NCBI GenBank assembly: GCA_002835545.1
Contig: PIZK01000007.1
Coordinates: 1-64,000, forward strand
Direction of reading: 5' to 3'
Origin: Alteromonadales bacterium alter-6D02
GTDB lineage: Bacteria; Pseudomonadota; Gammaproteobacteria; Enterobacterales; Psychrobiaceae
DNA length: 64,000 nucleotides
Both the position numbers and the translations under genes were made by a program. Every line of letters begins with the position of its first letter. Within the stretch, counting starts at the first letter, position 1. The notes beneath the pieces were generated by a model, which saw only the letters and a program-made list of their open reading frames with translations, was not told the origin of the DNA and ran no database searches. Below, in pieces: positions 1-64,000 of this stretch.

Positions 1-1996
1 CAGTGTTATTAGACCAGAATAACTCAGCTTTATTAGTAAAATTTGAAAACTCTTGGTAACTAAGCTTCGAGCTCATTTTTTCTTTGAGTACAACAACCCA
101 TTTATCATAGAACCGTACTAAATAAGATATATATTTATCTCTTTCAGCAGGAGGATAGTTCGTTATAACAAATTGCTTAACTAAAGGGTGTAACTCGATA
201 TATTTGCTATCTCTTTTCTCTACAATTAAATTAAAACTCCGTAAGGATCGAAGTGCTTTTTGATAGTTTTTGAAATTCAACTCGTCTTTTAAAATCTCGG
301 CGTAATCTTCTTCCGTTTCAGCCACGACCGTTTCAGCTAACGTCCTTAAAACCAGCTTATCTCTTTCATGTAAAGACTCCCACACACTACTTAATACATT
401 CTTCGACATTATCGAAGTGTCGTTCTTGTCAATTGTTGATCCGGTGCCTATTTTATCCAGAAAATCCTTTAATGCTTTCTCTCCTTTTTTTGATTGAGCT
501 AGTATCAAGCTCAGCCAAAGTGCATGTCCGCTTGTTAATGAATAAGCTTTCTTCGCATAACTTACAAGCTTTTCTTTATTTATTCCAATGTCACCATTTA
601 CGAAGTATTCAATAGTATTCTTTTCAGATAACCCAGGGAGGTTTAACTGAATAAATCTAGGTTTAGCGTATTGAATGAATGGCCGGCATGTAAATATAAA
701 TTTAGAATTATGTTCCGCAGACATAGCAACCTCAAAAAGCTCACCTATTCCATTTGTTGGCTCAAAATTCTCAAGGTCTATGTAACTGTCCACATTATCA
801 AGAACAAAGACGGCTTTTTTATTACCCAGCTTTTTAAAAAACAGTTGGATCAATTCACTATCTGAAAAGCCTATTAGGTCATCTACGCTAACATCACAAT
901 TTAGCCGTCTTATCATTGAAATAATTTTATGCTGAAATTTATGATCTTGTTCTTTAAAATCTTTCCATTCAGCAATCTCATAATCAGGCTCATGCTGTAG
1001 GTAGTAAGACGCTAAAGCGGATTTCCCCTCCCCACCAAAGCCAGTTATGAATACAACTCTAAATACATCCGACTTAAGAATGTCCAACTCCCCCTTACGC
1101 CCAACCCAACCAGTTACTTCAGGGGCAATATCGCTTCCATCAATATCTTTATAAAGCGGAGAAAGGGTTTCTGTAGAAGAAACAAGTTGAGAAGGAGAAA
1201 GACTAGGAGTTGATTTTATGGTTATCAGCGACTCAACATAAGGCTGCAACTGAGAGAAATCGTTAATGTCAATACACTCTAGAGCTCGAATTTTTTTATC
1301 TTCAACATTTCGAATATCCTCCTGAATATTCGAAATAAAAAAGTGTCTAGGACCTAAATCTTCTTGCAAATTCGTAACGAAATTGAATAACTCAGTAACA
1401 TAAGGGTCTGTAAATGAAAACCCAACAAACAGCACTGTATATGAGGAAAATAACTTCTTTAGCTGGAAAGTAGATAATTGTTCATTCTTATACAACTCTT
1501 CATACTGGCTACTAAAAACCACACAGTTATCGACCCGATCTATATCACCGTGAAGCTTCAGAACAAACTCTTCTTCCGTATCAATTTTTCCAAGGTTAAA
1601 CTTACTGTCCGGAGTAATAATTTGTTTTATATTAGCACTTGATTCAATTAACTTATCAAAGTTTGTTGTAACGAATCTTCTAGATATTTTTCCAAAAGCA
1701 CTATGTAAATCGCTGGGAGTTGTCTCAGACAACTTTTTTTCAAAGGCAGAAAAAACCGTTTTCCGACTATCTTCGATTTTATCAAGTATATCAAGTGGGC
1801 TCATTATCCCTGACTCAAGTGCTGCTCGAAAAGCATCTGCCTTGTTAATGTAGTCTTTATTCTCTTGCAGCAATTCTGAAACTATTTGCCCCCATCCAGG
1901 CAAACCGCTGTTTATTGATAAACCAGCACCTACAAATACAACTAGCTTGTCATTTTCTATTGCATCTCTTAATTCACCCGGTACCTCTGGATACAT
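1..1996 (-). CDS. SIR2-STAND NTPase, Avs5-like anti-phage defence protein (partial, C-terminus outside window)
   Basis: I translated the minus strand from the ATG at 1996 and found one open frame of 665 codons running off the window edge. Residues 1-260 form a SIR2-like domain: FVGAG at 21-25, TTNFD at 110-114, LHGD at 148-151 and VGFSFTD at 191-197. These are the NAD-binding and catalytic signatures of SIR2_2-type effectors. A STAND NTPase follows, with Walker A GFGGEGKS at 319-326 and a Walker B-like VLDNVD around D400, then a probable winged-helix region near 540-620. SIR2 fused to STAND is the architecture of Avs5 (type V AVAST), where phage sensing through the C-terminal part triggers NAD+ depletion. 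The sensor part lies outside this window. An AAGGAA lies 4 nt before the ATG. No partner gene is visible on the right. The fusion is seen directly; the defence role is inferred from family knowledge. Confidence 0.88.
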   Translation of the reverse strand, partial: MYPEVPGELRDAIENDKLVVFVGAGLSINSGLPGWGQIVSELLQENKDYINKADAFRAALESGIMSPLDILDKIEDSRKTVFSAFEKKLSETTPSDLHSAFGKISRRFVTTNFDKLIESSANIKQIITPDSKFNLGKIDTEEEFVLKLHGDIDRVDNCVVFSSQYEELYKNEQLSTFQLKKLFSSYTVLFVGFSFTDPYVTELFNFVTNLQEDLGPRHFFISNIQEDIRNVEDKKIRALECIDINDFSQLQPYVESLITIKSTPSLSPSQLVSSTETLSPLYKDIDGSDIAPEVTGWVGRKGELDILKSDVFRVVFITGFGGEGKSALASYYLQHEPDYEIAEWKDFKEQDHKFQHKIISMIRRLNCDVSVDDLIGFSDSELIQLFFKKLGNKKAVFVLDNVDSYIDLENFEPTNGIGELFEVAMSAEHNSKFIFTCRPFIQYAKPRFIQLNLPGLSEKNTIEYFVNGDIGINKEKLVSYAKKAYSLTSGHALWLSLILAQSKKGEKALKDFLDKIGTGSTIDKNDTSIMSKNVLSSVWESLHERDKLVLRTLAETVVAETEEDYAEILKDELNFKNYQKALRSLRSFNLIVEKRDSKYIELHPLVKQFVITNYPPAERDKYISYLVRFYDKWVVVLKEKMSSKLSYQEFSNFTNKAELFWSNNT

Positions 1997-2087
1997 ACAA
2001 TTCCTTATGTTGAATAAATAGCTATTAGGGAAGAAAAGATAAATCCTAATTTAGTAAATATAGCTATCATTTATTTACAGATTGCAC

Positions 2088-2117
2088 ATTATATAAGTAA
2101 ATTTTATCTATCGACAA
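2088..2117 (-). promoter_or_regulatory. candidate sigma70 promoter of the SIR2-STAND gene
   Basis: On the minus strand a perfect TATAAT (2093-2088) is preceded, after 18 nt, by TTGTCG, a weak -35. It lies about 90 nt upstream of the start codon in very AT-rich DNA. Position and -10 quality support it, but no transcript evidence can be seen. Confidence 0.4.
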
Positions 2118-2339
2118 GCTAATATAATATTTGTAAGGTGATTCTTAGCCAATAAATGAACTAGAATAAATTAAGCAGTTTTAGGTTTATATTTGAACAA
2201 AAAACAAAAATAGTAATAAGAAACAAAAACAGAATTCTATACAAGCAAGATTGAACATTTTCTTTGAAAACCATCGAAAGCTCTGTACGGCGACGAGTTA
2301 CATTACATTGAGAGTTAAATGCAAGCCAGTTCAATTTAA

Positions 2340-2490
2340 ACTGCGGTGTTGCTCCCCCACTGCCGTCGTTCCGGCAGTGTTTTCAGCCGGGATCTTTTAC
2401 AGCCGCCTCAAACCAACCACACCCAGCCCAAGATTCCCGCTCAAAACACTACGGGAATGACGGAAGGATGCATTGCGGGAGTGACATGAT
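2340..2490. repeat. dispersed intergenic repeat patch (TTCCGGC / GCCGG family)
   Basis: A GC-richer patch in the otherwise AT-rich 1997-2502 gap. It carries CGTTCCGGCAGTG followed by TTTTCAGCCGGGATC, then GGGAATGACGG near 2450. The same theme (CGTTCCGGC, TTTTAGCCGGAATCTCG) recurs at 51.9-52.27 kb and 58.19-58.22 kb. It looks like a non-coding dispersed repeat able to form hairpins. The rest of the gap shows only the promoter described for the upstream gene. Confidence 0.55.
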
Positions 2491-2502
2491 AGAGGATTAC
2501 GG

Positions 2503-3486
2503 TTAATTTGCCATTAAATCCGCTGAGAAGTGCAGTTTTCGCTGATCATCGACGATTATCGCGCTGTAACCATCAAGAGAGTTAATCAATGCTAGTCCTT
2601 GCTTAACTCCTAGTACAAACACACTGGTTGATAGGGCATCGGTCATGATTGATTGTGGTCCGGTGATAGATACACTTTGTACCCCAGTGACGGCATAGCC
2701 GGTCTTGGGGTTGAGAATATGGTGGTAACGGACGCCATCTTGCTCGAAATAGCGCTCATAGTCACCTGAGGTTGATAGCGCTTCATTAATTAATGGCAGT
2801 TTGACTGCTTGTTTATTTTTATTGCGCGGATCTTGAATGCCAACCACCCACGGACGCCCTCGCCTGTCACCTAAGAGTTTGGTATCACCACCCGCAGTAA
2901 CCAGCGCATGCTTTACCCCCTGTTGCGCTAGTAAGCTAATTGCGTTGTCAACGGCGTAACCTTTTGCTATGCCGCCTAAGTCAATTTTAACATTGGGGTG
3001 TGAGAAGAAAATCGTGCTGTTGTTTCTATCTAGCAAGATATTGTTATAGTTGATGGCGATTAGCTGGGAGTCTACTTGTTGGTTAGTCGGTTTAACCTTG
3101 TTGCGATAATCATATAAAAAACCAATACTGGCAAAACTGATATCAAACGAGCCTTGGGTTTGCTTTGCAATCACTAATGACTTATCAATGATTTGATAAA
3201 GTTCATCAGAGATAACTAAGGGCTTTTTCGCCGCTTGCTGATTAATTAAATACAGTTCACTATGGCTTTTATAGGGACTCATTAGGTGATCAATGCGCTT
3301 CATTTCTGTCATCACCGAGGCCATCGCACGGTCAGCGGCGAGCTTATCGTCACTCCATAGCTCAACCCGTACGCTAGTGCCCATAATAGCCTGCTCCTGT
3401 TGATACCAAGCGGCTTGGGCAGTAATATTAACGAGATTTAACGCGATAAATAGAAAGAACACACTTAAATTACGTGAAAACTTCAC
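2503..3486 (-). CDS. apbE: FAD:protein FMN transferase (ApbE)
   Basis: Mg2+-dependent flavin transferase that attaches FMN to Thr/Ser of exported flavoproteins such as NqrB/NqrC or RnfG. From the GTG at 3486 it is 327 aa, normal for the family. A signal peptide (hydrophobic 8-25, ITAQA) precedes the domain. Family motifs are present: DLGGIAKGYAVD at 169-180, AGGD at 198-201, HILNPKTG at 256-263, and D283 in TDALSTS for metal binding. I chose the GTG because AAGGGTG lies 5 nt upstream and the signal peptide starts there. The frame is open up to 3666, but a longer form would overlap the next gene and bury the signal peptide. There is no Cys lipobox, so it is probably soluble or membrane-tethered in the periplasm. 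No flavoprotein target gene is adjacent. Confidence 0.9.
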   Translation of the reverse strand: MKFSRNLSVFFLFIALNLVNITAQAAWYQQEQAIMGTSVRVELWSDDKLAADRAMASVMTEMKRIDHLMSPYKSHSELYLINQQAAKKPLVISDELYQIIDKSLVIAKQTQGSFDISFASIGFLYDYRNKVKPTNQQVDSQLIAINYNNILLDRNNSTIFFSHPNVKIDLGGIAKGYAVDNAISLLAQQGVKHALVTAGGDTKLLGDRRGRPWVVGIQDPRNKNKQAVKLPLINEALSTSGDYERYFEQDGVRYHHILNPKTGYAVTGVQSVSITGPQSIMTDALSTSVFVLGVKQGLALINSLDGYSAIIVDDQRKLHFSADLMAN

Positions 3487-3529
3487 AAAAACACCCTTAT
3501 TGAAAAACCATGCAATTGTGCAAAGTCTG

Positions 3530-3991
3530 CTATAACCAGCGCCTAACACGCTGACAATAATCTTGATATTGCTGACCAAATATAGCCAGTAAAGCACGCT
3601 CTTCAGGCACAATTTGCAATCGATTGAGCACCAATACAAAAAGTGCAACACAGGCGATTGCGGCAAACGATGATAAGTAGATGCCCCACGCGATTAACAA
3701 CAATAACATGCCAAGATACATTGGATTGCGGCTAAAACGATACATACCCGAGGTAACTAGTGTCGAGGCGGCAGGTTTGAGTGGATTAATGGTGGTTTTA
3801 TTGCGAAAAAAGCGCCACACACTGGTTAAATCGATGGCGATGCCTACCAGTGCGATAAATACGGCTAGCATTAGAGTGTATGCAACAAGCGCAGCAGGAA
3901 AAGTGGCATAGGGTTTAACCAACCACATCAGTCCGGCACAAAGCGCCGCCCACACGGGTGGCGGTATTTTATGTTCTAAATGACTTAACAT
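3530..3991 (-). CDS. ICMT/PEMT-like membrane methyltransferase family protein
   Basis: 153-aa membrane protein with about four hydrophobic segments. The C-terminal half has the phospholipid/isoprenylcysteine methyltransferase-like signature: RFSRNPMYLG around 87-96, PEERALL, then FGQQYQDYCQRVRRW at the end. In this family the Arg/Asn-Pro segment and the C-terminal EE...Y...RRW region bind SAM. The substrate in bacteria is usually unknown. It lies 43 bp upstream of the apbE start on the same strand and may be co-transcribed with it, but a functional link is not evident. Confidence 0.75.
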   Translation of the reverse strand: MLSHLEHKIPPPVWAALCAGLMWLVKPYATFPAALVAYTLMLAVFIALVGIAIDLTSVWRFFRNKTTINPLKPAASTLVTSGMYRFSRNPMYLGMLLLLIAWGIYLSSFAAIACVALFVLVLNRLQIVPEERALLAIFGQQYQDYCQRVRRWL

Positions 3992-4040
3992 CTCACCACC
4001 CTGTGTCTTTTGACCCTGTGCCTTTTAACACGATTAGCGC

Positions 4041-4694
4041 TTATGGCGATAACAGCGTGCGCTGCCAGCCATTACCGGTTTGCGTAAAGTAATAGCGATC
4101 ATGTAGACGATCGGCGCGGCCCTGCCATAGTTCAATATGCGTTGGGATCACCTTAAAACCGCCCCAAAATGGTGGGAGTGGAATATCTTTACCCGCATAT
4201 TTCTTTTCAAGTTCCGCCGACTTTTGCGCTAATACTTCACGTGATTCGATTTCTTGGCTTTGATATGACGCCCAAGCGCCTATCTGACTGCCACGAGGGC
4301 GCGAATGGAAGTATTCAAGCGATTCAGCTTCACTAACTCGCTCGACACGTCCTTCAATACGCACCTGACGCTGTAAGATATTCCAATGAAATACCATCGC
4401 TGCTTGTGGGTTTTCCACCAACTCTTGCCCTTTACGGCTGTTGTAATTAGTGTAAAAGGTAAACCCACTGTCATCAAACGATTTCAGCAGCACCACCCGC
4501 GCTGATGGTATCCCCGACTGACTCGCCGTCGCCACCGTCACCGACTCTGGCAACACAATCCCTGCTTCTTTGGCCTGTTCAAACCACTGACCAAACATCT
4601 TAATCGGATCATCCAACACATCGACTTGAATATTCGACCCAGTAACCCCTTGCCCCGCGGTGATTAAACAACGCAGTTTTGTTAATAATGACAT
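4041..4694 (-). CDS. pdxH: pyridoxine/pyridoxamine 5'-phosphate oxidase
   Basis: FMN-dependent oxidase making pyridoxal 5'-phosphate from PNP or PMP; cytosolic homodimer. 217 aa, normal length. Recognisable blocks are RVVLLKSFDDSGFTFYTN and SRKGQEL (FMN binding), ERQVRIEGRVERV-like (here LQRQVRIEGRVERV), YFHSRPRGSQIGAWAS, PPFWGGF, and the C-terminal IELWQGRADRLHDR substrate/FMN motif. The first ~25 residues are atypical compared with E. coli PdxH, so a slightly different start is possible. It sits between recD and the methyltransferase gene on the same strand with short gaps and is probably independent of both. Confidence 0.95.
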   Translation of the reverse strand: MSLLTKLRCLITAGQGVTGSNIQVDVLDDPIKMFGQWFEQAKEAGIVLPESVTVATASQSGIPSARVVLLKSFDDSGFTFYTNYNSRKGQELVENPQAAMVFHWNILQRQVRIEGRVERVSEAESLEYFHSRPRGSQIGAWASYQSQEIESREVLAQKSAELEKKYAGKDIPLPPFWGGFKVIPTHIELWQGRADRLHDRYYFTQTGNGWQRTLLSP

Positions 4695-4772
4695 CTAACT
4701 CTCAAATCCATCAAAATAAGCCATAATCGTTAGCGCGATTATAACCCGTTAATCAAAAATACCAATAACTAC

Positions 4773-6701
4773 TTACAGATATAACGCATCAGCTAAACCA
4801 CTATCGCGCACCGTCTGGCTGCGAGTTGCTTTGGTTAGCACTGCCAGCGGCGTAAATAAATCAACGCGTTTCTTCGCTCGGGTAATACCCGTGTAAATGA
4901 GTTCTTTGGTTAATAATCCGCTCCACTGCTCAGGGAGTGCCATCAACACATGATCAAACTCAGAGCCTTGTGACTTATGAATGGTCATCGCATAAACCGT
5001 GTCATGGCTAGGTAAACGACTTGGCAAAAAGGATTTAATGTTGCCATCGGCCATTTTAAAATAAACCCGACCTTTATTAGGCTCACCTACTGGTGTATCA
5101 ATATCAGGCAGGACAATACCTATATCACCATTAAATAATTGTTGGGCGTGATCGTTACTACTTATCATGACAGGACGACCGATGTACCAAACGCCTTGGC
5201 GACTATCGATTAAGTTAAAGTTTTTTAGCCGTTGCTCGATACGCTGATTCAGCTGCTCTAAACCATATTGACCACCGCGCAAAGGCGTTAATAATTGAAA
5301 CTGGTTAAATAGAGCGAGAACTTGTTCAACATCTTGCTCGGTTTGCACCGTTTTAGCCGCGCGTAAATAATCTTCATAGCCATTGACCGCCATTTGAACA
5401 ATCGCTTGCGGGCTTTGCTCATTGAGCGGATAGAGCTCAATATCATTAAAGCCTTGCTGCCACACACTTTGCAATGCGCCAATGTCGCTGTGATTAACGG
5501 CTTTTGCCAGTGCGCCAATGCCTGAATTGGCATCAAAGCGATAGCTTTTTTGTAATAATGCCAAGCTATTTGATAACGGTGTTGTTTGCTGTGCGCTGGT
5601 GTTTTGCTCGATAGCAAAGCTGGTTTGCTCGGCTAGCCACTGACGCATCGCCTGATCATAATTGGGCTGACCATTGACTAGCCCCTGACAGATATCGGCA
5701 AACACCGCGCCCGCCTCTACCGAGGCGAGCTGATCTTTATCACCTAACAGGATGACTTTAGTGTGTGGGGCAATGGCACAAAAGAGCGCGGCCATTAAAC
5801 TAATATCAATCATCGACGCTTCATCAACAATCAATACATCGACATGCAATGGATTATCTTGATTGTGTTTAAACGCCGTGCGCTTGGGAATAACCCCTAA
5901 CAAACGGTGAATGGTACTGGCGGCACTTGGGATTAACGCTTTAATGTCATCATCGACATCAAGCTTATCAATTGCGCCGCTAATCGACTCGGTTAAACGG
6001 GCAGCGGCTTTACCTGTCGGTGCCACCAGCTCAATCTTAAGTCCCTTATCTTGCGACTGGTGCTGGGATTGTTGCTGGTTCTGTTGTTGACGCTGTTGTT
6101 GATGCATTTGCACCAATAGCGCCAACAGCTTAGTCACAGTGGTGGTTTTTCCGGTGCCGGGACCGCCCGAGATGACACTAAACTGCTGCGCACTCGCAAT
6201 TGCCACCGCGACCTGTTGCCAATCAATGTCGTTACTAGGCTTAAACAATGACTCGAGTAACGGGCGAATCGCTTGTGGGTTAAAGTGCACCGCGCGCTGA
6301 GTTAAAAAGGCGCAAATTTGTTGTTCAAACTGCCAATAACGCTGTAGGTAAATGCGTTGTTTTACCACGGTTAATGGCGCGTTTGTTCCCTGCACTGCAC
6401 TGGCACTAAGCTGTTCTAATAACTGTTGCGGCCAATTGCTCGCTAACGGAAAATCAGCAAAATACAGCGCGACTTCACGATCGAGCAAACCAAAAATTGG
6501 CTGCCTCGATAGCCTGCTGGTGTCGACACAAACATGCCCTAACCCCGATTGATAGCTAGTTAACGCGCTGGCTAACAACACCCATGGATTCGCGTCATGC
6601 TGGGCAATAAAGCGGGCAAATTGATAGTCTAAGGCTCTGATTTTATTATCAGCCACCAGCTTAGATAAAATTGTTAAGATAATTGATGGCTGCTGCATCA
6701 T
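4773..6701 (-). CDS. recD: exodeoxyribonuclease V alpha subunit RecD
   Basis: Superfamily 1B 5'-3' helicase subunit of RecBCD. 642 aa. Walker A GGPGTGKT at 179-186, Walker B VLIVDEASMIDI, ILLGDKDQL, and the C-terminal TIHKSQGSEFD and YTGITRAKK helicase motifs. A Gln-rich insert (Q repeats around residues 200-217) follows motif I and is lineage-specific. Its ATG overlaps the recB stop by 4 nt (ATGA), so translation is coupled. As last gene of recC-recB-recD it sets fast-motor activity and Chi regulation of the complex. Confidence 0.97.
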   Translation of the reverse strand: MMQQPSIILTILSKLVADNKIRALDYQFARFIAQHDANPWVLLASALTSYQSGLGHVCVDTSRLSRQPIFGLLDREVALYFADFPLASNWPQQLLEQLSASAVQGTNAPLTVVKQRIYLQRYWQFEQQICAFLTQRAVHFNPQAIRPLLESLFKPSNDIDWQQVAVAIASAQQFSVISGGPGTGKTTTVTKLLALLVQMHQQQRQQQNQQQSQHQSQDKGLKIELVAPTGKAAARLTESISGAIDKLDVDDDIKALIPSAASTIHRLLGVIPKRTAFKHNQDNPLHVDVLIVDEASMIDISLMAALFCAIAPHTKVILLGDKDQLASVEAGAVFADICQGLVNGQPNYDQAMRQWLAEQTSFAIEQNTSAQQTTPLSNSLALLQKSYRFDANSGIGALAKAVNHSDIGALQSVWQQGFNDIELYPLNEQSPQAIVQMAVNGYEDYLRAAKTVQTEQDVEQVLALFNQFQLLTPLRGGQYGLEQLNQRIEQRLKNFNLIDSRQGVWYIGRPVMISSNDHAQQLFNGDIGIVLPDIDTPVGEPNKGRVYFKMADGNIKSFLPSRLPSHDTVYAMTIHKSQGSEFDHVLMALPEQWSGLLTKELIYTGITRAKKRVDLFTPLAVLTKATRSQTVRDSGLADALYL

Positions 6702-9700
6702 GCGGGTACTCCTGCAAATAAATCATCAAGTTGCTCGATAAATGCTTGGGTTGGGCGGTTACTAAAAATGCCATGGCTCGGATCGTCTCCGTGGCCCATT
6801 CCGCGTAAAAAGAGATAATAAACCCCGCCAAAATGCTGCTCGTAGTCATAATCAGGAATACGCGAACGCAACAGACGATGCAGCGCTAAGGTATAAAGCT
6901 GATATTGAAAGTCATAGCGGTGATCGATCATCATTTGACTTATATTGTGATTATCATAATCACTCGGGCTATCGCCTAAATGGTTCGACTTATAATCTAA
7001 AATGTAATACTTACCCTGGTGAACAAACACTAAATCGATAAAGCCTTTGATCATCCCTTGCACTTGCGAAAAGTTAAGCGCAGCGGCTTGCTTAGAGAGT
7101 GCGTCATGTTTGGCTAACACGGGATTGATATCATCACAGCTAATCGCAGAGATTGGCATGAAAAACTCCATCTCCACTTGCTTATCTGCCATCGATAACT
7201 GCCTTAGGCTAAAGTCATCATCCAGCGCACTATCAAGCACATCAGCGACTAGCTTGACTAAAACATCAAGCCACACCTCGTCAAACTCCGATGCTTCTAA
7301 TAACTCAGCAACTTTGTTACGCAGCTCATCGCCATGGGCGCTAACAAAATCAATTTCTTCAAACAATAAATGCAAAAACGTTCCCGCATGGGCTCCGCGC
7401 GGAAAGCTAAAGATATCTTGGCTTGGCGTTTCTTCAGCAAGGCTATCGACGGTTTCATCAATACCCGCTTCCCAATCAATATCAAATTGTTCGGTGCTGG
7501 CATCCACATTGTCTGTTTTGCTGTGATGCACGGTTTTTGAAAGCGCCGAATAGCTGGTGATCCAATAATCATTTTCAATCACGCTATCAAATTCACACAC
7601 TTGCGGCGTCTCAGTCGATGTCGCTAGCGCCTGATAAGGCATTAAGCGCTCGTTGGGTGGCGAAATTAGCTCAATAAAGGGGTAGTCTGTCGCTAACTGC
7701 GCTAATTTTTCACTTAATTGGTGATAAGTGGTGACTTCTTTACCAAGTAAGAGGTAACCAATCGCACTTTTATGTAAATCAGTTTTGCCATCTTTGGTCG
7801 CGCGGCCAGATTTTAATGGCGCATAGCCTAACCAGCAGTGATGAACACCACGAGTTAGCGCTACATATAATAGCCGTAAATCCTCGGCAAGGCGCTCTTC
7901 GTCCGCTAAGGCCAGCGCTTCTTTACTCACTGATAAATCAACAATGGTTTTATCGTCTTGATGATAAACCGCTTGTTTTGCTTGTTTAAACGCGCAGATA
8001 AACGGCAAAAAGACTAAGTTATATTCCAAGCCTTTGGATTTATGAATGGTGACAATTTGCACCAAATCTTTATCTGACTCCAAGCGTAGTTGCTGTTCTT
8101 GATTGTCTTGTTCGGTCGAATTCACTTTTTCCGCAAGCCAATGCACCAGTGCATGCTCGCCTTGTATTTCAAGGGACTGTTGCTGCAACACCTCACCGAT
8201 ATGTAATAAATCAGTTAGTTGACGCTCACCATCAGGCAAGCTTAGCAACCTTGCAGGAATATGCTCGCGATGAATAAGCTCGCGTAACATCGCTAAAATA
8301 CCGACATCAAGCCAACGCTGATGAAAATGCTCAAAGCGTTCAACACAGCCCTGCCATAAGCGCTCATCATTATTGAGTTGATCAAGCTGTGTCGCGGTTA
8401 GTCCGAGTAAAGGCGTGGCCATGGCGCTGCGTAACAAGCGGGCATTCGTTGGTTCTAGGATTGACGATAGCAAACGCCATACATCACTGACCACGGGCGC
8501 TGAGAAAACACTATCACGATTCGATAAATAAACACTGCTGATCCCCTGCAAAGCAAGTTCACGTTTCACTAAATTCGCCTCGGTGCCGGTCCGAACCAAA
8601 ATCGCAATATCACTGGCGACAACACCTCGCCGCTGTTCGGGCTCATTCCCCTTAGTTGGGGTTATCATTTGCGCTTTATCTTGCTGCGCATCGGTTAATA
8701 ATTGATTGATTTGAGTGGCACAGGCCAAGGCCATACTTTGCTGATAGCTCGCGCTATTAACAGGGGCATCACTAGGAAGTAACCACTGACTAATGGCACC
8801 CTGTTTAACACCGTCCATGGCAAAGTAAGGCTTTTTATTGGCATCTTTGACCGGATGAAATGCAATATCTTGTTGATAAATAAACGGCGCATCACTTTGC
8901 GCAAACAGTGCATTGACCGCCGCGACCATCTCAGTCGATGAACGGTAATTGGTATCAAGGGTGTAATGATTAGGGACTTTGCGACGCGCTTTGATGTAGG
9001 TAAAAATATCCGCGCCTCGAAAACCGTAAATGGCTTGTTTCGGATCGCCAATCATCAACAGCCCTTGTTGAGCAATCTCATCGTCACTCGCTGGGGACAA
9101 GCCATAAATAGTATTAAAGATTTGATACTGCATTAAATCAGTATCTTGAAACTCATCAATCATTGCCAGCGGATATTGGCTACGAATTTTTTGCGCAAGG
9201 CTGCCTTGCTGCGCTTGGCCTAGGGCATTAGCTAAGCCACTTAACAAATCGTCAAAAGATAATAGTGAGGCTTGCTGCTTGTGACTGGCGATATGCGCGC
9301 GCACATAGTCAATCGCTTTAGCCATGATGCTTTCTTTTAAACTGACCGACTGAGTTAAAAAATCATCGATAGCACTGAAAATTGGTAAGCTTGGCGCAGG
9401 CCCGGTTTTGGTTTTCTCAGTCAGCATCGTTTGTGAAAAACGATCAAGGTTTTTACAGATTGTTAAATCCGCTGAATCAGCTTGCGCCCAATGGCACACT
9501 TCATCGAACCATTTCGGTAAGTTTTTACTGCTATAACTGCGCTTATCGATGTTCGCGCCATTAATGCTATCAAGGACTTGCTCACACTGCCCTTGCCACT
9601 GCGCTTTAATCTCATCAAAACTCGCTATCGCTTGGCTTAAACGCTCTTTTAAGCAAAAATCTTCACCACTGTCTTTTATTTGTAAAAACGGATTGGTTAA

Positions 9701-10345
9701 GTAATTGGCAATCTCGCCAAGCAAACTCTCGGGACAGGCCCAGTAGCTATTGACCAAGGTTGCTAACGCTAAATCGATTGGCTCGGCAGTGCCATAAAAA
9801 TGTTCACGCCAAAAATCTTCCACCACTTGTACGCGAATGCTGGTTTCATCGGTGACAAACTCTGTTTCAAAGTAGCTGCCCGACTCAAACGCATGTTGCT
9901 TTAACATGCGTTGACAAAAGCCGTGAATGGTAAAGATCGCCGCTTCATCCATTTGCCTTAATGCCTGTAACAAATAGCGTGCGCATTGCTGATGATTGGC
10001 AGATTGTTCAAGCAATGGTTTAATTAACGGGTCGTCACTAAAGCCTGATAAAAACGCATTGCGTGCCTCAACAATACGGCGTCTAATCCGATCGCGTAAT
10101 TCACTGGTCGCGGCTTCGGTAAAAGTTACCACCAAGATTTGGTCAACGGTTAAGCGCTGCGGGTGTGCCGCGCCTAGGCTGCCGTGCCCTAACAATAAGC
10201 GAAGATATAAACCAGCGATGGTGTAGGTTTTGCCGGTACCAGCCGATGCTTCAATTAAACGCTCGCCATGCAGTGGCAATGTCATGACATCAAGGGCTTG
10301 CGGTGTTGGTTGTTGTGGTGCTGATGCTGAATTATTCACCGTCAA
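6698..10345 (-). CDS. recB: exodeoxyribonuclease V beta subunit RecB
   Basis: SF1A 3'-5' helicase and nuclease subunit of RecBCD. 1215 aa. Walker A ASAGTGKT at 33-40, DEFQDTD, GDPKQAIYGFRGAD, VTIHKSKGLEY and YVALTRG helicase motifs. The C-terminal nuclease domain has KGFIDLVF and LDYKSN, supplying the catalytic Asp and Lys. The start overlaps the recC 3' end by 14 nt and the stop overlaps recD by 4 nt, a tightly coupled operon. In E. coli ptrA lies between recC and recB; it is absent here. Confidence 0.97.
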   Translation of the reverse strand: MTVNNSASAPQQPTPQALDVMTLPLHGERLIEASAGTGKTYTIAGLYLRLLLGHGSLGAAHPQRLTVDQILVVTFTEAATSELRDRIRRRIVEARNAFLSGFSDDPLIKPLLEQSANHQQCARYLLQALRQMDEAAIFTIHGFCQRMLKQHAFESGSYFETEFVTDETSIRVQVVEDFWREHFYGTAEPIDLALATLVNSYWACPESLLGEIANYLTNPFLQIKDSGEDFCLKERLSQAIASFDEIKAQWQGQCEQVLDSINGANIDKRSYSSKNLPKWFDEVCHWAQADSADLTICKNLDRFSQTMLTEKTKTGPAPSLPIFSAIDDFLTQSVSLKESIMAKAIDYVRAHIASHKQQASLLSFDDLLSGLANALGQAQQGSLAQKIRSQYPLAMIDEFQDTDLMQYQIFNTIYGLSPASDDEIAQQGLLMIGDPKQAIYGFRGADIFTYIKARRKVPNHYTLDTNYRSSTEMVAAVNALFAQSDAPFIYQQDIAFHPVKDANKKPYFAMDGVKQGAISQWLLPSDAPVNSASYQQSMALACATQINQLLTDAQQDKAQMITPTKGNEPEQRRGVVASDIAILVRTGTEANLVKRELALQGISSVYLSNRDSVFSAPVVSDVWRLLSSILEPTNARLLRSAMATPLLGLTATQLDQLNNDERLWQGCVERFEHFHQRWLDVGILAMLRELIHREHIPARLLSLPDGERQLTDLLHIGEVLQQQSLEIQGEHALVHWLAEKVNSTEQDNQEQQLRLESDKDLVQIVTIHKSKGLEYNLVFLPFICAFKQAKQAVYHQDDKTIVDLSVSKEALALADEERLAEDLRLLYVALTRGVHHCWLGYAPLKSGRATKDGKTDLHKSAIGYLLLGKEVTTYHQLSEKLAQLATDYPFIELISPPNERLMPYQALATSTETPQVCEFDSVIENDYWITSYSALSKTVHHSKTDNVDASTEQFDIDWEAGIDETVDSLAEETPSQDIFSFPRGAHAGTFLHLLFEEIDFVSAHGDELRNKVAELLEASEFDEVWLDVLVKLVADVLDSALDDDFSLRQLSMADKQVEMEFFMPISAISCDDINPVLAKHDALSKQAAALNFSQVQGMIKGFIDLVFVHQGKYYILDYKSNHLGDSPSDYDNHNISQMMIDHRYDFQYQLYTLALHRLLRSRIPDYDYEQHFGGVYYLFLRGMGHGDDPSHGIFSNRPTQAFIEQLDDLFAGVPA

Positions 10346-13300
10346 GCTCCTCTAGTTGTTGGCGCAGGGGCAGTAGGATATCGATGGCATTAGTGATTAA
10401 TTCACTGATAGTTTGCTCATCGAGTTGTTCAAAGCAGCGCGCGATATAAGGATCTTGCCCTTCTCCTGTCATCATAAAGCCCCCTTCAAAGCGGCTTAAT
10501 AACGCCTTGTGCGCTTTGGCTACAGACTTTTCATCATCGGTTAAACTGAGCGAGCGCTCCTCAAATAGCACATTGATATAGTCCCAGGCACTTTGGATAA
10601 ACCACACTTGCGGGCTACATTGACCACCGATGAAGAAATTGGTTAAACGCTCGAGATGTTTTATCGCCTGCTCGGATTCCATCGCACTAAAACGCCACTG
10701 CCCGTCTTGTGCAAACATCAGCACATCATAAGACTGTCCCGAAAGCTGCACTGATGACTGCTCTGACAATTGTTCTGGCAGTTGTTCTGAATTAGGGCGA
10801 CAAGCGCTATAACATAGGTAATCGAGGTAACACTCGATAAAAAACTTCGCGTTGGCTTTGCCTGATTTATAGCGCACTAAACCACAAGGTGACATGTGTT
10901 GTTTGAGCCAGCCTTGTAGGGTCATTTCCCCTTCGCACGTGTTCAGGGATAAATTAACTTCAACATCATCATTCGGCGTCATCAAATAAGGCTTCACACT
11001 GGCGGCGAGCTCAAACATGGTGTCGGTTTGCTGCTCAAGGTATAAATCAGCAAAGTGACCGTGGGGTAAAATACCCTCGGCGCGCAGCTGGTTAATCACG
11101 CTCAGCTCTTGGTTGGATAAATAACCTTGGAGTAACTGCGCTTTAACCAAATAGCTTTCCAAACCATTAGGGTTAAAGGGCTCACTGTCTTGCAATTCAA
11201 CGTCATGCTGACCAAAATAAATGCCTAAGCGCTGATTTAAAAAGTATTGGCATGGCTGTTTGAAAAAGCGTTTTAGCTGATCTAATTCAATCACGGGATT
11301 TTCGTTGACCCAAGGCAGCGGCTCGCTCATAAAGGGTTGCTGAGCGACCTCACTGGTTAGCGCAGCTAGCCAATCTTGCTGATAGGTAAATAGGCTGTTT
11401 GATGAGTCTGCCGCGTTCGTGAAATAAGGCGCACTAAAAGGCGTCAGTGGATGCTCAACCATCAGGTGCGCTAACATCTGCTCACTGCACTCTTCTAGTG
11501 TGGCCTCTTCACCCGCTTTAACCTCAGGCAATGACTCAAGGCGATAACTTTGGCTGATGTAATCGGTCAGCTCATCAATCAACACACTCGGACAGCGTTC
11601 ACTATTATCTTTAATACTGCGACCACAATAACTAATGTAGAGCTGTTGCTGCGCGCTGAGCATCGCTTCTAAGAATAAATAACGGTCATCATCACGACGG
11701 CTACGATCGCCTTTCTGGCTATCATTAGCCATTAAATCAAAACCCAATGGTGCAATCGTTCTTGGGTAGGTCCCATCATTCATGCCTAACAAGCACACCA
11801 CTTTAAAAGGAATGGAGCGCATCGGCATCAGGGTACAAAAATTCAGTTTACCCGCTAAGAAGCGTTGACTCGATTGCCCTTGATTTAACTTAGACACCAG
11901 ATGTTCAAACAGCACCTCGTGGCTAATCGCATCATTGTAGTGTGCCATCGCCAATTCTTCACCAAAGGCTTTAATACAATCGCGGATCAGCTGTAACTCT
12001 TGATCGTATTCCACCGTTGATAAATAAAATTGCTCGATAAGCGTATCTAGCAGCCCTTTCCATTGTTCAAACGATTGCGGCTGGGGCAAAGCTTGGGTGT
12101 AATATTCAACAAATTCGACAAACTGCGCCAGTTGTCCCAGCTCTTCAGCGGCCAAACCACATGACTCTGGATAGGCTAAGATGTCAGCCCATAGGCTTTG
12201 GCCTTGTTCAATTTGGCTATACCCTTTAAACATGCGGTTAAGACCAAATTGCCAGCTATTAGACTGAGTATTATCAAGGCCGTGACGAATGCCTGATTCA
12301 TCAATCCACAGCTTTAAGGTTTCAAGGCTTTGCGGCGTTAAACCAAAGTTTTCCATAATGGCGGGCACTTCGAGCAAGGCAAACAATTCATTGCTGCTTT
12401 GACGCGTGTGCGGCAACTGTAATAGGGTTAGGAAACTTAAAATAATCGGGTTTTCTTGCTCGGCGCTGCGATCTGAGATTGAGAAATCGATACGCTTATG
12501 TTGATGCGGATTATCAAACTGACTTTGACCGCCCTGCTCACCTGCGCTTTTATGGTATTTACTTTGACTAAACACCGCCTGAATGTATGGACTATAAGCG
12601 TTCACATCCGGCATCATCACCACAATATCTTTAGGGGTGAGTGAGTCATCGGCGGCAAACATCGCCAGTAGTTGGTCGTGGAGTATTTCCACTTCACGCA
12701 TTGGGCTGTGACATTGATGAATTATGATTGAATGATCGTCATCGGCGATGGTTTTACGGTTGTCTATTGCAGTTAACTGCTCTTTCGTTTGCGCGATAAA
12801 GGTTGGGTCTTGTAAATGTAAAATATCATTATTAATTTGTCCGAGTAAACTTGGTGACTCAGCTTCGATAAATACCTCTACCTCTTGCGCGTTGAGCTCA
12901 ACCATTAACGCAAGATTATCACGCCCGAGTTTACCCAATGACGCGAGCAGAGGGTTACCGATCATTAGCTCCCCTTTTTCATTAAACTGCGCTTCACTGT
13001 CTTGACTGTTACTGCTGTGAATAATACCGTTTTGACTCAGTAAGGCCCGCTGCGCCACGCTATGACCTGACTCATCGAGTTGGGCTAACGGGTAGGCAGC
13101 ACGTTGCTGATTGGCTAATTTTTGCAACCATTTCGCATCAAGAATATCGCCCCAATAGACCTGACACGGGTTATTTAAGAAAAAATGTACTTCACAGTGA
13201 GCCGAAATCGCCTGAAGCGCCTCAAGATATTTTGGCGGCAATGCCGAAATACCAAAAACAAAAATTCGTTGTGGCAACTTAGTCACCACGTCGGGTTGTT

Positions 13301-13883
13301 TTAGCGCGGCGATTAAATGTTCGTATAAATTGGCACGATGATAGTGTGACTGGCCGCTAGCAATGATGGTTTGTGCTAAATCTTGCCATAAAATCGCTTG
13401 CCATGGCTGATCGTCACTAAATTCGACGCTGCCTTGTTGCCATGCCTCAATCCAGTGTGGGCGATACACTAAATATTGATCGTAAATATCGGCAATTTTA
13501 TACGCTAACTGATAGGTTTTGAGCGGTTCATCATCTTCAAGATATTGAGCTAACTCACTAAACTCAGGGCGCTGGATATGTAACGGTAAGCGCGCAATGA
13601 TATGCCACGCCATCGCATCTTTATTAAAGGCACTGCGCTCAGGGACATCACCAAGGACATTAACAAAGGTCTGCCAAATAAAACTGGCTGGTAATGGAAA
13701 AGTTATGTTGGCACAAATGCTCAGCTCTTTCGCCAGTTCAATTTTCAGCCACTGCGCCATCCCCGGGCTTTGTACTAAAATTTGTTCATTAGCAAACGGA
13801 TTAGGTTGGGGGTCGGTTTTAATTAAATGGGCTAAAATACTCTTAAGGACAGCCAATTTATTGGAATGATAAAGATGAAACAC
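10332..13883 (-). CDS. recC: exodeoxyribonuclease V gamma subunit RecC
   Basis: Chi-recognition subunit of RecBCD, structurally an inactive helicase. From the GTG at 13883 it is 1183 aa. The N-terminus VFHLYHSNKLAVL aligns with E. coli MLRVYHSNRLDVL. ILVQSPGMAQWLK and FPLPASFIW are family hallmarks, and LLGMNDGTYPR and GDRSRRDDDRYLFLEA lie in the middle. I chose the GTG because GAGG lies 5 nt upstream and the homology begins exactly there. An ATG at 13946 would add 21 residues with no family match. First gene of the recCBD operon, divergent from the histidine kinase gene. Confidence 0.95.
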   Translation of the reverse strand: MFHLYHSNKLAVLKSILAHLIKTDPQPNPFANEQILVQSPGMAQWLKIELAKELSICANITFPLPASFIWQTFVNVLGDVPERSAFNKDAMAWHIIARLPLHIQRPEFSELAQYLEDDEPLKTYQLAYKIADIYDQYLVYRPHWIEAWQQGSVEFSDDQPWQAILWQDLAQTIIASGQSHYHRANLYEHLIAALKQPDVVTKLPQRIFVFGISALPPKYLEALQAISAHCEVHFFLNNPCQVYWGDILDAKWLQKLANQQRAAYPLAQLDESGHSVAQRALLSQNGIIHSSNSQDSEAQFNEKGELMIGNPLLASLGKLGRDNLALMVELNAQEVEVFIEAESPSLLGQINNDILHLQDPTFIAQTKEQLTAIDNRKTIADDDHSIIIHQCHSPMREVEILHDQLLAMFAADDSLTPKDIVVMMPDVNAYSPYIQAVFSQSKYHKSAGEQGGQSQFDNPHQHKRIDFSISDRSAEQENPIILSFLTLLQLPHTRQSSNELFALLEVPAIMENFGLTPQSLETLKLWIDESGIRHGLDNTQSNSWQFGLNRMFKGYSQIEQGQSLWADILAYPESCGLAAEELGQLAQFVEFVEYYTQALPQPQSFEQWKGLLDTLIEQFYLSTVEYDQELQLIRDCIKAFGEELAMAHYNDAISHEVLFEHLVSKLNQGQSSQRFLAGKLNFCTLMPMRSIPFKVVCLLGMNDGTYPRTIAPLGFDLMANDSQKGDRSRRDDDRYLFLEAMLSAQQQLYISYCGRSIKDNSERCPSVLIDELTDYISQSYRLESLPEVKAGEEATLEECSEQMLAHLMVEHPLTPFSAPYFTNAADSSNSLFTYQQDWLAALTSEVAQQPFMSEPLPWVNENPVIELDQLKRFFKQPCQYFLNQRLGIYFGQHDVELQDSEPFNPNGLESYLVKAQLLQGYLSNQELSVINQLRAEGILPHGHFADLYLEQQTDTMFELAASVKPYLMTPNDDVEVNLSLNTCEGEMTLQGWLKQHMSPCGLVRYKSGKANAKFFIECYLDYLCYSACRPNSEQLPEQLSEQSSVQLSGQSYDVLMFAQDGQWRFSAMESEQAIKHLERLTNFFIGGQCSPQVWFIQSAWDYINVLFEERSLSLTDDEKSVAKAHKALLSRFEGGFMMTGEGQDPYIARCFEQLDEQTISELITNAIDILLPLRQQLEELDGE

Positions 13884-14059
13884 ACGCGCCTCGCCATGGC
13901 ATAAAACAATTGACTGATTATCTATTAATGTTGCGCTAAAGTACAACTAATCCACTGATGTAAAAAGTAATAAACAGCTGAGATATTTTGTGATAACTTG
14001 ACGGGTGTAGACCCACTTCTTATTGACTATTAAAGCAGTCATCAACCCAAGGTTTTCGA

Positions 14060-17000
14060 ATGAAACGCATGCAACATCGACTCTTGTTAATTATTCTCCT
14101 TAGCGCAACCATTCCGATGTTTGTGACGGAGTTTTTAAGTTTACGTTCGGCGCAAAACATTCACCAACAAACAACCTTGGCGCACATCGATGCGATCTTT
14201 AATCAAAAAGAAAAACTGATTGATATACTGTTTGAAGAACAAATAGAACATGCTGAATTAATCAGCCTTATTCCACGAACTGTTAATAAATTAGCCGAGT
14301 TAACGGCCAAATTCGAGCTTAACAAAACGGCTAAAAATCAGCATGAAGTTACTTATGAAGCGCGGCCGTTTGTTCAAAAATTGTTGCAGCAAGAAGGGTT
14401 AAACAATTTCTATCTTATTTCTAAAGCGGGCGATATCGTTTTTTCTTTAAAGCAACAAGGTGATTTCAGCACCAACTTATTGAATGGGCCATTTAATCAC
14501 AGCCATTTTTCGCAAACGTTTCAACATGTTCTCACCACGCAGAAAACACAATTTTCACCGTTTTACCCCTATAGTGGAGACAACAATCATTATTCGTCAT
14601 TCATTGTCAGCCCTGTTATTCAGGACGGTCAATTAATTGGTGCGCTTGCTTTTCAGCTGTACCCAGAGTTCCTAGAACCAATTTTACGTGATTACACCGG
14701 GCTCAATAAAACTGGTGAAACCTTAATTGCTGTTAATATCAACCAACGAGCCCATTTGATTGCACCGTCGCGTTTTGGCTCGTTCAATGAATTCAACTCA
14801 ACATCTGCCACAAATAGTCTGATTCAACAAGCGATTCAATTAAGCCCTGGACTCGAGTTAGGCAATGACTATCGACAAGTACCCGTTTTTGCCAAATGGG
14901 ATTTTCTTTATAAGTTTAACTTAGCGATGGTTGTCAAAATGAATAAAGCAGAAGCGTTAAGAGATATAGGTAACCGTGAAACCATTATTTACGCTATCGC
15001 TATTGCTTTAGTTATTCCACTATTTTTTATCGCATTGATTATTGCGCGACGTTTCACCAAACCTATTCTAGAAATGGTGGAAACAACAGATGCAATTGCC
15101 AATGGCGAGTTAGAACAACAGGTAACCGTTCACTCGGGCGATGAATTGAGTCGACTGGCTAATTCAATCAATGACATGTCTGCTAAAATCAGCCTCGCTT
15201 TTAATGAAAGTGCGGCTCATCGCTGGCTGCAAGAAGGCCAAGAGCAGCTTTCTCATACCATGCGAGGCAATCAAATTAGTACGGACTTAGCCAATAACAT
15301 TGTGACTTTTGTTACCGATTATTTACAGGCGTCATTGGGTCGGTTATACACCGTAAGTAATCAACACTTGGTATTGTCTGGCGGTTTAAATCAAGACATA
15401 TCAAGTGAACAACGACCGTCGATTGAATTATCACTAAACAATACTGCCAGTGTGTTAGCACAAGTTGCTGCGCAAAATAAACCACGCTATTTAGGTAAGG
15501 TTGTCCCGGAAGTTAGCACCAACGCAACTAATCAAAGCACAGAGGTATATGATCATTTAATGATTTATCCACTGATGAAAGATGACCAATTAGTCGGGGT
15601 GATTGAACTTGGTTGGCTCGACTCGACACCACCGCCCAATAGCCAACAGTTCATCACATTTATTAGCGAGTCAATTGCCACGGCCTTGATGGTGGCAAAG
15701 GCACACAAGAAACTACAAACACTGCTTAATCAGTCTCAGCAACAAACTGAACAGTTAGCCAAGTCAGAGCAACAATTAAAAAAACAGTCTGACCAACTAA
15801 AACTGTCGAACGAGTCACTCGCTCAAAAAGCAAAACAGCTCGAAATATCCAATCAGTTTAAATCTGACTTTGTCGCTAATATGTCTCATGAATTAAGAAC
15901 CCCGCTTAACTCAATGATTATCCTTTCACAACTTCTCAGTGATAACGAGCAAGGCAACCTCGATGAAGAACAAGTGCAATCAGCGAGCATTATTCACCGC
16001 AGTGGTTACGAATTACTCAGTTTGATCAATGACATTTTAGATCTCTCAAAAGTTGAAGCAGGTAAAATGGAGCCGGTATTCGAGTATTGTGACATTCGGG
16101 AGTTGGTAAAATCACTACAAGAGCAATTCAGTATTGTCGCTTTACAAAAACACTTAACGTTGACATTTTCAATCAGTGACAGCTTGCCCGATTCGATTAA
16201 GTTAGATATTCAAAAAACCCAGCAAATCTTAAAGAATTTGCTAGCAAACGCACTAAAGTTTACCCATCACGGCGAAGTATCAGTATGTATTTCGAACAAT
16301 TCACATCAAGAATTTGGTCAAGTTCTCACCATTGAAATTAATGATACTGGCATTGGTATATCACCTGAAAAACAAGCCATTATTTTTGACGCGTTTCAAC
16401 AAGCAGACCGTTCCACCAGCCGTCAATATGGAGGGACAGGCTTAGGTTTGACAATATCAAGACAATTAACGGACATTATTGGGGGGCAACTAACCCTCGA
16501 CAGCCAACTCAATCAAGGTAGTCGTTTTACGCTGTTCTTACCATTACAGCGCGAGTTCGAACAGACTGCCAGTACGAAGTTAGCCCCACAAAATAACCCA
16601 ATTGCACTGCAACCTAAAGCACAGACAGTGCCTCATTTAGAAAACTCACCTCAAGTGATTATCATCATTGAAGATGATGTTAACTTGTGTCAAAAATTAA
16701 CAAAAAAAGCTAAACAGCTTGGTTTTCAATGCTTAGACACTAAGAAAGTCAAACGCGCATTAACGCTGATTGCTGAGTATCAACCCTGTGCAATTATCTT
16801 AAATATTGAATTGGTGGAAGCGTCAGGGGTAAACCTATTACAGAGTCTGAACAATAATATCGAAACACGCTTTATCCCAGTACACGCATTGATTAACCCA
16901 CAAGACTCTGAGGTGCAGTCATCGTTAGTTAATTTAAAATATAATACCGAAAAGTATACACCTGATTATGTCTTTGAGCAGGGAGCGTCGAGTTACCACA

Positions 17001-18043
17001 AAAAACCGTTGTCAGACTATGAGATGTATAAATTGCTCAATATTTTTGTGTCTCCAAATATTTTTCAATCACTTGAGTATATCCATCATGATTTAAATGA
17101 ACATAACATTAGACTCGGAGATCAAAGTGCCGCGACACCGCATCAACAAATACTCATTTATCAAGACAGTGATAGCCAACTGACAACAGACCTGTCATTT
17201 GTGGTCAAATATGAATTAGAATTTGTAATGGCTCGTCATTTAGACGAGTTGGCTCATCATATTGGGAACACGCGTATTTCTGTAACGGGAGTTATGCTCA
17301 AACTATCAAAGCTAAACGATGATACTCTGACATGGTTACGCCACAACCATCGTTGTGTTTCAAATAAACAGATCCCTTTGCTACTTTATGTTGAGCACTC
17401 ACCAACACAACAACAACAGCAACAATTAACGTCTTTTCATTGTCATCTAATCGTTGAAGATGAAACCATCGAAAATCAACACATTCGCCAAACAAAAGCG
17501 AATTTACAGTTACACAAAAAAATTGATGCCTTTTATAAACGATTTAGTTGTTCAAAGACCATGTCAGAGCTATATAAAGAGCACTTAACGATTACAGATG
17601 AAGCACCTACGACAACTTCACCTCTAATTCTCGAAGAAAAAGCAGGTTGTCAAACTTTAGGACAGCGCCATGTGTTAATTGTCGACGATGACTTACGTAA
17701 TACATTTGCTTTATCTAAGGCATTAAGAAAACATAACCTGACCATTGAATTAGCCGATAACGGCCAAACAGCGCTCGACAAACTCGCTGAAAACAGCCAA
17801 ATAGATATCGTTTTAATGGATATTATGATGCCCGTCATGGATGGCTATGAAGCAATGCAAAAAATTCGTCAACAAGACCAATTTAAACAGTTGCCTATCA
17901 TTGCGTTAACAGCAAAAGCCAGCCAAGAAGATCGCCGAAAGTGCATGGAAGCAGGCGCAAGTGATTACTTAACCAAACCAGTCAATATTGACGCCTTAGT
18001 AGCGATGATGAGGATATGGTTGTACAGTGAACACACCTCATAA
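14060..18043 (+). CDS. hybrid sensor histidine kinase with three receiver-type modules
   Basis: 1327-aa membrane kinase. TM1 (about 7-28) and TM2 (about 308-330) enclose a periplasmic Cache-like sensor. A HAMP follows (about 331-380), a GAF-like segment (about 400-550), a coiled coil, and HisKA with SHELRTPL and phospho-acceptor H610. The HATPase has NLLANALKF, DTGIGIS and GTGLGL. Receiver-like module 1 (about 865-990) starts IIIEDDV but has Asn915 where the phospho-Asp should be. Module 2 (about 1030-1160) is more degenerate. The last receiver (about 1200-1320) is canonical: VDDD, D1254 in LMDIMMPVMDG, and TAKA, YLTKP. No separate response regulator is adjacent. The architecture resembles stress or biofilm hybrid kinases, but the ligand and output are unknown. 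It ends at a hairpin. Confidence 0.92.
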   Translation: MKRMQHRLLLIILLSATIPMFVTEFLSLRSAQNIHQQTTLAHIDAIFNQKEKLIDILFEEQIEHAELISLIPRTVNKLAELTAKFELNKTAKNQHEVTYEARPFVQKLLQQEGLNNFYLISKAGDIVFSLKQQGDFSTNLLNGPFNHSHFSQTFQHVLTTQKTQFSPFYPYSGDNNHYSSFIVSPVIQDGQLIGALAFQLYPEFLEPILRDYTGLNKTGETLIAVNINQRAHLIAPSRFGSFNEFNSTSATNSLIQQAIQLSPGLELGNDYRQVPVFAKWDFLYKFNLAMVVKMNKAEALRDIGNRETIIYAIAIALVIPLFFIALIIARRFTKPILEMVETTDAIANGELEQQVTVHSGDELSRLANSINDMSAKISLAFNESAAHRWLQEGQEQLSHTMRGNQISTDLANNIVTFVTDYLQASLGRLYTVSNQHLVLSGGLNQDISSEQRPSIELSLNNTASVLAQVAAQNKPRYLGKVVPEVSTNATNQSTEVYDHLMIYPLMKDDQLVGVIELGWLDSTPPPNSQQFITFISESIATALMVAKAHKKLQTLLNQSQQQTEQLAKSEQQLKKQSDQLKLSNESLAQKAKQLEISNQFKSDFVANMSHELRTPLNSMIILSQLLSDNEQGNLDEEQVQSASIIHRSGYELLSLINDILDLSKVEAGKMEPVFEYCDIRELVKSLQEQFSIVALQKHLTLTFSISDSLPDSIKLDIQKTQQILKNLLANALKFTHHGEVSVCISNNSHQEFGQVLTIEINDTGIGISPEKQAIIFDAFQQADRSTSRQYGGTGLGLTISRQLTDIIGGQLTLDSQLNQGSRFTLFLPLQREFEQTASTKLAPQNNPIALQPKAQTVPHLENSPQVIIIIEDDVNLCQKLTKKAKQLGFQCLDTKKVKRALTLIAEYQPCAIILNIELVEASGVNLLQSLNNNIETRFIPVHALINPQDSEVQSSLVNLKYNTEKYTPDYVFEQGASSYHKKPLSDYEMYKLLNIFVSPNIFQSLEYIHHDLNEHNIRLGDQSAATPHQQILIYQDSDSQLTTDLSFVVKYELEFVMARHLDELAHHIGNTRISVTGVMLKLSKLNDDTLTWLRHNHRCVSNKQIPLLLYVEHSPTQQQQQQLTSFHCHLIVEDETIENQHIRQTKANLQLHKKIDAFYKRFSCSKTMSELYKEHLTITDEAPTTTSPLILEEKAGCQTLGQRHVLIVDDDLRNTFALSKALRKHNLTIELADNGQTALDKLAENSQIDIVLMDIMMPVMDGYEAMQKIRQQDQFKQLPIIALTAKASQEDRRKCMEAGASDYLTKPVNIDALVAMMRIWLYSEHTS

Positions 18044-18059
18044 CAGATGAGATGTGTTC
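18029..18059. terminator. hairpin between convergent kinase and dsbA-like genes
   Basis: GAACACACCTCAT and ATGAGATGTGTTC form a 13-bp stem with one mismatch around AACAG, overlapping the kinase stop codon. No long T-tract is present on either side. It sits between convergent genes, so a bidirectional terminator role is plausible but not certain. Confidence 0.5.
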
Positions 18060-18071
18060 ATATTGAGTGAT

Positions 18072-18749
18072 TTACGGGTTTGTCAGCAGGTATTTGACTA
18101 AGTTAGCCAGTTGTTTATCGCCATTTTCCACGCCGCTAAGGCGCTCTAGTATCACACGGTATTTATCATTCACAATTAGATCTGGCGTAAAGCGAACACC
18201 ATCTTGTTTCGCTTGTTCAGCCATTGTTTTAACTAACAATAATGCCTTTTCATCATTCATTGTATCGATAAATTGTTGTTCTGAGATACCTACTTCATTA
18301 AAGACTTGTTTCAATTCGCCAATATTGCCAATGAACTGATTTTTAACAAAATGTGAAGAAAATACTTTTTCAACTACCGCGTCTTCAACGCCTAGTAACC
18401 TTGCAGCAGCCACTGCGAACGTCATATTCTTGCCCCATTCAGGACGGGACTGAGGTAAAAAAATCACGTGATTACGTTCAAACGGTGCAGAGTCACCTAA
18501 CTGATGTTTAAGGGATGCGAACAAGGGCTCATTTCTAAAGCAATGACCACAATAAAGCGAAAAGTGTTCTACCACTTTCGGCTTGATTGATGCTTGTTCA
18601 CTAATTACCTCATAATCAACCCCAACTTTAAACTCATTTGCCGCGGACTGTTGTGTTACTTCTGGTTCTGGTGAACAAGCCGTTAACCCGACAAACGCTA
18701 AGATAAACAGTGGTAATTTAAGCACATCTCGTTTCAAGGTTACTTTCAT
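18072..18749 (-). CDS. DsbA-family thiol:disulfide oxidoreductase, lipoprotein
   Basis: Periplasmic thioredoxin-fold oxidoreductase, 225 aa. A signal peptide ends in a lipobox LTAC, so membrane anchoring through Cys25 is likely, unlike soluble E. coli DsbA. The active site is CGHC in YCGHCFRNEP. The cis-Pro loop is in VRFTPDLIVN. The helical insert between them is of DsbA type. It probably introduces disulfides into secreted proteins. It lies convergent to the kinase gene and 25 bp downstream of the TSUP permease gene on the same strand. Confidence 0.88.
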   Translation of the reverse strand: MKVTLKRDVLKLPLFILAFVGLTACSPEPEVTQQSAANEFKVGVDYEVISEQASIKPKVVEHFSLYCGHCFRNEPLFASLKHQLGDSAPFERNHVIFLPQSRPEWGKNMTFAVAAARLLGVEDAVVEKVFSSHFVKNQFIGNIGELKQVFNEVGISEQQFIDTMNDEKALLLVKTMAEQAKQDGVRFTPDLIVNDKYRVILERLSGVENGDKQLANLVKYLLTNP

Positions 18750-18774
18750 AGTACATTTTCTCTTCGATAATTGA

Positions 18775-19533
18775 TTATGTTTTCAATAGCACTAAGCAAG
18801 TAGCTATCAAGGTCATCAATAATAACAGCCAACGCATTGTTTGTGGTGAAATATTAAGAGACACCCGAACTCCTAACCATGCTCCACACACACTACCAGC
18901 GGCCAAAGCCATAGCTGGCAACCACATAATGAGGTCTTGATAGATAAAAATGGCCACTGCAGCAATGGTAAAAACTAAGGTACACACTAACTTTAAGGCG
19001 TTTGCTCTCACCACATCATATTGCAATGCGCCAGCCAGTGCCGCGAGTAAGATAAAGCCAACCCCAGCTTGAATCAAGCCACCGTAAAAGCCAGCAATAA
19101 ATAGCATCCCCCACGATTTAGGGTGAAGTGTAATCGTTTTAGCACTGCTCTCATCTCGTTTGGCTATCACTGCAGGAAAAAAAATCATCACCAATGACAT
19201 TAAAATCATCGATCCTAACAACACATATTTTAATACCTCAGCCGAAAACAACCCTGAGCTCAAGGCACCTAAACAACCACTTACAATAGTGACAAAGATA
19301 ATTGCCTTTAAGTTGTCTGTCGGTAGTTTTTTGTGTTTGGCAAAGCCTGCCACACCCGTTATTGACTGGAATAACACCCCAATACGGTTAGTGGCATTAG
19401 CGACATCCGCTGGCATGCCCATGAGCATCAACGCTGGAATGCTCAGGTTTGACCCACCACCGGCCAATGTATTTATCACCCCAGCAAACAGCCCGGTTAT
19501 CGCTAAAATAGTATAGAAAAAGATATCACTCAT
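18775..19533 (-). CDS. TSUP-family (TauE/SafE) permease
   Basis: 252 aa, almost entirely hydrophobic, about eight TM segments arranged as two halves. Each half begins with a Gly/Asn-rich motif (GLFAGVINTLAGGGSNLSIP; GFYGGLIQAGVGFILL), typical of sulfite exporter TauE/SafE proteins. Members export or import sulfite, sulfoacetate or related organosulfur anions; the substrate cannot be told here. It is followed closely by the dsbA-like lipoprotein gene and may share its transcript. Confidence 0.88.
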   Translation of the reverse strand: MSDIFFYTILAITGLFAGVINTLAGGGSNLSIPALMLMGMPADVANATNRIGVLFQSITGVAGFAKHKKLPTDNLKAIIFVTIVSGCLGALSSGLFSAEVLKYVLLGSMILMSLVMIFFPAVIAKRDESSAKTITLHPKSWGMLFIAGFYGGLIQAGVGFILLAALAGALQYDVVRANALKLVCTLVFTIAAVAIFIYQDLIMWLPAMALAAGSVCGAWLGVRVSLNISPQTMRWLLLLMTLIATCLVLLKT

Positions 19534-19846
19534 GGTTTACTCAATTAAAAGGCGATTAAAAGATGTTCTATCACAAAGAAAGCTTTGCAAAATAATCGCT
19601 TAGTGTACGGCATCAGTGAAACAAAACAATCAGACTAATGAGCTAGGCAACCGTTCGTTTATTGATTAAATTCAGTATGATAATGAGCAATACCTTTTAA
19701 TTAATCGGCTAAATAAGTAACTAATCAGAGCAGCACTTCTACAGATTTGTAGTATAGTGGCTGCAAAATTGTATCAATGAAAGTTTTTATTCTTTAAGGT
19801 ACAACGACTGACACAATCAACTAACTAAGTAAAAAGAGTTATATCA
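19534..19846. other. divergent intergenic region between TSUP permease and fabV
   Basis: 313 bp of AT-rich DNA between divergent genes, which must hold both promoters. I see no convincing riboswitch or long palindrome. The fabV start has only a weak Shine-Dalgarno (AAAGAG, 8 nt before the ATG). Confidence 0.5.
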
Positions 19847-21046
19847 ATGATAATCAAGCCTAAAATTCGTGGTTTCATCTGTACCACTACTCATCCAACT
19901 GGCTGTGAAGCAAACATTAAGCAGCAAATTGAATTTACCAAAGCGCAACCAAAATTAGAAAATGCACCTAAAAATGTATTAGTGATTGGTTCTTCAAGCG
20001 GCTACGGTATGCCATCACGTATCAGTGCAGCTTTTGGCGGCGGCGCTAACACCATTGGTGTTTTCTTTGAAAAAGCGGGTACTGAACGTAAAACAGGTAC
20101 TGCGGGTTATTACAACGCTGCGGCTTTTGATAAAGCGGCTCATGAAGCTGGCTTATACGCAAAGAGCTTTAATGGCGACGCCTTCTCACACGAAGCAAAA
20201 GCGAAAGTTATTGAAACAATTAAAGAAGACTTAGGTCAAATCGACTTAATCATCTATTCTCTTGCTGCACCAGTACGTAAACTACCTGACAGCGGTGAAG
20301 TGATTCGTTCTTGCCTAAAACCTATTGGTGAAACATACACTTCTACAGCAATCGACACCAACAAAGACACTATTATTGAAGCGTCAATCGAGCCAGCAAC
20401 ACAAGCTGAAATTGATGACACGGTTACAGTAATGGGCGGTGAAGATTGGGAATTATGGGTTAACACGCTACACGAAGCGGGCGTTTTAACTGATGATTGT
20501 AAAACAGTTGCCTACAGCTACATCGGTACTGAGCTTACTTGGCCTATCTATTGGGATGGCGCATTAGGTAAAGCTAAGGAAGATTTAGATCGTGCAGCAT
20601 CAGCATTGAACACTAAGCTTTCAAGCACTGGCGGTCAAGCTAACGTTGCTGTATTAAAATCTGTAGTAACTCAAGCAAGTTCAGCAATTCCTGTTATGCC
20701 ACTATACATCTCAATGGCATTTAAAGTGATGAAAGAACACGGTATTCACGAAGGCTGTATGGATCAAGTGTTCCGTTTATTTAGTACTAAACTTTACACC
20801 AATGAGCAAAACATCGAGACTGATGATAAAAATCGTTTCCGTCTTGACGACTGGGAACTGCGCGATGACATTCAACAAGCGTGTCGCGATATTTGGCCAC
20901 AAGTCACCAGCGAAAACATTTTCGAACTAACCGACTACGCTGGTTATAAGAAAGAGTTCTTACAATTATTCGGCTTTGAAGTTGACGGTGTTGATTACGA
21001 CGCTGATACTAACCCACAAGTTGAATTTGACGTTATCGATATTTAA
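19847..21046 (+). CDS. fabV: trans-2-enoyl-CoA/ACP reductase FabV
   Basis: NADH-dependent enoyl reductase that completes each round of fatty-acid elongation; triclosan-tolerant alternative to FabI. 399 aa, full length. The N-terminus [12 protein letters not shown] is typical, followed by the dinucleotide motif GSSSGYG at 48-54. The catalytic Y-x8-K is Y235 and K244. GGEDWELW also matches the family. It lies far from the fab cluster at 44.8-50.4 kb, and no fabI is visible in the window. A strong terminator follows. Its last ~50 bp and the downstream 425 bp are duplicated at 24.95 and 26.62 kb, and cassettes begin just after this region. Confidence 0.97.
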
Positions 21047-21471
21047 TCGATTCGTTAACTGCTCTACAAAAGTTTCACAGTCATTGTGAAGTGACCCCCA
21101 GCCATTGGACATTCCGATGACTGGGGGTCTTTTTGTATTAAAGTATCAAAGGGGTTAATTGAACACTCACGAAGCGAACTCAGCAAATACACCCTCTCTC
21201 GACTAGCTACAGAGATAATTTTTCTAACCAACCTCCTTTACTCACTTTATCGATAAAAAAACCTCATTAAACACTAGCTTTATATACAGCCCTTTAGGTT
21301 TATTACAATTTGCAGCATTAACATACTTTTTTGACAGCTAATAAGAGGAAAGAAATAGCGAGAAACATATAATTAATTGTAATAAAAGCATATTTACGCT
21401 AAGTTTCTCTTTTAAAATCGGCTACGCGAGACGAACAAATATCGCGGTCGTCGCCGTACAATAAGCTGTTA
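20998..21471 (+). repeat. fabV-tail repeat, copy 1 (native), ending at cassette junction GTTA
   Basis: Covers the last 49 bp of fabV, its terminator and a ~330-bp AT-rich leader with no ORF, ending ATAAGCTGTTA. Copies 2 (24949-25421) and 3 (26624-27128) match it over this whole length, roughly nine bases in ten by eye. All three diverge immediately after GTTA, where a different cassette starts each time. Just upstream of the junction an imperfect inverted repeat (TACGCGAGACGA / TCGTCGCCGTA) could fold. The junction therefore behaves like an integron recombination point (G^TTA), attI-like or attC-like. Confidence 0.85.
21093..21135 (+). terminator. fabV rho-independent terminator
   Basis: GACCCCCAG (21093-21101) pairs perfectly with CTGGGGGTC (21121-21129), followed by TTTTT. 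It is conserved, with changes, in both downstream fabV-tail copies. Confidence 0.88.
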
Positions 21472-21519
21472 GCACTACAGGCAGGGTTAATCACAATCTG
21501 ATGAAAAGTTTTATACATA

Positions 21520-22725
21520 ATGTTATTTGATAAAGATCGTCACGAACCTCTCACCAAAACCTCATGGGATAAAAATATTGTGCAGGCAGAAATATCGTCA
21601 ATTATCGATGATATTCAGCGCTCACTATTACCTGATGCTTGTTGGCCCACGCATCCACTTGATGCAGAAAGCTACCCTAGAGTTGGGCCTAAATGGTCCG
21701 CATACGCAGGGGCTGCAGGCACAATTCACGCTTTACAAATCCTTAACGAATATGGATATAAAGTAAATGATTTGTCAGGGTTAATTGAAGGTGTTTACCA
21801 GTCTTTTTTGAAAACACCTGATGTATCAGTAGAGCCGGGCTTACAAATAGGTGAACTCGGCATACTAATGCCCGCAATGTTAGTGCAACCTGATAATGAA
21901 AAATTATCAAGACTAGTTATGCGATGCATGGAAGATACTATAGATCTTCCTCTGTATGAAATAACTTCTGGACAAAGTGGAATGATGCATGCTGCCCTAG
22001 CTCTTTATCGGAAGTCGGGTAAAAGTCATTGGAAAGATTTGTTTGTTAAGGGCGCAAAGTCATTAATGGATAACTGGACACAAGATACCGAGACGGGCGA
22101 ATGGCTTTGGCAAAGCCAAGTATTTGGGCCTAAGCGGCATTATTATGGTGCTTGCCATGGTATAACTGGCAATGCCAATATTCTTTTACAAGGCGCTGAT
22201 TTATTACCCGAGGGTTACACCGAAATGATAATTAAGCGTACGGTTGCTACTTTAAATATTTCAGTAAAACAAAAAGATAACTTAGCAAATTGGACGCTCT
22301 GTACTAAACCAAATATTGATAAATTGCTTGTTCAATGGTGTCACGGAGCAGCAGGTGTTGTTACAGCAATGTCAAGAACACCAGCGATTGATTCACCTGA
22401 ATCTAAACTACTTGATGAGTTGTTAGACGAAACGGGGGAGCTAGTTTGGCAAGCAGGGCCTCTCCTAAAAGGTTCTAATATCTGTCATGGGACATCTGGT
22501 AACGGTTACGCCTTTTTGTATTTGTACCAAAAAACGGGGAAGTCGGTATGGCTTGAGAGAGCAAGAAAATTCGCAATGCACTCTATTGAGCAGTGCCAGA
22601 AAGCACGCTTGCATTACGGGCAAGGCCGATTTACCTTATGGACTGGAGACGCTGGGCTTGCAATATATTTATATCATTGCATGTATCCTGAAAAAGCGGC
22701 TATACCGGGCTTGGATTTATTTTAA
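21520..22725 (+). CDS. LanC-like (lanthionine synthetase C family) protein, cassette gene
   Basis: 401 aa, an alpha/alpha-barrel LanC-like protein. All three zinc ligands are present: C274 (WCHG), C322 and H323 (CHGTSG). A further CHG occurs at 212-214. LanC enzymes add Cys thiols to dehydroamino acids; stand-alone homologues (LanCL-like) can act on glutathione or damaged proteins. No LanB, LanM or precursor peptide gene is nearby, so lantibiotic synthesis is unlikely. First cassette of the array: it begins 49 bp after the GTTA junction and is followed 8 bp after its stop by an attC. No strong ribosome-binding site is visible. Confidence 0.85.
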   Translation: MLFDKDRHEPLTKTSWDKNIVQAEISSIIDDIQRSLLPDACWPTHPLDAESYPRVGPKWSAYAGAAGTIHALQILNEYGYKVNDLSGLIEGVYQSFLKTPDVSVEPGLQIGELGILMPAMLVQPDNEKLSRLVMRCMEDTIDLPLYEITSGQSGMMHAALALYRKSGKSHWKDLFVKGAKSLMDNWTQDTETGEWLWQSQVFGPKRHYYGACHGITGNANILLQGADLLPEGYTEMIIKRTVATLNISVKQKDNLANWTLCTKPNIDKLLVQWCHGAAGVVTAMSRTPAIDSPESKLLDELLDETGELVWQAGPLLKGSNICHGTSGNGYAFLYLYQKTGKSVWLERARKFAMHSIEQCQKARLHYGQGRFTLWTGDAGLAIYLYHCMYPEKAAIPGLDLF

Positions 22726-22733
22726 GTATATAG

Positions 22734-22832
22734 TGCTAACAAGCTGTTAAACAAGGACAAAAACAGTTGGTTTTTGCTCCTTCGTCGCTTATTTTAATCA
22801 ACTATTTTTTGCCTGTTAACAGGGCGTTATGT
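22734..22832 (+). repeat. attC-like site 1 (~99 bp class)
   Basis: R''-like TGCTAAC at 22734 and R' GTTATGT at 22826-22832. The arms AACAAGCTGTTAAACA..CAAAAACAGTTG and CAACTATTTTTTGCC..TGTTAACAGGGCGTT pair with the unpaired spacer and bulges typical of VCR-like attC hairpins. It follows the LanC-like cassette gene. Confidence 0.85.
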
Positions 22833-22860
22833 GCCAGTAAGGATCGGAGATTACAGATAA

Positions 22861-23352
22861 ATGTCAGTAAAGAATATCAATGACAGGATCCCTTCCTACA
22901 AAAAAGCGTTTGCTAGCGGGGAAATACAAGAAATTTATCAAAGCCTTGTTGGGAGAATACAAGGTCTCAGAACAGAGTTTAATAAAAACTATAAGGGGCA
23001 ATTTTCGGTTGCAAATATACTACACGGCTATATCGACTTTACTTACTTTTATTTGCAAAACGATTTCCTTAAAAAACGTAAGCTCAAATTGGCAATTGTG
23101 CTTAATCACCAAGAAGCACGTTTCGAGTTATGGCTGCTGGGTCAAACAAAAGATGTACAGATCAACTATTGGAAAAAGTTACAGGGTGTTAGTTGGGTAA
23201 ACGAAAACTTAATGCCAGAGTGGTCTATCTTTGAAATTGTCATGCTTGCTAACCCAGATTTTGACAATCCCAAGGTTTTATCAGATTCTATTCAAAGTAA
23301 ATTTAATACTTTGTCAGAAGAGATTTTTGAAGTATTGAAAAAATATGAGTAA
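22861..23352 (+). CDS. uncharacterised cassette protein (163 aa)
   Basis: 163 aa, no signal peptide or TM segment, mixed alpha/beta composition with motifs GYIDFTYFY and ARFELWLLGQ. I do not recognise a characterised family; it resembles hypothetical proteins common in integron cassettes. The weak GGAG-like (GATCGGAG) is 12 nt before the ATG. The gene lies between attC 1 and attC 2 in the cassette orientation. Confidence 0.8.
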   Translation: MSVKNINDRIPSYKKAFASGEIQEIYQSLVGRIQGLRTEFNKNYKGQFSVANILHGYIDFTYFYLQNDFLKKRKLKLAIVLNHQEARFELWLLGQTKDVQINYWKKLQGVSWVNENLMPEWSIFEIVMLANPDFDNPKVLSDSIQSKFNTLSEEIFEVLKKYE

Positions 23353-23355
23353 TGC

Positions 23356-23410
23356 ACATAACAAACAAGAATAGGTGTCGCGCAGCCGACACCTTATTCG
23401 GGTGTTGGAC
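23356..23410 (+). repeat. attC-like site 2 (55-bp class)
   Basis: R'' ACATAAC (23356-23362) and R' GTTGGAC (23404-23410, fits GTTRRRY). Between them GAATAGGTGTCG pairs with CGACACCTTATTC, with a one-base bulge. Nearly identical sites occur at 26190, 28286 and 30180. Confidence 0.8.
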
Positions 23411-23984
23411 AAGCCCGAAGCCCTTCTTTTTATAGTAAATAGTGCAAGGTGTACCAGTGGTGATCAAGCCTAAATAATAAACTCAAGCCAAGTCGTGTTA
23501 GTGCATAACGTGTGTTCACGTTATATCAAGTGGTTAGCTATTTTTAGTTGTTGTTCTTCTCATATTGCTCCTCTCATTTTGTTGATGCCATTCTCCTTAT
23601 TCTCGGTATCGCTTAGCTGGTTCGCGTGATGCCACTTCAGTGGCAACAAGGACAAATGCGTTTAGCGCGTGGTGGTGTCGGTTGGAATAATTAAGGGACA
23701 TGCATTAATTTCCCTCTTCTCACTGGGCTTGTAATTATGGTGATATGTTTATGCCTGTCTTTTATTTCTTTCTGTGACGGGACGCACCTCGCGGACATAA
23801 GCATCAATGGTTGATGGGCGTTTACCTAGCACGCGAAGGTTGGTAAGATATTGTTGATAAAGGGTATTAAAGCGTTGTTGTTCGGCGGTGTTCATCGTGA
23901 TGTCTCCAGTTAAAACGCACCAAGTGGTGGTTTATCTGGTTAAGTATGAACAACCGCGAGTATACTCTGCCGCGGAGCGGCTTC
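23411..23984. mobile_element. decayed IS91-type element remnant (copy A)
   Basis: 574 bp between two attC sites. The left part (23411-23620) matches 26245-26380, which flanks a recognisable IS91 transposase C-terminus, and includes the sequence just beyond the transposase stop. Around 23665-23690 a scrap with the same TGGTGGTGTCGGTTG string remains. The right part holds the tyrosine-recombinase fragment. There is no intact gene. I infer an IS91-family insertion that lost most of its transposase. Confidence 0.6.
23749..23895 (-). pseudogene. N-terminal fragment of a tyrosine recombinase
   Basis: 48-aa minus-strand frame beginning MNTAEQQRFNTLYQQYL and containing LRVLGKRPSTIDAYVREVR, the N-terminal SAM-like DNA-binding segment of phage/IS91-linked integrases. 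It stops before any catalytic Arg/Tyr region, so it is non-functional. A similar start region recurs at 29465-29565. Such integrase genes commonly sit next to IS91-family transposase genes. Confidence 0.6.
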
Positions 23985-24086
23985 GTTCAACAAGAATTTA
24001 AAGCGGGACTGCTAACAGTTTGCTCGGTTTCGCTACGCTACACAATTTTAGCAAACTATTATCAGTCCCTTAAATGGGCGTTATAC
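23985..24086 (+). repeat. attC-like site 3 (~100-bp VCR-like class)
   Basis: R'' GTTCAAC (23985-23991) and R' GTTATAC (24080-24086). AATTTAAAGCGGGACTG..AGTTTGCT pairs with AGCAAACT..CAGTCCCTTAAAT, with extrahelical bases and a ~25-nt loop. Almost identical to site 6 at 27802. It precedes the esterase cassette. Confidence 0.85.
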
Positions 24087-24102
24087 GCAAAACGGAGTTT
24101 GG

Positions 24103-24939
24103 GTGAAATTTCTACCTTATATTTTCATATTTCTTTTCATTAATTCTATTCAATTAGTCAAAGCTCAAGATAGAAATACCTTTGAAATTCCTCGAAGTAA
24201 TGTTATCGAGATTCAAGATCCTGATTCCGGAAGGGTTTACCCTCTTTTTATAAAATTACCACGCTCATATAACAGCCAAGAAGATAAGTCATATCCTGTT
24301 ATCTACTTAACCGACGCATGGTATAGTTTCCAAATTGTATCTGGCGCTACTAGATTTCCAATGAATACAGGAAAAATGAAAGAGGCAATAATTGTCGGGA
24401 TTTCATACTCAAAAGGATCTAAAGGCCCCTCTAGTCGGATTCGTGACTATACTCATACTGAAGATTCAAGCTGGAAGTTTCAAACAGGAAAAGCGAAAGA
24501 ACATATTAGTTTTATTGAAAAGTCAGTTTTCCCTTTCATTGAAAAAAACTACAGAGTAAATGAATCTAGGACTTTTGTTGGTAATTCACTTGGTGGACTA
24601 TTTGGGGCATACATATTATTTACTAAACCTGATATGTTTAATAATTATGTCCTAGGCAGCCCATCTGTTTGGTTTAAAGATAATGATATTCTTAAAATTA
24701 AAACAGATCCTAATTTAAATAAGCACAAGGTGTTTATTGCTGTTGGTGCTAATGAGACTATTCAACTGGATTCGCCAAAACACGACATGGTTAAAGGTGC
24801 AAAGGAACTTGAGTTGAAGCTATCAGGTGAATTATTCCCTAATACAAAAGTAAAGCTATTAACTATTCAAGGCGCAAATCATGAAACTGCGTTCCCAACT
24901 ACTGCAATTCAAGGGTTGTATTGGCTGTTCAAAGAGTAG
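24103..24939 (+). CDS. secreted alpha/beta-hydrolase esterase (Fes/EstD-like), cassette gene
   Basis: 278 aa. A signal peptide (hydrophobic 3-19, VKA-Q) precedes an esterase-D-fold hydrolase: FVGNSLGGLFGAY carries the nucleophile Ser, and GANHETAFP supplies the C-terminal His. Relatives hydrolyse siderophores or peptides linked by esters; the substrate here is unknown. Start is GTG at 24103 with GGAG 5 nt upstream. It follows attC 3, but no attC follows: fabV-tail copy 2 begins 10 bp after its stop, so the cassette's own attC has been lost and integrase could not excise it alone. Confidence 0.85.
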   Translation: MKFLPYIFIFLFINSIQLVKAQDRNTFEIPRSNVIEIQDPDSGRVYPLFIKLPRSYNSQEDKSYPVIYLTDAWYSFQIVSGATRFPMNTGKMKEAIIVGISYSKGSKGPSSRIRDYTHTEDSSWKFQTGKAKEHISFIEKSVFPFIEKNYRVNESRTFVGNSLGGLFGAYILFTKPDMFNNYVLGSPSVWFKDNDILKIKTDPNLNKHKVFIAVGANETIQLDSPKHDMVKGAKELELKLSGELFPNTKVKLLTIQGANHETAFPTTAIQGLYWLFKE

Positions 24940-24948
24940 TGATAATTG

Positions 24949-25421
24949 CGACGCTGATACTAACCCACAAGTTGAATTTGACGTTATCGATATTTAATCG
25001 ATTCACTAACTGCTCTATAAAAGTTTCACAGTCATTGTGAAGTGACTCCCAGCCATTGGACACCCCGATGATTGGGGGTCTTTTTTTATTAAACTATCAA
25101 AGGGGTTAATTGAACACTCACGAAACGAACTCAGCAAATACACCCTTTCTCGACTGGCTACAGAGATAATTTTTCTAACCAGCCCCCTTTACTCACTTTA
25201 TCGATAAAAATTACATTGAACACCGGCTTTACATACTGCCCTTTAGGTTTATTACAATTTGCAGCATTAACATACTTTTTTGGCCGCTAAGTAAGAAGAA
25301 AGAAATAGCGATATACATATAATTGCTTGTAATAAAAATATATTTGCGCTAAGTTTCTCTTTTAAAATCAGCTACGCGAGACGAACAAATATCGCAGTCG
25401 TCGCCGTACAATAAGCTGTTA
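24949..25421 (+). repeat. fabV-tail repeat, copy 2
   Basis: Begins within the fabV coding end (ACGCTGATACTAACCC), keeps the last 48 coding bases and the terminator (25044-25087, one weakened pair), and runs to ATAAGCTGTTA at 25421. It is truncated from fabV, so it encodes nothing. It shares several variants with copy 3 and not with copy 1 (for example AAAAATTACATTGAACACCGG and TTTTGGCCGCTAAG), so copies 2 and 3 are closer relatives. Confidence 0.88.
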
Positions 25422-25439
25422 GGTACTCAGGGAAGAATT

Positions 25440-25883
25440 ATGCAATCCAAAGTATATAGATCGTTAGCTTTAGCATTTTCATTTGGTGTTATTTTTTATG
25501 CTCTATTGGTTACAGCTTGGGGTTATATCCCTCTATTTAATCCTATAACTAATTGGTTATTAGATAACTTTGCAGGTTATCAATGGATTAGTGCATTGAT
25601 TTATTTTCACGATTTTATACTAAATATTGTGTTGGGCTTTCCTTTGGCACTCTTAATTCATGTGCTAAAACCTAAGCGTTATTTATTGTATTTAGCGGTT
25701 GCTCTTTTGCCCGCTTTTATTTGGTCAAATAGCGCTTGGATCAATAATCCAAGTTTTTATGAGCATTGGACTTCAATTGTTATAGGGTGGGCAACAAGTC
25801 TTTTTAGTGTGCCAATAGCATTGTTTATAATTTGTTGGTATAACAAACACGTACCTAACAAGGGCATTAATCGGATTCCGTAA
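25440..25883 (+). CDS. four-TM membrane protein, cassette gene
   Basis: 147 aa, about four TM segments (9-28, 45-72, 83-97, 115-137), no recognised family. It begins 19 bp after the fabV-tail copy 2 junction, with GGGAAG 4 nt before its ATG. It is followed after 6 bp by a lipoprotein gene in the same cassette, so this cassette carries two genes. Confidence 0.75.
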   Translation: MQSKVYRSLALAFSFGVIFYALLVTAWGYIPLFNPITNWLLDNFAGYQWISALIYFHDFILNIVLGFPLALLIHVLKPKRYLLYLAVALLPAFIWSNSAWINNPSFYEHWTSIVIGWATSLFSVPIALFIICWYNKHVPNKGINRIP

Positions 25884-25889
25884 GCAGTC

Positions 25890-26195
25890 ATGTTTCGTGT
25901 AATATTTTCGTTCGTGATTATAATCTTAATTTTTGGTTGTAGTGATTCAACTCAACAACTTACTCCAAAAATGGAAAAAATGGCTACTCAAACTGTCATT
26001 AAATATTTAGAACGAAATGATTTACCGAATGAGAATTTGGTTGTATCAATATCAAAAAATAGAGCTATTGCCGATTTTTCATTCATGTATACAGGCAGTG
26101 GGCGTTGTATTAATTTTATTGTTAAGTGTTATGGAAATGACTGTACTAGTTTGCAAAAATATCCGTACGATGAGCACGGAGAAAAGTGCCCATAA
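25890..26195 (+). CDS. small lipoprotein, cassette gene
   Basis: 101 aa with a lipoprotein signal (hydrophobic 4-15, lipobox IFGC, Cys17). The mature part has several Cys (RCINFIVKCYGNDC), suggesting disulfides in the periplasm. No known family. The stop codon lies inside the R'' box of the following attC, a usual cassette arrangement. Function unknown; it probably shares a transcript with the membrane protein upstream. Confidence 0.7.
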   Translation: MFRVIFSFVIIILIFGCSDSTQQLTPKMEKMATQTVIKYLERNDLPNENLVVSISKNRAIADFSFMYTGSGRCINFIVKCYGNDCTSLQKYPYDEHGEKCP

Positions 26196-26244
26196 CAAAC
26201 AAGAATAGGTGTCGCGCAGCCGACACCTTATTCGGGTGTTGAAC
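26190..26244 (+). repeat. attC-like site 4 (55-bp class)
   Basis: R'' CCATAAC (26190-26196), R' GTTGAAC (26238-26244, fits GTTRRRY). The hairpin arms are the same as in site 2. The downstream ~35 bp (AAGCCCGAAGCCCTTC...) also match those after site 2. Confidence 0.8.
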
Positions 26245-26370
26245 AAGCCCGAAGCCCTTCCTTTTATAGTAAATAGTGCAAGGTGTTCACGTGATATCAA
26301 GTGGTTAGCTATTTTCAGTTGTTGTTCTTCTCATATTGCTCCTCTTATTTTGTTGATGCCATTCTTCTTA

Positions 26371-26622
26371 TTATCGGTACCGCTTAGCGCGTGGTGGTGT
26401 CGGTTGAGGGGCTGGAACGAGCCAGTATGTTAGCGATAACAACAGGCTGAGGATACGCAAGCGTAAGGCTTTGGCGTTACCGTGTAAAAAACCGTAATCA
26501 CGTACTCGCTGTAACCCCTTAGGCAGCACATGCTGCAAGATAAGCCATAAAAACTTGAGTGTAGGTAAGGTACGATACTTACGTGTTTTCGTTTGACTGT
26601 CTTGGTCGCTAAATGTCACGGT
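26371..26622 (-). pseudogene. C-terminal fragment of an IS91-family transposase
   Basis: Minus-strand frame with YRTLPTLKFLWLILQHVLP and GLQRVRDYGFLHGNAKALRLRI, the C-terminal signature of IS91-type (Y2, rolling-circle) transposases. It ends PRAKRYR at 26371. The N-terminal catalytic part is missing. The frame runs on to an ATG at 26646, but its first eight codons are antisense to the fabV fragment, so the junction at about 26623 is a breakpoint. IS91 elements can mobilise flanking DNA by one-ended transposition, which may explain how a fabV tail came to lie here. Confidence 0.8.
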
Positions 26623-26623
26623 A

Positions 26624-27128
26624 GACTGGGAACTGCGCGATGACATTCAACAAGCGTGTCGCGATATTTGGCCACAAGTTGAATTTGACGTTATCGATAT
26701 TTAATCGATTCGCTAACTGCACTACAAAAGTTTCACAGTCATTGCAAATTGCCCCCCAGCCATTGGACACTCCGATGACTGGGGGTCTTTTTTTATTAAA
26801 GTATCAAAGGGGTTAATTGAACACTCACGAAACGAACTTAGCAAATACACCCTCTCTCGACTGACTACAGAGATAATTTTTCTAACCAGCCCCCTTTGCT
26901 CACTTTATCGATAAAAATTACATTGAACACCGGCTTTACACTCTGCCCTTTAGGTTTATTACAATTTGCAGCATTAACATACTTTTTTGGCCGCTAAGTA
27001 AGAAGAAAGAAATAGCGATAAACATATAATCGCTTGTAATAAAAACATATTTACGCTAAGTTTCTCTTTTAAAATCAGCTACTCGAGACGAACAAATATC
27101 GCAGTCGTCACCGTACAATAAGCTGTTA
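26624..27128 (+). repeat. fabV-tail repeat, copy 3 (longer, with internal deletion)
   Basis: Starts further inside fabV than copy 2, matching fabV from 20849. It jumps from the first CCACAAGT (20897) to the second (21014), a clean 117-bp deletion between 8-bp direct repeats. It then follows the tail, the terminator (near 26750-26795) and the leader to AAGCTGTTA at 27128. It adjoins the IS91 transposase fragment on its left and a new cassette on its right. Confidence 0.88.
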
Positions 27129-27145
27129 TTTCGCTAGTGAGATTT

Positions 27146-27370
27146 ATGGACGACGTTGAGATTAAATTAACAAAGGATGAAGCATTAGTGCTTTTTGATT
27201 TCCTCTCACGTTTTTCCAACGAAGATAAATTGAGTATTCATGACAAAGCAGAGGAACGCGCATTGTGGAACCTAACCTGTTTATTTGAAAAGTCTCTTCC
27301 TGAGCCTTTTTCTAAAGAGTGGCAATCCATAATTGAAGGTGCGAGAAATAGACTGCGAGATGATACATAA
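27146..27370 (+). CDS. small acidic cassette protein (74 aa)
   Basis: 74 aa, starting MDDVEIKLTKDEALVLFDFL and rich in Glu/Asp, predicted helical, no TM segment. It resembles short hypothetical proteins widely found in cassettes and genomic islands. I chose the ATG at 27146, with GTGAG 4 nt upstream, over an in-frame GTG at 27137. First gene after fabV-tail copy 3. Confidence 0.75.
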   Translation: MDDVEIKLTKDEALVLFDFLSRFSNEDKLSIHDKAEERALWNLTCLFEKSLPEPFSKEWQSIIEGARNRLRDDT

Positions 27371-27375
27371 TCGCG

Positions 27376-27485
27376 AAATAACAAGCCCATGAAGGCTGAT
27401 TCGCAACGCTGTCACATTGATTGAAGAGAACAAAAGGCGCAATCAATACGCCAGCATTGCTCTCGGCTTATAGGGGCGGTATATT
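27376..27485 (+). repeat. attC-like site 5 (~110 bp, degenerate R')
   Basis: R'' AAATAAC (27376-27382). The right end GGGGCGGTATAT departs from GTTAT. The arms AACGCTGTCACATTGATT and AATCAATACGCCAGCATT pair well around a ~17-nt loop, and GGCTGA pairs imperfectly with TCGGCTTAT. Structure supports an attC with a mutated R' box. Confidence 0.65.
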
Positions 27486-27499
27486 TACGAGGAGATTCA

Positions 27500-27796
27500 G
27501 TGTTTTATTTCAAGCTCTATGATGACAAAAGGCTAAAAGATCTCAAGCATAGTAAGAAAATCGAGATCGTAAATAACGCAGTTAAGCTATATAGAAAAGA
27601 CAAACCATTAAATATCACTAGCCGATTATTAACCGTGTTAATTTGGTGTGGTATTCCTTCTTTAATATTATTTTTAGTATTCAGTTTCAGCTTTGCTATT
27701 GGTTGGCTTGCTCTATCCACATTCATCCTTAATATCAAATTAGCTAATGATGAAAGCGCAGATGTCGAAACTTACCTAAATCAGGTGTTAGAGTAA
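27500..27796 (+). CDS. small membrane protein, cassette gene (98 aa)
   Basis: 98 aa starting at GTG 27500, with GAGGAG 5 nt upstream. A basic N-terminal helix (1-45) is followed by one or two TM segments (46-80) and a short acidic tail. No known family. Lies between attC 5 and attC 6. Confidence 0.75.
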   Translation: MFYFKLYDDKRLKDLKHSKKIEIVNNAVKLYRKDKPLNITSRLLTVLIWCGIPSLILFLVFSFSFAIGWLALSTFILNIKLANDESADVETYLNQVLE

Positions 27797-27801
27797 TGTA
27801 A

Positions 27802-27903
27802 ATATAACAAGAATTTAAAGCAGGACTGCTAACAGTTTGCTCAGTTTCGCTTCGCAACACAATTTTAGCAAACTATTAGCAGCCTCTTAAATGGGCGTTA
27901 TGA
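27802..27903 (+). repeat. attC-like site 6 (~100-bp VCR-like class)
   Basis: R'' ATATAAC (27802-27808), R' GTTATGA (27897-27903). Arms, bulges and loop are almost the same as in site 3 (TTTAAAGC..GGACTGCTAA..AGTTTGCT / AGCAAACT..TTAGCAG..TTAAA). The most clear-cut attC of the array. Confidence 0.88.
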
Positions 27904-27937
27904 ATTTTTATTATTTAACTATACAAGGGATGTAAAG

Positions 27938-28291
27938 ATGTCTGAATTAGAAACAACAATTAGCTTATCTAGCAAAGATGATGCAGCGAAAACCAATGCT
28001 CTTATAGCTTACGGGCTCATGGGAGTTGGACTTTTTACTGGCATATTTTGGGTTATTGGCGCTATTTGGGCAATGGTAAAAAAAGATGATGCTGTAGGCA
28101 CTCTCTTTGAAGATCATTATTCAAATATAATTAATATTTTTTGGTGGGGTCTAGGGCTATCTATCATTGGCTTTATTCTTCTATTTTTTGTTGTTGGCTA
28201 TTTTGTTTTATTAGCCGTTTGGTTCTGGTCTGTTTATAAGTTAATAAAAGGCTTTTCTAAAATAACTTCAAACAAACCGTACAATTCATAA
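27938..28291 (+). CDS. DUF4870-like membrane protein, cassette gene
   Basis: 117 aa with about three TM segments. KTNALIAYGLMGVGLFTGIFW, the VKKDDAVGTLFEDHYSNII loop and the Trp-rich FWWGLGLS match the Tic20/DUF4870-like small membrane family. Function unknown. AAGGG lies about 8 nt before the ATG. The stop codon overlaps the R'' of attC 7. Confidence 0.78.
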   Translation: MSELETTISLSSKDDAAKTNALIAYGLMGVGLFTGIFWVIGAIWAMVKKDDAVGTLFEDHYSNIINIFWWGLGLSIIGFILLFFVVGYFVLLAVWFWSVYKLIKGFSKITSNKPYNS

Positions 28292-28340
28292 CAAACAAGA
28301 ATAGGTGTCGCGCAGCCGACACCTTATTCGGGTGTTGGAC
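28286..28340 (+). repeat. attC-like site 7 (55-bp class)
   Basis: R'' TCATAAC (28286-28292), R' GTTGGAC (28334-28340), same hairpin as sites 2 and 4. Right after it, 28341-28375 resembles the left arm of site 1 (GTTAAACAAAGGGCACAAAACAG), as if another attC half had fused here. Confidence 0.8.
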
Positions 28341-28381
28341 AAGCCCGTTAAACAAAGGGCACAAAACAGCAGGCTTGTGAA

Positions 28382-28528
28382 ATGTTAGAGTTAAAAAGTA
28401 ATATTGTATTTTTCAGTTCAAATAATAGCTGGATTCAGTTTTTTGCTTTTATGTTGGTGTTTGTTCCTGTTCATTTAGTTTTGACTTTAATATTCAAAAA
28501 GCTGGGTGTTTTGAAAACGAATAATTAA
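28382..28528 (+). CDS. possible 48-aa single-TM cassette protein
   Basis: Short frame MLELKSNIVFFSSNN... with one strongly hydrophobic stretch (19-41) and a basic C-terminus. No good ribosome-binding site and no family. Its stop overlaps the start of an IS remnant, so it may be a truncated gene. Cassette position and orientation are the main support. Confidence 0.4.
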   Translation: MLELKSNIVFFSSNNSWIQFFAFMLVFVPVHLVLTLIFKKLGVLKTNN

Positions 28529-28652
28529 GGGGCAAGCATGAATTTCCCCCTTCTCACTGAGCTTGTAATTATGGTGATATGTTTGTGCCTGTCTTTTATT
28601 TCTTTCTGTGATAGGAAGCACCGCGCGCGTATACTCTGTCACGAGCGGCTTC
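28522..28652. mobile_element. decayed IS91-type element remnant (copy B)
   Basis: AATTAAGGGGCA to TTTCTGTGATAGG matches 23690-23780 and 29353-29450. It then joins directly to the GTATACTCTG..GCGGCTTC segment that also precedes attC 3. The recombinase start region is deleted here. Non-coding. Confidence 0.55.
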
Positions 28653-28752
28653 GTTCAACAAGCGCTTCAAAAATGACGTCAAACGCTTGGCTGACGCTCA
28701 TTCTTCGCTAATTATAGCCAAGCATTATCCGCAATTTATGCGGGCGTTATGT
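28653..28752 (+). repeat. attC-like site 8 (~100 bp)
   Basis: R'' GTTCAAC (28653-28659), R' GTTATGT (28746-28752). CAAACGCTTGGCT pairs with AGCCAAGCATTAT, the outer arms less perfectly, with a ~25-nt loop. It precedes the GNAT cassette. Confidence 0.75.
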
Positions 28753-28829
28753 GCCCAGATATTTACTCCGAGAGTTGTCAACCTTACAAAATGTTGTAGG
28801 CAAAATCTCCAATATAGAAAGGAATTTAA

Positions 28830-29315
28830 ATGTACAAAATTCGTCAAGCTATGAAAGAAGACATTAGCCGTATGGCTGAAATAGAAGAAATTTGCTTTTC
28901 CGAGTCTGAAGCTGCGCCATTAGAGTCATTTAAAAAACGATTTTCAGCTTTTCCTGAATGTTTTTTTGTACTTGAGAGTGGTGGTATTGTTGTTGGTCAC
29001 ATTAACGGCTGTATCTACAATGCTCCGGAACTTCCTGATGCGTTGTATTCTGATAGTAATCTTCATTGCCCTCAAGGTGGATACCAAACTGTATTTGGTT
29101 TGGCAGTTGACCCTGAATACCAAAACCTAGGGTATGCATCGGCACTTATCAAATATTTTATTGCGTTTAGCCAAAACCGCAAACATAAAGGTATGGTACT
29201 TACTTGTAAAGATCACCTTGTTAAGTTTTACCAAAGCTTTGGATTTATTCATCAAGGTGTGTCGGATTCAAGTCATGGCGGTGCCCAATGGAATGATATG
29301 CTGTTAACTTTTTAA
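28830..29315 (+). CDS. GNAT-family N-acetyltransferase, cassette gene
   Basis: 161 aa. GNAT fold: the beta4-alpha3 acetyl-CoA motif is FGLAVDPEYQNLGYASALI (Q-x-x-G-x-A), then KFYQSFGF near the C-terminus. N-terminal RQAMKEDISRMAEIEEICFSESEA resembles arylalkylamine-type GNATs. The substrate is unknown; possibilities include polyamines, antibiotics or aromatic amines. GAAAGGA lies 6 nt before the ATG. Preceded by attC 8 and followed by a damaged attC. Confidence 0.85.
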   Translation: MYKIRQAMKEDISRMAEIEEICFSESEAAPLESFKKRFSAFPECFFVLESGGIVVGHINGCIYNAPELPDALYSDSNLHCPQGGYQTVFGLAVDPEYQNLGYASALIKYFIAFSQNRKHKGMVLTCKDHLVKFYQSFGFIHQGVSDSSHGGAQWNDMLLTF

Positions 29316-29336
29316 ATTAAGGCTCACACAATGAGC

Positions 29337-29689
29337 ACATAACAAACAAGAATCGAATAATTAAGGGGCAGGCAGGAATTTCACCCTTCTCACTGAGCTT
29401 GTAATTTTGGTGATATGATTATGCCTGTCTTTTATTTATTTCTGTTATACGACGCCCCGCGCGAATATAAGCCCCCATGGGTGATGGGCGTTTACCTAGC
29501 AAGCAAAGGTTGATAAGATGTTGTTGATAAAGGGGATTAAAGCATTGTTGTTCGGCAGTGTTCATTGCGAGTGCTCCAGTGATAGACCACTGACAGGTGG
29601 CCAGTCTGGATTAAGCACGAACAACTGCGCTGGCGCTCGTTCCTCGCTAATTTAGCCAAGTATAACCCACATTTCCTGCAGCGTTATGT
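29337..29689 (+). mobile_element. IS91-type remnant (copy C) between a left and a right attC half
   Basis: 29337-29354 is the left end of a 55-bp-class attC (ACATAACAAACAAGAAT), abruptly replaced by the AATTAAGGGGCA element (to about 29450) and the recombinase start region (minus, ATG at 29565). 29620-29689 is the right half of a long-class attC ending GCGTTATGT. The halves belong to different classes, so this is a rearranged junction, not one attC simply split by an insertion. Confidence 0.6.
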
Positions 29690-29708
29690 ATTTAGAAGAG
29701 TTCATTTG

Positions 29709-30176
29709 ATGTTTCAAAATTTGTTAAGAGCAGTTGTCATCTTGTTTTGTCTTTCAGGTTGTGCCGAAAGAGTCATCGATATTACTGATAAAGACGGTGA
29801 AGTCATCGGTGGTTGTAAAGCTGGTTTTGACTGGCACTTTTACGGCCTTCAAGACTCTATTGATTATATGCTTTATGAGTGTGCTAAAGACTCTATAGCA
29901 AAAGGGTTTACAATATCAGATGACAGGCTTCTAACCCTTGATTTCACTTTACCCTCACCGCCAGAAGGTGAGTTGTGGAATAAGAAACTCGCGATGCATC
30001 ATTTCCATAAAGAAAATATCACTGAAAGAGAACTAGGTTATATTCTTGCTGCTATAGAAAACGAGTATCAAAAAGTTGCTTGGCCAGCTGAAGATGATTT
30101 GGCAAGTGGTAAAATTACCAAGACTGAATTTATAAAAATAATTAAAGAAGCCAAATTCAAATGGCTTGGTGAATAA
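29709..30176 (+). CDS. lipoprotein of unknown function, cassette gene
   Basis: 155 aa from the ATG at 29709 (a TTG lies 3 nt upstream). Lipoprotein signal with lipobox LSGC (Cys about 18). The mature protein is mainly helical and charged, with Cys pairs; no family recognised. Last clear cassette gene: it is followed 3 bp after its stop by attC 9. Confidence 0.75.
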   Translation: MFQNLLRAVVILFCLSGCAERVIDITDKDGEVIGGCKAGFDWHFYGLQDSIDYMLYECAKDSIAKGFTISDDRLLTLDFTLPSPPEGELWNKKLAMHHFHKENITERELGYILAAIENEYQKVAWPAEDDLASGKITKTEFIKIIKEAKFKWLGE

Positions 30177-30179
30177 AAC

Positions 30180-30234
30180 ACATAACAGACAAGCATCGGT
30201 GTCTCGTAGCCGTCACCTCATTCGGGTGTTGGAC
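30180..30234 (+). repeat. attC-like site 9 (55-bp class), last of the array
   Basis: R'' ACATAAC (30180-30186), R' GTTGGAC (30228-30234). Arms CATCGGTGTC and CGTCACCTCATTC are more diverged than in the other 55-bp sites. The following ~40 bp still match the sequence after sites 2 and 4. Confidence 0.7.
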
Positions 30235-30703
30235 AAGCCCAGAGCCCTTCCCTTTATAATAAATAGTGAGGTGGGGCCAGTGATGAATAATCTAAGTGAT
30301 TAAGCTCAGCTTTTGTTTCAAACAATGCAGATGATGCCGGAGGCAACCGTACTATCTTTTTTAACTTTTAACATCTCAATATTTTATAAACAAAGTCTTA
30401 AACAAGCCCCAATAAATCATTAAAGTGACATATAACCATAATCGCTGGTACAACTCGACAGACAGAAGATAGCACCGGGTTACAACAGAACAACATCAAT
30501 GAATTAACCCTCAAAAACTGTGAGGTGAAATTAGCAACCTTTGAGGACGATTCAAACAACAAAGTAAAAATGACTTTTTCTGACCGTGTATTTGTCGCCG
30601 ATAGCATTTCTGTTAAACCTAGCCCTGATGGCCATTGCCATGTGAAACTATCAAACGGTTACAGTGAAACATAACGCAAGCAATTAGAAAACAAGGAGAT
30701 TCT
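30235..30703. other. array boundary region
   Basis: 469 bp after the last attC. The first ~45 bp repeat the post-attC segment. 30429-30674 is an open plus-strand frame (82 codons, ending VKLSNGYSET) without any start codon at its head, looking like the tail of a broken small exported protein. Nothing else is recognised. Confidence 0.45.
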
Positions 30704-31096
30704 GTGCTCAAATCTATCCATCACGTCGCTATCATTTGCTCAGATTATCAAAAATCTAAGCATTTTTATGCCTCAATTCTTGGCCTCGAAGTGATCGCTG
30801 AAAGTTATCGAGAAGAGCGTGACTCCTTTAAGCTCGATTTAAAGTTACCCGATGGTGGCCAAATTGAGCTATTTTCTTTTCCTAATTCACCTGATAGGCC
30901 AAGTTTTCCAGAAGCGCTTGGTTTAAGGCATTTGGCATTCAATGTCGAGTCAGTCGAGTGCGTTAGAGATTACCTGCTAGCTCATGGTTTGGATGTAGAG
31001 CCCATTAGGATAGATGAATTTACCCAGCGAAAATTTACTTTTTTTAGAGACCCCGACGGACTTCCATTAGAGTTATATGAGCAAGTTGACGGTTAA
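30704..31096 (+). CDS. gloA2: VOC-family protein, GloA2/YaeR-like
   Basis: 130-aa vicinal-oxygen-chelate (glyoxalase I fold) protein, close to E. coli YaeR (GloA2) throughout: HHVAII at the start, FYASILGLEV, the YREERDSFKLDL stretch, IELFSFP, GLRHLAFNV, and TFFRDPDGLPLELYEQ. The metal-binding His/Glu set is present. The exact substrate is unproven in this family. Start is GTG 30704 with AAGGAGA 5 nt upstream. Single gene right of the cassette array. Confidence 0.88.
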   Translation: MLKSIHHVAIICSDYQKSKHFYASILGLEVIAESYREERDSFKLDLKLPDGGQIELFSFPNSPDRPSFPEALGLRHLAFNVESVECVRDYLLAHGLDVEPIRIDEFTQRKFTFFRDPDGLPLELYEQVDG

Positions 31097-31187
31097 CATT
31101 CAAAGTGACAAGCAACAGGGGACACGTTCAGTGCCCCCTTAATATACATAATACATGATGCATTAATGTGTAAACTGGCAGCCAAAG

Positions 31188-31931
31188 CTACTTTACTAAA
31201 TGATTGTCTAACCAATTGACGATATTACTGCCTAACATGGTATCGCTATCTAATAACGGATAGCCATGCTCGCTGCCTTTATAAGAAATCAATTTGCTAC
31301 TCATGTTTGTCGACGCAGTAAACAATTGTTGAGCACTTTCATAAGTGCGGGTATCTTTCTCTGAGGCAATAATCAGCGTGGGTTTATCAGCTAGGTTATT
31401 CTTATAGTGAGTAATATTTTCCTTTCGTTGAGCTGAAGAAAAGAAAGCTATTGCATTAACCGAGTTATTTTTCGCTAATGTAATTGCTTGAGAGCCACCA
31501 CAACTTGCACCAACAACCCCAACGATGCTCTCTTTTGGCATTTTACTTTTTAGTGTATCGTAAGCTAATTGCACGTCTTGAGGCCAATGAGCATACATTT
31601 CTTGTAAAACTTTTGTTTGCTCTTCTCTTGGTAATGCTTCAACTTTTGCTTGTGTGAATTTGCCCTTGGCACTGTCACCATAGCCTCTAAAGTCTAGGCT
31701 TAATGCATGAATCCCCCGGTTCGACAATTGCTGCCCGATCTCGTTATACATAGTTCGATTGTAATTACACTGATGTAATAACAAAACGCCACGATTACTT
31801 GTGGTATTACTTTGGTAATAACTTGCTGCTAGCTCAAAGCCTTCGTCAGTCGTGACTGTAATATCCTGAGCTTGACTTGAAACTGATACCGCAAATAAAC
31901 CGATAGACATCATTTTTATAAGTTCATTCAT
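31188..31931 (-). CDS. secreted alpha/beta hydrolase (dienelactone-hydrolase-like)
   Basis: 247 aa with a signal peptide (MNELIKMMSIGLF...SSQAQ). Core: LLLHQCNYN (oxyanion region), GASCGG nucleophile elbow, SEKDTR Asp, and SEHGYPL His. Function unknown; similar proteins act on small esters or peptides. The start at 31931 is chosen because AGGAAAG sits just upstream and the signal peptide begins there; the frame is open to 31958. Confidence 0.85.
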   Translation of the reverse strand: MNELIKMMSIGLFAVSVSSQAQDITVTTDEGFELAASYYQSNTTSNRGVLLLHQCNYNRTMYNEIGQQLSNRGIHALSLDFRGYGDSAKGKFTQAKVEALPREEQTKVLQEMYAHWPQDVQLAYDTLKSKMPKESIVGVVGASCGGSQAITLAKNNSVNAIAFFSSAQRKENITHYKNNLADKPTLIIASEKDTRTYESAQQLFTASTNMSSKLISYKGSEHGYPLLDSDTMLGSNIVNWLDNHLVK

Positions 31932-32424
31932 AAACTTTCCTGTTTGTTGTATTGACACTTTTATTGTTCTTAAATCGTTTTGAAGATGTTAAGCCTTTCT
32001 TAGCAAGGTCTAAACCTAAGCAAAGTCTGAGCCAATACAATATTCCCTTAAATTTCAGTTGATTATAGTGTTATTTTTATTTTATAACCCCACCGATGTC
32101 CGGTAACGGACTTTTTTAGGCCTCTTAGTCTCATTTTCGGACTTGTCGTTAAAAAACTAGCATTAAGGTTAGCCTATGGTTGCCGCGTAATAACATCGGC
32201 CATTAGCTATTGTCTTAGGGGTATCACGGTCAAAATAAGTTACATAAGTATGCTTAAGTTCGTATTAAATAGATTTAAATACAAACAATTAAGGGCTCGA
32301 TGTGTTTCATCGTTTCAAGCGGATTACTGTTTGCCGTGACCAACATTGCATAGTAAATTATATGTTCTGCTAACCTCGCCAGTTCAGCTGTTTTTGAAAC
32401 ATACGAAACGAATAAGGAGATACG
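31932..32424. other. intergenic region, nothing recognised
   Basis: 493 bp between divergent genes. I see no ORF, attC or clear hairpin. AAGGAGA just before 32425 is the ribosome-binding site of the next gene. Confidence 0.5.
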
Positions 32425-33126
32425 ATGGGTGCTTGGGATGAAACGGCTTTAGGTAATGATGACGCGCTAGATTTTAAAACCCAATGGGATGATTTTATTG
32501 CAGATAATATTCAACGCTGGGGAGCCGAAAAAATTTATCGCTTTTATAAGGATATCTACTATGACGGGAAAATACCCAGTGATGACTTGGACTATAGCAA
32601 TGAGATTATCGCGCTAGGTCAGCTCTTTTTAGATAACGAGCTCGAGATCCCCAAAGCCTTAGTGCACGAGATATCTATCGTAGTTACGTTAAATCTAGAT
32701 CCTGATGAGCTTGACGAGTGGAATAGTCCGAGTAAAAGACGAACGTTTTTAAAAGGCTATCTTAACGAGATTGGTGGAGAGTTTAATAAATCGCTTATCA
32801 AAGAGTTGCATAAACCTGAAATTGAAAAATATAAAAATGAAATCAAAAACTATCGATTATTTTTTGAAAACATTGATGAAATAGTTCAAGTTAGAAAAAC
32901 CATGAAAAGCAGCACATTTGATTTAGTGAATAGCTTATACCCAGACATCGCAAAGACGTTGGATGAAATCTATGCACCATCGACGCCAGGAACTTATCGT
33001 TTTACCCTTGAAGTTGAAGCGTGGCGAACCAAGTTTATTGCATGGTGGACAGGTTTTATTCTAGAGTTGGAGCCTGAAGAAGTAATAAAGCTAATCGATG
33101 CTGCTGAACGAAAAAATACTACTTAA
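32425..33126 (+). CDS. hypothetical protein with DUF4259-like N-terminus
   Basis: 233 aa, soluble and acidic. MGAWDETALGNDDALDF matches the start of DUF4259 proteins (MG.W....NDDALD). The remainder, helical with an FTLEVEAWRTKFIAWWTGF segment, is not recognised. AAGGAGA lies 6 nt before the ATG. Function unknown. Confidence 0.75.
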   Translation: MGAWDETALGNDDALDFKTQWDDFIADNIQRWGAEKIYRFYKDIYYDGKIPSDDLDYSNEIIALGQLFLDNELEIPKALVHEISIVVTLNLDPDELDEWNSPSKRRTFLKGYLNEIGGEFNKSLIKELHKPEIEKYKNEIKNYRLFFENIDEIVQVRKTMKSSTFDLVNSLYPDIAKTLDEIYAPSTPGTYRFTLEVEAWRTKFIAWWTGFILELEPEEVIKLIDAAERKNTT

Positions 33127-33250
33127 CGAAACAGAACCCCACAATCATTGACTTTCTATTCACTGTATTGCTTCATTTGATAGTAGCAAAGCGGTGAGCG
33201 TTTTTTGTCAAAAATATGTAATGTTATATACCTAAGGAAAATTGTTATAA

Positions 33251-33496
33251 ATGTCAGATGTTGAATTTACAAATCAAGAAAAAGAGGCCATCGTTGAAAA
33301 GCTTCAATCGTATTTTGAGGCAGAGCTTCAACAAGAGATTGGTCAATTTGATGCAGAGTTTCTTTTAGACTTCTTTTCAAAAGAAGTTGGCGGATATTAT
33401 TACAATCGAGGGCTCCATGATGCGCGTGCCATCTTTGAGTCAAAAATCGAATTAATCGATGATGATATTTACGCCATTGAAAAAGAAGTTAGTTAA
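33251..33496 (+). CDS. DUF2164 family protein
   Basis: 81 aa. IVEKLQSYFEAELQQEIGQFD, AEFLLDFFSKEVGGYYYNRGL and DDIYAIEK are the conserved blocks of DUF2164, a small soluble family of unknown role. AAGGAAA lies upstream of the ATG. Monocistronic. Confidence 0.88.
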   Translation: MSDVEFTNQEKEAIVEKLQSYFEAELQQEIGQFDAEFLLDFFSKEVGGYYYNRGLHDARAIFESKIELIDDDIYAIEKEVS

Positions 33497-33542
33497 TACT
33501 GTTATAACTCTTATTTAAATAATAATGGGGGTCACAAAACGT

Positions 33543-33573
33543 GCACTTGACGGGCTTGCCTACGTTCAAGTGC
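33543..33573 (+). terminator. hairpin after the DUF2164 gene
   Basis: GCACTTGA (33543-33550) and TCAAGTGC (33566-33573) form a perfect 8-bp stem. There is no T-run, so termination is a guess from position. Confidence 0.35.
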
Positions 33574-33604
33574 GATTTAATTTACACTCACGGCCTTTTA
33601 TCCC

Positions 33605-33642
33605 ATTAACTGTAAACTTTTTCCCGCCTATTTACAGTTAAT
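33605..33642 (+). promoter_or_regulatory. 12-bp perfect inverted repeat upstream of the aminotransferase
   Basis: ATTAACTGTAAA (33605-33616) and TTTACAGTTAAT (33631-33642) are exact reverse complements separated by 14 nt, 100 bp before the start codon. The core TGTAAA/TTTACA half-sites are those of TyrR boxes, but the TyrR spacing is 6. It may be an operator or a hairpin. Confidence 0.5.
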
Positions 33643-33741
33643 GTTAAAAATAAGTTACTTTAGTCTCTATGCAGCTAAGGTAATCTGCGTTAAATTAATT
33701 GACTCTTGATTATAGAAAAAGATTCAGCAAGGAAATTCATT

Positions 33742-34932
33742 ATGTTAGAACACTTGTCGGCGCTGCCAGCAGATCCTATCTTAGGCCTTTTAAAAGCTTA
33801 TGGCCAAGACACTAACCCAAACAAAGTCGACTTGGGTGTTGGTGTATTCAAAGACGATGCAGGCCACACGCCAATCCTTGCCTGCGTTAAAACCGCTGAA
33901 CAGTTCCGTATTGATAACGAAACATCAAAAATTTATATCGGCCCAACGGGTGAACCAGAGTTTAACCGCTTAATCAGCGAGCTTGTTTTTGGTGAGCACG
34001 ATGTGATTAGTCAAAATCGCAGCCGCACTCTGTCAACACCGGGCGGTACTGGTGCATTACGTGTTGCTGGCGAATTTATTAAAGCCTGTAAACCAAACGC
34101 TACCATCTGGCTAAGTAATCCGACATGGGCCAACCATGAAGGCTTGTTTAGTGCGGCTGGGTTAAACATCGCTAGCTACCCATATTATGATTACGAAAAT
34201 AAATGCTTAGATTTTGACGGCATGCTTAGCGCATTAAGCAATGTACCTGCAGGTGATATCGTATTACTTCACGCTTGTTGTCACAATCCAAGTGGTATGG
34301 ACTTAACCAAAGAACAATGGCAACAAGTCACCGCTTTAGCCAAGGAAAAGGGCTTCACTCCTCTGATTGATATGGCCTACCAAGGCTTTGGCCAAGGACT
34401 GGAAGAAGATGCATACGGGCCACGTTTAATGGCTAAAGAACTCGATGAAGTCTTGTTGTGTACGTCTTGTTCGAAAAACTTTGGTCTTTATCGTGAACGA
34501 ATCGGTGGCTTTACGTTAGTCGCTAAAAACAGCAATGTGGCTGATATTGCCTATTCTGTGGCTTTATCTGTGGTACGTAGTATCTATTCTATGCCACCAG
34601 CGCATGGCGCGGCTATTGTTAGCACGATTTTAAACTCTGACGAGCTCACTGGCCAATGGCATCAAGAGCTTGCTCAAATGCGTGATCGTATTGCCACAAA
34701 CCGCCAATTATTGGTTGAACACTTAAAGCTACAGGGCGTTGAGCGTGATTTTAGCTTTATTACCCGTCAATCAGGGATGTTCTCTTTCCTCGGCATTACC
34801 CCTGAGCAAGTCGCGACCCTGATCAATGACTACAGTATTTATATGGTGGATTCTAGCCGTATCAGCATTGCTGGTATTAGTAAAACCAATGTAGAGTACT
34901 TGGCTCAATCAATCGCTAAGGTCATCAAATAA
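33742..34932 (+). CDS. aspartate/aromatic aminotransferase (class I, AspC/TyrB type)
   Basis: 396 aa, exactly the usual AspC length, from the ATG at 33742 (AAGGAA 7 nt upstream; the frame is open to 33706). PLP-dependent transfer of the amino group between aspartate or aromatic amino acids and 2-oxoglutarate. LPADPILGL, TPGGTGALRVAGE, CHNPSGMDLT, DMAYQGFGQGLEEDA and CSKNFGLYRERIGG (PLP Lys) fit. Sequence is closer to AspC than to E. coli TyrB, but substrate preference cannot be decided. Confidence 0.93.
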   Translation: MLEHLSALPADPILGLLKAYGQDTNPNKVDLGVGVFKDDAGHTPILACVKTAEQFRIDNETSKIYIGPTGEPEFNRLISELVFGEHDVISQNRSRTLSTPGGTGALRVAGEFIKACKPNATIWLSNPTWANHEGLFSAAGLNIASYPYYDYENKCLDFDGMLSALSNVPAGDIVLLHACCHNPSGMDLTKEQWQQVTALAKEKGFTPLIDMAYQGFGQGLEEDAYGPRLMAKELDEVLLCTSCSKNFGLYRERIGGFTLVAKNSNVADIAYSVALSVVRSIYSMPPAHGAAIVSTILNSDELTGQWHQELAQMRDRIATNRQLLVEHLKLQGVERDFSFITRQSGMFSFLGITPEQVATLINDYSIYMVDSSRISIAGISKTNVEYLAQSIAKVIK

Positions 34933-34982
34933 GCCTTAATTGATCGAGTATCACTATTTTAGTGTCACTAAACGATAACCAG

Positions 34983-35019
34983 CGAAGCCTCTGGGCATAA
35001 CTCATATTCTGAGGCTTCG
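34983..35019 (+). terminator. hairpin after the aminotransferase gene
   Basis: CGAAGCCTC (34983-34991) pairs perfectly with GAGGCTTCG (35011-35019), followed by TTGTAAAAA. The long 19-nt loop and weak T-run make it a moderate candidate. Confidence 0.5.
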
Positions 35020-35116
35020 TTGTAAAAACCATTCTGTAACATGGCCTATCTCATAAAAAACCTGAGCAATTTTATCTAGTTGAACTAGACTCAAAGAATT
35101 ATTGCTGGAGGGATTT

Positions 35117-36064
35117 GTGAAACATATCATCACACTTTTAGTGTTCATAACACTCTGCTTACTGTTACTTCCCAGTTTAGAAATGACTGGACAGTATTTT
35201 CTTTTAGATCAACTAAGTCACTTTCAAGTTCAATATGCCATTGTTGGTCTCATCTTTAGTTTATGCTTAACTTTCTGGAGTCGCCTTTTTTCATTATTGA
35301 TGTGTTCATTAATACTAAGCACTTTTTTGATTCAAAATTATCAGTTCCTCATTAAAAGCCCTACGGTGTCTAGCAAAAACAGCAAAAAATTACATATCGT
35401 CCAAGCGAATTTGAGTTATTTTAATGTCCACTTATCACAAGCTCTGAAGCAGTTGAGTGATCACCAAGCGGATGTGTATTTGCTATTTGAAGTAAATCAA
35501 AAGAAACATCAGTATTTCTCAAGCCTTTTACCTGAGTTTTATCATTATGGGGCCAAAGATAACGCTGGTTTTCCAGATGGTATGGGAGTGATCAGTCGTT
35601 TCCCACTTAATAACATTGTTATTGAACAGATATTGCCCGGAAAAGGTGTTGTTATCACGATGGAGGTACAACAACACGGACGACCATTACAGCTGATAAT
35701 GCTTCACCCCCCTTCTGCACGCAATCAGGAGAATTGGCTACGAAGAAACTTTATTCTGGCTAACCTACAAACGGTGGTTGAGCAACATGCCTTAAAACCA
35801 ATGTTGGTGGCTGGCGATTTCAATACAACGCCATGGTCAAGCCACTTTCCACAACATTTTAAATTAACACCTTGTATCTCAAAAGTGGGCTTGTATGCTT
35901 CTTGGCACCCTAAAGACTCGTTTAAGCGCTTGGGCGCAATTACGGGCATTCCCATCGATCACTGCTTAATTAGCAGCCATCTGATAATCAATGATTTTAA
36001 TACATTCTATGTTGCCGGAAGCGATCACCTCGGTTTGAGTTACCAGCTAATTTTTAAAGAATAA
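35117..36064 (+). CDS. membrane endonuclease/exonuclease/phosphatase family protein
   Basis: 315 aa. Two or three N-terminal TM segments (about 4-18, 38-55, 57-75) are followed by an EEP domain: IVQANLSYFNV, LLFEVN (metal Glu), MLHPPSA, VAGDFNTTPW, PIDHCLI and GSDHLGL, a complete catalytic set. Such membrane-tethered EEP proteins may cleave phosphodiesters in lipids or nucleic acids outside the cytosol. The start GTG at 35117 has GGAGGG 4 nt upstream; an upstream TTG at 35102 is in frame but lacks a site. Confidence 0.87.
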   Translation: MKHIITLLVFITLCLLLLPSLEMTGQYFLLDQLSHFQVQYAIVGLIFSLCLTFWSRLFSLLMCSLILSTFLIQNYQFLIKSPTVSSKNSKKLHIVQANLSYFNVHLSQALKQLSDHQADVYLLFEVNQKKHQYFSSLLPEFYHYGAKDNAGFPDGMGVISRFPLNNIVIEQILPGKGVVITMEVQQHGRPLQLIMLHPPSARNQENWLRRNFILANLQTVVEQHALKPMLVAGDFNTTPWSSHFPQHFKLTPCISKVGLYASWHPKDSFKRLGAITGIPIDHCLISSHLIINDFNTFYVAGSDHLGLSYQLIFKE

Positions 36065-36246
36065 TTTGATCTCGATTACCGTTAGTGACTATTTATTGAC
36101 CAAAATCAACATCTATTTTCGATAAAGTCTGCCATGCTAATAAAAGAGTAACAAAAGAATAGCCAGCGAAAGAGCATAACGCTTGTTAGTGTTTTGCCCA
36201 TTAAAACGGTCAAATGGCTATCAACAGTAGCAATCGTGGGGCTATT

Positions 36247-37719
36247 ATGGGTAGAACAATCCACCATCGGCAATTCACCAAAACTCAATTTACCGAGTTC
36301 AAACAGCGTTTAGATAGTCAGCTTGAACAATTAGCGGGTGTTATCAGTCAGCCAACATTTGGACACGACCCCTTAAAAATGGGGGCAGAGCTAGAATATT
36401 ATTTAATTGACGAACAAGCCCAACCAAGTTGTAGTAATCAACAACTTATCGCGCAATTGCAAGATTCTCAGCTACAACCCGAGCTCAATCAGTTTAATTT
36501 AGAACTTAACCTTAGCCCCGTTTTACAACATGGACGACCATTTAGCCAATTACAACAAGAGCTTATCAGTAAGACTCATCACATTAACCAAGCTGCCAAT
36601 AAGTGTGGAGTGCAAGCGCTAGCGATTGGCATTCTCCCGACCCTGAATAAAAAGCACCTAACCGTAGATTATATGACCGATATCCCCCGCTACCATTGCC
36701 TTGCAAAGCACTTATATCAACAACGTCACGGATCTTTTAAAATAAATATTGATGGTAAAGAGCCCTTAAATACTCGCTTTAAGGATATTTCTTCAGAGGG
36801 AGCCAATGCTTCCTTTCAATGTCATTTAATGGTGCCCTACTCGCGCTTTTGTGACGTGTATAATGCAGCTTTATTAACGCTGCCTTTAGTCACAGCCATT
36901 GGTGCTAACTCTCCTATTTTACTTGGCCATCAACTATGGGATGAAACCCGTATTGCATTATTTAAGCAGTCTATCGATGTCAGACGTCAAGCAGCTAATT
37001 TATTTCGCTCAGCGCGTGTTAGCTTCGGGCACGGCTGGTTAAGGCATAGCCCTTGGGAGCTGTTTGCTCAGGCAGTGGCGTTGTACCCGCCATTGATCCC
37101 TCAATTAAATGATGATGCTCCAGACGATGGGCTTCCTAAACTTAGTGAATTAGTCACCCATCTAGGCACTATATGGCCTTGGCTACGCCCCGTGTACTGT
37201 CCTGACGGAAATGGCCATATTCGGCTCGAGTTTAGAGCAATACCCGCCGGGCCATCGAATGTTGATATGCTTGCCACGGCAGCGTTTGCCATAGGCTTAG
37301 CGAACGGGTTAGCCAATAACGTCGAGCGGTTACTGTGCGTGATCCCTTTTAAATTTGCTCAATACAACTTTTATCGTTCCGCGAAACATGGACTTGATGC
37401 TCAGTTACTGTGGCCATTACGCCACCCAAACAAGCCACAAATAACCCCTATAAGGGATATCATCACTGCTTTATTCATAATTGCAGAGCAAGGCTTACAG
37501 AGCTTAGGCGTTGATATTAGTGAAGTGGATTATTATTTGAGGATCATTGAACAGCGACTCGAGCGAAAAATCAATGGGGCGATTTGGCAAAAACAAACAC
37601 TAACAGCACTCGAACAAACGATGAATAAAGAGCAAGCCTGTCGTCATTTAGTGCAGCTTTACTTACAATTTAATCAATCCGAACAACCTGTGACCGAATG
37701 GGAGCAACAATGGACATAG
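36247..37719 (+). CDS. glutamate-cysteine-ligase-like carboxylate-amine ligase
   Basis: 490 aa from ATG 36247 (GGGG 6 nt upstream; the frame is open to ATG 36214 without a site). GCS2-type ATP-dependent ligase: GAELEYYLID near the start, LELNLSPVLQ, GANASFQCHL, then RLEFRAIPAGPSNVDMLA. This distinct group is unlike E. coli GshA; it could make gamma-glutamyl compounds. It overlaps the downstream aspartoacylase-like gene by 10 nt, so the two are translationally coupled and probably act on a shared amide or gamma-glutamyl metabolite. True GshA activity cannot be assumed. Confidence 0.8.
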   Translation: MGRTIHHRQFTKTQFTEFKQRLDSQLEQLAGVISQPTFGHDPLKMGAELEYYLIDEQAQPSCSNQQLIAQLQDSQLQPELNQFNLELNLSPVLQHGRPFSQLQQELISKTHHINQAANKCGVQALAIGILPTLNKKHLTVDYMTDIPRYHCLAKHLYQQRHGSFKINIDGKEPLNTRFKDISSEGANASFQCHLMVPYSRFCDVYNAALLTLPLVTAIGANSPILLGHQLWDETRIALFKQSIDVRRQAANLFRSARVSFGHGWLRHSPWELFAQAVALYPPLIPQLNDDAPDDGLPKLSELVTHLGTIWPWLRPVYCPDGNGHIRLEFRAIPAGPSNVDMLATAAFAIGLANGLANNVERLLCVIPFKFAQYNFYRSAKHGLDAQLLWPLRHPNKPQITPIRDIITALFIIAEQGLQSLGVDISEVDYYLRIIEQRLERKINGAIWQKQTLTALEQTMNKEQACRHLVQLYLQFNQSEQPVTEWEQQWT

Positions 37720-38753
37720 ATTTTAATGAGGTCAGTTATTTGAGCGATCCTGAGCAAGTGATATTAGGCGCAGACTATCAGCAATTTCTCTTATCGTTAA
37801 CCTGCCCAACCGTCATCGATATCAAAGGTCAAGATCCCAGCCGATGCCGAGTATTCACGACATTGTTGCACGGCAATGAGCCCTCAGGCCTGATTGCCAT
37901 TCATCGCTGGCTAACAAATCAGGGACAGCAGCCAGTCCCATTAACCAATATGCGTTTTATTATTTGCTCTGTTGAAGCCGCGACAGCGAAGCCATTGTTA
38001 TCACACCGTTACCTTGAAGGTGGCAAAGATATTAATCGCTGCTTCACTAAACCAACGCCGGTTGATTATGGGCTGCGCGCTGCGCTAATTAAACAGGCTA
38101 TCAGTGAAGTGAGTCCAGAATTGGTGATCGACCTTCATAACACATCTGGTTCTGGGCCAGCCTTTGCAGTTAGCCCACTGCTGACATCCAATGTATTAGC
38201 GCTGGCCTCTTACTTCTGCCAAACCATGATTCTATCGGGTATCCATTTAGGTGCGTTGATGGAGCAAGACTTTGGTTGCCCAATCATTACCATTGAATGT
38301 GGTGGCAGTAATGATGAACAAGCTCATCACGTGGCTTATCATGGTCTTAAACTCATTAGTCGCTGTGAGGATGTTAATAAACCACACCAAGAAAAATCAA
38401 TTGATATTATTTCTAAACCGTTACGCCTAACTATTAATGACGACGTCGAGCTGGCCTACAGCGAGCATGATGAAGGATTTGATGGGGTCACACTAAAATC
38501 CACCATTGAACAGTTTAACTATGGCAGCGCTACTCAAGGGCAATTACTTGGGTGGGTTGATCATTTAGGCTTAGCCAATTTATCGCTCATTGGTGATGAG
38601 GGGGAAGACCTGATTTCTGACTACTTCTGTGTTAAAGGCAATCAATTATTATGTGCAAAACACCTTAAGGTGTTTATGGCAACCACTATCGCCGAGATAG
38701 CAAAGGCCGATTGTTTGTTTTACCTAACAGCCGATCAACATAATGGTCGCTAA
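37710..38753 (+). CDS. succinylglutamate desuccinylase/aspartoacylase family protein
   Basis: 347 aa zinc carboxypeptidase-like amidohydrolase. TLLHGNEPSG gives the H-x-x-E zinc ligands, DINRCF the family Arg, and VIDLHNTSG the third zinc His; TIECGG follows. Members hydrolyse N-acyl amino acids (AstE, AspA). Start at ATG 37710 is preferred, with GGGAG 5 nt upstream, over ATG 37698. The 10-nt overlap with the ligase-like gene is conserved-operon style; the two could form a ligase/hydrolase pair for an amide-bonded metabolite. Confidence 0.85.
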   Translation: MDIDFNEVSYLSDPEQVILGADYQQFLLSLTCPTVIDIKGQDPSRCRVFTTLLHGNEPSGLIAIHRWLTNQGQQPVPLTNMRFIICSVEAATAKPLLSHRYLEGGKDINRCFTKPTPVDYGLRAALIKQAISEVSPELVIDLHNTSGSGPAFAVSPLLTSNVLALASYFCQTMILSGIHLGALMEQDFGCPIITIECGGSNDEQAHHVAYHGLKLISRCEDVNKPHQEKSIDIISKPLRLTINDDVELAYSEHDEGFDGVTLKSTIEQFNYGSATQGQLLGWVDHLGLANLSLIGDEGEDLISDYFCVKGNQLLCAKHLKVFMATTIAEIAKADCLFYLTADQHNGR

Positions 38754-38817
38754 TGAGAAGCTAGACATAAAATCAGCCCTAAATAACATTAGTTTCATAG
38801 CAATGACTGAGCAGATT

Positions 38818-39720
38818 CTACAAGCCTCGTTGCCACTCTTGGCGCAATGCAATGGAGCCCGGCTGTCGTTGTGCTGCTTTCACTTTTTGTAAAAGTGTTT
38901 GCTTATCTTTGCCTAAAATACCTTTAAGCACTAAATAGTTAGAGGCGTGATCTGAACGGAAAATGGTTTTGTTCAGCTCAAGCGTCTCTAATAACATTTC
39001 CATTTCATGAAATAGCTCAGGCTGTGTTAATTGCCTAAATGGCTGATAGTGTTGTTTTGTAAAGTTGTCTGCAAAACGTTGTTCACCAAAAGGAAAACTT
39101 ACCACGAGTGTCGATAAATAGTCCGGCTGAGTTTCATTCATCAAACGCGCCGAGTTCAGTGCATGTTGTTCCGATAGCTCAGGACCGCCTAAGCCATTTA
39201 AAATCATCACCGAGCTTTTCATTCCAGCTTGTTTAATTTTGTTCAGCGCAATAACTGACGATTGATAGGTTTCGCCTTTATCAATCAGTGTGAGTACTTC
39301 ATCATCGCCACTTTCACAGCCAACATAAAGCAACTTTAACCCTAAAGATTGTAGTTCGCTCAACTCATCCACTGTTTTATTACTCAAGTTTCTAGGTAAG
39401 CAATAACTCGAGACACGTGTTACCTGCGGAAGATGCTGCTTAATCAAGACTAAAATTTGTTTTAAGCGTTTAAATGGCAACATCATCGCGTCGCCATCGG
39501 CTAAAAAAACGCGGCTGGTTGGAAGGCCAGATTGTGCAATAGTAATAATTTCTTGCTCAATTAACTCAATCTTCTTTGGCCTAAACTTCTTTTGCTCGTC
39601 GGTATACATAGAACAAAATGTACAACGATTCCAAGAACACCCATTGGTGACTTGCAAGATTAAGCTTTTCCACTCACTGGGTGGCCTAAACACGGGTTCA
39701 ATGTAATCGAGAGGATACAT
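38818..39720 (-). CDS. radical SAM protein
   Basis: 300 aa. The cluster-binding motif is C28-x4-C33-x2-C36 (NGCSWNRCTFC), one residue wider than the classic CX3CX2C but known from this family. It is followed by radical-SAM barrel landmarks: FLADGDAMMLP, YVGCESGDDEVL, LNGLGG. The substrate is unknown. The gene precedes hemH's end on the same strand by 82 bp in the direction of transcription, and is convergent with the aspartoacylase gene. Confidence 0.85.
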   Translation of the reverse strand: MYPLDYIEPVFRPPSEWKSLILQVTNGCSWNRCTFCSMYTDEQKKFRPKKIELIEQEIITIAQSGLPTSRVFLADGDAMMLPFKRLKQILVLIKQHLPQVTRVSSYCLPRNLSNKTVDELSELQSLGLKLLYVGCESGDDEVLTLIDKGETYQSSVIALNKIKQAGMKSSVMILNGLGGPELSEQHALNSARLMNETQPDYLSTLVVSFPFGEQRFADNFTKQHYQPFRQLTQPELFHEMEMLLETLELNKTIFRSDHASNYLVLKGILGKDKQTLLQKVKAAQRQPGSIALRQEWQRGL

Positions 39721-39802
39721 GGTAATCAGATACCTTTATGGCTGTACGTGAAATCAGCAAGAAAGTGTCACTCTAATAATTGATTAGTGTGACACAAATG
39801 AA

Positions 39803-40885
39803 CTAACGTTGAGCGCCAAATTTTTTAGCTTGCTCTAAGCAAGTTTGAGCATCATGTTGATGGTTCGTCCAACCGTGGAGGTTTTCTTCAACAATCGAGA
39901 CAAGTGCATCGATGTGATTATCATCGCTATTAAGTGCCTCAATATATTCAAATCGCTCACCGCCCGCCTCTAAGAAGTAATCACGATTCTCGATGCCTAT
40001 CTCTTCGATGGTTTCTAAACAATCAGCCGAAAAACCAGGACATATCACTTGAATTGATTTAACACCTTGCTGAGGCAATGCTTGCAAAGTGTGATCAGTA
40101 TAAGGTTTTAACCACTCTTCACGGCCAAAGCGTGATTGGAAAGTTGTTTGATACTCTTCACTGCTTAACCCCAAACGTTCACCCAATAAACGTGACGTTT
40201 TATAACATTCACAATGATAAGGGTCACCTTGCATTAAATAGCGTTTAGGGATGCCGTGGTAAGATAGAATCAACTTATCAGCGCGGCCATGTTCTTGCCA
40301 GTACTGTTCGACTTTTTGTGCTAAAGCTTCAATATAGGCAGATTTATCATGATAATGACTAATAAAGCGTAATTCGGGGATCGCACGACGCTTGGTAAAA
40401 TCTGCAGCAATAGCATCGAAGGTTGAGGCTGTTGTTGTTGCACTGTATTGCGGGTAAAGCGGCAACACGACTAATTTAGTCACACCTTGCTCAAGCATGC
40501 GATCTAATGTGTCGCTGATAGATGGCTGACCATAACGCATAGCGAATTCAACCACTACATTATCACCATAAGTCTCAACAAGTTGAGCTCTTACTTTTTC
40601 TGTTTGCGCCTTGGTATGAAGCAATAATGGAGAACCTTGCTCAGTCCATACTGTTTGATAAGCTTTAGCAGAACGGCTAGGTCTGATTGTTAAAATGACA
40701 AAGTTTAATACCATCCACCATAATAAGCGCGGTGCTTCGACAACCCGAGGATCAGACAAAAACTCTTTAAGATAAACCCGTAATGCCTTTCTAGTCGGTT
40801 CCTTTGGTGTACCTAGATTTGTTAGCAACACACCAACTTTTTGTTGTTGTGAATGTTGGAAATTAGTCTTACCGATATACTTCAT
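39803..40885 (-). CDS. hemH: ferrochelatase
   Basis: Inserts Fe2+ into protoporphyrin IX, the last step of haem synthesis; membrane-associated. 360 aa. VGVLLTNLGTP, YLKEFLSDPRVVE, QYSATTTAS, SYHGIPKRY with the metal His, TFQSRFGREEWL, and CPGFSADCLETIEEI with the second catalytic His replaced around ETIEE as usual. Long N-terminal extension of about 14 residues. Upstream of the radical SAM gene, possibly one transcript. Confidence 0.95.
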   Translation of the reverse strand: MKYIGKTNFQHSQQQKVGVLLTNLGTPKEPTRKALRVYLKEFLSDPRVVEAPRLLWWMVLNFVILTIRPSRSAKAYQTVWTEQGSPLLLHTKAQTEKVRAQLVETYGDNVVVEFAMRYGQPSISDTLDRMLEQGVTKLVVLPLYPQYSATTTASTFDAIAADFTKRRAIPELRFISHYHDKSAYIEALAQKVEQYWQEHGRADKLILSYHGIPKRYLMQGDPYHCECYKTSRLLGERLGLSSEEYQTTFQSRFGREEWLKPYTDHTLQALPQQGVKSIQVICPGFSADCLETIEEIGIENRDYFLEAGGERFEYIEALNSDDNHIDALVSIVEENLHGWTNHQHDAQTCLEQAKKFGAQR

Positions 40886-41168
40886 TAAGCCCTCATCGTT
40901 GCTATTTAAGCGTCTTTATCTGAATTAATATACTTATTGTGAAGGCTATTATGACTATTTTCACCTTACAAACAAGCTTAAAACTGAGGAATTTACCAAA
41001 CAACACCAAAAGAGTGTTTATTAGGTCTGTCTTGCTTACTATCGACTGTTTACAAGGAGGGAATTAGATTTTGAGCCGTGAATAATAAGTGAGTAACTGA
41101 TAGACTTAGAGTGACTGAACCAACAATATGGTTCATCAAAAATTTTTGTTGCTAAAGGTCTTTGCTAA

Positions 41169-41951
41169 GTGAAATTAAAATTCTTTACTCTCATCACTTT
41201 TGTTTTATTAAGTTACCTGAGCACAGTTAACTGTTCCGTTGCACTTGCCTACGATATTCAACAGCCAATCAAAGTTCGCACCATCGCCATTGCCCCTTAT
41301 GGCATTATTGATGACAAACCACCGCGTGGTATTTATTTTGATCTCGCTAACTCTTTACTTCGACGGGCTGGGCTGACTCCTGTTAATCATATTGCACCCT
41401 ACGCACGCATAATGCATGACTTAAAAACGGGCTCCATCGATTTAACCATAATGTTTCGTTATAAGGAACTAGAAGACTATGTGACTTACATTGCGCCATT
41501 GCCGCCATTAAATAATGTCGTGTTAGCAAAACAAGGTACACATTTTAGCTCAATAGAATCGTTAAAAGGAAAAACCATCGCCTATTTACGTGGGGCTAAA
41601 TTTAGTGATGATATAGACAATGACCCAGATATTCTAAAACACCAAGTGACCAATTTTAACCAAGGTATTAGAATGCTCAGTTTAAGTCGTGTAGATGCAA
41701 TTATTGGCCCTATGGACCCGTTATTGGCAGCGGCTGCTGCCTTAAATAAGAAGCCAAACTTTTTTGGGAAACCACTTATCGTTTCTCAGCGCACCCCTTG
41801 GATTCAATATTCAAATAGCAGCCAAGCTGTGTTACCAGCGGCGAGAATAAAAATGTTATTTGAACAAATGATGGTACAAGGTGAATTAGAGCAACTTCGT
41901 AACAAGTACATTTCAAGAGGCCCTTCACTCACCTCAAAGAAACGGCCTTAA
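41169..41951 (+). CDS. periplasmic solute-binding-like protein (family 3)
   Basis: 260 aa with an N-terminal signal peptide (hydrophobic 4-26, VALA-Y). SBP_bac_3-like fold: GIYFDLANSLLRRAGL, LKTGSIDLTIMFRYKE, LKGKTIAYLRGAKF, SRVDAIIGPMDPLL. No permease or ATPase gene is adjacent, so it may be an orphan sensor rather than part of an ABC transporter. Start GTG 41169, weak site. Confidence 0.8.
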   Translation: MKLKFFTLITFVLLSYLSTVNCSVALAYDIQQPIKVRTIAIAPYGIIDDKPPRGIYFDLANSLLRRAGLTPVNHIAPYARIMHDLKTGSIDLTIMFRYKELEDYVTYIAPLPPLNNVVLAKQGTHFSSIESLKGKTIAYLRGAKFSDDIDNDPDILKHQVTNFNQGIRMLSLSRVDAIIGPMDPLLAAAAALNKKPNFFGKPLIVSQRTPWIQYSNSSQAVLPAARIKMLFEQMMVQGELEQLRNKYISRGPSLTSKKRP

Positions 41952-42195
41952 ACCTAAATAAGTAATAGCAACATTATTTATTATCTATATAGAACAACTA
42001 TTATATGATAATAAATGCCTTGCTATGGCTTTTATTATTGAATCCAACTAGTAAAAGCAGGGACTTTCGGGTTGCATCCGTCGTCATATTTTAGTCACTT
42101 TTTGTGATCTATTTCCAAAACTTCCTTCGATTATCACTATTGTTGAAAAATTAGGCTTGTAATTAGCGACTGCTTACGCCAGACTACAAAAACCG

Positions 42196-42209
42196 ACTGA
42201 CCAGTCAGT
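42196..42209 (+). promoter_or_regulatory. TetR-type operator upstream of the aldehyde dehydrogenase operon
   Basis: ACTGAC-CA-GTCAGT, a perfect 6-bp-arm palindrome 28 bp before the ATG. The operon encodes a TetR regulator, so autoregulation is likely. Confidence 0.65.
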
Positions 42210-42236
42210 TTTAAAGATAATGATAAAGGGGTATTT

Positions 42237-43685
42237 ATGAGTGTTGCAATTTCCGTTGAGTCAAATGAAATTTCTCAAAAACAAACAGCAGTGTCGTTGC
42301 CGTCACTGCTCTGTCAGCAACAAGCAGCATATCAACAAAACCCACTCACGAGCTATGAGCAACGGGTAAAGCAACTGAGACAATTAAAAGCCGCCTTACT
42401 CAAACACCAACAACCTTTAATCGATGCGCTAAACCAAGATTATGGTCAGCGCCCTGCGCACGATACGTTAGTGGCAGATATACTACCTTGTGTCATGAAT
42501 ATTAATTACACTTTAAAGAAGCTTAAGAAATGGATGAAACCACAACGACGCCACGCTGGTTTGTTATTAGCTCCGGCAAGCGTTAGCGTGGAATATCAGC
42601 CACTAGGCGTGATCGGTATCATGGTGCCTTGGAACTTCCCAGTGATGCTATCGGTTGGACCATTAATCACCGCCATTGCAGCGGGAAATCATGCGATGAT
42701 TAAGCTTTCTGAATTCACACCGCACACAAATAAAGTGTTAACTACATTACTTGGTGAAGTATTTACAGTCGATCAAGTCGCGGTGGTTGAAGGCGAAGCC
42801 GATATTGCCGCCAAATTCTCACAACTAGCGTTCGATCATTTAATTTTCACGGGTTCAACGGCTGTCGGTAAACATGTTATGCGAGCTGCCGCGGATAACC
42901 TGACTCCAGTAACTCTAGAACTTGGCGGTAAATCACCCGTGATTATCGCTCCTGACATGCCGATAGCAACTGCTGTTGAACGTCTGATTTTCGGTAAAAG
43001 TTTGAACGCTGGGCAAATTTGTGTCGCTCCAGATTATATTTTCTGTCCCGAAAATAAAGTTGAAGAATTTGTAACGCAGTATAAACAGCAATTTCAAAAA
43101 ATGTATGGTAAAAAAACGCTCAGTAATGACTTTGCCAATGTTATCAACGCCGCGCAACATCAGCGATTAATTTCATGGTTAGAAGACGCTCAACAAAAAG
43201 GAGCAAATATAACTAGTGCTATCGACGCCCCGCTGGATAAAGAGTCGCGTCATATGCCAACACAGCTTGTGACCGATGTCAGCGAAGATATGCTGATTAT
43301 GCAACAGGAAATCTTCGGGCCAATCTTGCCTATCGTAAGCTATACCTCACTAGACAGCTGTGTTGAATACATCAATGATAAGCCTCGCCCGCTCGCACTA
43401 TACATCATGAGTTTTGACCATTTAACCCAACAACACATTCTTGCTCATACTCACTCTGGTGGGGTCTGTATCAATGATTCAGTATTTCACGTTGCTGCTG
43501 ATGACGCGCCTTTTGGTGGCATTGGCGAATCTGGGATGGGCCACTACCATGGTCACGAAGGCTTTTTAACGTTTTCTAAAGCTAAAACAGTGCTCAAACG
43601 CGGCAAGTTAAACACAGGTAAATTGGTCCACCCTCCTTATGGTGGCTGGATTCAGCGTTTGATGCTTAAAATATTTATGCGCTAG
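42237..43685 (+). CDS. coniferyl-aldehyde-dehydrogenase-like aldehyde dehydrogenase
   Basis: 482 aa NAD(P)-dependent ALDH. VPWNFPVMLS, KLSEFTPHT, FTGSTAVGKHVM, TLELGGKSP with catalytic Glu, NAGQICVAPDY with catalytic Cys, EIFGPILP. Shorter than typical ALDHs and of the class 3/CALDH group, acting on aromatic or medium-chain aldehydes. AAGGGG 6 nt before the ATG. First gene of a three-gene operon with its own TetR regulator (8 bp downstream) and a palindromic operator upstream; probably aldehyde-induced. Confidence 0.92.
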   Translation: MSVAISVESNEISQKQTAVSLPSLLCQQQAAYQQNPLTSYEQRVKQLRQLKAALLKHQQPLIDALNQDYGQRPAHDTLVADILPCVMNINYTLKKLKKWMKPQRRHAGLLLAPASVSVEYQPLGVIGIMVPWNFPVMLSVGPLITAIAAGNHAMIKLSEFTPHTNKVLTTLLGEVFTVDQVAVVEGEADIAAKFSQLAFDHLIFTGSTAVGKHVMRAAADNLTPVTLELGGKSPVIIAPDMPIATAVERLIFGKSLNAGQICVAPDYIFCPENKVEEFVTQYKQQFQKMYGKKTLSNDFANVINAAQHQRLISWLEDAQQKGANITSAIDAPLDKESRHMPTQLVTDVSEDMLIMQQEIFGPILPIVSYTSLDSCVEYINDKPRPLALYIMSFDHLTQQHILAHTHSGGVCINDSVFHVAADDAPFGGIGESGMGHYHGHEGFLTFSKAKTVLKRGKLNTGKLVHPPYGGWIQRLMLKIFMR

Positions 43686-43693
43686 GAGTTACA

Positions 43694-44281
43694 ATGAGCT
43701 TAAGCAAAAAAGATAAATTACTTAACAGTGCTTTAGTGTTATTTAGCGAGCAAGGTATTCATGGCACCTCAACGGCATCCATTGCACGCCATGCTGGGGT
43801 CGCGAATGGAACGTTGTTTCATCATTTTACAACGAAAGAAGAGTTAGTTCTTGCGTTGTATATTGCAATAAAACAAGAACTCGCAGAAGTGCTCTCATCG
43901 AGCCATTGCACTGATACAGCGATTGAAGCACAAGCTAAGGCACTGTGGAACAGTGCATTGGACTGGGCGATAGCACAGCCTAAGAAACTGCAATTTTGCC
44001 AGCAAGTGAGTTCGCTACAAATGCTTGATCGCCCAACACGTGAATTGACAATGACTCAAGAGCTCAGTCAAATCATGCAGTTAATTAACCAAGGTATTGA
44101 GCAGAATGTTCTTGCAAACTTACCACTTGAGTTAATTATCAACCATTGCCATGCGCAGTTTTTTAGCACATGCCAACTGTTTATAGACAATGAATCAGTA
44201 CAAGAAGATATCCACTATCGCGACAGTGCATTTCATTTATTTTGGCATGCGTTAAAGGCCCCGAAACAGCATGGCAAATAG
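43694..44281 (+). CDS. TetR/AcrR family transcriptional regulator
   Basis: 195 aa. N-terminal HTH (residues 8-50: GIHGTSTASIARHAGVANGTL, HHFTTKEEL) and a divergent ligand domain. Most likely represses the ALDH operon through the palindrome at 42196. Overlaps the next gene by 11 nt. Confidence 0.92.
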   Translation: MSLSKKDKLLNSALVLFSEQGIHGTSTASIARHAGVANGTLFHHFTTKEELVLALYIAIKQELAEVLSSSHCTDTAIEAQAKALWNSALDWAIAQPKKLQFCQQVSSLQMLDRPTRELTMTQELSQIMQLINQGIEQNVLANLPLELIINHCHAQFFSTCQLFIDNESVQEDIHYRDSAFHLFWHALKAPKQHGK

Positions 44282-44681
44282 TTCAGGTAAAACTAGTAAC
44301 TTAACAACGTTGCTGTATTTCTTAATCTTGATGCTAAGCATAGCCCTGTTAGTTGCTACTTATTTTCAGCACTTCCCGCAAGTGCTGACATTGGCTTATT
44401 TGGTCATGTCCACAGTCACCTTCATCAGCTTTGCCATTGATAAGCGAGCGGCCATTCACAACCGCTATCGCACTGCGGAAAACACTCTACACGCGTTAGA
44501 GTTACTTGGTGGCTGGCCCGGTGCATTACTAGCCCAAGCGTCACTTAGGCATAAATCACAAAAAGTATCATATAAAGTGTGGCAATGGCTCTGTATTGTA
44601 GTCCACTGCGCAGTGGTTACTGGCTGTTATTATCACGGCTTATTACAGCCTTTATTTGCCATCGAGCTTTACAGGTTCTGA
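44271..44681 (+). CDS. DUF1294 family membrane protein
   Basis: 136 aa, three or four TM segments. FAIDKRAA, YRTAENTLHALELLGGWPGALLAQ, RHKSQKVSYK are the DUF1294 hallmark. Function unknown. Overlaps the tetR 3' end by 11 nt, so it is the third gene of the operon. Confidence 0.88.
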   Translation: MANSSGKTSNLTTLLYFLILMLSIALLVATYFQHFPQVLTLAYLVMSTVTFISFAIDKRAAIHNRYRTAENTLHALELLGGWPGALLAQASLRHKSQKVSYKVWQWLCIVVHCAVVTGCYYHGLLQPLFAIELYRF

Positions 44682-44712
44682 TAATTACGTGATACACATC
44701 TTATATAAACAA

Positions 44713-44755
44713 AAAGCCCACGAATCACAGCTAGGTAATTCGTGGGCTTTATTTT
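44713..44755. terminator. bidirectional terminator between DUF1294 and fabF
   Basis: AAAGCCCACGAAT (44713-44725) and ATTCGTGGGCTTT (44738-44750) form a 13-bp perfect stem, with T-rich DNA on the right and A-rich on the left. It serves both convergent genes. Confidence 0.9.
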
Positions 44756-44780
44756 TCAAGCATTACGTTTGTAAAAAAGC

Positions 44781-46019
44781 TTAAACCTTACTAAATACTA
44801 ATGAACCGTTCGTGCCACCAAAGCCGAATGAGTTACATACAGCATGGTCTAGGTTAGTGCTACGCGCCCCGTCGGTCACGTAATCAAGGTCACAACCTTC
44901 ATCTGGGTTATCAAGGTTGATTGTTGGCGGTAAGATTTGATCTTTAAGCGCTAACACCGTGAAGATAGCTTCAACTGAACCTGCGGCACCTAGTAAATGG
45001 CCCGTCATTGATTTAGTCGAACTAACAGCTAAGTTGTATGCGTGATCGCCAAATACAGACTTAACCGCTGCAGTTTCAGCTTTATCACCAGCAGGAGTCG
45101 ACGTGCCATGTGCATTGATGTAACCAATAGTATTTTTTTCAATACCAGCATCTTTAATCGCATTGCTCATGGCCGCTGCGCCACCGTCACCACCGGCAGG
45201 AGGTGACGTCATGTGGTATGCATCACCACTCATACCAAAGCCGGTTAGCTCAGCATAGATTTTAGCACCACGTGCTTTTGCGTGTTCGTACTCTTCAAGT
45301 ACCATCACACCAGCACCCTCACCCATCACAAAACCGTCACGGTCTTTATCCCATGGGCGTGAAGCTTGCTGAGGATTATCATTGTTGGTTGATAAGGCTT
45401 TTGCAGCACCGAAACCGCCAAGACCTAATTCGGTCGTCGCTGCTTCTGCACCGCCAGCAACCATCACATCAGCATCACCATAAGCAATCATACGTGCCGC
45501 ACAACCGATATTATGTACACCCGTAGTACAAGCGGTAGTGATCGCAATATTAGGGCCTTTCATTCCGTATTGGATTGATAGGTTACCTGAAATCATGTTG
45601 ATGATAGTGCCAGGAACGAAAAATGGTGAAACACGGCGTAGGCCTGATTTAGCCATTTCACTGTGAGTCGACTCGATTAGGCCTAAACCACCCATACCAG
45701 AACCGATAGCCACACCGATACGATCAGCATTATCATCAGTCACTTCAAGCTCACTATCTTGAATCGCTTGAATACCAGCTACTAAGCCGAACTGAATAAA
45801 CTTATCCATACGACGAGCATCTTTCTTTGCAACATACTCATTGATGTCTAAATCTTTTACTTCACCAGCAAAGTGAGTACCGAAAGCACTAGTGTCAAAT
45901 GCAGTAATGTTAGCGATGCCACTCTTACCTTGCTTGATACTTTCCCAGCTTTCTGCAACCGTATTACCTACAGGCGAAACCATTCCCATGCCTGTAACAA
46001 CAATGCGACGTTTTGTCAT
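44781..46019 (-). CDS. fabF: beta-ketoacyl-ACP synthase II
   Basis: 412 aa condensing enzyme elongating acyl-ACP with malonyl-ACP. [12 protein letters not shown] with the nucleophile Cys, then [12 protein letters not shown] and [13 protein letters not shown] with the two catalytic His, and [11 protein letters not shown]. Last gene of the fab cluster, separated from acpP by about 210 bp that includes a terminator, so it may have its own promoter. Confidence 0.97.
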
Positions 46020-46190
46020 GTTAAACCTTTAATATAATAAAGCCTCTAGAAATACGATATCTATGCAAAACAGTTCGGTCTAGAAAGGCTATTGATTTAT
46101 ACCAATGACATTAATTATTGAACAGATTAGTAACGAGGGTAAATGAACAATATGTTAGTGTGATTGGTTTTATTGGAGACCAGATACAAC

Positions 46191-46212
46191 AAAGGCGGCA
46201 AAAGCCGCCTTT
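46191..46212 (-). terminator. hairpin after acpP
   Basis: AAAGGCGGC and GCCGCCTTT flank an AAAA loop; on the minus strand the stem ends in TTTGTTG. Lies 18 bp past the acpP stop. Confidence 0.8.
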
Positions 46213-46229
46213 AGTATTCAAGGGTAAAA

Positions 46230-46463
46230 TTAACCTTGAGCGCTGTTTACATAGTCGATAGCAGCTTGAACAGTAGTGATTTTCTCTGCTTCTTCGTCTG
46301 GGATCTCAGTGTCGAACTCTTCTTCTAAAGCCATTACTAGCTCTACAGTGTCTAGAGAATCAGCGCCTAGATCATCAACAAATGATGCTCCGCTTACTAC
46401 TTCTTCTTCTTTAACACCTAGTTGTTCAACTACAATTTTTTTTACGCGTTCTTCGATGCTCAT
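46230..46463 (-). CDS. acpP: acyl carrier protein
   Basis: 77 aa, acidic. [22 protein letters not shown] contains the Ser that receives 4'-phosphopantetheine (DSL). Carries growing acyl chains for FabD, FabH, FabG, FabF and FabV and feeds PlsX. AGGAAAAA lies 5 nt before the ATG. It is 186 bp downstream of fabG. Confidence 0.97.
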
Positions 46464-46649
46464 GGCAATTTTTCCTGTTTGTTACAGACATCTAAAATAT
46501 GAGGCTAGTTTAGAGGATTAACGCAACAAATCAACTATTGAAATGCTGGTCAAACCAGAAAATTAACGGCAATATTACCGATGTTAACCTCACGTTGAAT
46601 ACAAATACCCTAAATTTTTATTTTTAGCAACTTAAATTAAGATTTAAGC

Positions 46650-47390
46650 TTATCCCATGTACATACCGCCGTTTACATGCAATGTTTCACCATTGATGTA
46701 ACCAGCCATGTCCGAGGCTAAAAAGGCAACAGCTGAAGCAATTTCTTCTGGCTTGCCTAAACGATTTGCTGGAACCTTCGATAAGATCGTTGATTTTTGC
46801 TCATCATTTAATTCTTCAGTCATATCCGTTTGGATAAAACCTGGCGACACAGTATTCACTGTAATACCGCGTGATGCAACTTCTTGTGCTAAAGACTTAG
46901 TAAAACCTAATAAACCCGCTTTTGCTGCACAGTAGTTTGCTTGACCCGGATTACCCGAAGAGCCTACTACAGAGCCGATATTGATGATACGACCTGCGCG
47001 TTTTTTCATCATGTTACGTAATACAGCTTTAGAAATTTTAAATACAGATGATAAGTTGGTGGAGATAATATCATCCCACTCATCATCTTTCATGCGCATC
47101 ATTAAGTTATCGCGCGTAATACCCGCATTATTAACTAAGATGTCAACCGCACCAAAATCACTCTTGATTGTATCAAACAAGCCATTGATAGAATCAACAT
47201 CAGTCACGTTTAACACGAGCCCTTTACCATTTTCGCCTAGGTAATCACTAATGCGATCAGCGCCACTAGCACTTGTCGCTGTGCCGATAACTGTTGCGCC
47301 AGAATTAGCAAACAATTGTGCAATCTCGCGGCCGATACCACGGCTTGCACCTGTTACTAATACAACTTTTTCTGAGAAATCAAAACTCAT
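46650..47390 (-). CDS. fabG: 3-oxoacyl-ACP reductase
   Basis: 246 aa short-chain dehydrogenase, NADPH-dependent. TGASRGIG cofactor motif, NNAG, catalytic Ser in NIGSVVGSSG and YCAAKAG (Tyr-x3-Lys). Reduces beta-ketoacyl-ACP. 20 bp after fabD. Confidence 0.97.
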   Translation of the reverse strand: MSFDFSEKVVLVTGASRGIGREIAQLFANSGATVIGTATSASGADRISDYLGENGKGLVLNVTDVDSINGLFDTIKSDFGAVDILVNNAGITRDNLMMRMKDDEWDDIISTNLSSVFKISKAVLRNMMKKRAGRIINIGSVVGSSGNPGQANYCAAKAGLLGFTKSLAQEVASRGITVNTVSPGFIQTDMTEELNDEQKSTILSKVPANRLGKPEEIASAVAFLASDMAGYINGETLHVNGGMYMG

Positions 47391-47410
47391 TGCCTAACTC
47401 CGTTTATTTC

Positions 47411-48337
47411 TTAAGCTAATGCTTTTTCTAGGCTAGCAGCATCTGTTGTTGCTACACCTGAAACTGCTTTATCAATACGTTTAGCAAGACCCGATAATAC
47501 TTTACCCGGACCTACTTCAATTTGTGTGGTCACGTCATTAGCCGCTAGGAATTGAACGGTTTCAGTCCAACGTACTGGGCTGAATAACTGACGAACTAAT
47601 GCATCTTTAATCTGAGCGCTATCTGTTTCAATCGCTACATCTACATTATTAATCACTGGGATTACAGGTGTATTGATCTCGATGCTTTCAAGCTGTTGTT
47701 TCAGCTTCTCAGCGGCTGGTGTCATTAATGAACAATGCGATGGTACAGAAACAGCTAATGGTAAAGCTCGTTTTGCGCCAGCTTCTTTACACAGAGCTGA
47801 AGCACGATCAACGGCGTCTTTATGGCCTGCAATAACAACTTGACCCGGAGAGTTAAAGTTTACCGGAGATACAACTTGGTCTTGTGCTGCTTGCTCACAA
47901 GCTGTTGCGATAGCATCATCAGCTAAACCGATAATTGCAGCCATTGAACCAACACCTTGAGGCACGGCTTCTAGCATGTATTGACCACGTAACTCAACGA
48001 GTTTGATTGCGTCTTCAAAGGCAATCGCGCCAGCACAAACAAGTGCTGAATACTCACCTAAACTATGACCGGCCAGATAAGCGGGGGCAACGCCGCCCTG
48101 CTCTTGCCATACACGCCAGATAGCAACACTTGCTGCAAGTAACGCAGGCTGTGTTCTATCAGTACGGTTTAGATCGTCTGCAGGCCCATTTTGAACTAAC
48201 GCCCATAAATCATAACCTAATACTTTAGACGCTTGTGCAAACGTCTCTTCTACTACTGAGTGTTGCTCAGCAATATCACTTAACATACCTAGAGCTTGAG
48301 AGCCCTGTCCTGGGAAAACAATCGCTGTTTGCGACAT
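47411..48337 (-). CDS. fabD: malonyl-CoA:ACP transacylase
   Basis: 308 aa. FPGQGSQ at the start, GHSLGEYSAL with nucleophile Ser, VPSHCSLM with catalytic His. Loads malonate onto ACP. Between fabH and fabG. Confidence 0.97.
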   Translation of the reverse strand: MSQTAIVFPGQGSQALGMLSDIAEQHSVVEETFAQASKVLGYDLWALVQNGPADDLNRTDRTQPALLAASVAIWRVWQEQGGVAPAYLAGHSLGEYSALVCAGAIAFEDAIKLVELRGQYMLEAVPQGVGSMAAIIGLADDAIATACEQAAQDQVVSPVNFNSPGQVVIAGHKDAVDRASALCKEAGAKRALPLAVSVPSHCSLMTPAAEKLKQQLESIEINTPVIPVINNVDVAIETDSAQIKDALVRQLFSPVRWTETVQFLAANDVTTQIEVGPGKVLSGLAKRIDKAVSGVATTDAASLEKALA

Positions 48338-48387
48338 AATGGAATCTTCCTTTTACTATCTATTGAATGTTCAGCAGTTAGTCTTTA

Positions 48388-49353
48388 TTAATAACGAACT
48401 AATGCTGAGCCCCAAGAAAAACCTGCACCAAATGCTTCTAACAATAACATCTGACCACGTTGGATACGGCCATCACGTACTGCTTCATCTAAAGCAATTG
48501 GCACAGAAGCCGCTGACGTATTACCATGCTTAGCCAAAGTCAAAACGACTTGGTCCATAGACATCGATAACTTCTTAGCGGTTGCTTTTATAATTCTGAA
48601 ATTAGCTTGATGTGGTACTAACCAGTCGATATCTGACTTTTGTAAGCCATTTTCTTCTAGCGTCTCTGTAACCACACTGCTTAATTGCGTCACTGCAATT
48701 TTGAACACATCGTTGCCCTTCATTTCGATGAAGTGCTCTGCATCTTCAGCAGCAACAGTTTGGCGTAGTGGTAATTTAGCTTTTAATAAATCACCATGTT
48801 TACCCGCACTATGAATGTGCGTTGAGATAATACCCTGCTCTTCTGATGCGCCGATAACCGCAGCGCCAGCACCGTCACCAAATAAGATAATTGTGCCACG
48901 ATCTTCAGGATTACATAGGCGAGATAATACATCAGCACCGATCACTAATATTTTTTTAGAGTGGCCCGTTTTGATAAATTGGTCAGCAACACTTAAAGCG
49001 AAGATGAAACCAGAACAGGCTGCCGCTACATCAAACGATGGAATTGGTGACTCAATACCTAACAAGGTTTGTATTTCACACGCCGCTGCTGGGAAAGCAT
49101 TATCAGCACTGGTTGTGCCAACAATAATCATGTCTAATTCACTGGCTGAAATTCCCGCCATTTCCAAAGCTTTTAGTGCTGCTTGGTGAGACATCGTAAC
49201 AACAGACTCAGATTCTGGAGCGATGCGGCGTTCACTTATACCTGTTCGGGCTTGAATCCACTCATCACTGGTATCAACCATCTTTTCAAGATCGGCATTG
49301 GTACGGGTTTGGCTTGGTAGATAACTACCCGTGCCTAAAATTTTTGAATACAT
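48388..49353 (-). CDS. fabH: beta-ketoacyl-ACP synthase III
   Basis: 321 aa. Initiates fatty-acid synthesis from acetyl-CoA and malonyl-ACP. [11 protein letters not shown] nucleophile Cys, [11 protein letters not shown] and GNTSAASVP with catalytic His and Asn. Seven bp downstream of plsX. Confidence 0.97.
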
Positions 49354-49360
49354 AGAAAAC

Positions 49361-50386
49361 CTAACAGATTTTTTCTAATAGAATAGATTCCAAACTATCT
49401 TGGATCCTGCTTGGCACTTGCTGTTCAACTTCTGATATTGCTTGTTTGATAGCATTAAAGAATGCTTGTTGATCAGCGTTGCCATGACTTTTAATCACAA
49501 TACCGCGCAATCCTAACAGACTTGCCCCATTGTACTGGTCGGGCTTCATCTTACAGAGAACTTTTTTAAGAAAGGGTTTGGCAATTAGTGATAAGACTCG
49601 CATAGACCAATTCGATTTACTGGCTTGTTGCAAGTGTTCAATGAGGAGGTTAGCAACACCTTCGGTCGTTTTTAAACTAATATTACCGACAAAGCCATCG
49701 CATACAATCACATCAGTTTGGCCATTAAAAATCTGGTCGCCTTCAATAAAACCAATGTAATTTAGTTGTGCTGTTTGTTTTAACAGCTCAGCAGTTTGTT
49801 TAACGACGTCATTACCTTTAATCGCTTCTTCACCAACATTAAGTAATGAGATACGCGGCTGGCTAATCTTATCGACTTTTTCTGCCATAACAGAGCCCAT
49901 GACTGCAAATTGCAATAATGTTTCTGAATCACAGCTGACATTGGCGCCAAGGTCGAGCATATAAACTGATTTATCATTTAAACTAGGCAAGACTGAAACT
50001 AATGCTGGGCGGTCAATACCCGGAAGTGTTTTGAGTACTAGCTTGGCCATCGCCATTAGTACGCCGGTATTGCCTGCGCTGACACAAGCACTGGCGTTCC
50101 CTTGCTGCACCATATCAATAGCTTTGCGCATCGAGGATTCCCTGCGATTTCGCACAGCAGTCAACGGACGGTCGTTCATTGTGACTATTTCAGTACAATG
50201 TTCTAGGGTTAAGCGATCATGAAAAGCGAAAGAATCGGGGATATATTTAGTGATAACATTTTGATCACCAAACAGAGAAATAGATAAATGAGGGAATCGT
50301 TCAAGTGCCTGCATAGATGCAGGCACTGTCACTTGGGGGCCAAAATCGCCCCCCATGGCATCTAACGCTAGGGTTAGATTATCCAA
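49361..50386 (-). CDS. plsX: phosphate acyltransferase PlsX
   Basis: 341 aa. Makes acyl-phosphate from acyl-ACP, the entry to phosphatidic acid synthesis. [12 protein letters not shown] and [10 protein letters not shown] are hallmarks; [11 protein letters not shown] follows. 12 bp after rpmF, in the conserved rpmF-plsX-fabH order. Confidence 0.97.
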
Positions 50387-50398
50387 AATAATCGCCTA

Positions 50399-50569
50399 TT
50401 ATAGCTCGATTACTTTTTTGCCACGGTAGTAACCGTCAGCAGTGATGTGGTGACGACGGTGAGTTTCACCAGTAGTCGCATCAACACTTAACTGTGCGCC
50501 AGTTAATGCATCGTGTGAACGACGCATGCCACGTCTTGAACGAGATTTTTTACTTTTTTGTACGGCCAT
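50399..50569 (-). CDS. rpmF: 50S ribosomal protein L32
   Basis: 56 aa, read directly from the minus strand: [20 protein letters not shown] at the start, then a [10 protein letters not shown] segment and C-terminal [10 protein letters not shown]. This matches bacterial L32 without the Cys zinc pairs (C- form). Located between yceD and plsX, as in most gammaproteobacteria. AGGAGA lies 6 nt upstream of the ATG. Confidence 0.97.
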
Positions 50570-50589
50570 GGTTGTCTCCTAGATAAACC

Positions 50590-51111
50590 TTACTTCTTTA
50601 ATTTTTGTAACACCGCGAACGGGTTAGGACGCTCTTCAATCGTGTCGTCGATTTCGCCTACTGTAACGTCTTGCTCTTTAACAGAGCAGTCTTCTACGGC
50701 ATGCATTGGAAAAAATGGAATTGAAACAATAAATTCATCTTCGATCAATTTAGCGATTTCAATATGACCATGTTCGTCCACTTCAACAGGATCGTAAACA
50801 TCCGGTAATTCACTCTCCTGCGACTGGTCGGTCACAGGTGAATAACAGAATTCAACTTGCAAAGTGATGTTAAACTCTTCCATACAACGCTGACAGATTA
50901 ACGAGACTTCTGCTTGAGAATGTCCTGTTACGGTCACAATGCCCTGTTCGTCAGTGTCACAAGAAAACTGTACCTGTATATCGCTACAGAATCCGGCGGA
51001 CGCATCCAATAACCTCGGCAAATTTGCTGATTCTATCTTACCGAAGTATTCAGAACGCATTTTAGCCGCTTTTTTTGGATCTATCGTCAAAGGTATCTTT
51101 ACTAGTTGCAT
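50590..51111 (-). CDS. yceD: YceD family protein (DUF177)
   Basis: 173 aa, required for normal 23S rRNA accumulation in E. coli. ICQRCMEEF Cys pair, AEVSLICQRCM and the acidic C-terminus are typical. First gene of the rpmF-fab operon, divergent from yceF. Confidence 0.92.
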   Translation of the reverse strand: MQLVKIPLTIDPKKAAKMRSEYFGKIESANLPRLLDASAGFCSDIQVQFSCDTDEQGIVTVTGHSQAEVSLICQRCMEEFNITLQVEFCYSPVTDQSQESELPDVYDPVEVDEHGHIEIAKLIEDEFIVSIPFFPMHAVEDCSVKEQDVTVGEIDDTIEERPNPFAVLQKLKK

Positions 51112-51254
51112 GGACGCGCATCTTATAGATCATGACTCGAGTAGTCAAAGGAAAATAAGTAAAATCACTTGTTTTTTTTATTGTCGTGATAGACTTAGGC
51201 CTATTCAGCCAAAAACCACCGTAAAGTGGTTATAAAACAGTCAAAACAATACTT

Positions 51255-51854
51255 ATGAACAAGACCCTTATATTAGCATCGACCTCGCCGTTTCGACAGC
51301 AATTACTACACAAAATTGCACTCCCTTTTGAATGTATTAGTCCCAACGTTGATGAAACGCCACATAACGAAGAATCTCCCCAAGCCTTAGTGCAGCGTTT
51401 AGCAATAGCCAAAGCTCAAGCAGTCGCAGCTAATCACGCCAATAGTCTTATCATTGGTGGTGATCAAGTCGCAGTCATCAATGGGCAAATTGTCGGGAAG
51501 CCTCATCACTTTGACGCGGCCTTTAAACAGTTGAAAGCGGCAAGCAATCAAGTTATTACTTTTTATACTGGCTTGTGCCTTTATAATAGTGATGAAGAGA
51601 CTTATCAGGTTATCGTTGAGCCGTTTAATGTTCATTTTCGTCAGCTATCAGACGCAATGATTACTGGCTACCTTAATGCCGAACAGCCTTATAATTGCGC
51701 AGGAAGTTTCAAAAGTGAAGGTTTGGGTATTGCCTTATTTTCAAAGTTAGACGGAAAAGATCCTAATACATTAGTTGGATTACCGCTGATTTCCTTGATT
51801 GAAATGTTAAATAACCAAGGAATCGAAGTGTTAGAGCATTGTCAGGTGCAATAA
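51255..51854 (+). CDS. yceF: Maf-like nucleotide pyrophosphatase, YceF type
   Basis: 199 aa. LILASTSPFRQQLL, SPNVDETP, GGDQVAV, GSFKSEGLGI. The latter motif is of the YceF (m7GTP-hydrolysing) subgroup rather than the dTTP/UTP YhdE group. House-cleaning enzyme that removes modified nucleotides. Divergent from yceD, as commonly found. Confidence 0.92.
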   Translation: MNKTLILASTSPFRQQLLHKIALPFECISPNVDETPHNEESPQALVQRLAIAKAQAVAANHANSLIIGGDQVAVINGQIVGKPHHFDAAFKQLKAASNQVITFYTGLCLYNSDEETYQVIVEPFNVHFRQLSDAMITGYLNAEQPYNCAGSFKSEGLGIALFSKLDGKDPNTLVGLPLISLIEMLNNQGIEVLEHCQVQ

Positions 51855-51891
51855 CTTTCTCGTTCCCCTAAACTTACACGCTGTCACTCTG

Positions 51892-52230
51892 AATAAGATT
51901 CCGGCTAACACACGGCCGGAACGACAGAAGAACCATAGACTTTGGCTGAAACATTACCAGAAACACAGGGAGTTTGTCGTCCTGAAAGTCTTTTATTCAG
52001 GACCTCTTGAAATCCTTTGCTGCTGGGATGAGTCATAAGCGTAATAAGATTCCGGTTAACACACTGCCGGAACAACGGAAGAACCATAGACTTTGGCTGA
52101 AACATTACCAGAAACACAGTGAGTTCGTCGTCCTGAAAGTCTTTTATTCAGGACCTCTTGAAATCCTTTGCTGCTGGGATGAGTCATAAGCGTAATAAGA
52201 TTCCGGTTAACACACTGCCGCAACGACGAT
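51892..52230. repeat. tandem ~150-bp repeat, two full units plus a partial third
   Basis: Units start with AATAAGATTCCGG at 51892, 52044 and 52194 (periods 152 and 150). Units 1 and 2 are almost identical, including CATAGACTTTGGCTGAAAC and GGACCTCTTGAAATCC. Each opens with a GATTCCGG..CCGGAA inverted repeat of the dispersed family. Short ORFs here are repeat-borne and not real genes. Confidence 0.9.
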
Positions 52231-52236
52231 ACTTTT

Positions 52237-52268
52237 GTCATTCGGGCATGCTCTTAGCCGGAATCTCG
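52237..52268. repeat. dispersed GCCGGAATC repeat, degenerate copy
   Basis: TTGTCATTCGGGCATGCTC..TTAGCCGGAATCTCGAT, same theme as at 2340 and 58190. Adjoins the tandem array. Confidence 0.5.
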
Positions 52269-52327
52269 ATTTTTATCACTATCAGAATAAGACCGAAATC
52301 CAGAACAAAACACCTTTAAGAGGACGT

Positions 52328-52993
52328 TTATTTTGTTGGTTGACCGACTCTTTTTACGATATCAATAATTTCTTGTGGTTTGGCAACAATGGCTAATGGT
52401 TGCTGCTTACTCAACTTCTCATGAGTGTGGGCACCATAACTAACGGCGATACTGTCAACACCGGCATTGTTGGCCATACCAATATCTAAAATAGAATCAC
52501 CAATCATTAAGATATGTTGCTTTTCGATATTGTGGCGCGCTGCTAAGCGATTGATCATGTCAGGATCAGGTTTGGACTTAGCTTCATCGGCGGTCATTGA
52601 ATCGCAAAAATAGTGACTCAAACCACTCTCTTCTAACAACCTATCTAACCCAGCACGAGTTTTTCCCGTTGCGACAGCAAGTTGAATGTTTTGCTGCTGA
52701 AAATATTGCAGGACTTGCTCAATACCATCAAAAATCGGTGTTGCCGTATCGTCATACTCTTCATATTCGTCACGATAGTAACCTTGTAGTAGATTAATTT
52801 GATGTTCAGTGATTTTCGGAAACAAAACTTCAAGCGCTGGTGCTAAGCTAAGACCAATAACATCTCGTACTTGATCTGCCGTTGGTTCAGTTAGCTGTGC
52901 ACGTTTGGCAACCGTTTTTACACTGGAGACAATACGGTCAATGGAGTCCATCACCGTACCATCCCAATCAAATAGCACTAATTGGTAACTCAT
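52328..52993 (-). CDS. HAD-superfamily phosphatase (Gph-like), rluC-linked
   Basis: 221 aa. DWDGTVMDS motif I, VATGK motif II, KSKPDPD motif III and GDSILDIGMANNAG motif IV: a complete catalytic set. Family substrates include phosphoglycolate and beta-phosphoglucomutase-type sugars. Its ATG overlaps the rluC stop by 4 nt, the common rluC-HAD arrangement in this order. Confidence 0.9.
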   Translation of the reverse strand: MSYQLVLFDWDGTVMDSIDRIVSSVKTVAKRAQLTEPTADQVRDVIGLSLAPALEVLFPKITEHQINLLQGYYRDEYEEYDDTATPIFDGIEQVLQYFQQQNIQLAVATGKTRAGLDRLLEESGLSHYFCDSMTADEAKSKPDPDMINRLAARHNIEKQHILMIGDSILDIGMANNAGVDSIAVSYGAHTHEKLSKQQPLAIVAKPQEIIDIVKRVGQPTK

Positions 52994-53949
52994 GTTTTCC
53001 TTAATGCAGCAACAGTTGCTTTAAGGGAATCATCCATTGGCGCTTCAAAGAACATTGTAGTTTCTTCGTTCGGATGGAAGAAGCGTAAACTAGCCGAATG
53101 AAGGAACAAGCGATTTAAGCCAGATTTTTTCATTTCACTATCAAATTGACGATCACCATATTTGTCATCGCCAGCGATTGGGTGGCCAGTGTGTAGGGTA
53201 TGAACACGAATTTGGTGCGTACGGCCGGTAACAGGGCTCGCCTGTACTAGGGTACAATTTTCAAAGCGTTGAACAATCTTAAATTTAGTGTAGCTTTCTT
53301 TACCTTCTGGATTCACACGGACAATACGTTCTCCCGATTGTAGTGTGTTCTTAAGTAATGGTGCGTTTACAGCTTTATCTGCTTTATCCCATTGCCCTAG
53401 CACAAGTGCCAGATAATTTTTCTCAACCGTTTTTTCACGGAGTTGTTCGTGTAGTGCACGCAATGTACTACGACGCTTAGCGACTAAGATACAACCAGAG
53501 GTATCTCTATCTAAACGATGTACCAACTCTAGAAATTTGGCATCGGGACGTAATGCTCTTAACCCTTCAATTAAACCAAATTTTAAGCCGCTGCCACCAT
53601 GGACCGCGATGCCAGATGGTTTATTAATGACCATTAAATATTTATCTTCGAAGATAATATGCTTCTCTAATGAAGCAATTTTTTCGAGTTTAGCGTTTGG
53701 CAATGCTTTTTCTTCTGACACATGAATCGGAGGAATACGCACAATGTCGCCATCAGCCAAACGATATACGGGCTTAATACGTTTTTTATTTACCCGAACT
53801 TCACCCTTACGTAAAATTCGATACACTCTACTCTTAGGAACACCTTTTAAAAAAGTTACTAAGAAATTATCTATGCGCTGCCCGGCATGATTGTCATCAA
53901 TAGTGACAAACTGCACTTTTGGCGCGTCTTGTTTTTGAATATCTGTCAT
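52990..53949 (-). CDS. rluC: 23S rRNA pseudouridine synthase RluC
   Basis: 319 aa. N-terminal S4 domain (RIDNFLVTFLKGVPKSRVYRIL) and catalytic HRLDRDTSG with the essential Asp. Makes pseudouridine at 955, 2504 and 2580 (E. coli numbering). Divergent from rne, as in E. coli. Confidence 0.95.
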   Translation of the reverse strand: MTDIQKQDAPKVQFVTIDDNHAGQRIDNFLVTFLKGVPKSRVYRILRKGEVRVNKKRIKPVYRLADGDIVRIPPIHVSEEKALPNAKLEKIASLEKHIIFEDKYLMVINKPSGIAVHGGSGLKFGLIEGLRALRPDAKFLELVHRLDRDTSGCILVAKRRSTLRALHEQLREKTVEKNYLALVLGQWDKADKAVNAPLLKNTLQSGERIVRVNPEGKESYTKFKIVQRFENCTLVQASPVTGRTHQIRVHTLHTGHPIAGDDKYGDRQFDSEMKKSGLNRLFLHSASLRFFHPNEETTMFFEAPMDDSLKATVAALRKT

Positions 53950-54906
53950 AGCGGCTATTGTAACCGAATAATCACTTCACCGTCATGGTCTATCTCGCAA
54001 AGGCTCCATTTTTTTAATTGTTTCAATTTTTAGTATTATTTGTTTGATTTGTTAGTAAAGAATTGTGGCAGTTCAATTCGTTTAGTGGGATAATCAGGCC
54101 TTCTTTCTGGTTATGTTTCGTAATGAAAGTTTATTAATTAACTAATTTTATGCAATTATGTAGCAAAAGTTACGTAATATCATTAAGTTAAAAACACGGT
54201 TTGCACAAATAACCGTGCGAATAATAGCTAAAATTAGTCCCAGCAAAGAAACAAAAAATATTTAAAAATTTTTACGAACCCACTAAATTTCGATTTACAC
54301 GTTCGTTACATTAAAAAACCGTTGTAAAAATGACCAGTTAATATGGGTTTTACCGGAATAAAAACAGGCAAATCGTCGGGATGACGACACTGCGCTGAGC
54401 AAAAGATTTTAGAGTTATTGATTATAAAGCACACCGACAATATCGGTGTTGAAAACGTTAAATAGAACGTCAGTGTTCTCATGCACAAAAAGAGACACTT
54501 TAAAAAACATTTAGCTCATCCAGAACATCAATTCTGGCTTTTGAAGATAGATTACTTGTGAAAAATAGATGACCATTAGACACGATGGCACACAAGGTAA
54601 TTTGTTAGCTAAAGAGTAACTCGCAACACAATGCATAAATAATTTGTATTTGAACCAATGTACACAGACAGAGTAAGTTTTAAGCCTCCTTTAATTAGCG
54701 TGTTCACTAAAAAACGCTAAACTGTTGAGCTAGCTTTAGTTTTGAACTGCTGCACACGAGTAAAATTTTATTATTTTTCATCGATTAAGTTAGGTAAAAC
54801 CTAACAATGTTTTGCACTAGCCTCCCTGTCGAGAGACTGTATGAAAGGCTACCGGAATCAATAGAATACTGCTCATTTGGCAACCATTTATGGAAGAGTT
54901 TCCAAC
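53950..54906. other. long rluC-rne divergent region and rne leader
   Basis: 957 bp without a gene. It must contain promoters for both genes. AT-rich to about 54700; the right end holds two hairpins described separately. Confidence 0.6.
54789..54851 (+). promoter_or_regulatory. rne: candidate rne 5'-UTR autoregulatory hairpins
   Basis: GTTAGGT-AAA-ACCTAAC (54789-54805), a perfect 7-bp stem, and a larger element in which TAGCCT (54818) pairs with AGGCTA (54846-54851) around an inner GTC-GAGA-GAC hairpin. In E. coli rne the leader hairpins HP2/HP3 sense RNase E level. Equivalence is inferred from position and form only. Confidence 0.5.
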
Positions 54907-57900
54907 ATGAGAAGAATGTTAATTAACGCAACTCAATCTGAAGAGTTGCGGGTCGCCCTTGTGGATGGCCAAACCTTGTATGATCTGGACATTGAAAGTC
55001 CTGGTCATGAACAAACTAAAGCCAATATCTACAAAGGTACTATCACCCGCGTTGAACCTAGCCTTGAAGCCGCATTTGTTGACTACGGTGTAGAGCGTCA
55101 CGGTTTCTTACCGCTAAAAGAAATTGCTCGCGAATATTTCCCTGACGGTTATTCATTCAAAGGTCGCCCTAACATCAAAGATGTGATTAAGGAAGGCCAA
55201 GAAGTTATCGTTCAAATCGACAAAGAAGAGCGCGGTAACAAAGGGGCTGCACTGACTACCTTTATCAGTCTAGCCGGTGGTTACTTAGTCCTAATGCCAA
55301 ATAACCCTCGTGCAGGTGGTATTTCTCGTCGTATAGAAGGTGAAGAGCGCACTCAACTAAAAGCCGCACTTTCATCGTTGACGATGCCAAAAGGTATGGG
55401 CGTTATCGTTCGTACAGCTGGTGTCGGCAAAGCCTCTGAAGAACTACAATACGATTTAGATATCCTTGAAAATCACTGGCGTGCTATTAAAGAAGCAGCT
55501 AGTTCGCGCCCTGCTCCGTTTCTAATCCACCAAGAAAGTAACGTGATTGTTCGTGCAATGCGCGATTACTTACGCCGCGATATTGGTGAGATTTTAATTG
55601 ACCACCCTCGTGTATTTGAAAGTGCACGTGAGCACATCAGTGTGGTTCGCCCTGATTACTTAAACCGTGTTAAACAATACACTGGTGAAGTACCACTGTT
55701 TACTCACTATCAAATTGAAACGCAAATTGAATCAGCGTTCCAACGTGAGGTTCGCCTTCCTTCTGGTGGTTCGATTGTTATTGACCCAACTGAAGCATTA
55801 ACCTCAATCGACATTAACTCTGCCCGCGCAACTAAAGGCGGTGATATTGAAGAAACAGCGTTTAATACCAACTTAGAAGCCTCTGTTGAAATTGCACGCC
55901 AATTACGTTTGCGTGACCTTGGTGGCTTAGTGGTTATCGATTACATCGATATGTCATCGGTTAAACACCAACGTGAAGTAGAAAACAAATTACGTGATGC
56001 GCTCAAAGTTGATCGTGCTAAGATCCAAGTTGGTCGTATTTCTCGCTTTGGCTTAATGGAAATGTCGCGTCAGCGTATTCGTCCAAGTTTAGGTGAATCA
56101 AGCACTCACATTTGTCCACGTTGTGTCGGTCAAGGTACTATTCGTGGTACTGAGTCATTAGCATTATCAATTCTTCGTTTAATGGAAGAAGAAGCGATCA
56201 AAGATTCAACGGCACAAATCGAAGCACAAGTACCTGTGAACGTTGCTGCCTACTTATTAAATGAGAAGCGCAAAGCAATTCGTGTCATTGAAACACGCCA
56301 TGATGTACATGTAATTATCGTTCCTAACGTCAACCTAGAAACACCACATTATGAAGTTATCCGTCATCGTAACGATGATAAAGTCAGCGCAAGTAGCTAC
56401 GAGTTAGTGAAAGAAACTGATGCAGATAACGAATACGAGTCGCGCTTATTAAAATCTGAAATTAGTAAGAATGAGCCTGTTCTAAAAGGTATTTCTGCAC
56501 CTGCAACGCCACCACCTGTGACACCAGTTGAAGCACCGCAAGCCGCGCCAGTTCAAACGGCTCCAGCGACGCCACAAGCACAAGCAGTTCAACCGTCACT
56601 GTTTGCTAAAATTGCAGGCTTCATTAAAGGCTTATTCGTTCAAGAGCCTCAAGAAGAAGAAAAGAAACAGGAAGAGCCAGAAAAGCCAAAGAACAAGTAC
56701 AATAACAACCGCAACCGTAACCGCAATCGCAATCGTAATCGCAATCGTCAGGGAAACCGTCGCCCTAACGACAATAAAGGTGAAAACGAGCGCGAAAGTG
56801 CCGATCTTCGTGATAATAAAGAAGAGAGTAAAGAGCGTAGCGAGAATCGTCGTAAGCCGAGAAAACCACGCAATCCTAAACCGTCACAGGCAAAGCATGA
56901 CAATGCTAATTCGCAAGAAGAGCAAGTAGCACAACGCCGTCAACGTCGTAATATGCGTAAGAAAGTGCGTTCTGGCGCTGAAGACAAGACTGTTGAAACA
57001 GAGCAGCCTGCAGTGCCTGTTAAAGCAAGCGTTCAAAATGACGCCGTGAACACAGATGTAACAACAGCAGAGAAAGTTGCTTCTGAAAACGCAGGTAACA
57101 ATACTGAGCATGCCAACGAGAAGGAAGATGGTCAAAATAACCGTCGTCGTAATCGTCGCTCTCCGCGTCATTTGCGCTCTTCAGGTCAGCGTCGTAATCG
57201 CCAAGATCGTAATAACAACGATGAAGCGGTTGAAGCGCGTTACCCAATTAAAACAACTGACGAGTTAGCTGCTGAGGTTGCTCAAGAGCAACAACAAGCC
57301 GCACAACAAGTTGACGTTGAACAAGCACCAGTGACTGAAACTCAAGTTGAAGCAACATCTGTTGTAGAAACGACTGTTGAAGCGACACCTGTTGTAGAAA
57401 CAACTGTTGAAGCGACACCTGTTGAAGCGACTATCGAACCTGTCGCAGAACAATCAGTTGAAGCAGTGGAAGCGGCCCCAGTTAAAGTTGCTGAAGAAGC
57501 ACCAGCTCCATCGATTGAAACGCCTAACGAGGCAGTTGAAGAAGTAGTTGCCGTTGAAGCTCCTGCGCCAGTTGTTGAAGCTCCAGTGATTGAAGCAGCG
57601 CCAGTAGTCACTGAACCAACAGTTGCAGCTGATCCAGTAGTTGAAGCACCAGTAGTTGAAGCACCAGTGGTTGAAGCGCCAATCGTCGAAGAAGCTGTTA
57701 CTGCACCAGTTGTTGAAAATACTGCTGAAGCATCGGAAAAAGCAGCAACTCAACAAACAACAGCAACAGTGACGACAGTTAAGGGGCACGCTAGCGCACC
57801 AGTCACTACGCCAAAAGCTGCTCCAGCTGTTCATAGTGGTGTTGCAGTGCAACCAATGCCTGCGGAGCAACGTATACCGTTCCACCGCAGTAATAAGGCA

Positions 57901-57957
57901 ACCAGCACACAGCAAGCAACAAGCAGAGCGTCAAGTGGTCCTATGCTAGCGAAATAA
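54907..57957 (+). CDS. rne: ribonuclease E
   Basis: 1016 aa from ATG 54907, where [21 protein letters not shown] aligns with E. coli; the frame is open to a TTG at 54877. S1 domain (about 35-120), 5'-sensor, DNase-I-like catalytic part with IDINSARA and VVIDYIDM, Zn-link C403-P-R-C406. The C-terminal half is disordered: an NR-repeat arginine-rich RNA-binding stretch (about 601-616), further Arg-rich blocks, then Val/Glu/Ala/Pro repeats (VEAPVVEAP) and SSGPMLAK at the end, a probable PNPase contact. Scaffold of the degradosome. Strong terminator follows. Confidence 0.96.
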
Positions 57958-58006
57958 CGCTAGCAGTAAGCGACTAACAATCGTTTAGGCAATATGTTTG
58001 GATAAT

Positions 58007-58036
58007 AAAAAGCAGTGAGAAATCACTGCTTTTTTT
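58007..58036 (+). terminator. rne terminator
   Basis: AAAAAGCAGTGA (58007-58018), GAAA loop, TCACTGCTTTTT then more T. Textbook intrinsic terminator 50 bp after rne. Confidence 0.93.
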
Positions 58037-58189
58037 GTTTATGTAGAAAAGTATAAATAGTGAAAATGTATGAGTTAACCCTACAGCATCACTCATGCAC
58101 GCTTTAACCAGAATCTCGCTGTTAAGAATGAAACTAAGATCCTAAATTTAACACTTTCAGAATGGTATATGTACCCGCCCCCGATACTG

Positions 58190-58220
58190 TCGTTCCGGCG
58201 TGCTTTTAGCCGGAATCTCG
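58190..58220. repeat. dispersed GCCGGAATC repeat
   Basis: TCGTTCCGGCGTGC + TTTTAGCCGGAATCTCG, a near-palindromic element abutting the 3' end of the phosphatase gene; best-preserved copy of the family. Confidence 0.6.
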
Positions 58221-58727
58221 CTTGTTCTTTAATTCCAACTGTAAGTGCTCAATTAAGCCATCACAGCCCTGCTCTATTAGCGCTAACACCAAGTCAAAAC
58301 CTTTGCTGCCACCGTAATAAGGATCGGGTACTTCCGTTGTCACAGCATCGTCACAAGCACTCCTAAAGTTAAGAAGTAGTTGTATTTTATACTGCAGCTC
58401 TTTGGGGCAACGCGATAAAAGTTCACGCTCGTTATCTTCATCCATCGCTAAAATAAAATCGAAATCATGAAAGTCTTGATCGACTACCGGGCGAGACCGC
58501 ATCCCTTTAAAACTGTACCCTTTAGCTTCTGCAACCATCATCGACCGCGGATCAGGCTTTTTTCCTTGATGAAAGGCTATTGTCCCCGCAGAATCAACAG
58601 TCACTGCTACCTCCTGTTGATCCAACTTTTTTTTCAAAACAGCTTCTGCGGTTGGCGAGCGACAGATGTTACCCATGCATACCATTAACACTGAAAAATC
58701 GTTCTTTTTTTGTTTTAAACCAAACAC
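58206..58727 (-). CDS. low-molecular-weight protein-tyrosine phosphatase
   Basis: 173 aa from GTG 58727 (AGGGA 8 nt upstream); the frame extends to ATG 58778. VCMGNICRSPTAE is the P-loop C-x5-R and VPDPYYGG carries the general-acid Asp. Cytosolic; usually acts on bacterial tyrosine kinases or arsenate. The 3' end runs into a dispersed repeat, so its last codons (residues after about 166) may be repeat-derived. Confidence 0.87.
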   Translation of the reverse strand: MFGLKQKKNDFSVLMVCMGNICRSPTAEAVLKKKLDQQEVAVTVDSAGTIAFHQGKKPDPRSMMVAEAKGYSFKGMRSRPVVDQDFHDFDFILAMDEDNERELLSRCPKELQYKIQLLLNFRSACDDAVTTEVPDPYYGGSKGFDLVLALIEQGCDGLIEHLQLELKNKRDSG

Positions 58728-59024
58728 TTTATTAATCCCTGTATATTTTATAGGCCAAACAACGTCTCTAAGCATCAATTACTCAGTTTGTTTTGGGATA
58801 ATTCTTGAGCCAATAGTATTGATAAAGCTTTCGCTTCTGTCCAGCCTTTAATAAACGAGGAACGATAACTATCTACAGATACTATCGGGAAAAAATACCA
58901 TGCAGTTAAAACCTGTAAGGGACAAGACTAACTATTTAGCGAAATTCCTATCATGAAAAGGTGGTGAATTTAGTGAAACTCAATTAGTAGTTAGAACACA
59001 AGCTTTATGCCAACCCCAGCTAAC

Positions 59025-60242
59025 TCAATGAAAAACAAAATTTTTAGCTTTACTTAAAGGGAATCTATTCCCCTTGCTATCTACTCGCCACAAGTTTTCA
59101 TTCTCAATGAGTAATGCTTCATTAATCCCTCTGCCATGAGGCACATCGACTCTAATCACTTTTCGATCAAAATCATGACCAACATGTTCTGTCAAGGTGT
59201 GACCAATTACAATTCGAGAGGCATTGAAGGTCAATAAGACCCGCTCGACATGTTCTATCTGAGCTTTTTCGCCTTGGCCACGATGTGTCATATCCTTGGC
59301 TAAGTTACGATAAAATAAGAGGCCTTCATGACCATTTAAAAAACCACTTTCTGCAAAACCTTTAGCTAGGTCGCGCAATACGAAGCGCTCTTCTACTTCG
59401 GCATCAATGCGCCCAAGTGTCGGTTGCTGCTCAAGGACGTAAGGAGAAACCCCACCGTGCACATATAACGTGTCGCCTAGCTTTATCATCGCTGGTTTGC
59501 TCTGTAACCACTGAGCAAGCTCCGAGGATTCAGACCAGAGCGCTTTGGGCGATAACCCTATAGCTCTTGAGCTACCATAATACTTTCTAGCGATGGACTT
59601 AATCCCACCATGTAACAAATAGCGCTCGTGATTTCCCAGTACATAGTGAACTTGGCCTCCAGCTAACTGAGCTTGTGCCTCAAGCTTATAAATAAGCCAT
59701 AACAAGGGGACAACATTAATTCCTCGGTCAACCATGTCGCCTATCAGTACTAAGTGACCAGAACCATAACGCCAATCGAGAGCGTCATTGATTACACCAT
59801 TTGCGTGTAACAATCCTGTCATGGCGTCAAAATTTCCTTCGAGATCAGACATGGCTAACACCTTACTTGGCTTGTCATAACTTAATGATGATCGCGGGTA
59901 ACTGCTTCTTAGTTCAACTTCAAATGTTGTTGCTGCGTCGTTTTCAACAGTCACATCAACCTTATCAGCAACAGCTATCTTTGTTGCTGTCGTGTCACCA
60001 TCACCATCGCCTGTCACATACCAAGCAAACCGTTTATCGCCTTGGTTAAATACATAAGGACCGTCATGCACTAATGGCACATTCTGATACTCGACAAATA
60101 ACCACTCATGCGTTTGGGGTGAGTATCCGATATATTTACCGTCGTACACCCTGATGCCAAGACCACTGTATCGGCTAAATAAACTAACACTAATAATAAG
60201 CAGTAACAGGAGACTAAAAAAGGAAAGCAAAGCTTTTTTCAA
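59025..60242 (-). CDS. membrane-anchored PPP-type metallophosphatase (Shelphs-like)
   Basis: 405 aa. A TM/signal anchor (5-22) and an extra N-terminal region of ~130 residues precede a calcineurin-like catalytic domain: MSDLEGN, GDMVDRG, LGNHER, LYVHGGVSP and VIGHTLTEH, all metal ligands present. Resembles Shewanella-like Ser/Thr/Tyr phosphatases. Probably periplasmic. Start TTG 60242 with AAGGACG 7 nt upstream. Confidence 0.88.
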   Translation of the reverse strand: MKKALLSFFSLLLLLIISVSLFSRYSGLGIRVYDGKYIGYSPQTHEWLFVEYQNVPLVHDGPYVFNQGDKRFAWYVTGDGDGDTTATKIAVADKVDVTVENDAATTFEVELRSSYPRSSLSYDKPSKVLAMSDLEGNFDAMTGLLHANGVINDALDWRYGSGHLVLIGDMVDRGINVVPLLWLIYKLEAQAQLAGGQVHYVLGNHERYLLHGGIKSIARKYYGSSRAIGLSPKALWSESSELAQWLQSKPAMIKLGDTLYVHGGVSPYVLEQQPTLGRIDAEVEERFVLRDLAKGFAESGFLNGHEGLLFYRNLAKDMTHRGQGEKAQIEHVERVLLTFNASRIVIGHTLTEHVGHDFDRKVIRVDVPHGRGINEALLIENENLWRVDSKGNRFPLSKAKNFVFH

Positions 60243-60472
60243 GTGTAAACGTCCTTGTGTTCAGTGAGCACCGCTCATTTATAAACCTTGTGAACAAGTA
60301 TGAGAATGAACGACTATCGGCTTCGTAGAAAGCATATTTGTTAACACAACCTCATAAACTACCGTGGCATAAAAATAAACTCAGCTGGCTCGAGGTACCA
60401 TTCACCATTATATTATCTATTCCACCTCATCAAATAGTGAACCACAGTGTGTAAACACCATGAGCTTTAAAA

Positions 60473-60682
60473 CTATTTCTTACCAATGACTTCCTGACGC
60501 TCTTGCTCATATTCTTTAAACGATTGACGTTCTTGGGTGAGGCATTGCTTGTGTTGCTCGGCAGTTTGAGCCTCTTGAATACACTTACTTTTTTGGTAAT
60601 TTTGGCCCGACTCGTACAGACTCTGATTAGTGCATCCAGATAAAAGAATTGCAGTAAATAACAGATAGAAAGGTTTATTCAT
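60473..60682 (-). CDS. small lipoprotein
   Basis: 69 aa with lipobox LSGC at Cys17; the rest is charged, coiled-coil-like (QEAQTAEQHKQCLTQERQSF). No family recognised. GTG/AGG-like site precedes the ATG. Confidence 0.75.
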   Translation of the reverse strand: MNKPFYLLFTAILLSGCTNQSLYESGQNYQKSKCIQEAQTAEQHKQCLTQERQSFKEYEQERQEVIGKK

Positions 60683-60996
60683 TTTTACACCTGTGAGGTA
60701 ATTTAACGTTCAAGTAATATGATTAGTAAGCATAAATAAGGTTCAACTGAAATTGTAATAGTTCATATTTAATCTGACAATTTTAAATATGAGTTTAAAC
60801 TTAACCGCACAATAATCACGCTTATTAAAGCACTTGGGGGCACAAAGTACCTTTAATCTTGTACATCAAATAGGGATTACCGCTAGTCGGTAAAGGCCAC
60901 TATCATTATCTCTATTGAAGACTCTATAAAAGAGCCATAGGGCTCAATCACTGAAAGTAATGACATGACCCGGCATTTATTTTAAGTTAACTCAGT
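60683..60996. other. intergenic region, nothing recognised
   Basis: 314 bp, AT-rich, between two minus-strand genes. Holds presumably the promoter of the lipoprotein gene; I see no ORF or repeat. Confidence 0.45.
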
Positions 60997-61461
60997 TCAA
61001 CACAGCTCTCTCAGGGTTTTCACCTGTTTAAATTCAGTTTCTATTTCTATTGACAAGCGGTTAAACCACACGGCGTCTAGCCCTGCCTTTAATGCTGGTA
61101 AGACATCGTTGTCAACACTATCACCCACCATTGTAACCTGTTTAGCCTTAACACCTAAAAGGTTGATGATTGATGGGTAAAAATGAGCGTCTGCTTTACC
61201 GCAGCCTAAGTTGGCTTTGCAAAAATATCCCGAGATATACTGTGCAAGGCCAACACGTATAAAAGCTTTCTCAATATCAACTGCCGCTGAGTTGTCGGCA
61301 TTGGTGGCGATATAGATTGAATAAAATTGAGATAGCAATGCCAAAACGTCAGATGCTCCATCCACAGCATTAACCGTTTGCCAATCACACATTTTGCCAT
61401 GAGAACCTGGGTGATCAACCATTAAGGTATCTCCCCAATCAAATAGGTAGACTTTTTTCAC
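60997..61461 (-). CDS. small HAD-superfamily hydrolase
   Basis: 154 aa. Motif I is DWGDT: the nucleophile Asp is present but the usual second Asp (general acid) is Gly, as in one HAD subgroup. TNAD is motif II, and GDSVDNDVLPALKAG motif IV. No cap insert of size. Substrate unknown. Confidence 0.82.
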   Translation of the reverse strand: MKKVYLFDWGDTLMVDHPGSHGKMCDWQTVNAVDGASDVLALLSQFYSIYIATNADNSAAVDIEKAFIRVGLAQYISGYFCKANLGCGKADAHFYPSIINLLGVKAKQVTMVGDSVDNDVLPALKAGLDAVWFNRLSIEIETEFKQVKTLRELC

Positions 61462-61489
61462 GTATTGACTCCCTGGTTGAAAAGCGTTG

Positions 61490-62539
61490 TTAAAGCACTT
61501 TCCCTGCTAACTGTAAGGTAAGCTCTGTTGCTGAAACTTCTTTACACCCCATCGTATTTTGTCCGCACCATAGCGGAGTAAAATCAGTTCGCCCCTGTTG
61601 TTCAGCACGCTGGCGTAATTGCCCCATTTCAATAGAGGCATAAGGAAATGCAGGAGCATCGGCGCTAAGATAACCTAACTCTTGCATGCTGCGATTAACG
61701 ATACCACGGGCAGGTTTACCGGAAAAAATATTAGTCAGTGCGGTATGCTGTGATTGTTCACTGGTTATTGCGGCTCGATGCAATTGGGATGTTGTTGCTT
61801 CGGAGCATAATAAATAAGCAGTTCCAACTTGTGCGGCACATGCACCCAACTGCAATGCGACTTCTACCCCCAGCCGATCAGCGATGCCACCGGCAGCAAT
61901 GACTGGAATAGTGACTTGGTCAATAATCTGTGGCACCAGGGCTATCGTTCCCAATTGAGTTGTTAGATCATTGGATAAAAACATGCCTCGGTGCCCACCA
62001 GCTTCTAACCCTTGAGCAATAATGGCATCGGCACCATTAGCTTCTAGCCACAGAGCTTCTTTGACTGTTGTGGCTGTAGATATAACCTTACAGCCCCACC
62101 CTTTGATTCGTTGCAATAACGATCGCTCAGGAAGCCCAAAGTGAAAACTAATAACCTCTGGACTGAATGGTTCAATGGCATCAGCAATTTGGTGACTAAA
62201 AGGAACACGACTTGCTCCCTGTGGTGATGACTCAATCTCAACGCCAAGTTCTGTAAAATAATGCTCGAGTGTGCTCCGCCACTTGATCTGTCTCGCTTCA
62301 TTGTATTGGGGCATCTGATGACAGAAAAAATTTAAGTTGCAAGGAGCGGTCGTTGCCTGCTTGATCAATGTCATTTCACGAACAATTTTATCAATCGTCA
62401 ACATACCACACGGCAACGAGCCTAAACCACCAGCCTTACTTACCGCTATCGCTAACGCGCTATCTTGTACGCCAGCCATTGGAGATTGAATAATTGGTAG
62501 TTCAATGCCTAGTAATCTTTGTAAATTATTATTCTTCAT
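61490..62539 (-). CDS. nitronate monooxygenase
   Basis: 349 aa FMN-dependent TIM barrel (NPD/NMO). LPIIQSPMAGV, QGLEAGGHRGMF, VIAAGGIADRLGV and AAQVGTAYLLCSEA are conserved FMN-binding blocks. Detoxifies propionate-3-nitronate and similar. Ends 28 bp upstream of the HAD gene start. Confidence 0.92.
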   Translation of the reverse strand: MKNNNLQRLLGIELPIIQSPMAGVQDSALAIAVSKAGGLGSLPCGMLTIDKIVREMTLIKQATTAPCNLNFFCHQMPQYNEARQIKWRSTLEHYFTELGVEIESSPQGASRVPFSHQIADAIEPFSPEVISFHFGLPERSLLQRIKGWGCKVISTATTVKEALWLEANGADAIIAQGLEAGGHRGMFLSNDLTTQLGTIALVPQIIDQVTIPVIAAGGIADRLGVEVALQLGACAAQVGTAYLLCSEATTSQLHRAAITSEQSQHTALTNIFSGKPARGIVNRSMQELGYLSADAPAFPYASIEMGQLRQRAEQQGRTDFTPLWCGQNTMGCKEVSATELTLQLAGKVL

Positions 62540-62591
62540 ATTATCCCCTAGTCACGCATTATGGTCGTTGATTCAAACATTTAATTATTAT

Positions 62592-63080
62592 TCATTGTTG
62601 GTTCATGTTTTTCCCGCCTAAAAATTGTGATCTTGGCGTATAGTTAATCCAATCTGTCTGCTTAATGATTTTATTGTTTACATCAAATTTTTGAATGATT
62701 ATAAATAGCCACGGCCCCATCGTTTGACCATTAAACTCGAATGCATTAAATACCCCCTCTGTCACTACCGTGTCTTTATCGACGATATGCTGAGTCACAG
62801 TTAACACCCTATTACCGTCAATTAACTTGAACTGGCCCTGATCCCACGCGAAGAAGTCACTTATTTGTTTTTGACCTTCTAAGTGATTACCATAAATAAT
62901 GTCAAAGAGTTGTGCGTCTTCGGCATAAAAAGACATTAACCGTTTTAGGTCGGTACGCGTAGCATAGACAGAAAAATACTCTTCACTAACAGCTTTTAAC
63001 ACTTCTTTTTTGTGAGGTATAACAGCACAGCTGGATAAGAAGAAAAAAGCGGTAATAATAACTAACATTAGTTTTTTCAA
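62592..63080 (-). CDS. NTF2-like (SnoaL-type) lipoprotein
   Basis: 162 aa with lipobox LSSC (Cys18). The mature part has the NTF2-like pattern (EEYFSVYATRTDLKRLMSFYAEDAQLFDI..., then GPWLFIIIQKFDVNNKI...QTDWINY). Binds a small ligand or acts structurally; unknown. Confidence 0.8.
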   Translation of the reverse strand: MKKLMLVIITAFFFLSSCAVIPHKKEVLKAVSEEYFSVYATRTDLKRLMSFYAEDAQLFDIIYGNHLEGQKQISDFFAWDQGQFKLIDGNRVLTVTQHIVDKDTVVTEGVFNAFEFNGQTMGPWLFIIIQKFDVNNKIIKQTDWINYTPRSQFLGGKNMNQQ

Positions 63081-63172
63081 AATAAGAACCTGTTATCAAC
63101 TCGGTGCATTAGAATATAAGCTAGGCAAGCCTTAAAGAATATAGGACTTGCCAAACTAAATTAGTATTATTG

Positions 63173-64000
63173 TTAAGGTAAGTGCTGCTTAATAAACAGA
63201 TCAATAGCTTTAAGGGCTTTTTCTCTATTTTTGCTATTACTTAAATAATGATTACCCTTTTCTAAAGTGATAAAAGAAACCTCTTTGTCTGTATCTTCCA
63301 TTTCCTCATGCATGTCTTTTGATTGGCTCATTGGAACCACTAAGTCATGTTCACCATGAATCAGTAAAACAGGCGCCTTAATGTCTTTGACAAAATTGAT
63401 TGGTGATATCGTTTCCAAATGATCAGACTCCACACTTCCGTTTAGAAGTAATTTTTGCCAATAGGATACGACCCAATGATCTGAACCGTGCTGATGTTTT
63501 TCTGTACGGAGCATCTGTTTCACATCACTCACGCCATTAATTGAAACAGCGCACTGGTATAAATTGGGGGTAAATACGGCTCCAGCCAGTGCCGCATAAC
63601 CACCATAACTGGCTCCTACAATACAAACTCGATTTGCATCTATTTTACCCTCTTTAATCAATGCACCAACTGCGTCAGTTAAATCATCTTGCATCTTTAA
63701 CCCCCACTCGCCATGACCTTGGCTTAAGTGTTCAGCGCCAAAGCCTTTAGAGCCTCTAAATTGAGGTTGAATCACTAAGTAACCTTGTGAAGCAAAATAT
63801 TGGGTCAACCAATCAAACCTTATTTTATCGTATGATTCAGGGCCGCCATGGGGAAGCATGATTGCAGGTAAATTCTTTGGTTCAAGGTGCTTAGGTAGTG
63901 TCAATAACGTCGGAATAGTTAACCCGTCACGAGCTTTAAATGAGTAAACCTCAATAGGATTAATGTGCTGCGCCTTTACATCCGGTCGTCCATGCGTCAA
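63173..64000 (-). CDS. S9 (prolyl oligopeptidase) family peptidase, C-terminal part
   Basis: The frame is open at the right edge, so the N-terminal propeller is outside. Visible 275+ residues: catalytic domain with GASYGGYAA (Ser), HGEHDLVVP (Asp) and KGNHYLS (His), plus LPHGGPESYD oxyanion loop. Acylaminoacyl/dipeptidyl peptidase type. Confidence 0.92.
   Translation of the reverse strand: MTHGRPDVKAQHINPIEVYSFKARDGLTIPTLLTLPKHLEPKNLPAIMLPHGGPESYDKIRFDWLTQYFASQGYLVIQPQFRGSKGFGAEHLSQGHGEWGLKMQDDLTDAVGALIKEGKIDANRVCIVGASYGGYAALAGAVFTPNLYQCAVSINGVSDVKQMLRTEKHQHGSDHWVVSYWQKLLLNGSVESDHLETISPINFVKDIKAPVLLIHGEHDLVVPMSQSKDMHEEMEDTDKEVSFITLEKGNHYLSNSKNREKALKAIDLFIKQHLP

Follow-up and report, generated by a model that had tools for sequence, protein, structure and literature searches.

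The window, by which we mean the whole 64,000-nt stretch analysed (contig PIZK01000007.1 of Alteromonadales bacterium alter-6D02), contains an intact fabV gene and, downstream of it, cassette arrays in which 49-80 nt of the fabV coding tail and a ~425-bp leader are present three times as direct copies (Table 1). All three leaders end at AAGCTG/TTA (the slash marks the break), and a different cassette stands behind each. This arrangement, first proposed in a sequence-only reading, was confirmed by alignment and by the R'' complementarity of the first cassettes. In the relatives L009-L014, fabV is directly followed by an aminotransferase gene, which lies here at 33706-34932; no strain with one or two leader copies at the fabV locus was found.

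Table 1. Features of the fabV locus, in window coordinates
Feature	Position	Strand	Basis or remarks
fabV, intact, 399 aa, core-gene anchor	19847..21046	+	ORF
Leader copy 1: fabV terminator, integrase-less integron leader, putative attI ending G21468/TTA	21047..21471	+	sequence comparison
Decayed LexA-like box, CTAGCTTTATATACAG	21274..21289	+	left end of homology common with asnS copy
Predicted cassette promoter Pc, copy 1	21377..21405	+	TTGTAA-17-TAAGTT; conserved in orphan and intI-linked leaders
Putative attI core, copy 1 (CGAACAAATATCGCGGTCGTCGCCGTACAATAAGCTGTTAG)	21431..21474	+	homology to intI-adjacent attI of G001:C105
First cassette, copy 1	21469..22832	+	LanC-like protein 21520-22725; R'' 22731-22740; attC 22730-22832
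attC preceding esterase cassette	23981..24086	+	
Esterase cassette	24103..24939	+	own attC missing; cut by junction 24948/24949
Displaced fabV tail 2, 49 nt	24949..24997	+	alignment; identical to 20998-21046
Leader copy 2, putative Pc and attI (G25418/TTA)	24998..25421	+	
Predicted Pc, copy 2	25327..25355	+	
First cassette, copy 2	25419..25883	+	147-aa membrane-like ORF; R'' 25851-25859; remainder of attC deleted
IS91-type Y2 transposase, C-terminal fragment	26371..26622	-	PF04986, E=7e-12; cut by junction 26623/26624
Displaced fabV tail 3	26624..26704	+	alignment; matches 20849-20904 and 21022-21046
Leader copy 3, putative Pc and attI (G27125/TTA)	26705..27128	+	
Predicted Pc, copy 3	27034..27062	+	
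First cassette, copy 3	27126..27484	+	77-aa ORF; R'' 27373-27382; attC 27372-27484, R' mutated
attC of later cassette, copy-3 array	27798..27903	+	
attC near-identical to one in intI array on C8	28649..28752	+	95% over 97 nt

The leaders are 92.4% (copies 1 and 2), 91.7% (1 and 3) and 94.6% (2 and 3) identical. Relative to copy 1, copies 2 and 3 have ~25 substitutions and three indel columns in common, which is consistent with the earlier suggestion that they came from a separate lineage; with a leader copy at asnS as outgroup, copies 2/3 carry the derived state at 9 of these differences and copy 1 at 5. Divergence between the copies sets in ~12 nt past the fabV stop, and the displaced coding tails are 100% identical to fabV (49/49 in copy 2, 80/80 in copy 3). 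Their start points are unequal (49 versus 198 nt upstream of the stop): unlike copy 2, copy 3 starts at position 20849 in fabV, and a 117-bp segment lying between two CCACAAGT repeats (20905-21021) has been lost from it. The junctions at which one array ends and the next tail begins are non-site-specific, falling behind an esterase cassette without its attC and in the interior of the IS91-type transposase fragment.

Judged from sequence, the leader is a putative integron platform minus its integrase, comprising a decayed LexA-like box, a conserved predicted promoter and a candidate attI. The box in the fabV copies is too decayed for significance alone; LexA boxes scoring 8/8 are found in three orphan leaders of congeners and in the leader linked to an integrase gene (intI). 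A predicted Pc with 17-nt spacing was scored in 18 of the 23 leaders, and it is the conservation of TTGTAA-17-TAAGTT across loci, at the sequence level only, that marks it as the cassette promoter. The leader attI matches over 45 nt the attI beside intI in a congener (G001:C105, a type-B integron), and other orphan leaders are homologous to the same intI-attI region over 150-219 bp, one of these matches (G001:C247) extending to C105:371, just beyond the intI start codon (~358). Together with the complementary R'' at all three copies, this homology points to an attI-type docking site and supports the earlier proposal that each copy took up its own cassette there. No intI lies on the fabV contig (C43), and fabV itself is directly left of the leader. 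The terminator or fabV hairpin was rejected as the recombination site, because the breaks sit at the attI GTT rather than the terminator.

At all four leaders of the genome (4/4), the first 9-10 nt past the break find their complement in the R'' of the first cassette, in comparison with 3 of 233 control GTTA sites elsewhere in the window; these are therefore true integron junctions. Most congener leaders show R'' complementarity of 7-10 nt. Five attC sites were called between 22730 and 28752 with a covariance model, an earlier strict folding screen having detected too few. Noncoding cassette segments are repeated among the arrays (23353-23617 versus 26187-26388, 94%) and recur in another array of the same genome, on C9; attC and cassette segments are also common to the fabV array and the intI-linked or main array.

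The leader is not specific to fabV, since its fourth copy lies at asnS on another contig (C4:255775-255992), where the last 217 bp are 71% identical. In four congeners we found ~15-20 further integrase-less leader places, near ssb, groEL, dapB, ssrS and other genes; in close relatives, the number of such docking sites at genes other than fabV reaches seven. Unrelated core genes stand within a few hundred bp of these orphan leaders; several of the leaders sit at tRNA genes, at ssrS or at the 3' ends of genes, and no intI was found alongside. At dapB in G001 two leaders are stacked, the stacked copy being limited to ~153 bp of leader, with nothing of the host-gene tail. Weak model matches with E above ~1e-3 (G004, G005, G007, G009 and G000:C13) were excluded from the leader counts; the G000:C13 match was also dismissed for its lack of a complementary R''. 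With the leader model, no leader was found in 286 genomes from elsewhere in the order, beyond this genus, and a search of plasmids, phages and viral contigs gave no match. Integron pieces thus seem to be dispersed and stacked across the genomes of this genus.

The only integron integrase of the genome (TIGR02249) is encoded on C8, is of type A, not type B, and has its own attI; a TIGR02249 fragment on C23 was rejected as a lost type-B intI, being a broken phage-type recombinase. Beside the C8 intI, the sucD tail is present three times, stacked like the fabV tails. All five differences in the third sucD tail are synonymous (5/5), so that this tail came from another lineage, in which the gene worked; tail copy 2 adjoins a 34-N scaffold gap (C8:206482-206515). 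The orthologous sucD locus carries intI, attI and cassettes here, versus attI and cassettes without intI in G006.

The probable explanation of the fabV stack, and the one we favour, is that the leader represents an integron's left end, without intI, and that the stack was built by recombination of fabV-leader-cassette DNA from related lineages. The ~425-bp leader would consist of the remains of the intI promoter, then Pc, then attI, the intI gene being gone, and an integron integrase would have docked cassettes at its G/TTA. Related-lineage DNA carrying fabV, leader and cassettes would then have recombined into the fabV locus, with intact fabV as the homologous anchor at the left end and an illegitimate joining into the resident fabV tail at the right end, displacing the older tail, leader and array downstream. 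We infer this route, the order of events, with copy 3 the oldest, and attI activity, past or present. The starts of copies 2 and 3 are arbitrary (behind a truncated cassette and a truncated transposase), as illegitimate ends predict, and the intact upstream anchor, truncated downstream remnants and nonhomologous junctions recur at sucD, and at dapB without the host tail. The fabV tail had been read as a portable insertion platform or homology anchor. The former is not supported, because promoter and attI occur at asnS, ssb, groEL, dapB, ssrS and other genes without fabV sequence; anchoring is plausible for the intact gene but not for the displaced tails. As their junctions are non-site-specific, these look like passengers, left where related-lineage arrays joined ahead of older ones.

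The tails also provide the counter-evidence: they are identical to native fabV while the leaders differ by 8% (Fisher p = 0.003 for copy 3 and 0.06 for copy 2). Purifying selection in the separate lineages can explain the identity, but its completeness is surprising, since in two G002 haplotypes a LysR gene (93% identity) has diverged almost like noncoding DNA (90%). An unlikely alternative is that fabV tail, leader and cassettes were duplicated in tandem at the locus within a single lineage, after which the copies diverged and an integrase replaced the first cassettes. The tree order ((2,3),1) and the segments repeated across the three arrays fit it, but those segments also occur in the C9 array, tails of no use would be expected to have drifted as the leaders did (0/129 tail positions changed), and the synonymous-only third sucD tail speaks against it at a sister locus. 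Accretion of site-specific integrative elements at the fabV 3' end, the displaced tails being their att sites, would leave the classical signature of an intact gene with identical displaced tails, and the location of several orphan leaders suits it. We nevertheless consider it very unlikely: no recombinase was recognised among the array ORFs inspected from 21.5 to 33.6 kb, the IS91-type fragment excepted, the tails start at different points, and an unrelated element would not bring the same leader after each. Rolling-circle transfer by the IS91 element before copy 3 was not favoured, as the transposase itself is interrupted by the junction and no element of this kind precedes copy 2. The genome is a draft of 45 contigs whose other arrays stop at contig ends, but an assembly artefact is hardly credible, given copies 5-9% divergent with unique junctions inside a 112.5-kb contig and a comparable stack in a congener.

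A broader reading, which we hold to be possible though rather doubtful, is that of a distributed integron, in which a single integrase acts in trans on many Pc-attI sites that are maintained and used rather than decaying. In agreement with it, G001 and G008 have one type-B intI and at least six orphan attI with well-formed first cassettes apiece, the orphan attI core is more conserved (0.76) than the adjacent leader (0.64; baseline 0.54), and the fabV array has segments in common with the intI-linked array. On the other side, orphan sites are kept here without a type-B intI and in G006 without any intI, and the core conservation could be older than the intI loss. Active IntI1 excises attI-cassette-attI units almost fully (PMC12901181), so the stable stacks argue against strong activity here. 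Only tentatively, then, do we suggest a genus-wide system of one SOS-regulated integrase and many promoter-attI sites at core-gene ends, whose platforms are exchanged and stacked via core-gene-anchored recombination; if it exists, new cassettes would be loaded and expressed at several loci simultaneously.

Integrase-less cassette clusters (CALIN) may arise by intI loss or by cassette insertion at unrelated sites. Their origin becomes testable here, because attI and promoter are recognisable at many loci, a congener has an intI-linked homologue, and the sucD locus exists with and without intI. Judged by these loci, attI is not always single per integron, so surveys based on intI and attC alone can overlook platforms, and stacking offers a route by which lineages could trade whole cassette platforms without an integrase. 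Searching the literature on orphan or multiple attI yielded nothing but unrelated 'attitude' papers, so an earlier description may exist.

Among known systems, we rate the fabV locus as a CALIN that retains a putative Pc-attI, its attI sites being candidates. CALIN have been suggested to be integrons in a degraded state (PMC9024848), and for Xanthomonas several fixed loci of CALIN were described (PMC12444791). Like them, the fabV locus consists of chromosomal arrays with clustered attC sites and no adjacent intI, and such arrays occur at more than one locus of a genus in which complete integrons are also present. The clusters differ in opening with a recognisable Pc-attI module, in some cases with a LexA box, that is common to unrelated loci of the genome and stacked at fabV and dapB. 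Such CALIN could be missed, because IntegronFinder seeks attI for class 1 only (PMC9024848). Sedentary chromosomal integrons likewise have Pc, attI and attC arrays, and the intI-linked member in G001 adds intI and a LexA box, but here no intI lies beside the leaders and each genome has several attI, not one. The esterase ORF without attC, followed by fabV tail and full leader, may be compared with the Delta-attI-type gene cassettes, and with the attI-ORF-attI units, known from class 1/2 integrons (PMC12901181), in which an attI also lies within the array after an ORF without attC. There, however, short attI fragments or one complete attI replace the attC in an intI-bearing integron, whereas here the whole promoter-attI leader is repeated with a core-gene piece. 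Insertion at attG (PMC12901181, PMC12444791) also places cassettes away from the intI-linked site, but attG sites are unrelated genomic targets and the leaders are homologous to attI over 45-219 bp. The displacement of effector-immunity modules in Vibrio cholerae T6SS arrays, for which homology-facilitated illegitimate recombination was proposed, similarly combines a conserved upstream anchor, entry of a new module and old 3' remnants pushed downstream (PMC5361080); at fabV, an ordinary core gene takes the anchor's place and each module comprises an integron platform and its cassettes.

The sequence-only reading had proposed that the 3' end of fabV and its leader occur three times in the window and that all copies break off at the same G|TTA, and both points were borne out. 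The window is positions 1-64000 of contig C43 (112.5 kb, in a source genome of 4.0 Mb and 45 contigs). The ~425-bp leader copies (see the table) are 92.4% (1 and 2), 91.7% (1 and 3) and 94.6% (2 and 3) identical, and TTA follows the last homologous base in each. A piece of fabV coding tail that matches the native gene exactly lies before copy 2 (49 nt) and before copy 3 (80 nt); tail 3 starts farther upstream (position 20849), with 117 bp gone between CCACAAGT repeats. The best named relatives of fabV include Psychrobium/Psychrobiaceae bins, which suggests a Psychrobium-like gammaproteobacterium as the source. Because an aminotransferase gene lies ~200 bp downstream of fabV in six relatives and the same gene lies at 33706 in the window, ~12.6 kb must have been added 3' of fabV.

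Leader copies and the sequences at their first cassettes
Copy	Position	Setting	Last homologous base	Cassette start	attC start
1	21047-21471	3' of fabV	G21468	GTTAGCACTA	TAGTGCTAAC
2	24998-25421	3' of fabV	G25418	GTTAGGTAC	GTACCTAAC
3	26705-27128	3' of fabV	G27125	GTTATTTCGC	GCGAAATAAC
asnS copy		upstream of asnS, contig C4		GTTAGAGGTA	TACCTCTAAC

The leader-cassette breaks are true cassette junctions. In the first cassettes of the three fabV copies and the asnS copy, R'' (the complement at the attC start) is complementary to the cassette's own start, and a 9-nt complement within 1.3 kb was found at 3 of 233 other GTTA sites in the window. The first cassette encodes a LanC-like protein behind copy 1, a 147-aa membrane-like protein behind copy 2 and a 77-aa ORF behind copy 3. 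The C8 and C43 arrays have an attC segment in common (95% over 97 nt), and the C43 and C9 arrays share segments of 91-95% identity over 273-342 nt. A noncoding element of ~120-255 bp recurs in several cassettes (window 23681-23939, 28515-28633, 29351-29609), and parts of this region recur in the C9 and C37 arrays (84-95%).

Searching the genome itself revealed a fourth copy, limited to the last 217 bp of the leader (71% identical), on C4 upstream of asnS; cassettes follow it too, and it lacks the integrase gene intI. The asnS array also holds two partial transposase genes that look IS110-type on translation reading only (6656-7018 and 7430-7780 of the retrieved C4 region L089). A 72-bp attI-leader fragment on the same contig (258142-258213; L089 8143-8214) lies between two ggacagtcataaatt repeats, close to a Y1 transposase gene (L089 8310-9293), an arrangement suggestive of movement by a REP-type element.

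In congeners, G001:C105 carries the last 40-45 bp of the leader next to a true integron integrase; they stand without one downstream of 6S RNA (Rfam RF00013) in G001:C196 and of ssb in G008:C79. With a model built on the terminal ~110 bp (R1), the module was detected at many loci in the source genome (G000), G001, G002, G006 and G008 and, under stricter filters, in none of 286 genomes from other genera of the order. Left neighbours, named from translations, include fabV, asnS, ssb, groEL, ssrS, dapB, metK, pstB, and nadA and pdxH, each with a tRNA; intI adjoins the module in G001:C105 only. The module holds an attI core and a promoter-like pair TTGTAA-17-TAnnTT (scored in 18/23). A LexA-type box in perfect form (CTGT-N8-ACAG) lies ~180-200 bp from the break in three orphans (modules without adjacent intI) and in the intI-linked leader; in the fabV and asnS copies 5-6 of its 8 positions match, which alone is not significant. 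Since homology between the G001:C247 orphan and the intI-linked leader extends to C105:371, just inside intI (start codon ~C105:358), this reach and the module's content identify the leader, at the sequence level, as the left end of an integron minus intI.

The only integron integrase of G000 over the family cut-off adjoins sucD on C8; it shares ~46% identity with the type-B integrases of G001, G004 and G008 and 58-72% with the type-A integrases of G002, G004 and G005, and its attI (GACTAATATACTGTTAG) is unlike the leader. Over the same cut-off, G001 and G008 have one type-B gene each, G002 one type-A gene plus a broken type B, G004 one of each type, G005 one type A and G009 one, with none found in G003, G006 and G007. 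The type-B contig of G008 (C181, L167) ends just past the LexA box in what resembles sequencing-adapter sequence, so the type-B attI is absent from that assembly. The sucD locus has intI in G000; in G006 it lacks intI and holds attI and cassettes, an absence of intI at an orthologous site. This G006 attI (C2:158000-170000, L180) is type-A, with cassettes following and, farther downstream, two near-identical Y1 (RAYT-like) transposase gene copies.

Activity is favoured by the well-formed first cassettes of most orphan sites and by an attI core that is better conserved between orphans (0.76) than the adjacent leader (0.64; baseline 0.54); the lack of a type-B intI in G000, and of any intI over the cut-off in G006, counts against it. 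IntI1 excises attI-ORF-attI units at near 100% (PMC12901181), so stacks of attI sites would be unlikely to last where a strong cognate integrase is at work. We lean to regarding the G000 orphan sites as relics; those in G001 and G008 may be used in trans. In Xanthomonas, attC clusters without integrase (CALIN) occupy fixed loci and integrase function was progressively lost (PMC12444791), and Treponema phagedenis keeps attC without intI (PMC3607928). A literature search limited largely to openly available papers found no description of multiple intI-less Pc-attI (promoter and docking site) modules per genome or of their stacking.

On their left, copies 2 and 3 are not bounded by integron junctions: copy 2 follows an esterase cassette whose attC is lost, and copy 3 begins within the C-terminal portion of an IS91-type Y2 transposase (PF04986). 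The evidence speaks against simple local duplication of the fabV tail and leader followed by drift: the leaders differ at ~8% of positions and the tails at 0/129 (Fisher's test: copy 3, p 0.003; copy 2, p 0.06). Even so, complete tail identity exceeds the prediction from a G002 haplotype pair used as yardstick (coding 93%, noncoding 90% identical). In that genome, C126 (L163) and C94 (L165) present one locus twice at about 92% identity, each version with a LysR gene, an orphan leader and the same first cassette, and are probably two haplotypes within one bin. We propose instead that intact fabV would serve as the anchor for successive imports, each displacing the older array, with its leader and fabV tail, downstream of a random junction.

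Two further stacks were counted as support for import. The sucD 3' tail with its terminator occurs three times beside the G000 intI (6355-6809 of L008, G000:C8:200000-219000), with a 34-N gap between tails 1 and 2, adjoining tail 2; the five differences of tail 3 from sucD are all synonymous, as expected if it once belonged to a functional gene of a different lineage. The dapB locus of G001 holds a stack of two leaders (93% identical) separated by a single cassette, the repeat comprising the leader only. Between sucD and intI (L008 6830-7890) lie 4-5 tandemly repeated units (cgtcatcccgcaagtcttttatgcgggatctcacacc...), each roughly 220-250 bp long. The import-and-displacement route proposed here for the fabV stack resembles that proposed for the V. 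cholerae T6SS arrays, which have likewise been explained by homology-facilitated illegitimate recombination (PMC5361080).

Follow-up and report, generated by a model that had tools for sequence, protein, structure and literature searches.

A cassette array between fabV and tyrB that appears to start at the attI of an absent integrase and to carry IS91-family remnants in its attC sites

Results

An integron-type array with an integrase elsewhere in the genome

How did a run of gene cassettes come to lie beside fabV with no integrase in view, and are its two size classes of attC-like junction both cassette recombination sites? We analysed the window, a 64,000-nt stretch of contig PIZK01000007.1 from Alteromonadales bacterium alter-6D02 (Table 1). 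Judged from its sequence, the array between fabV and tyrB is a genuine integron-type array. A covariance model (R1), trained solely on the 13 attC of the genome's own intI-linked integron on contig C8, finds four strong attC and one weak attC between 22.7 and 28.8 kb (E 3e-19 to 3e-4, the best 3.2e-19), every one on the + strand, bearing out the attC-like sites of single polarity in the initial annotation. The next R1 match in the 64 kb (position 15581, E 0.005) is probably chance; genome-wide the count is 38 attC, and an Rfam search at gathering thresholds gave no match. In eight of nine congeners tyrB lies no more than about 150 bp past fabV, whereas in the window it is reached only at 33742, which argues against the junctions being fixed intergenic DNA shared with relatives. 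The array starts past fabV, as annotated, and ends before tyrB; inspection of the cassette genes upheld a short and diverse cargo, among which a PADLOC search for anti-phage functions gave no match worth keeping.

A count of ten intact attC was not upheld: the junctions at 23358, 26192, 28288 and 30182 belong to the 55-bp class, and that at 29339 is a deleted copy. At these five junctions attC is split, truncated or degenerate, apparently because the R'' box runs into the end of an IS91-family element. The 55-bp class lies outside what R1 scores, so the lack of R1 hits at those sites is in itself no test of them.

The window holds no intI, as first noted, and none adjoins the attI at the fabV locus, as it would in a complete integron. 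An intact intI, scoring 384.6 bits with TIGR02249 (whose cut-off is 265), heads the long array on contig C8, the only place in the genome with an intI above cut-off; the assemblies are drafts, with completeness given as 100, and an intI-B (defined below) of this genome could have escaped. Left of the leader and at every intI-less platform tested, we detected no intI remnant: the best tblastn match beside leaders (E 0.017) is short and was judged to be chance. The array is thus a CALIN in a genome whose intact intI lies on C8. The annotated interpretation, a CALIN or an integrase elsewhere, holds to that extent; it overlooked the attI and promoter of another IntI lineage and the IS91-family scars described below.

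Table 1. Features of the fabV–tyrB interval as read in this analysis (window coordinates)
Feature	Position	Strand	Evidence or remark
fabV, trans-2-enoyl-CoA/ACP reductase; flanking host gene on the left of the array	19847–21046	+	PF12241/PF12242/PF07055
fabV intrinsic terminator, hairpin and T run	21093–21134	+	sequence reading
Leader copy 1, putative attI-B platform: Pc and attI core ending GTTA	21256–21471	+	
Pc copy 1, TTGTAA-N17-TAAGTT	21377–21405	+	17-bp-spaced promoter
attI-B core copy 1, AAATATCGCGGTCGTCGCCGTACAATAAGCTGTTA	21437–21471	+	motif pattern search
Cassette gene, LanC-like	21520–22725	+	PF05147
attC, intact	22735–22831	+	R1 E 3.2e-19
Cassette gene, DUF7000	22861–23352	+	PF22526 E 2e-57
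Putative IS91-family remnant splitting attC	23363–23991	-	ori end 23363–23415, tyrosine-recombinase fragment, ter end ..GCGGCTTCGTTCAAC
attC, R'' apparently from IS ter end	23986–24085	+	R1 E 3.6e-17
Cassette gene, esterase, no attC remaining behind	24103–24939	+	PF00756
Leader copy 2: fabV 3' end, terminator, Pc 25327–25355, attI-B 25387–25421	24949–25421	+	
Cassette gene, 147-aa membrane-like ORF	25440–25883	+	no family
Cassette gene, 101-aa lipoprotein-like ORF	25890–26195	+	no family
Putative IS91-family remnant: ori end and Y2 transposase C-terminal fragment, cut by leader copy 3	26197–26623	-	
Leader copy 3: fabV fragments, terminator, Pc 27034–27062, attI-B 27094–27128	26624–27128	+	
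Cassette gene, 77-aa ORF	27137–27370	+	
attC, divergent, R' mutated to GCGGTAT	27377–27483	+	R1 E 2.9e-4
Cassette gene, 98-aa ORF	27500–27796	+	
attC, intact	27803–27902	+	R1 E 7.9e-19
Cassette gene, 117-aa DUF4870-like membrane ORF	27938–28291	+	below Pfam cut-off
Putative IS91-family remnant splitting attC, inner stretch replaced	28293–28659	-	ori end 28293–28345
attC, R'' apparently from IS ter end	28654–28751	+	R1 E 9.3e-16
Cassette gene, GNAT acetyltransferase	28830–29315	+	PF00583
Putative IS91-family remnant that has lost its ori hairpin and is fused to the degenerate end of an attC (to ~29687)	29344–29627	-	
Cassette gene, 156-aa lipoprotein-like ORF, last of array	29706–30176	+	
Putative IS91-family ori-end remnant, right end of array	30187–30283	-	
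tyrB-like aminotransferase, ancestral right neighbour of fabV	33706–34932	+	

A probable attI and promoter of a second integrase lineage

The array appears to begin at a conserved attI and promoter (Pc) belonging to a second lineage of IntI, here called type B; the integrase gene of that lineage, intI-B, is absent from the locus. With its fabV 3' end, leader copy 1 spans 21000–21472, and it aligns with ten further leaders, as well as with the attI of G001:C105, a conserved GTTR-ending site that lies beside intI-B; cassettes start at the 11 cassette-side copies of this site. The attI-B–intI linkage is complete in this one example, G004 having a variant and the remaining intI-B contigs stopping short of attI. 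All 12 attI-B leaders have the 17-bp-spaced Pc, and a LexA box is retained next to intI in G001:C105 and in G004:C123; two platforms that lack intI keep one as well. The attI-B motif occurs 11 times in 4 of 395 genomes of the order, all of this genus (reversed-pattern controls, 0).

The platform is present three times in the window and also at asnS; in three congeners it stands at ssb, groEL, nadA/tRNA-Ser, 6S RNA and other loci, with no neighbouring intI. The three leader copies in the window, each a fabV 3' end with attI and promoter, had not been annotated before. Copies 1 and 2 share 49 identical nt of fabV and 92.6% of their non-coding part. The triplication would reflect tandem joining of array segments that begin in the fabV 3' end; that the fabV parts are identical but the flanking non-coding DNA differs by 7–10% suggests imported alleles of other strains, not simple ageing of a local duplication. 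An origin of the copies by one-ended IS transposition is not supported, since the original fabV 3' end has no IS on its left, and the idea that the leader is a long attC was rejected (bottom-strand fold z ~0 for three copies).

Rather than being what remains of integrons that were acquired separately and then lost intI, attI-B platforms might be spreading actively inside a genome, each as a unit and by some route, with one integrase acting in trans. We give this some weight without favouring it. Each genome has two or three platforms at different core genes, the platforms lack intI remnants, and in the leader tree fabV pairs with asnS (88/89) and ssb with groEL (94/94); but the remaining leaders do not cluster by genome, and two platforms retain a perfect LexA box, as expected had intI once been there. 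With only those two pairs supported, the tree was rejected as proof of intragenomic spread. It is very improbable that the type-A IntI simply dropped cassettes next to core genes, at attG sites taken at random, with a leader likeness that is coincidental or regulatory: the cassettes' attC do match the C8 kind, and multi-locus CALINs are known, for example in Xanthomonas (PMC12444791), but no fewer than eight loci, and the intI-B locus besides, share a conserved 35-nt site and Pc, and 385 further genomes of the order lack the platform.

The 55-bp sites as probable ends of an IS91-family element

The 55-bp sites, annotated as a homogeneous attC class, are better read as ori ends of remnants of an IS91-family element (Y2 transposase plus tyrosine recombinase) lying inside attC. 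What follows them is nearly always the same IS body, not unrelated cassettes (possible exception, L089). Full copies, of which the intact L122 type measures 2.3 kb, carry PF04986, PF14319 and PF00589, and the 354-aa protein of L122 is a Y2 transposase with zinc-binding domain (PF04986, E 4e-43; PF14319, E 3e-25). No copy in the window is intact; a Y2 transposase fragment is recognizable in the ORF at 26371–26646 (PF04986, E 1.2e-12). By eye, nothing similar to the ori was recognized in classical IS91 or in distant ends in E. coli/Vibrio plasmids.

Insertion into attC sites appears almost exclusive across related bacteria. In about ten genera, insertions lie directly past the attC R'' box and antisense to the cassettes, the ori end being preceded by NTAAC in every case; at the opposite (ter) end the remaining attC continues in register in 20 of 25 cases (E ≤ 0.02), with R'' remade as GTTCAAC. 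Three empty-site pairs (23992 against 27803, 28660 against L004:7952 and L015 against L004:2479) indicate exact insertion with GTTR of R'' as target, a shared G leaving the cut position ambiguous. The attC at 23986 is 93% identical to its uninterrupted homologue at 27803, and that at 28654 has its uninterrupted homologue at L004:7952–8047.

The unit could alternatively be a gene cassette that IntI inserted in the opposite orientation, with double-stranded R'' serving as a secondary, attG-like G^TT site. Read in its own direction it starts TTGAAC and ends GTCCAAC-hairpin-G/TTAG, both junctions compatible with a G^TT crossover, and a related end stands forward at attI-B in L136. We nevertheless think this unlikely: every insertion is in R'' and reversed, whereas IntI would be expected to act mostly at attI or attC R' and forward; the unit brings its own Y2 transposase and tyrosine recombinase; and in a Photobacterium plasmid it is inserted outside attC. 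Least credible, level with random dropping of cassettes by the type-A IntI, is a CALIN with two natural attC classes (55 and about 100 bp) in which the 55-bp sites close ordinary cassettes. In its favour, those sites follow genes, show boxes resembling RYYYAAC/GTTRRRY and form a bulged hairpin (in three of four sites, fold z is about -2 to -2.7). Against it, one IS91-family body almost always lies right of R' in the different genera, with an unrelated left flank; full copies end in GTTCAAC plus the remainder of another attC; and the extra unpaired base, on our reading of the sequence, sits where an opposite orientation would put it. As a caveat to the IS91-family reading, the hairpin could also act as a normal attC.

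Discussion

We consider it likely that the locus is a CALIN on a type-B platform without intI-B, whose attC were independently invaded by an IS91-family element. Its history would start with a type-B integron platform (LexA-controlled intI-B, Pc and attI-B) between fabV and tyrB. Loss of intI-B would have left Pc and attI-B in place, so that the first cassettes past each of the three platform copies are predicted to be still transcribable. The cassette attC are of the same kind as those of the genome's intact type-A integron, and mobilization of the cassettes in trans by the integrase of that integron would in principle be possible. Separately, the Y2 transposase of the invading element may recognize the folded attC bottom strand, which is similar to its own ori (a hairpin, then GTTR), with insertion at ..CTT^GTTR.. 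within R''. The old R'' would then abut the IS ori, and the remainder of attC would gain an IS-supplied R'' (GTTCAAC), giving an attC shape on both sides; later decay would have produced the scars that were read as a 55-bp class.

A broader proposal, which we offer tentatively and regard as doubtful, is that a transposon with an attC-mimicking ori targets the folded bottom strand, rebuilds attC on both sides and so becomes an IntI-excisable, spreadable cassette, and that intI-less attI–Pc platforms in the genus provide further docking sites for one integrase that acts in trans.

Descriptions of attI sites outside class 1 are sparse, and IntegronFinder does not look for such sites (PMC9024848); CALINs are therefore mostly defined by what they lack. 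Within-genus comparison makes the probable docking site and promoter of a lost integrase recognizable here, and with recognizable docking sites, leftover versus live secondary docking site becomes a testable question. An element that ends in a hairpin can, moreover, be taken for a homogeneous class of attC, an error that would inflate attC counts in marine Alteromonadales.

Like other CALINs, the locus has at least two attC, no nearby intI and a complete integron elsewhere in the genome (PMC9024848, PMC9229058, PMC12444791). Unlike them, it keeps what appear to be a recognizable attI and Pc belonging to a different IntI lineage, repeated three times in tandem together with fabV 3' ends, and the platform recurs at other loci in the genus. 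With sedentary chromosomal integrons, of which this genome has one on C8, it shares VCR-like ~100-bp attC and short same-strand genes mostly of unknown function; the fabV locus is without intI.

The element resembles the IS91 family (Y2/HUH rolling-circle IS with tyrosine recombinase, such as ISShvi3) in its PF04986 and PF14319 transposase and in asymmetric ends with an ori-like hairpin adjoining a GTTN target; a rolling-circle mode is suggested by the enzyme. It differs from that family in lying almost exclusively in attC R'' and in remaking the attC shape on both sides, a combination of which we found no report in the literature. IS1111-attC elements, with a DEDD transposase, and group IIC introns, with a reverse transcriptase, both interrupt attC and are not known to rebuild it on both sides. 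These two groups, IS1111-attC and the class IIC-attC group II introns, are mobile elements targeting attC (PMC3589745, PMC9229058), and the introns, like the element here, lie opposite to the cassettes; with the IS91-family element, the kinds of mobile DNA that target attC would number three.

An attC array inserted between fabV and tyrB

The host draft genome amounts to 3.99 Mb in 45 contigs, the window being part of contig C43. Its only intact integron is headed by an intI on contig C8, confirming the suggestion of the initial annotation that an integrase lies elsewhere in the genome. A covariance model built from 13 attC extracted from the C8 integron and aligned, with window sequences left out, gives five matches in the 64-kb window (four at E 1e-15 to 1e-19, one at 3e-4), all on the + strand and inside the claimed interval; the attC array proposed at 21–31 kb is real. 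Genome-wide there are 38 matches, the majority on C8 and the ends of other contigs, as expected if one long array had been broken by assembly. In eight of nine congeners tyrB follows fabV within about 150 bp, whereas here they are separated by far more, including three non-cassette genes (table); this comparison of gene order marks the array as an insertion and argues against its junctions being ordinary fixed intergenic DNA in relatives. No defence-system match was found among the cargo, which comprises LanC-like, DUF7000, esterase, GNAT and small membrane or lipoprotein-like ORFs. The LanC-like gene forms the first cassette after Pc; neither a lanthipeptide precursor nor a dehydratase was seen in its vicinity. 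A weak intI-like fragment on C23 is possibly just a XerC/D-like remnant.

Coordinates of features in the window, host genome and related loci
Feature	Position	Details
Next-best attC model match	window 15581	E 0.005
LanC-like gene	window 21520–22725	
Non-cassette genes	window 30704–33126	three
tyrB	window 33742	12.7 kb from fabV
Intact intI	C8 207946–208884	TIGR02249, 384.6 bits
intI-like fragment	G000:C23:220659–220826	24.9 bits, two stops
Split type-B intI	L178 (G002:C202)	profile 1–210 and 199–315, about 230 bp between; adjoins hflC
RAYT-like gene	L034 10310–11290	
RAYT-like gene	L171 about 4100–5530 from far end	reverse strand
IS110-like fragment	L034 about 8660–9020	
Interrupted attC	23986	uninterrupted counterpart 27803
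Interrupted attC	28654	uninterrupted counterpart L004:7952
Interrupted attC	C37 copy	uninterrupted counterpart L004:2479
Ori-hairpin junction	L089 about 421–480	
ter-like end at attI-B	L136 (G004:C123) about 2668–2690; L155	
Plasmid copy	L166 1990–4300	NZ_CP071327.1

A second attI at several loci

The first cassette is preceded by a 472-bp stretch, present in three copies in the window, whose last ~217 bp also lie beside asnS on C4 (about 71% identity). A 35-nt motif from the end of this leader occurs 11 times, confined to four genomes of this genus, with 0 matches in a reversed control and none across the order's 385 other genomes. In congener G001, motif and leader adjoin a second kind of intI (58–71% identity to its G004 and G008 relatives, 46% to the C8 integrase), which on sequence grounds identifies the motif as a type B integron's attI. 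Other copies lie 3' of fabV, ssb, groEL, nadA/tRNA-Ser and 6S RNA; further ones are close to asnS, a LysR gene and a tubulin-like gene (genes named by reading translations; only fabV was family-tested). Genes with attC come next at nearly all copies not linked to intI, and no intI remnant lies within about 1 kb of these. All 12 type-B leaders (G004 variant left out) carry TTG[GT]NN-N17-TANNNT 84–95 nt before GTTA, a pattern expected at ~1% per leader in shuffles and picked after the alignment was seen. A perfect LexA box is kept in two intI-less leaders and both intI-linked leaders. The split type-B intI of G002 may be a pseudogene.

Leader copies 2 and 3 start inside fabV at different points, through joins with little or no homology. 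The fabV parts of these two copies (49, 56 and 33 nt) match copy 1 without a difference, whereas the adjoining non-coding DNA is 7–10% different. Had a local duplication drifted, the fabV stretches would be expected to show about ten changes; we infer that alleles of this locus imported from other strains are a better fit.

The asnS and groEL cassette regions contain or adjoin genes that by eye resemble REP-associated Y1 transposases (RAYT). In the asnS array, a fragment resembling an IS110-family transposase N terminus directly follows a truncated attC, and is a possible IS1111-attC-like scar.

An IS91-family unit inserts within attC

Four short sites initially read as a 55-bp attC class are instead the end of an IS91-family unit; they have in common a hairpin and, for the most part, the sequence right of it. 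The unit also lies on C9, C37 and other host contigs and is matched in 67 of 395 genomes of the order; a pattern scan places it in Colwellia, Psychromonas, Pseudocolwellia and Psychrobiaceae. The R'' box, NTAAC, directly precedes it in all of about 40 contexts, and the genes on the left are unrelated. In full copies of 2.15–2.29 kb (L111, L117/L122 and L121), two genes run antisense to the cassettes: one specifies a 354-aa Y2 transposase that bears an IS91 zinc domain, the other a 308-aa tyrosine recombinase. The opposite (ter) end, ..GCGGCTTCGTTCAAC, is joined to AAG and the remainder of an attC, which the covariance model places exactly in register at 20 of 25 junctions (E ≤ 0.02); two more are weak and three have no match (L081, with GCGTTAG still visible; L017; and a Photobacterium plasmid copy, outside attC). 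This register, with uninterrupted attC counterparts, places the insertion point between R'' NTAAC and AAG. Both products are attC-shaped: R'', IS hairpin and GTTGGAC on the left, and an IS-borne GTTCAAC (a perfect RYYYAAC) with the remainder of attC on the right. The copy on the Photobacterium ganghwense plasmid has a 53% identical transposase, the same ends, compensating changes in the ori stem (AGCTGTCG/CGACAGCT) and the GTTCAAC box, and is inserted at GTTG.

The attC bottom strand offers a hairpin then CTT-GTTR, and the IS ori a hairpin then TTCTTRTTT-GTTR; a Y2 enzyme recognising its own ori would also recognise the folded attC bottom strand. Insertion probably proceeds by such recognition, which would account for its single orientation. 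Alternatively, IntI may drive insertion in reverse orientation at the G^TT of R''; the junctions alone are compatible with this, because the G is shared. The window copies are deletion remnants, so neither insertion nor attC rebuilding goes on here at present. In one copy (L089) the ori hairpin is followed by GTGTT and unrelated DNA, a junction expected if IntI used this hairpin as attC. At two loci a related ter-like end (GTTGAACTAAACCGCTTCGCGGA) stands directly at the attI-B GTT, its forward orientation resembling a normal first cassette.

Comparison with known systems

IS1111-attC elements and group IIC introns are known to target attC (PMC3589745, PMC9229058). For the IS91 family we found no report in the open-licence literature, an absence that is weak evidence. 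The closest report found is of ISShvi3 in Shewanella, which lies beside an attC, and it states that no IS interrupted an attC there (PMC9229058), whereas the unit studied here is inserted within attC. CALINs at several loci are already known (PMC12444791), and attI outside class 1 is seldom described (PMC9024848). The first reading of the window array as an integrase-less attC cluster holds, in that it is a CALIN by definition and not a complete integron; it differs from the usual CALIN, however, in keeping attI and Pc, and in being one of several such platforms.

Follow-up and report, generated by a model that had tools for sequence, protein, structure and literature searches.

What does a LanC-like enzyme do when it is carried on an integron cassette, with no lanthipeptide machinery beside it? 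The question is raised by a gene in the window, by which we mean the whole 64,000-nucleotide stretch of DNA analysed here (Alteromonadales bacterium alter-6D02, contig PIZK01000007.1). In bacteria, LanC chemistry is described as making rings within peptides, and in eukaryotes as adding glutathione (PMC9934072); which of the two is the ancestral function has been called undecidable so far (PMC11251773). That bacteria have LanC-like genes which stand alone is itself no novelty: a 2020 survey left unclassified 1392 such proteins encoded away from any recognised lanthipeptide cluster (PMC7268733). In the open-licence literature, we found no relevant paper on a bacterial LanCL homologue and no relevant report of a LanC-like protein as an integron cassette.

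The gene occupies 21520-22725 of the forward strand and is an open reading frame of 401 codons with an ATG start and no internal stops; its product matches PF05147 (LANC_like) with E 2.9e-36 and 125 bits, against a Pfam cut-off of 23.2. By junction and attC logic, it lies in a forward-strand cassette of 1358 bp at 21469-22826, running from TTAGCAC to ...AGGGCG. The upstream recombination point, G^TTAGCAC at 21468-21475 (+), reads GTTAGCAC, and these 8 bases are the exact reverse complement of the 5' end of the attC site at 22733-22740 (R''/R' 8/8). The attC itself (22733-22829, +) scores 86.2 bits (E 2.4e-14) with a covariance model built from 18 training sites, 12 of them from the host integron on contig C8, 6 from Colwellia sp. 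75C3 and none from the window, and its bottom strand folds better than the majority of its shuffled versions (z -2.05). The unit thus has an attC downstream, R''/R' complementarity and a recombination point upstream, as an integron cassette should. The dN/dS values against the three nearest relatives are 0.135, 0.149 and 0.171, a range (0.14-0.17) which indicates that the protein is kept by selection. Hence, the LanC-like gene is an intact integron cassette under purifying selection, and the original prediction was right to place it on one. No Rfam family scored above its gathering threshold in the window. A phage origin of the gene was considered and rejected: phage records gave no match, and viral contigs yielded no confirmed relative. 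PADLOC likewise returned no match of the protein to a known anti-phage system.

The cassette is the first in an integrase-less array of about 12.7 kb (21060-33729) inserted between fabV and an aminotransferase gene, which begins at 33730. The site is empty in all four same-genus relatives examined (of 8 with a fabV match), where the aminotransferase gene follows fabV after 132-209 bp. Directly behind the LanC-like unit stands a cassette at 22827-23510 (+) encoding a DUF7000 protein (22861-23352; PF22526, E 2.2e-57); its attC starts near 23355 by junction complement, and its 3' limit, read by eye, is uncertain. Further forward-strand attC sites were found by the covariance model at 23984-24083 (73 bits), 27801-27900 (79.4 bits) and 28652-28749 (75.9 bits), with a weaker match at 27375-27481. 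When a junction was required to have the reverse complement of its 8-mer followed by AA, 200-1700 bp downstream, 6 of the 7 array junctions passed, versus 6 of 595 control GTTA sites elsewhere in the window on both strands. The sole failure is an esterase cassette at 24080, whose attC is missing and which has a copy of the fabV tail behind it.

The array contains two such copies, at 24939-25255 and 26624-26962, each made up of the fabV 3' end and the region downstream of it; their left ends differ, their right ends stop at a cassette junction, and the attC-less esterase cassette precedes the first. The right end of the insertion holds a glyoxalase-like gene (30704-31096), an alpha/beta hydrolase gene (31188-31958) and a further gene (32425-33126), with no clear attC. 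An integrase gene, intI, is found on another contig, C8 (384.6 bits, cut-off 265), with an attC array of its own; that integron, at C8:205000-223228, comprises intI and 17 attC matches that continue to where the contig stops. In its attC sites, its cassette junctions, the lack of intI nearby and the presence of intI elsewhere in the genome, the array resembles a CALIN, an integrase-less integron array (defined in PMC12444791), but it differs in beginning at a repeated head element of 217 bp that is also present on another contig.

This head element (21256-21472, +) is the upstream partner of the LanC-like cassette, which has no attC directly before it. It recurs at 25228-25422 and 26935-27128 and on contig C4; the copies listed include L122:5776-5993. 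Its 39-bp core ends in AGCTGTTA, at the cassette recombination point. Allowing up to 3 mismatches, the core was listed at 9 places in 3 of the 9 genomes of the genus, and the reversed pattern at none. Different cassettes stand behind the copies. Six of the nine head-element junctions pass the fixed criterion used above (three in the window, and L127, L128 and L129), while L131, L132 and L134 fail, L132 having only 37 bases behind it. Away from the integrase, the element seems to offer cassettes a recurring site to land on or to follow, and could be attI-like or attG-like. A simple sigma-70 scan, a test that says little, found no promoter in it.

The LanC-like cassette also moves between genomes. 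When the cassette region was compared by blastn with 30 loci, homology to three marine genomes ended near the limits of the cassette: Colwellia sp. 75C3 (21468-22761, 91.2% DNA identity), Pseudoalteromonas sp. CIP111854 (21460-22796, 91.9%) and Cognaticolwellia mytili (21475-22743, 91.6%). In Colwellia sp. 75C3, the gene is flanked by attC sites to its left and right and sits inside a long attC array. The genus of the window organism appears to be none of these three, and its family comprises 9 genomes in one genus. Between genera the cassette is 91-92% identical, more than the 76-81% that fabV reaches inside the window's own genus, so recent exchange is indicated, and by this comparison of sequences the cassette is mobile. 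Its distribution is patchy: the host alone carries the gene among the 9 genomes of its family, and order-wide a match occurs in 4 of 394 genomes, host included, one of the four being weak and lying within an 892-residue open frame. A survey of LanC-like relatives for flanking attC sites, which had been proposed as a check on the original prediction, gave results that speak against the cassette reading for most of the family. With the host's own loci L090 and L091 excluded, an attC match at E <=0.1 was found in only 5 of 82 relative sources (L010, L011, L015, L017 and L018), and the remaining 77 had none at that threshold; so far as the attC model can tell, then, the bulk of the family consists of ordinary genes of the chromosome. 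One of the five sources, L018, is a MAG labelled Saprospiraceae; its attC sites lie on the opposite strand, and the contig may be misbinned.

We then consider which kind of LanC protein this is. Among solved structures, a search by sequence gave GCR2, LanCL1 and LanCL2 as the best matches (E 3e-26 to 3e-24) and no lanthipeptide cyclase at E <=0.01. An AlphaFold2 model (pLDDT 91.6, pTM 0.93), computed from a 37-row alignment of the window protein, 34 sequences picked from 80 family loci and two others, has the LanC alpha/alpha-toroid fold. In VIA-align, the predicted model is closest to GCR2 (Z 39.1; 2.8 A, 355 residues aligned), LanCL2 (38.4) and LanCL1 (37.6-38.0), with lower scores for CuvL (32.2), MadC (29.9), NisC (28.2) and CylM (24.7). 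The structure prediction called for at the outset therefore yields a LanC fold of the LanCL kind, as far as a model can tell. By sequence, by fold and by its WC-His-G motif (not WC-Tyr-G), the protein groups with eukaryotic LanCL1/2 and Arabidopsis GCR2. With these proteins it shares a stand-alone architecture, the same fold over 355-365 residues, the Cys-Cys-His zinc site, the acid His, the His after the first zinc Cys, Lys317 and a C-terminal end in the same register; it differs from them in being bacterial, in having 22% identity and in being cassette-borne in some strains. A tree of the C-terminal half unites the family (93/82) and places GCR2 with the family plus one Paenibacillus protein (98/91); because several long branches meet at the GCR2 grouping and one row (L008) was dropped for a missing motif, we take this tree as mild support only.

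The lanthipeptide cyclases fit less well. NisC, a class I LanC, has the same fold and zinc ligands, but it carries Tyr where the window protein has His, works with a LanB partner and scores lower by fold. Assignment to class I LanC was rejected on the His of WCHG in place of Tyr and on a genome-wide search that found no LanB in the host. The LanC domains of LanL (class IV) and LanM (class II) give the best NCBIfam models, and a LanL-like domain also has WCHG, yet the window protein is far under the curated cut-offs (LanL 94.5 of 650 bits, LanM 90.4 of 304, LanKC 67.8 of 575) and has no fused dehydratase, kinase or lyase domain; LanM, LanL and LanKC were rejected on these grounds. Within the same genomes, family members have WCHG versus WCYG in all six class I LanC genes (five genomes), and the host LanM has WCKG, so that the two kinds are separated without outside sequences. 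The view that the protein stands alone and is mobile is therefore supported, with the refinement that its relatives are the eukaryotic LanCL proteins and that its active site has His in place of the Tyr of class I LanC.

At the active site, residues were counted in the window protein and 80 relatives, kept from 173 loci; at least 173 relatives occur in bacterial genomes. LanCL1 is reported to hold zinc with C276, C322 and H323, to use H219 as the acid and H277 to stabilise the enolate, and to contact glutathione through R4, K317, H274, H323, R364, D367 and E374 (PMC9934072). The zinc ligands that the original prediction had listed, C274 (codons of C274 and H275, 22339-22344, +), C322 and H323 (22483-22488, +), are all present and align with those of LanCL1. 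C274, C322 and H323 are each found in 81/81 sequences, H275 (the counterpart of His277) in 80/81, and Gln (Q272) at the position of LanCL1 H274 in 81/81, but the two motif patterns used to gather the relatives contain the zinc motifs, which biases the counts over residues 270-277 and 322-329 and builds those for the zinc ligands, Q272 and H275 partly into the scan. The counts for H213, K317 and E147 are not: H213 (22156-22158, +), counterpart of the catalytic acid His219, is His in 81/81, and K317, which in LanCL1 contacts the glycine end of glutathione, is also kept in 81/81. Evidently, by comparison, the window protein carries the Cys-Cys-His zinc site, the acid His and the LanCL-type H275. 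Position 277 is always His in eukaryotic LanCLs and predominantly Tyr in bacterial LanCs, but it may be His, Lys or Asn in LanMs (PMC9934072); since some LanM proteins share it, His275 is no proof of LanCL function.

The remaining contacts diverge from LanCL1. In LanCL1, the glutamate of glutathione is held by R364, D367 and E374. These contacts are not kept: the window protein has H365, Q368 and T375 at the aligned positions, and Arg, Asp and Glu are missing there in most or all of the family. For this reason we call the protein LanCL-type and not a proven glutathione-binding LanCL. R7 (75/81) is a candidate counterpart of LanCL1 Arg4, judged from where the structural alignments start and not from displayed residue pairs. 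Outside the LanCL1 glutathione contacts, H8, W42, H45, E147, R370, W374 and D377 are nearly invariant (80/81 each).

Taking these features together with the cassette, we lean, with somewhat more confidence than doubt, towards a bacterial stand-alone LanCL-type enzyme on an integron cassette, one that would couple dehydroamino acids to a small thiol, probably glutathione; the thiol, the substrate and the biological role are what we infer here. Following the mechanism given for LanCL1 (PMC9934072), zinc would hold the thiolate of a small thiol, most likely glutathione, which would attack the beta carbon of dehydroalanine or dehydrobutyrine (Dha/Dhb) in proteins or peptides. The Dha/Dhb would arise by elimination from phosphoserine, phosphothreonine or cysteine, or come from outside. 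H275 would steady the enolate and H213 would protonate it, and a damaging electrophile would thereby be quenched; this would be an accessory function, kept in some strains only and passed around as cassettes are exchanged. The role first suggested for this gene, thiol addition to electrophile-damaged proteins, is consistent with the LanCL-type relationship and with the presence of gshB (glutathione synthetase) above cut-off in 38 of 45 genomes. The seven genomes in which gshB did not reach the cut-off are five Actinomycetota, one Colwellia MAG and the Saprospiraceae MAG; given the five actinobacterial members, either glutathione is not the thiol for all or the assemblies are incomplete. Likewise, since the glutamate contacts differ, the thiol may bind differently or may not be glutathione.

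A substrate other than damaged cellular proteins has also to be weighed. The protein could be a thiol transferase acting on small electrophiles or on foreign Dha/Dhb antimicrobial peptides, so that the cassette would be a detoxification or resistance gene. Cassette carriage and the patchy presence described above would suit such a role, as would the reports that human LanCL proteins add glutathione to lanthipeptide-derived peptides and also reverse the addition (PMC9993889). LanB scored above cut-off in 6 of 45 genomes, and in five of these a second LanC-like gene, with Tyr, adjoins LanB; in the sixth (G420), the LanB-like match is partial, covering positions 2-300 of 649, and a second LanC is absent. 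With class I LanB/LanC pairs in 5 of 45 genomes, Dha/Dhb peptides may well exist in these communities. The relatives in other Proteobacteria and Actinomycetota, however, have no visible link to lanthipeptide clusters or cassettes, and we regard this role as unlikely, if still worth keeping in mind. The class I pairs occur in marine Colwellia and Pseudoalteromonas genomes, one Pseudoalteromonas having two.

The near-invariant positions outside the glutathione contacts (H8 to D377, above) could also mean that the LanC fold has been re-used for ligand binding or another zinc role and carries out no Michael addition. Against this, the protein keeps the WCHG motif together with every zinc and acid residue, which makes such re-use rather improbable. 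We give still less credence to a narrower reading, in which the gene is a mobile defence against Dha/Dhb antimicrobial peptides (lanthipeptides, thiopeptides), acting by thiol addition with a thiol that is not glutathione in all members; in an alternative wording, the enzyme would remove the damage that such peptides cause.

A cyclase role requires a precursor and a dehydratase. Near the gene, in line with the original prediction, no Pfam match to LanB, LanM or transporter families was obtained among the eleven other scanned open reading frames of the 12.7-kb insertion. Elsewhere, the host has one class II LanM gene, on contig C3 (46221-51467), and its product has its own cyclase domain. The LanM dehydratase domain (DUF4135) is absent from all 43 other genomes searched, each of which carries a family member and which together represent 43 of the 80 loci; this negative is meaningful, since the same search finds the host LanM as a positive control. 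The possibility of a precursor elsewhere, named at the outset as the finding that would count against a stand-alone role, is thereby addressed in part. Around the 80 family loci there is no conserved partner gene, and the recurring neighbour clusters besides the family are, in our reading, mostly shadow open reading frames of GC-rich genomes; 35 of the 45 genomes have a single LanC-like match. That the protein forms lanthionine rings in an unclustered RiPP, with precursor and dehydratase elsewhere in the genome, is hence very doubtful, for although the host LanM and the 1392 unclassified proteins, a number of them suspected to be a new RiPP class (PMC7268733), speak for it, the LanM has a cyclase domain of its own, DUF4135 is absent from the 43 other genomes, LanB mostly comes with its own second LanC-like gene, and the neighbours are not conserved.

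Taken together, our analysis suggests that bacteria have a mobile form of a repair or detoxification step based on thiol addition. If thiol addition by this LanCL-type enzyme is indeed what the cassette encodes, bacteria would have a route to quench dehydroamino acids that is able to travel on integrons. With a widespread bacterial family of stand-alone proteins that bear the LanCL signature and lack dehydratases, the question of the ancestral LanC function becomes testable.
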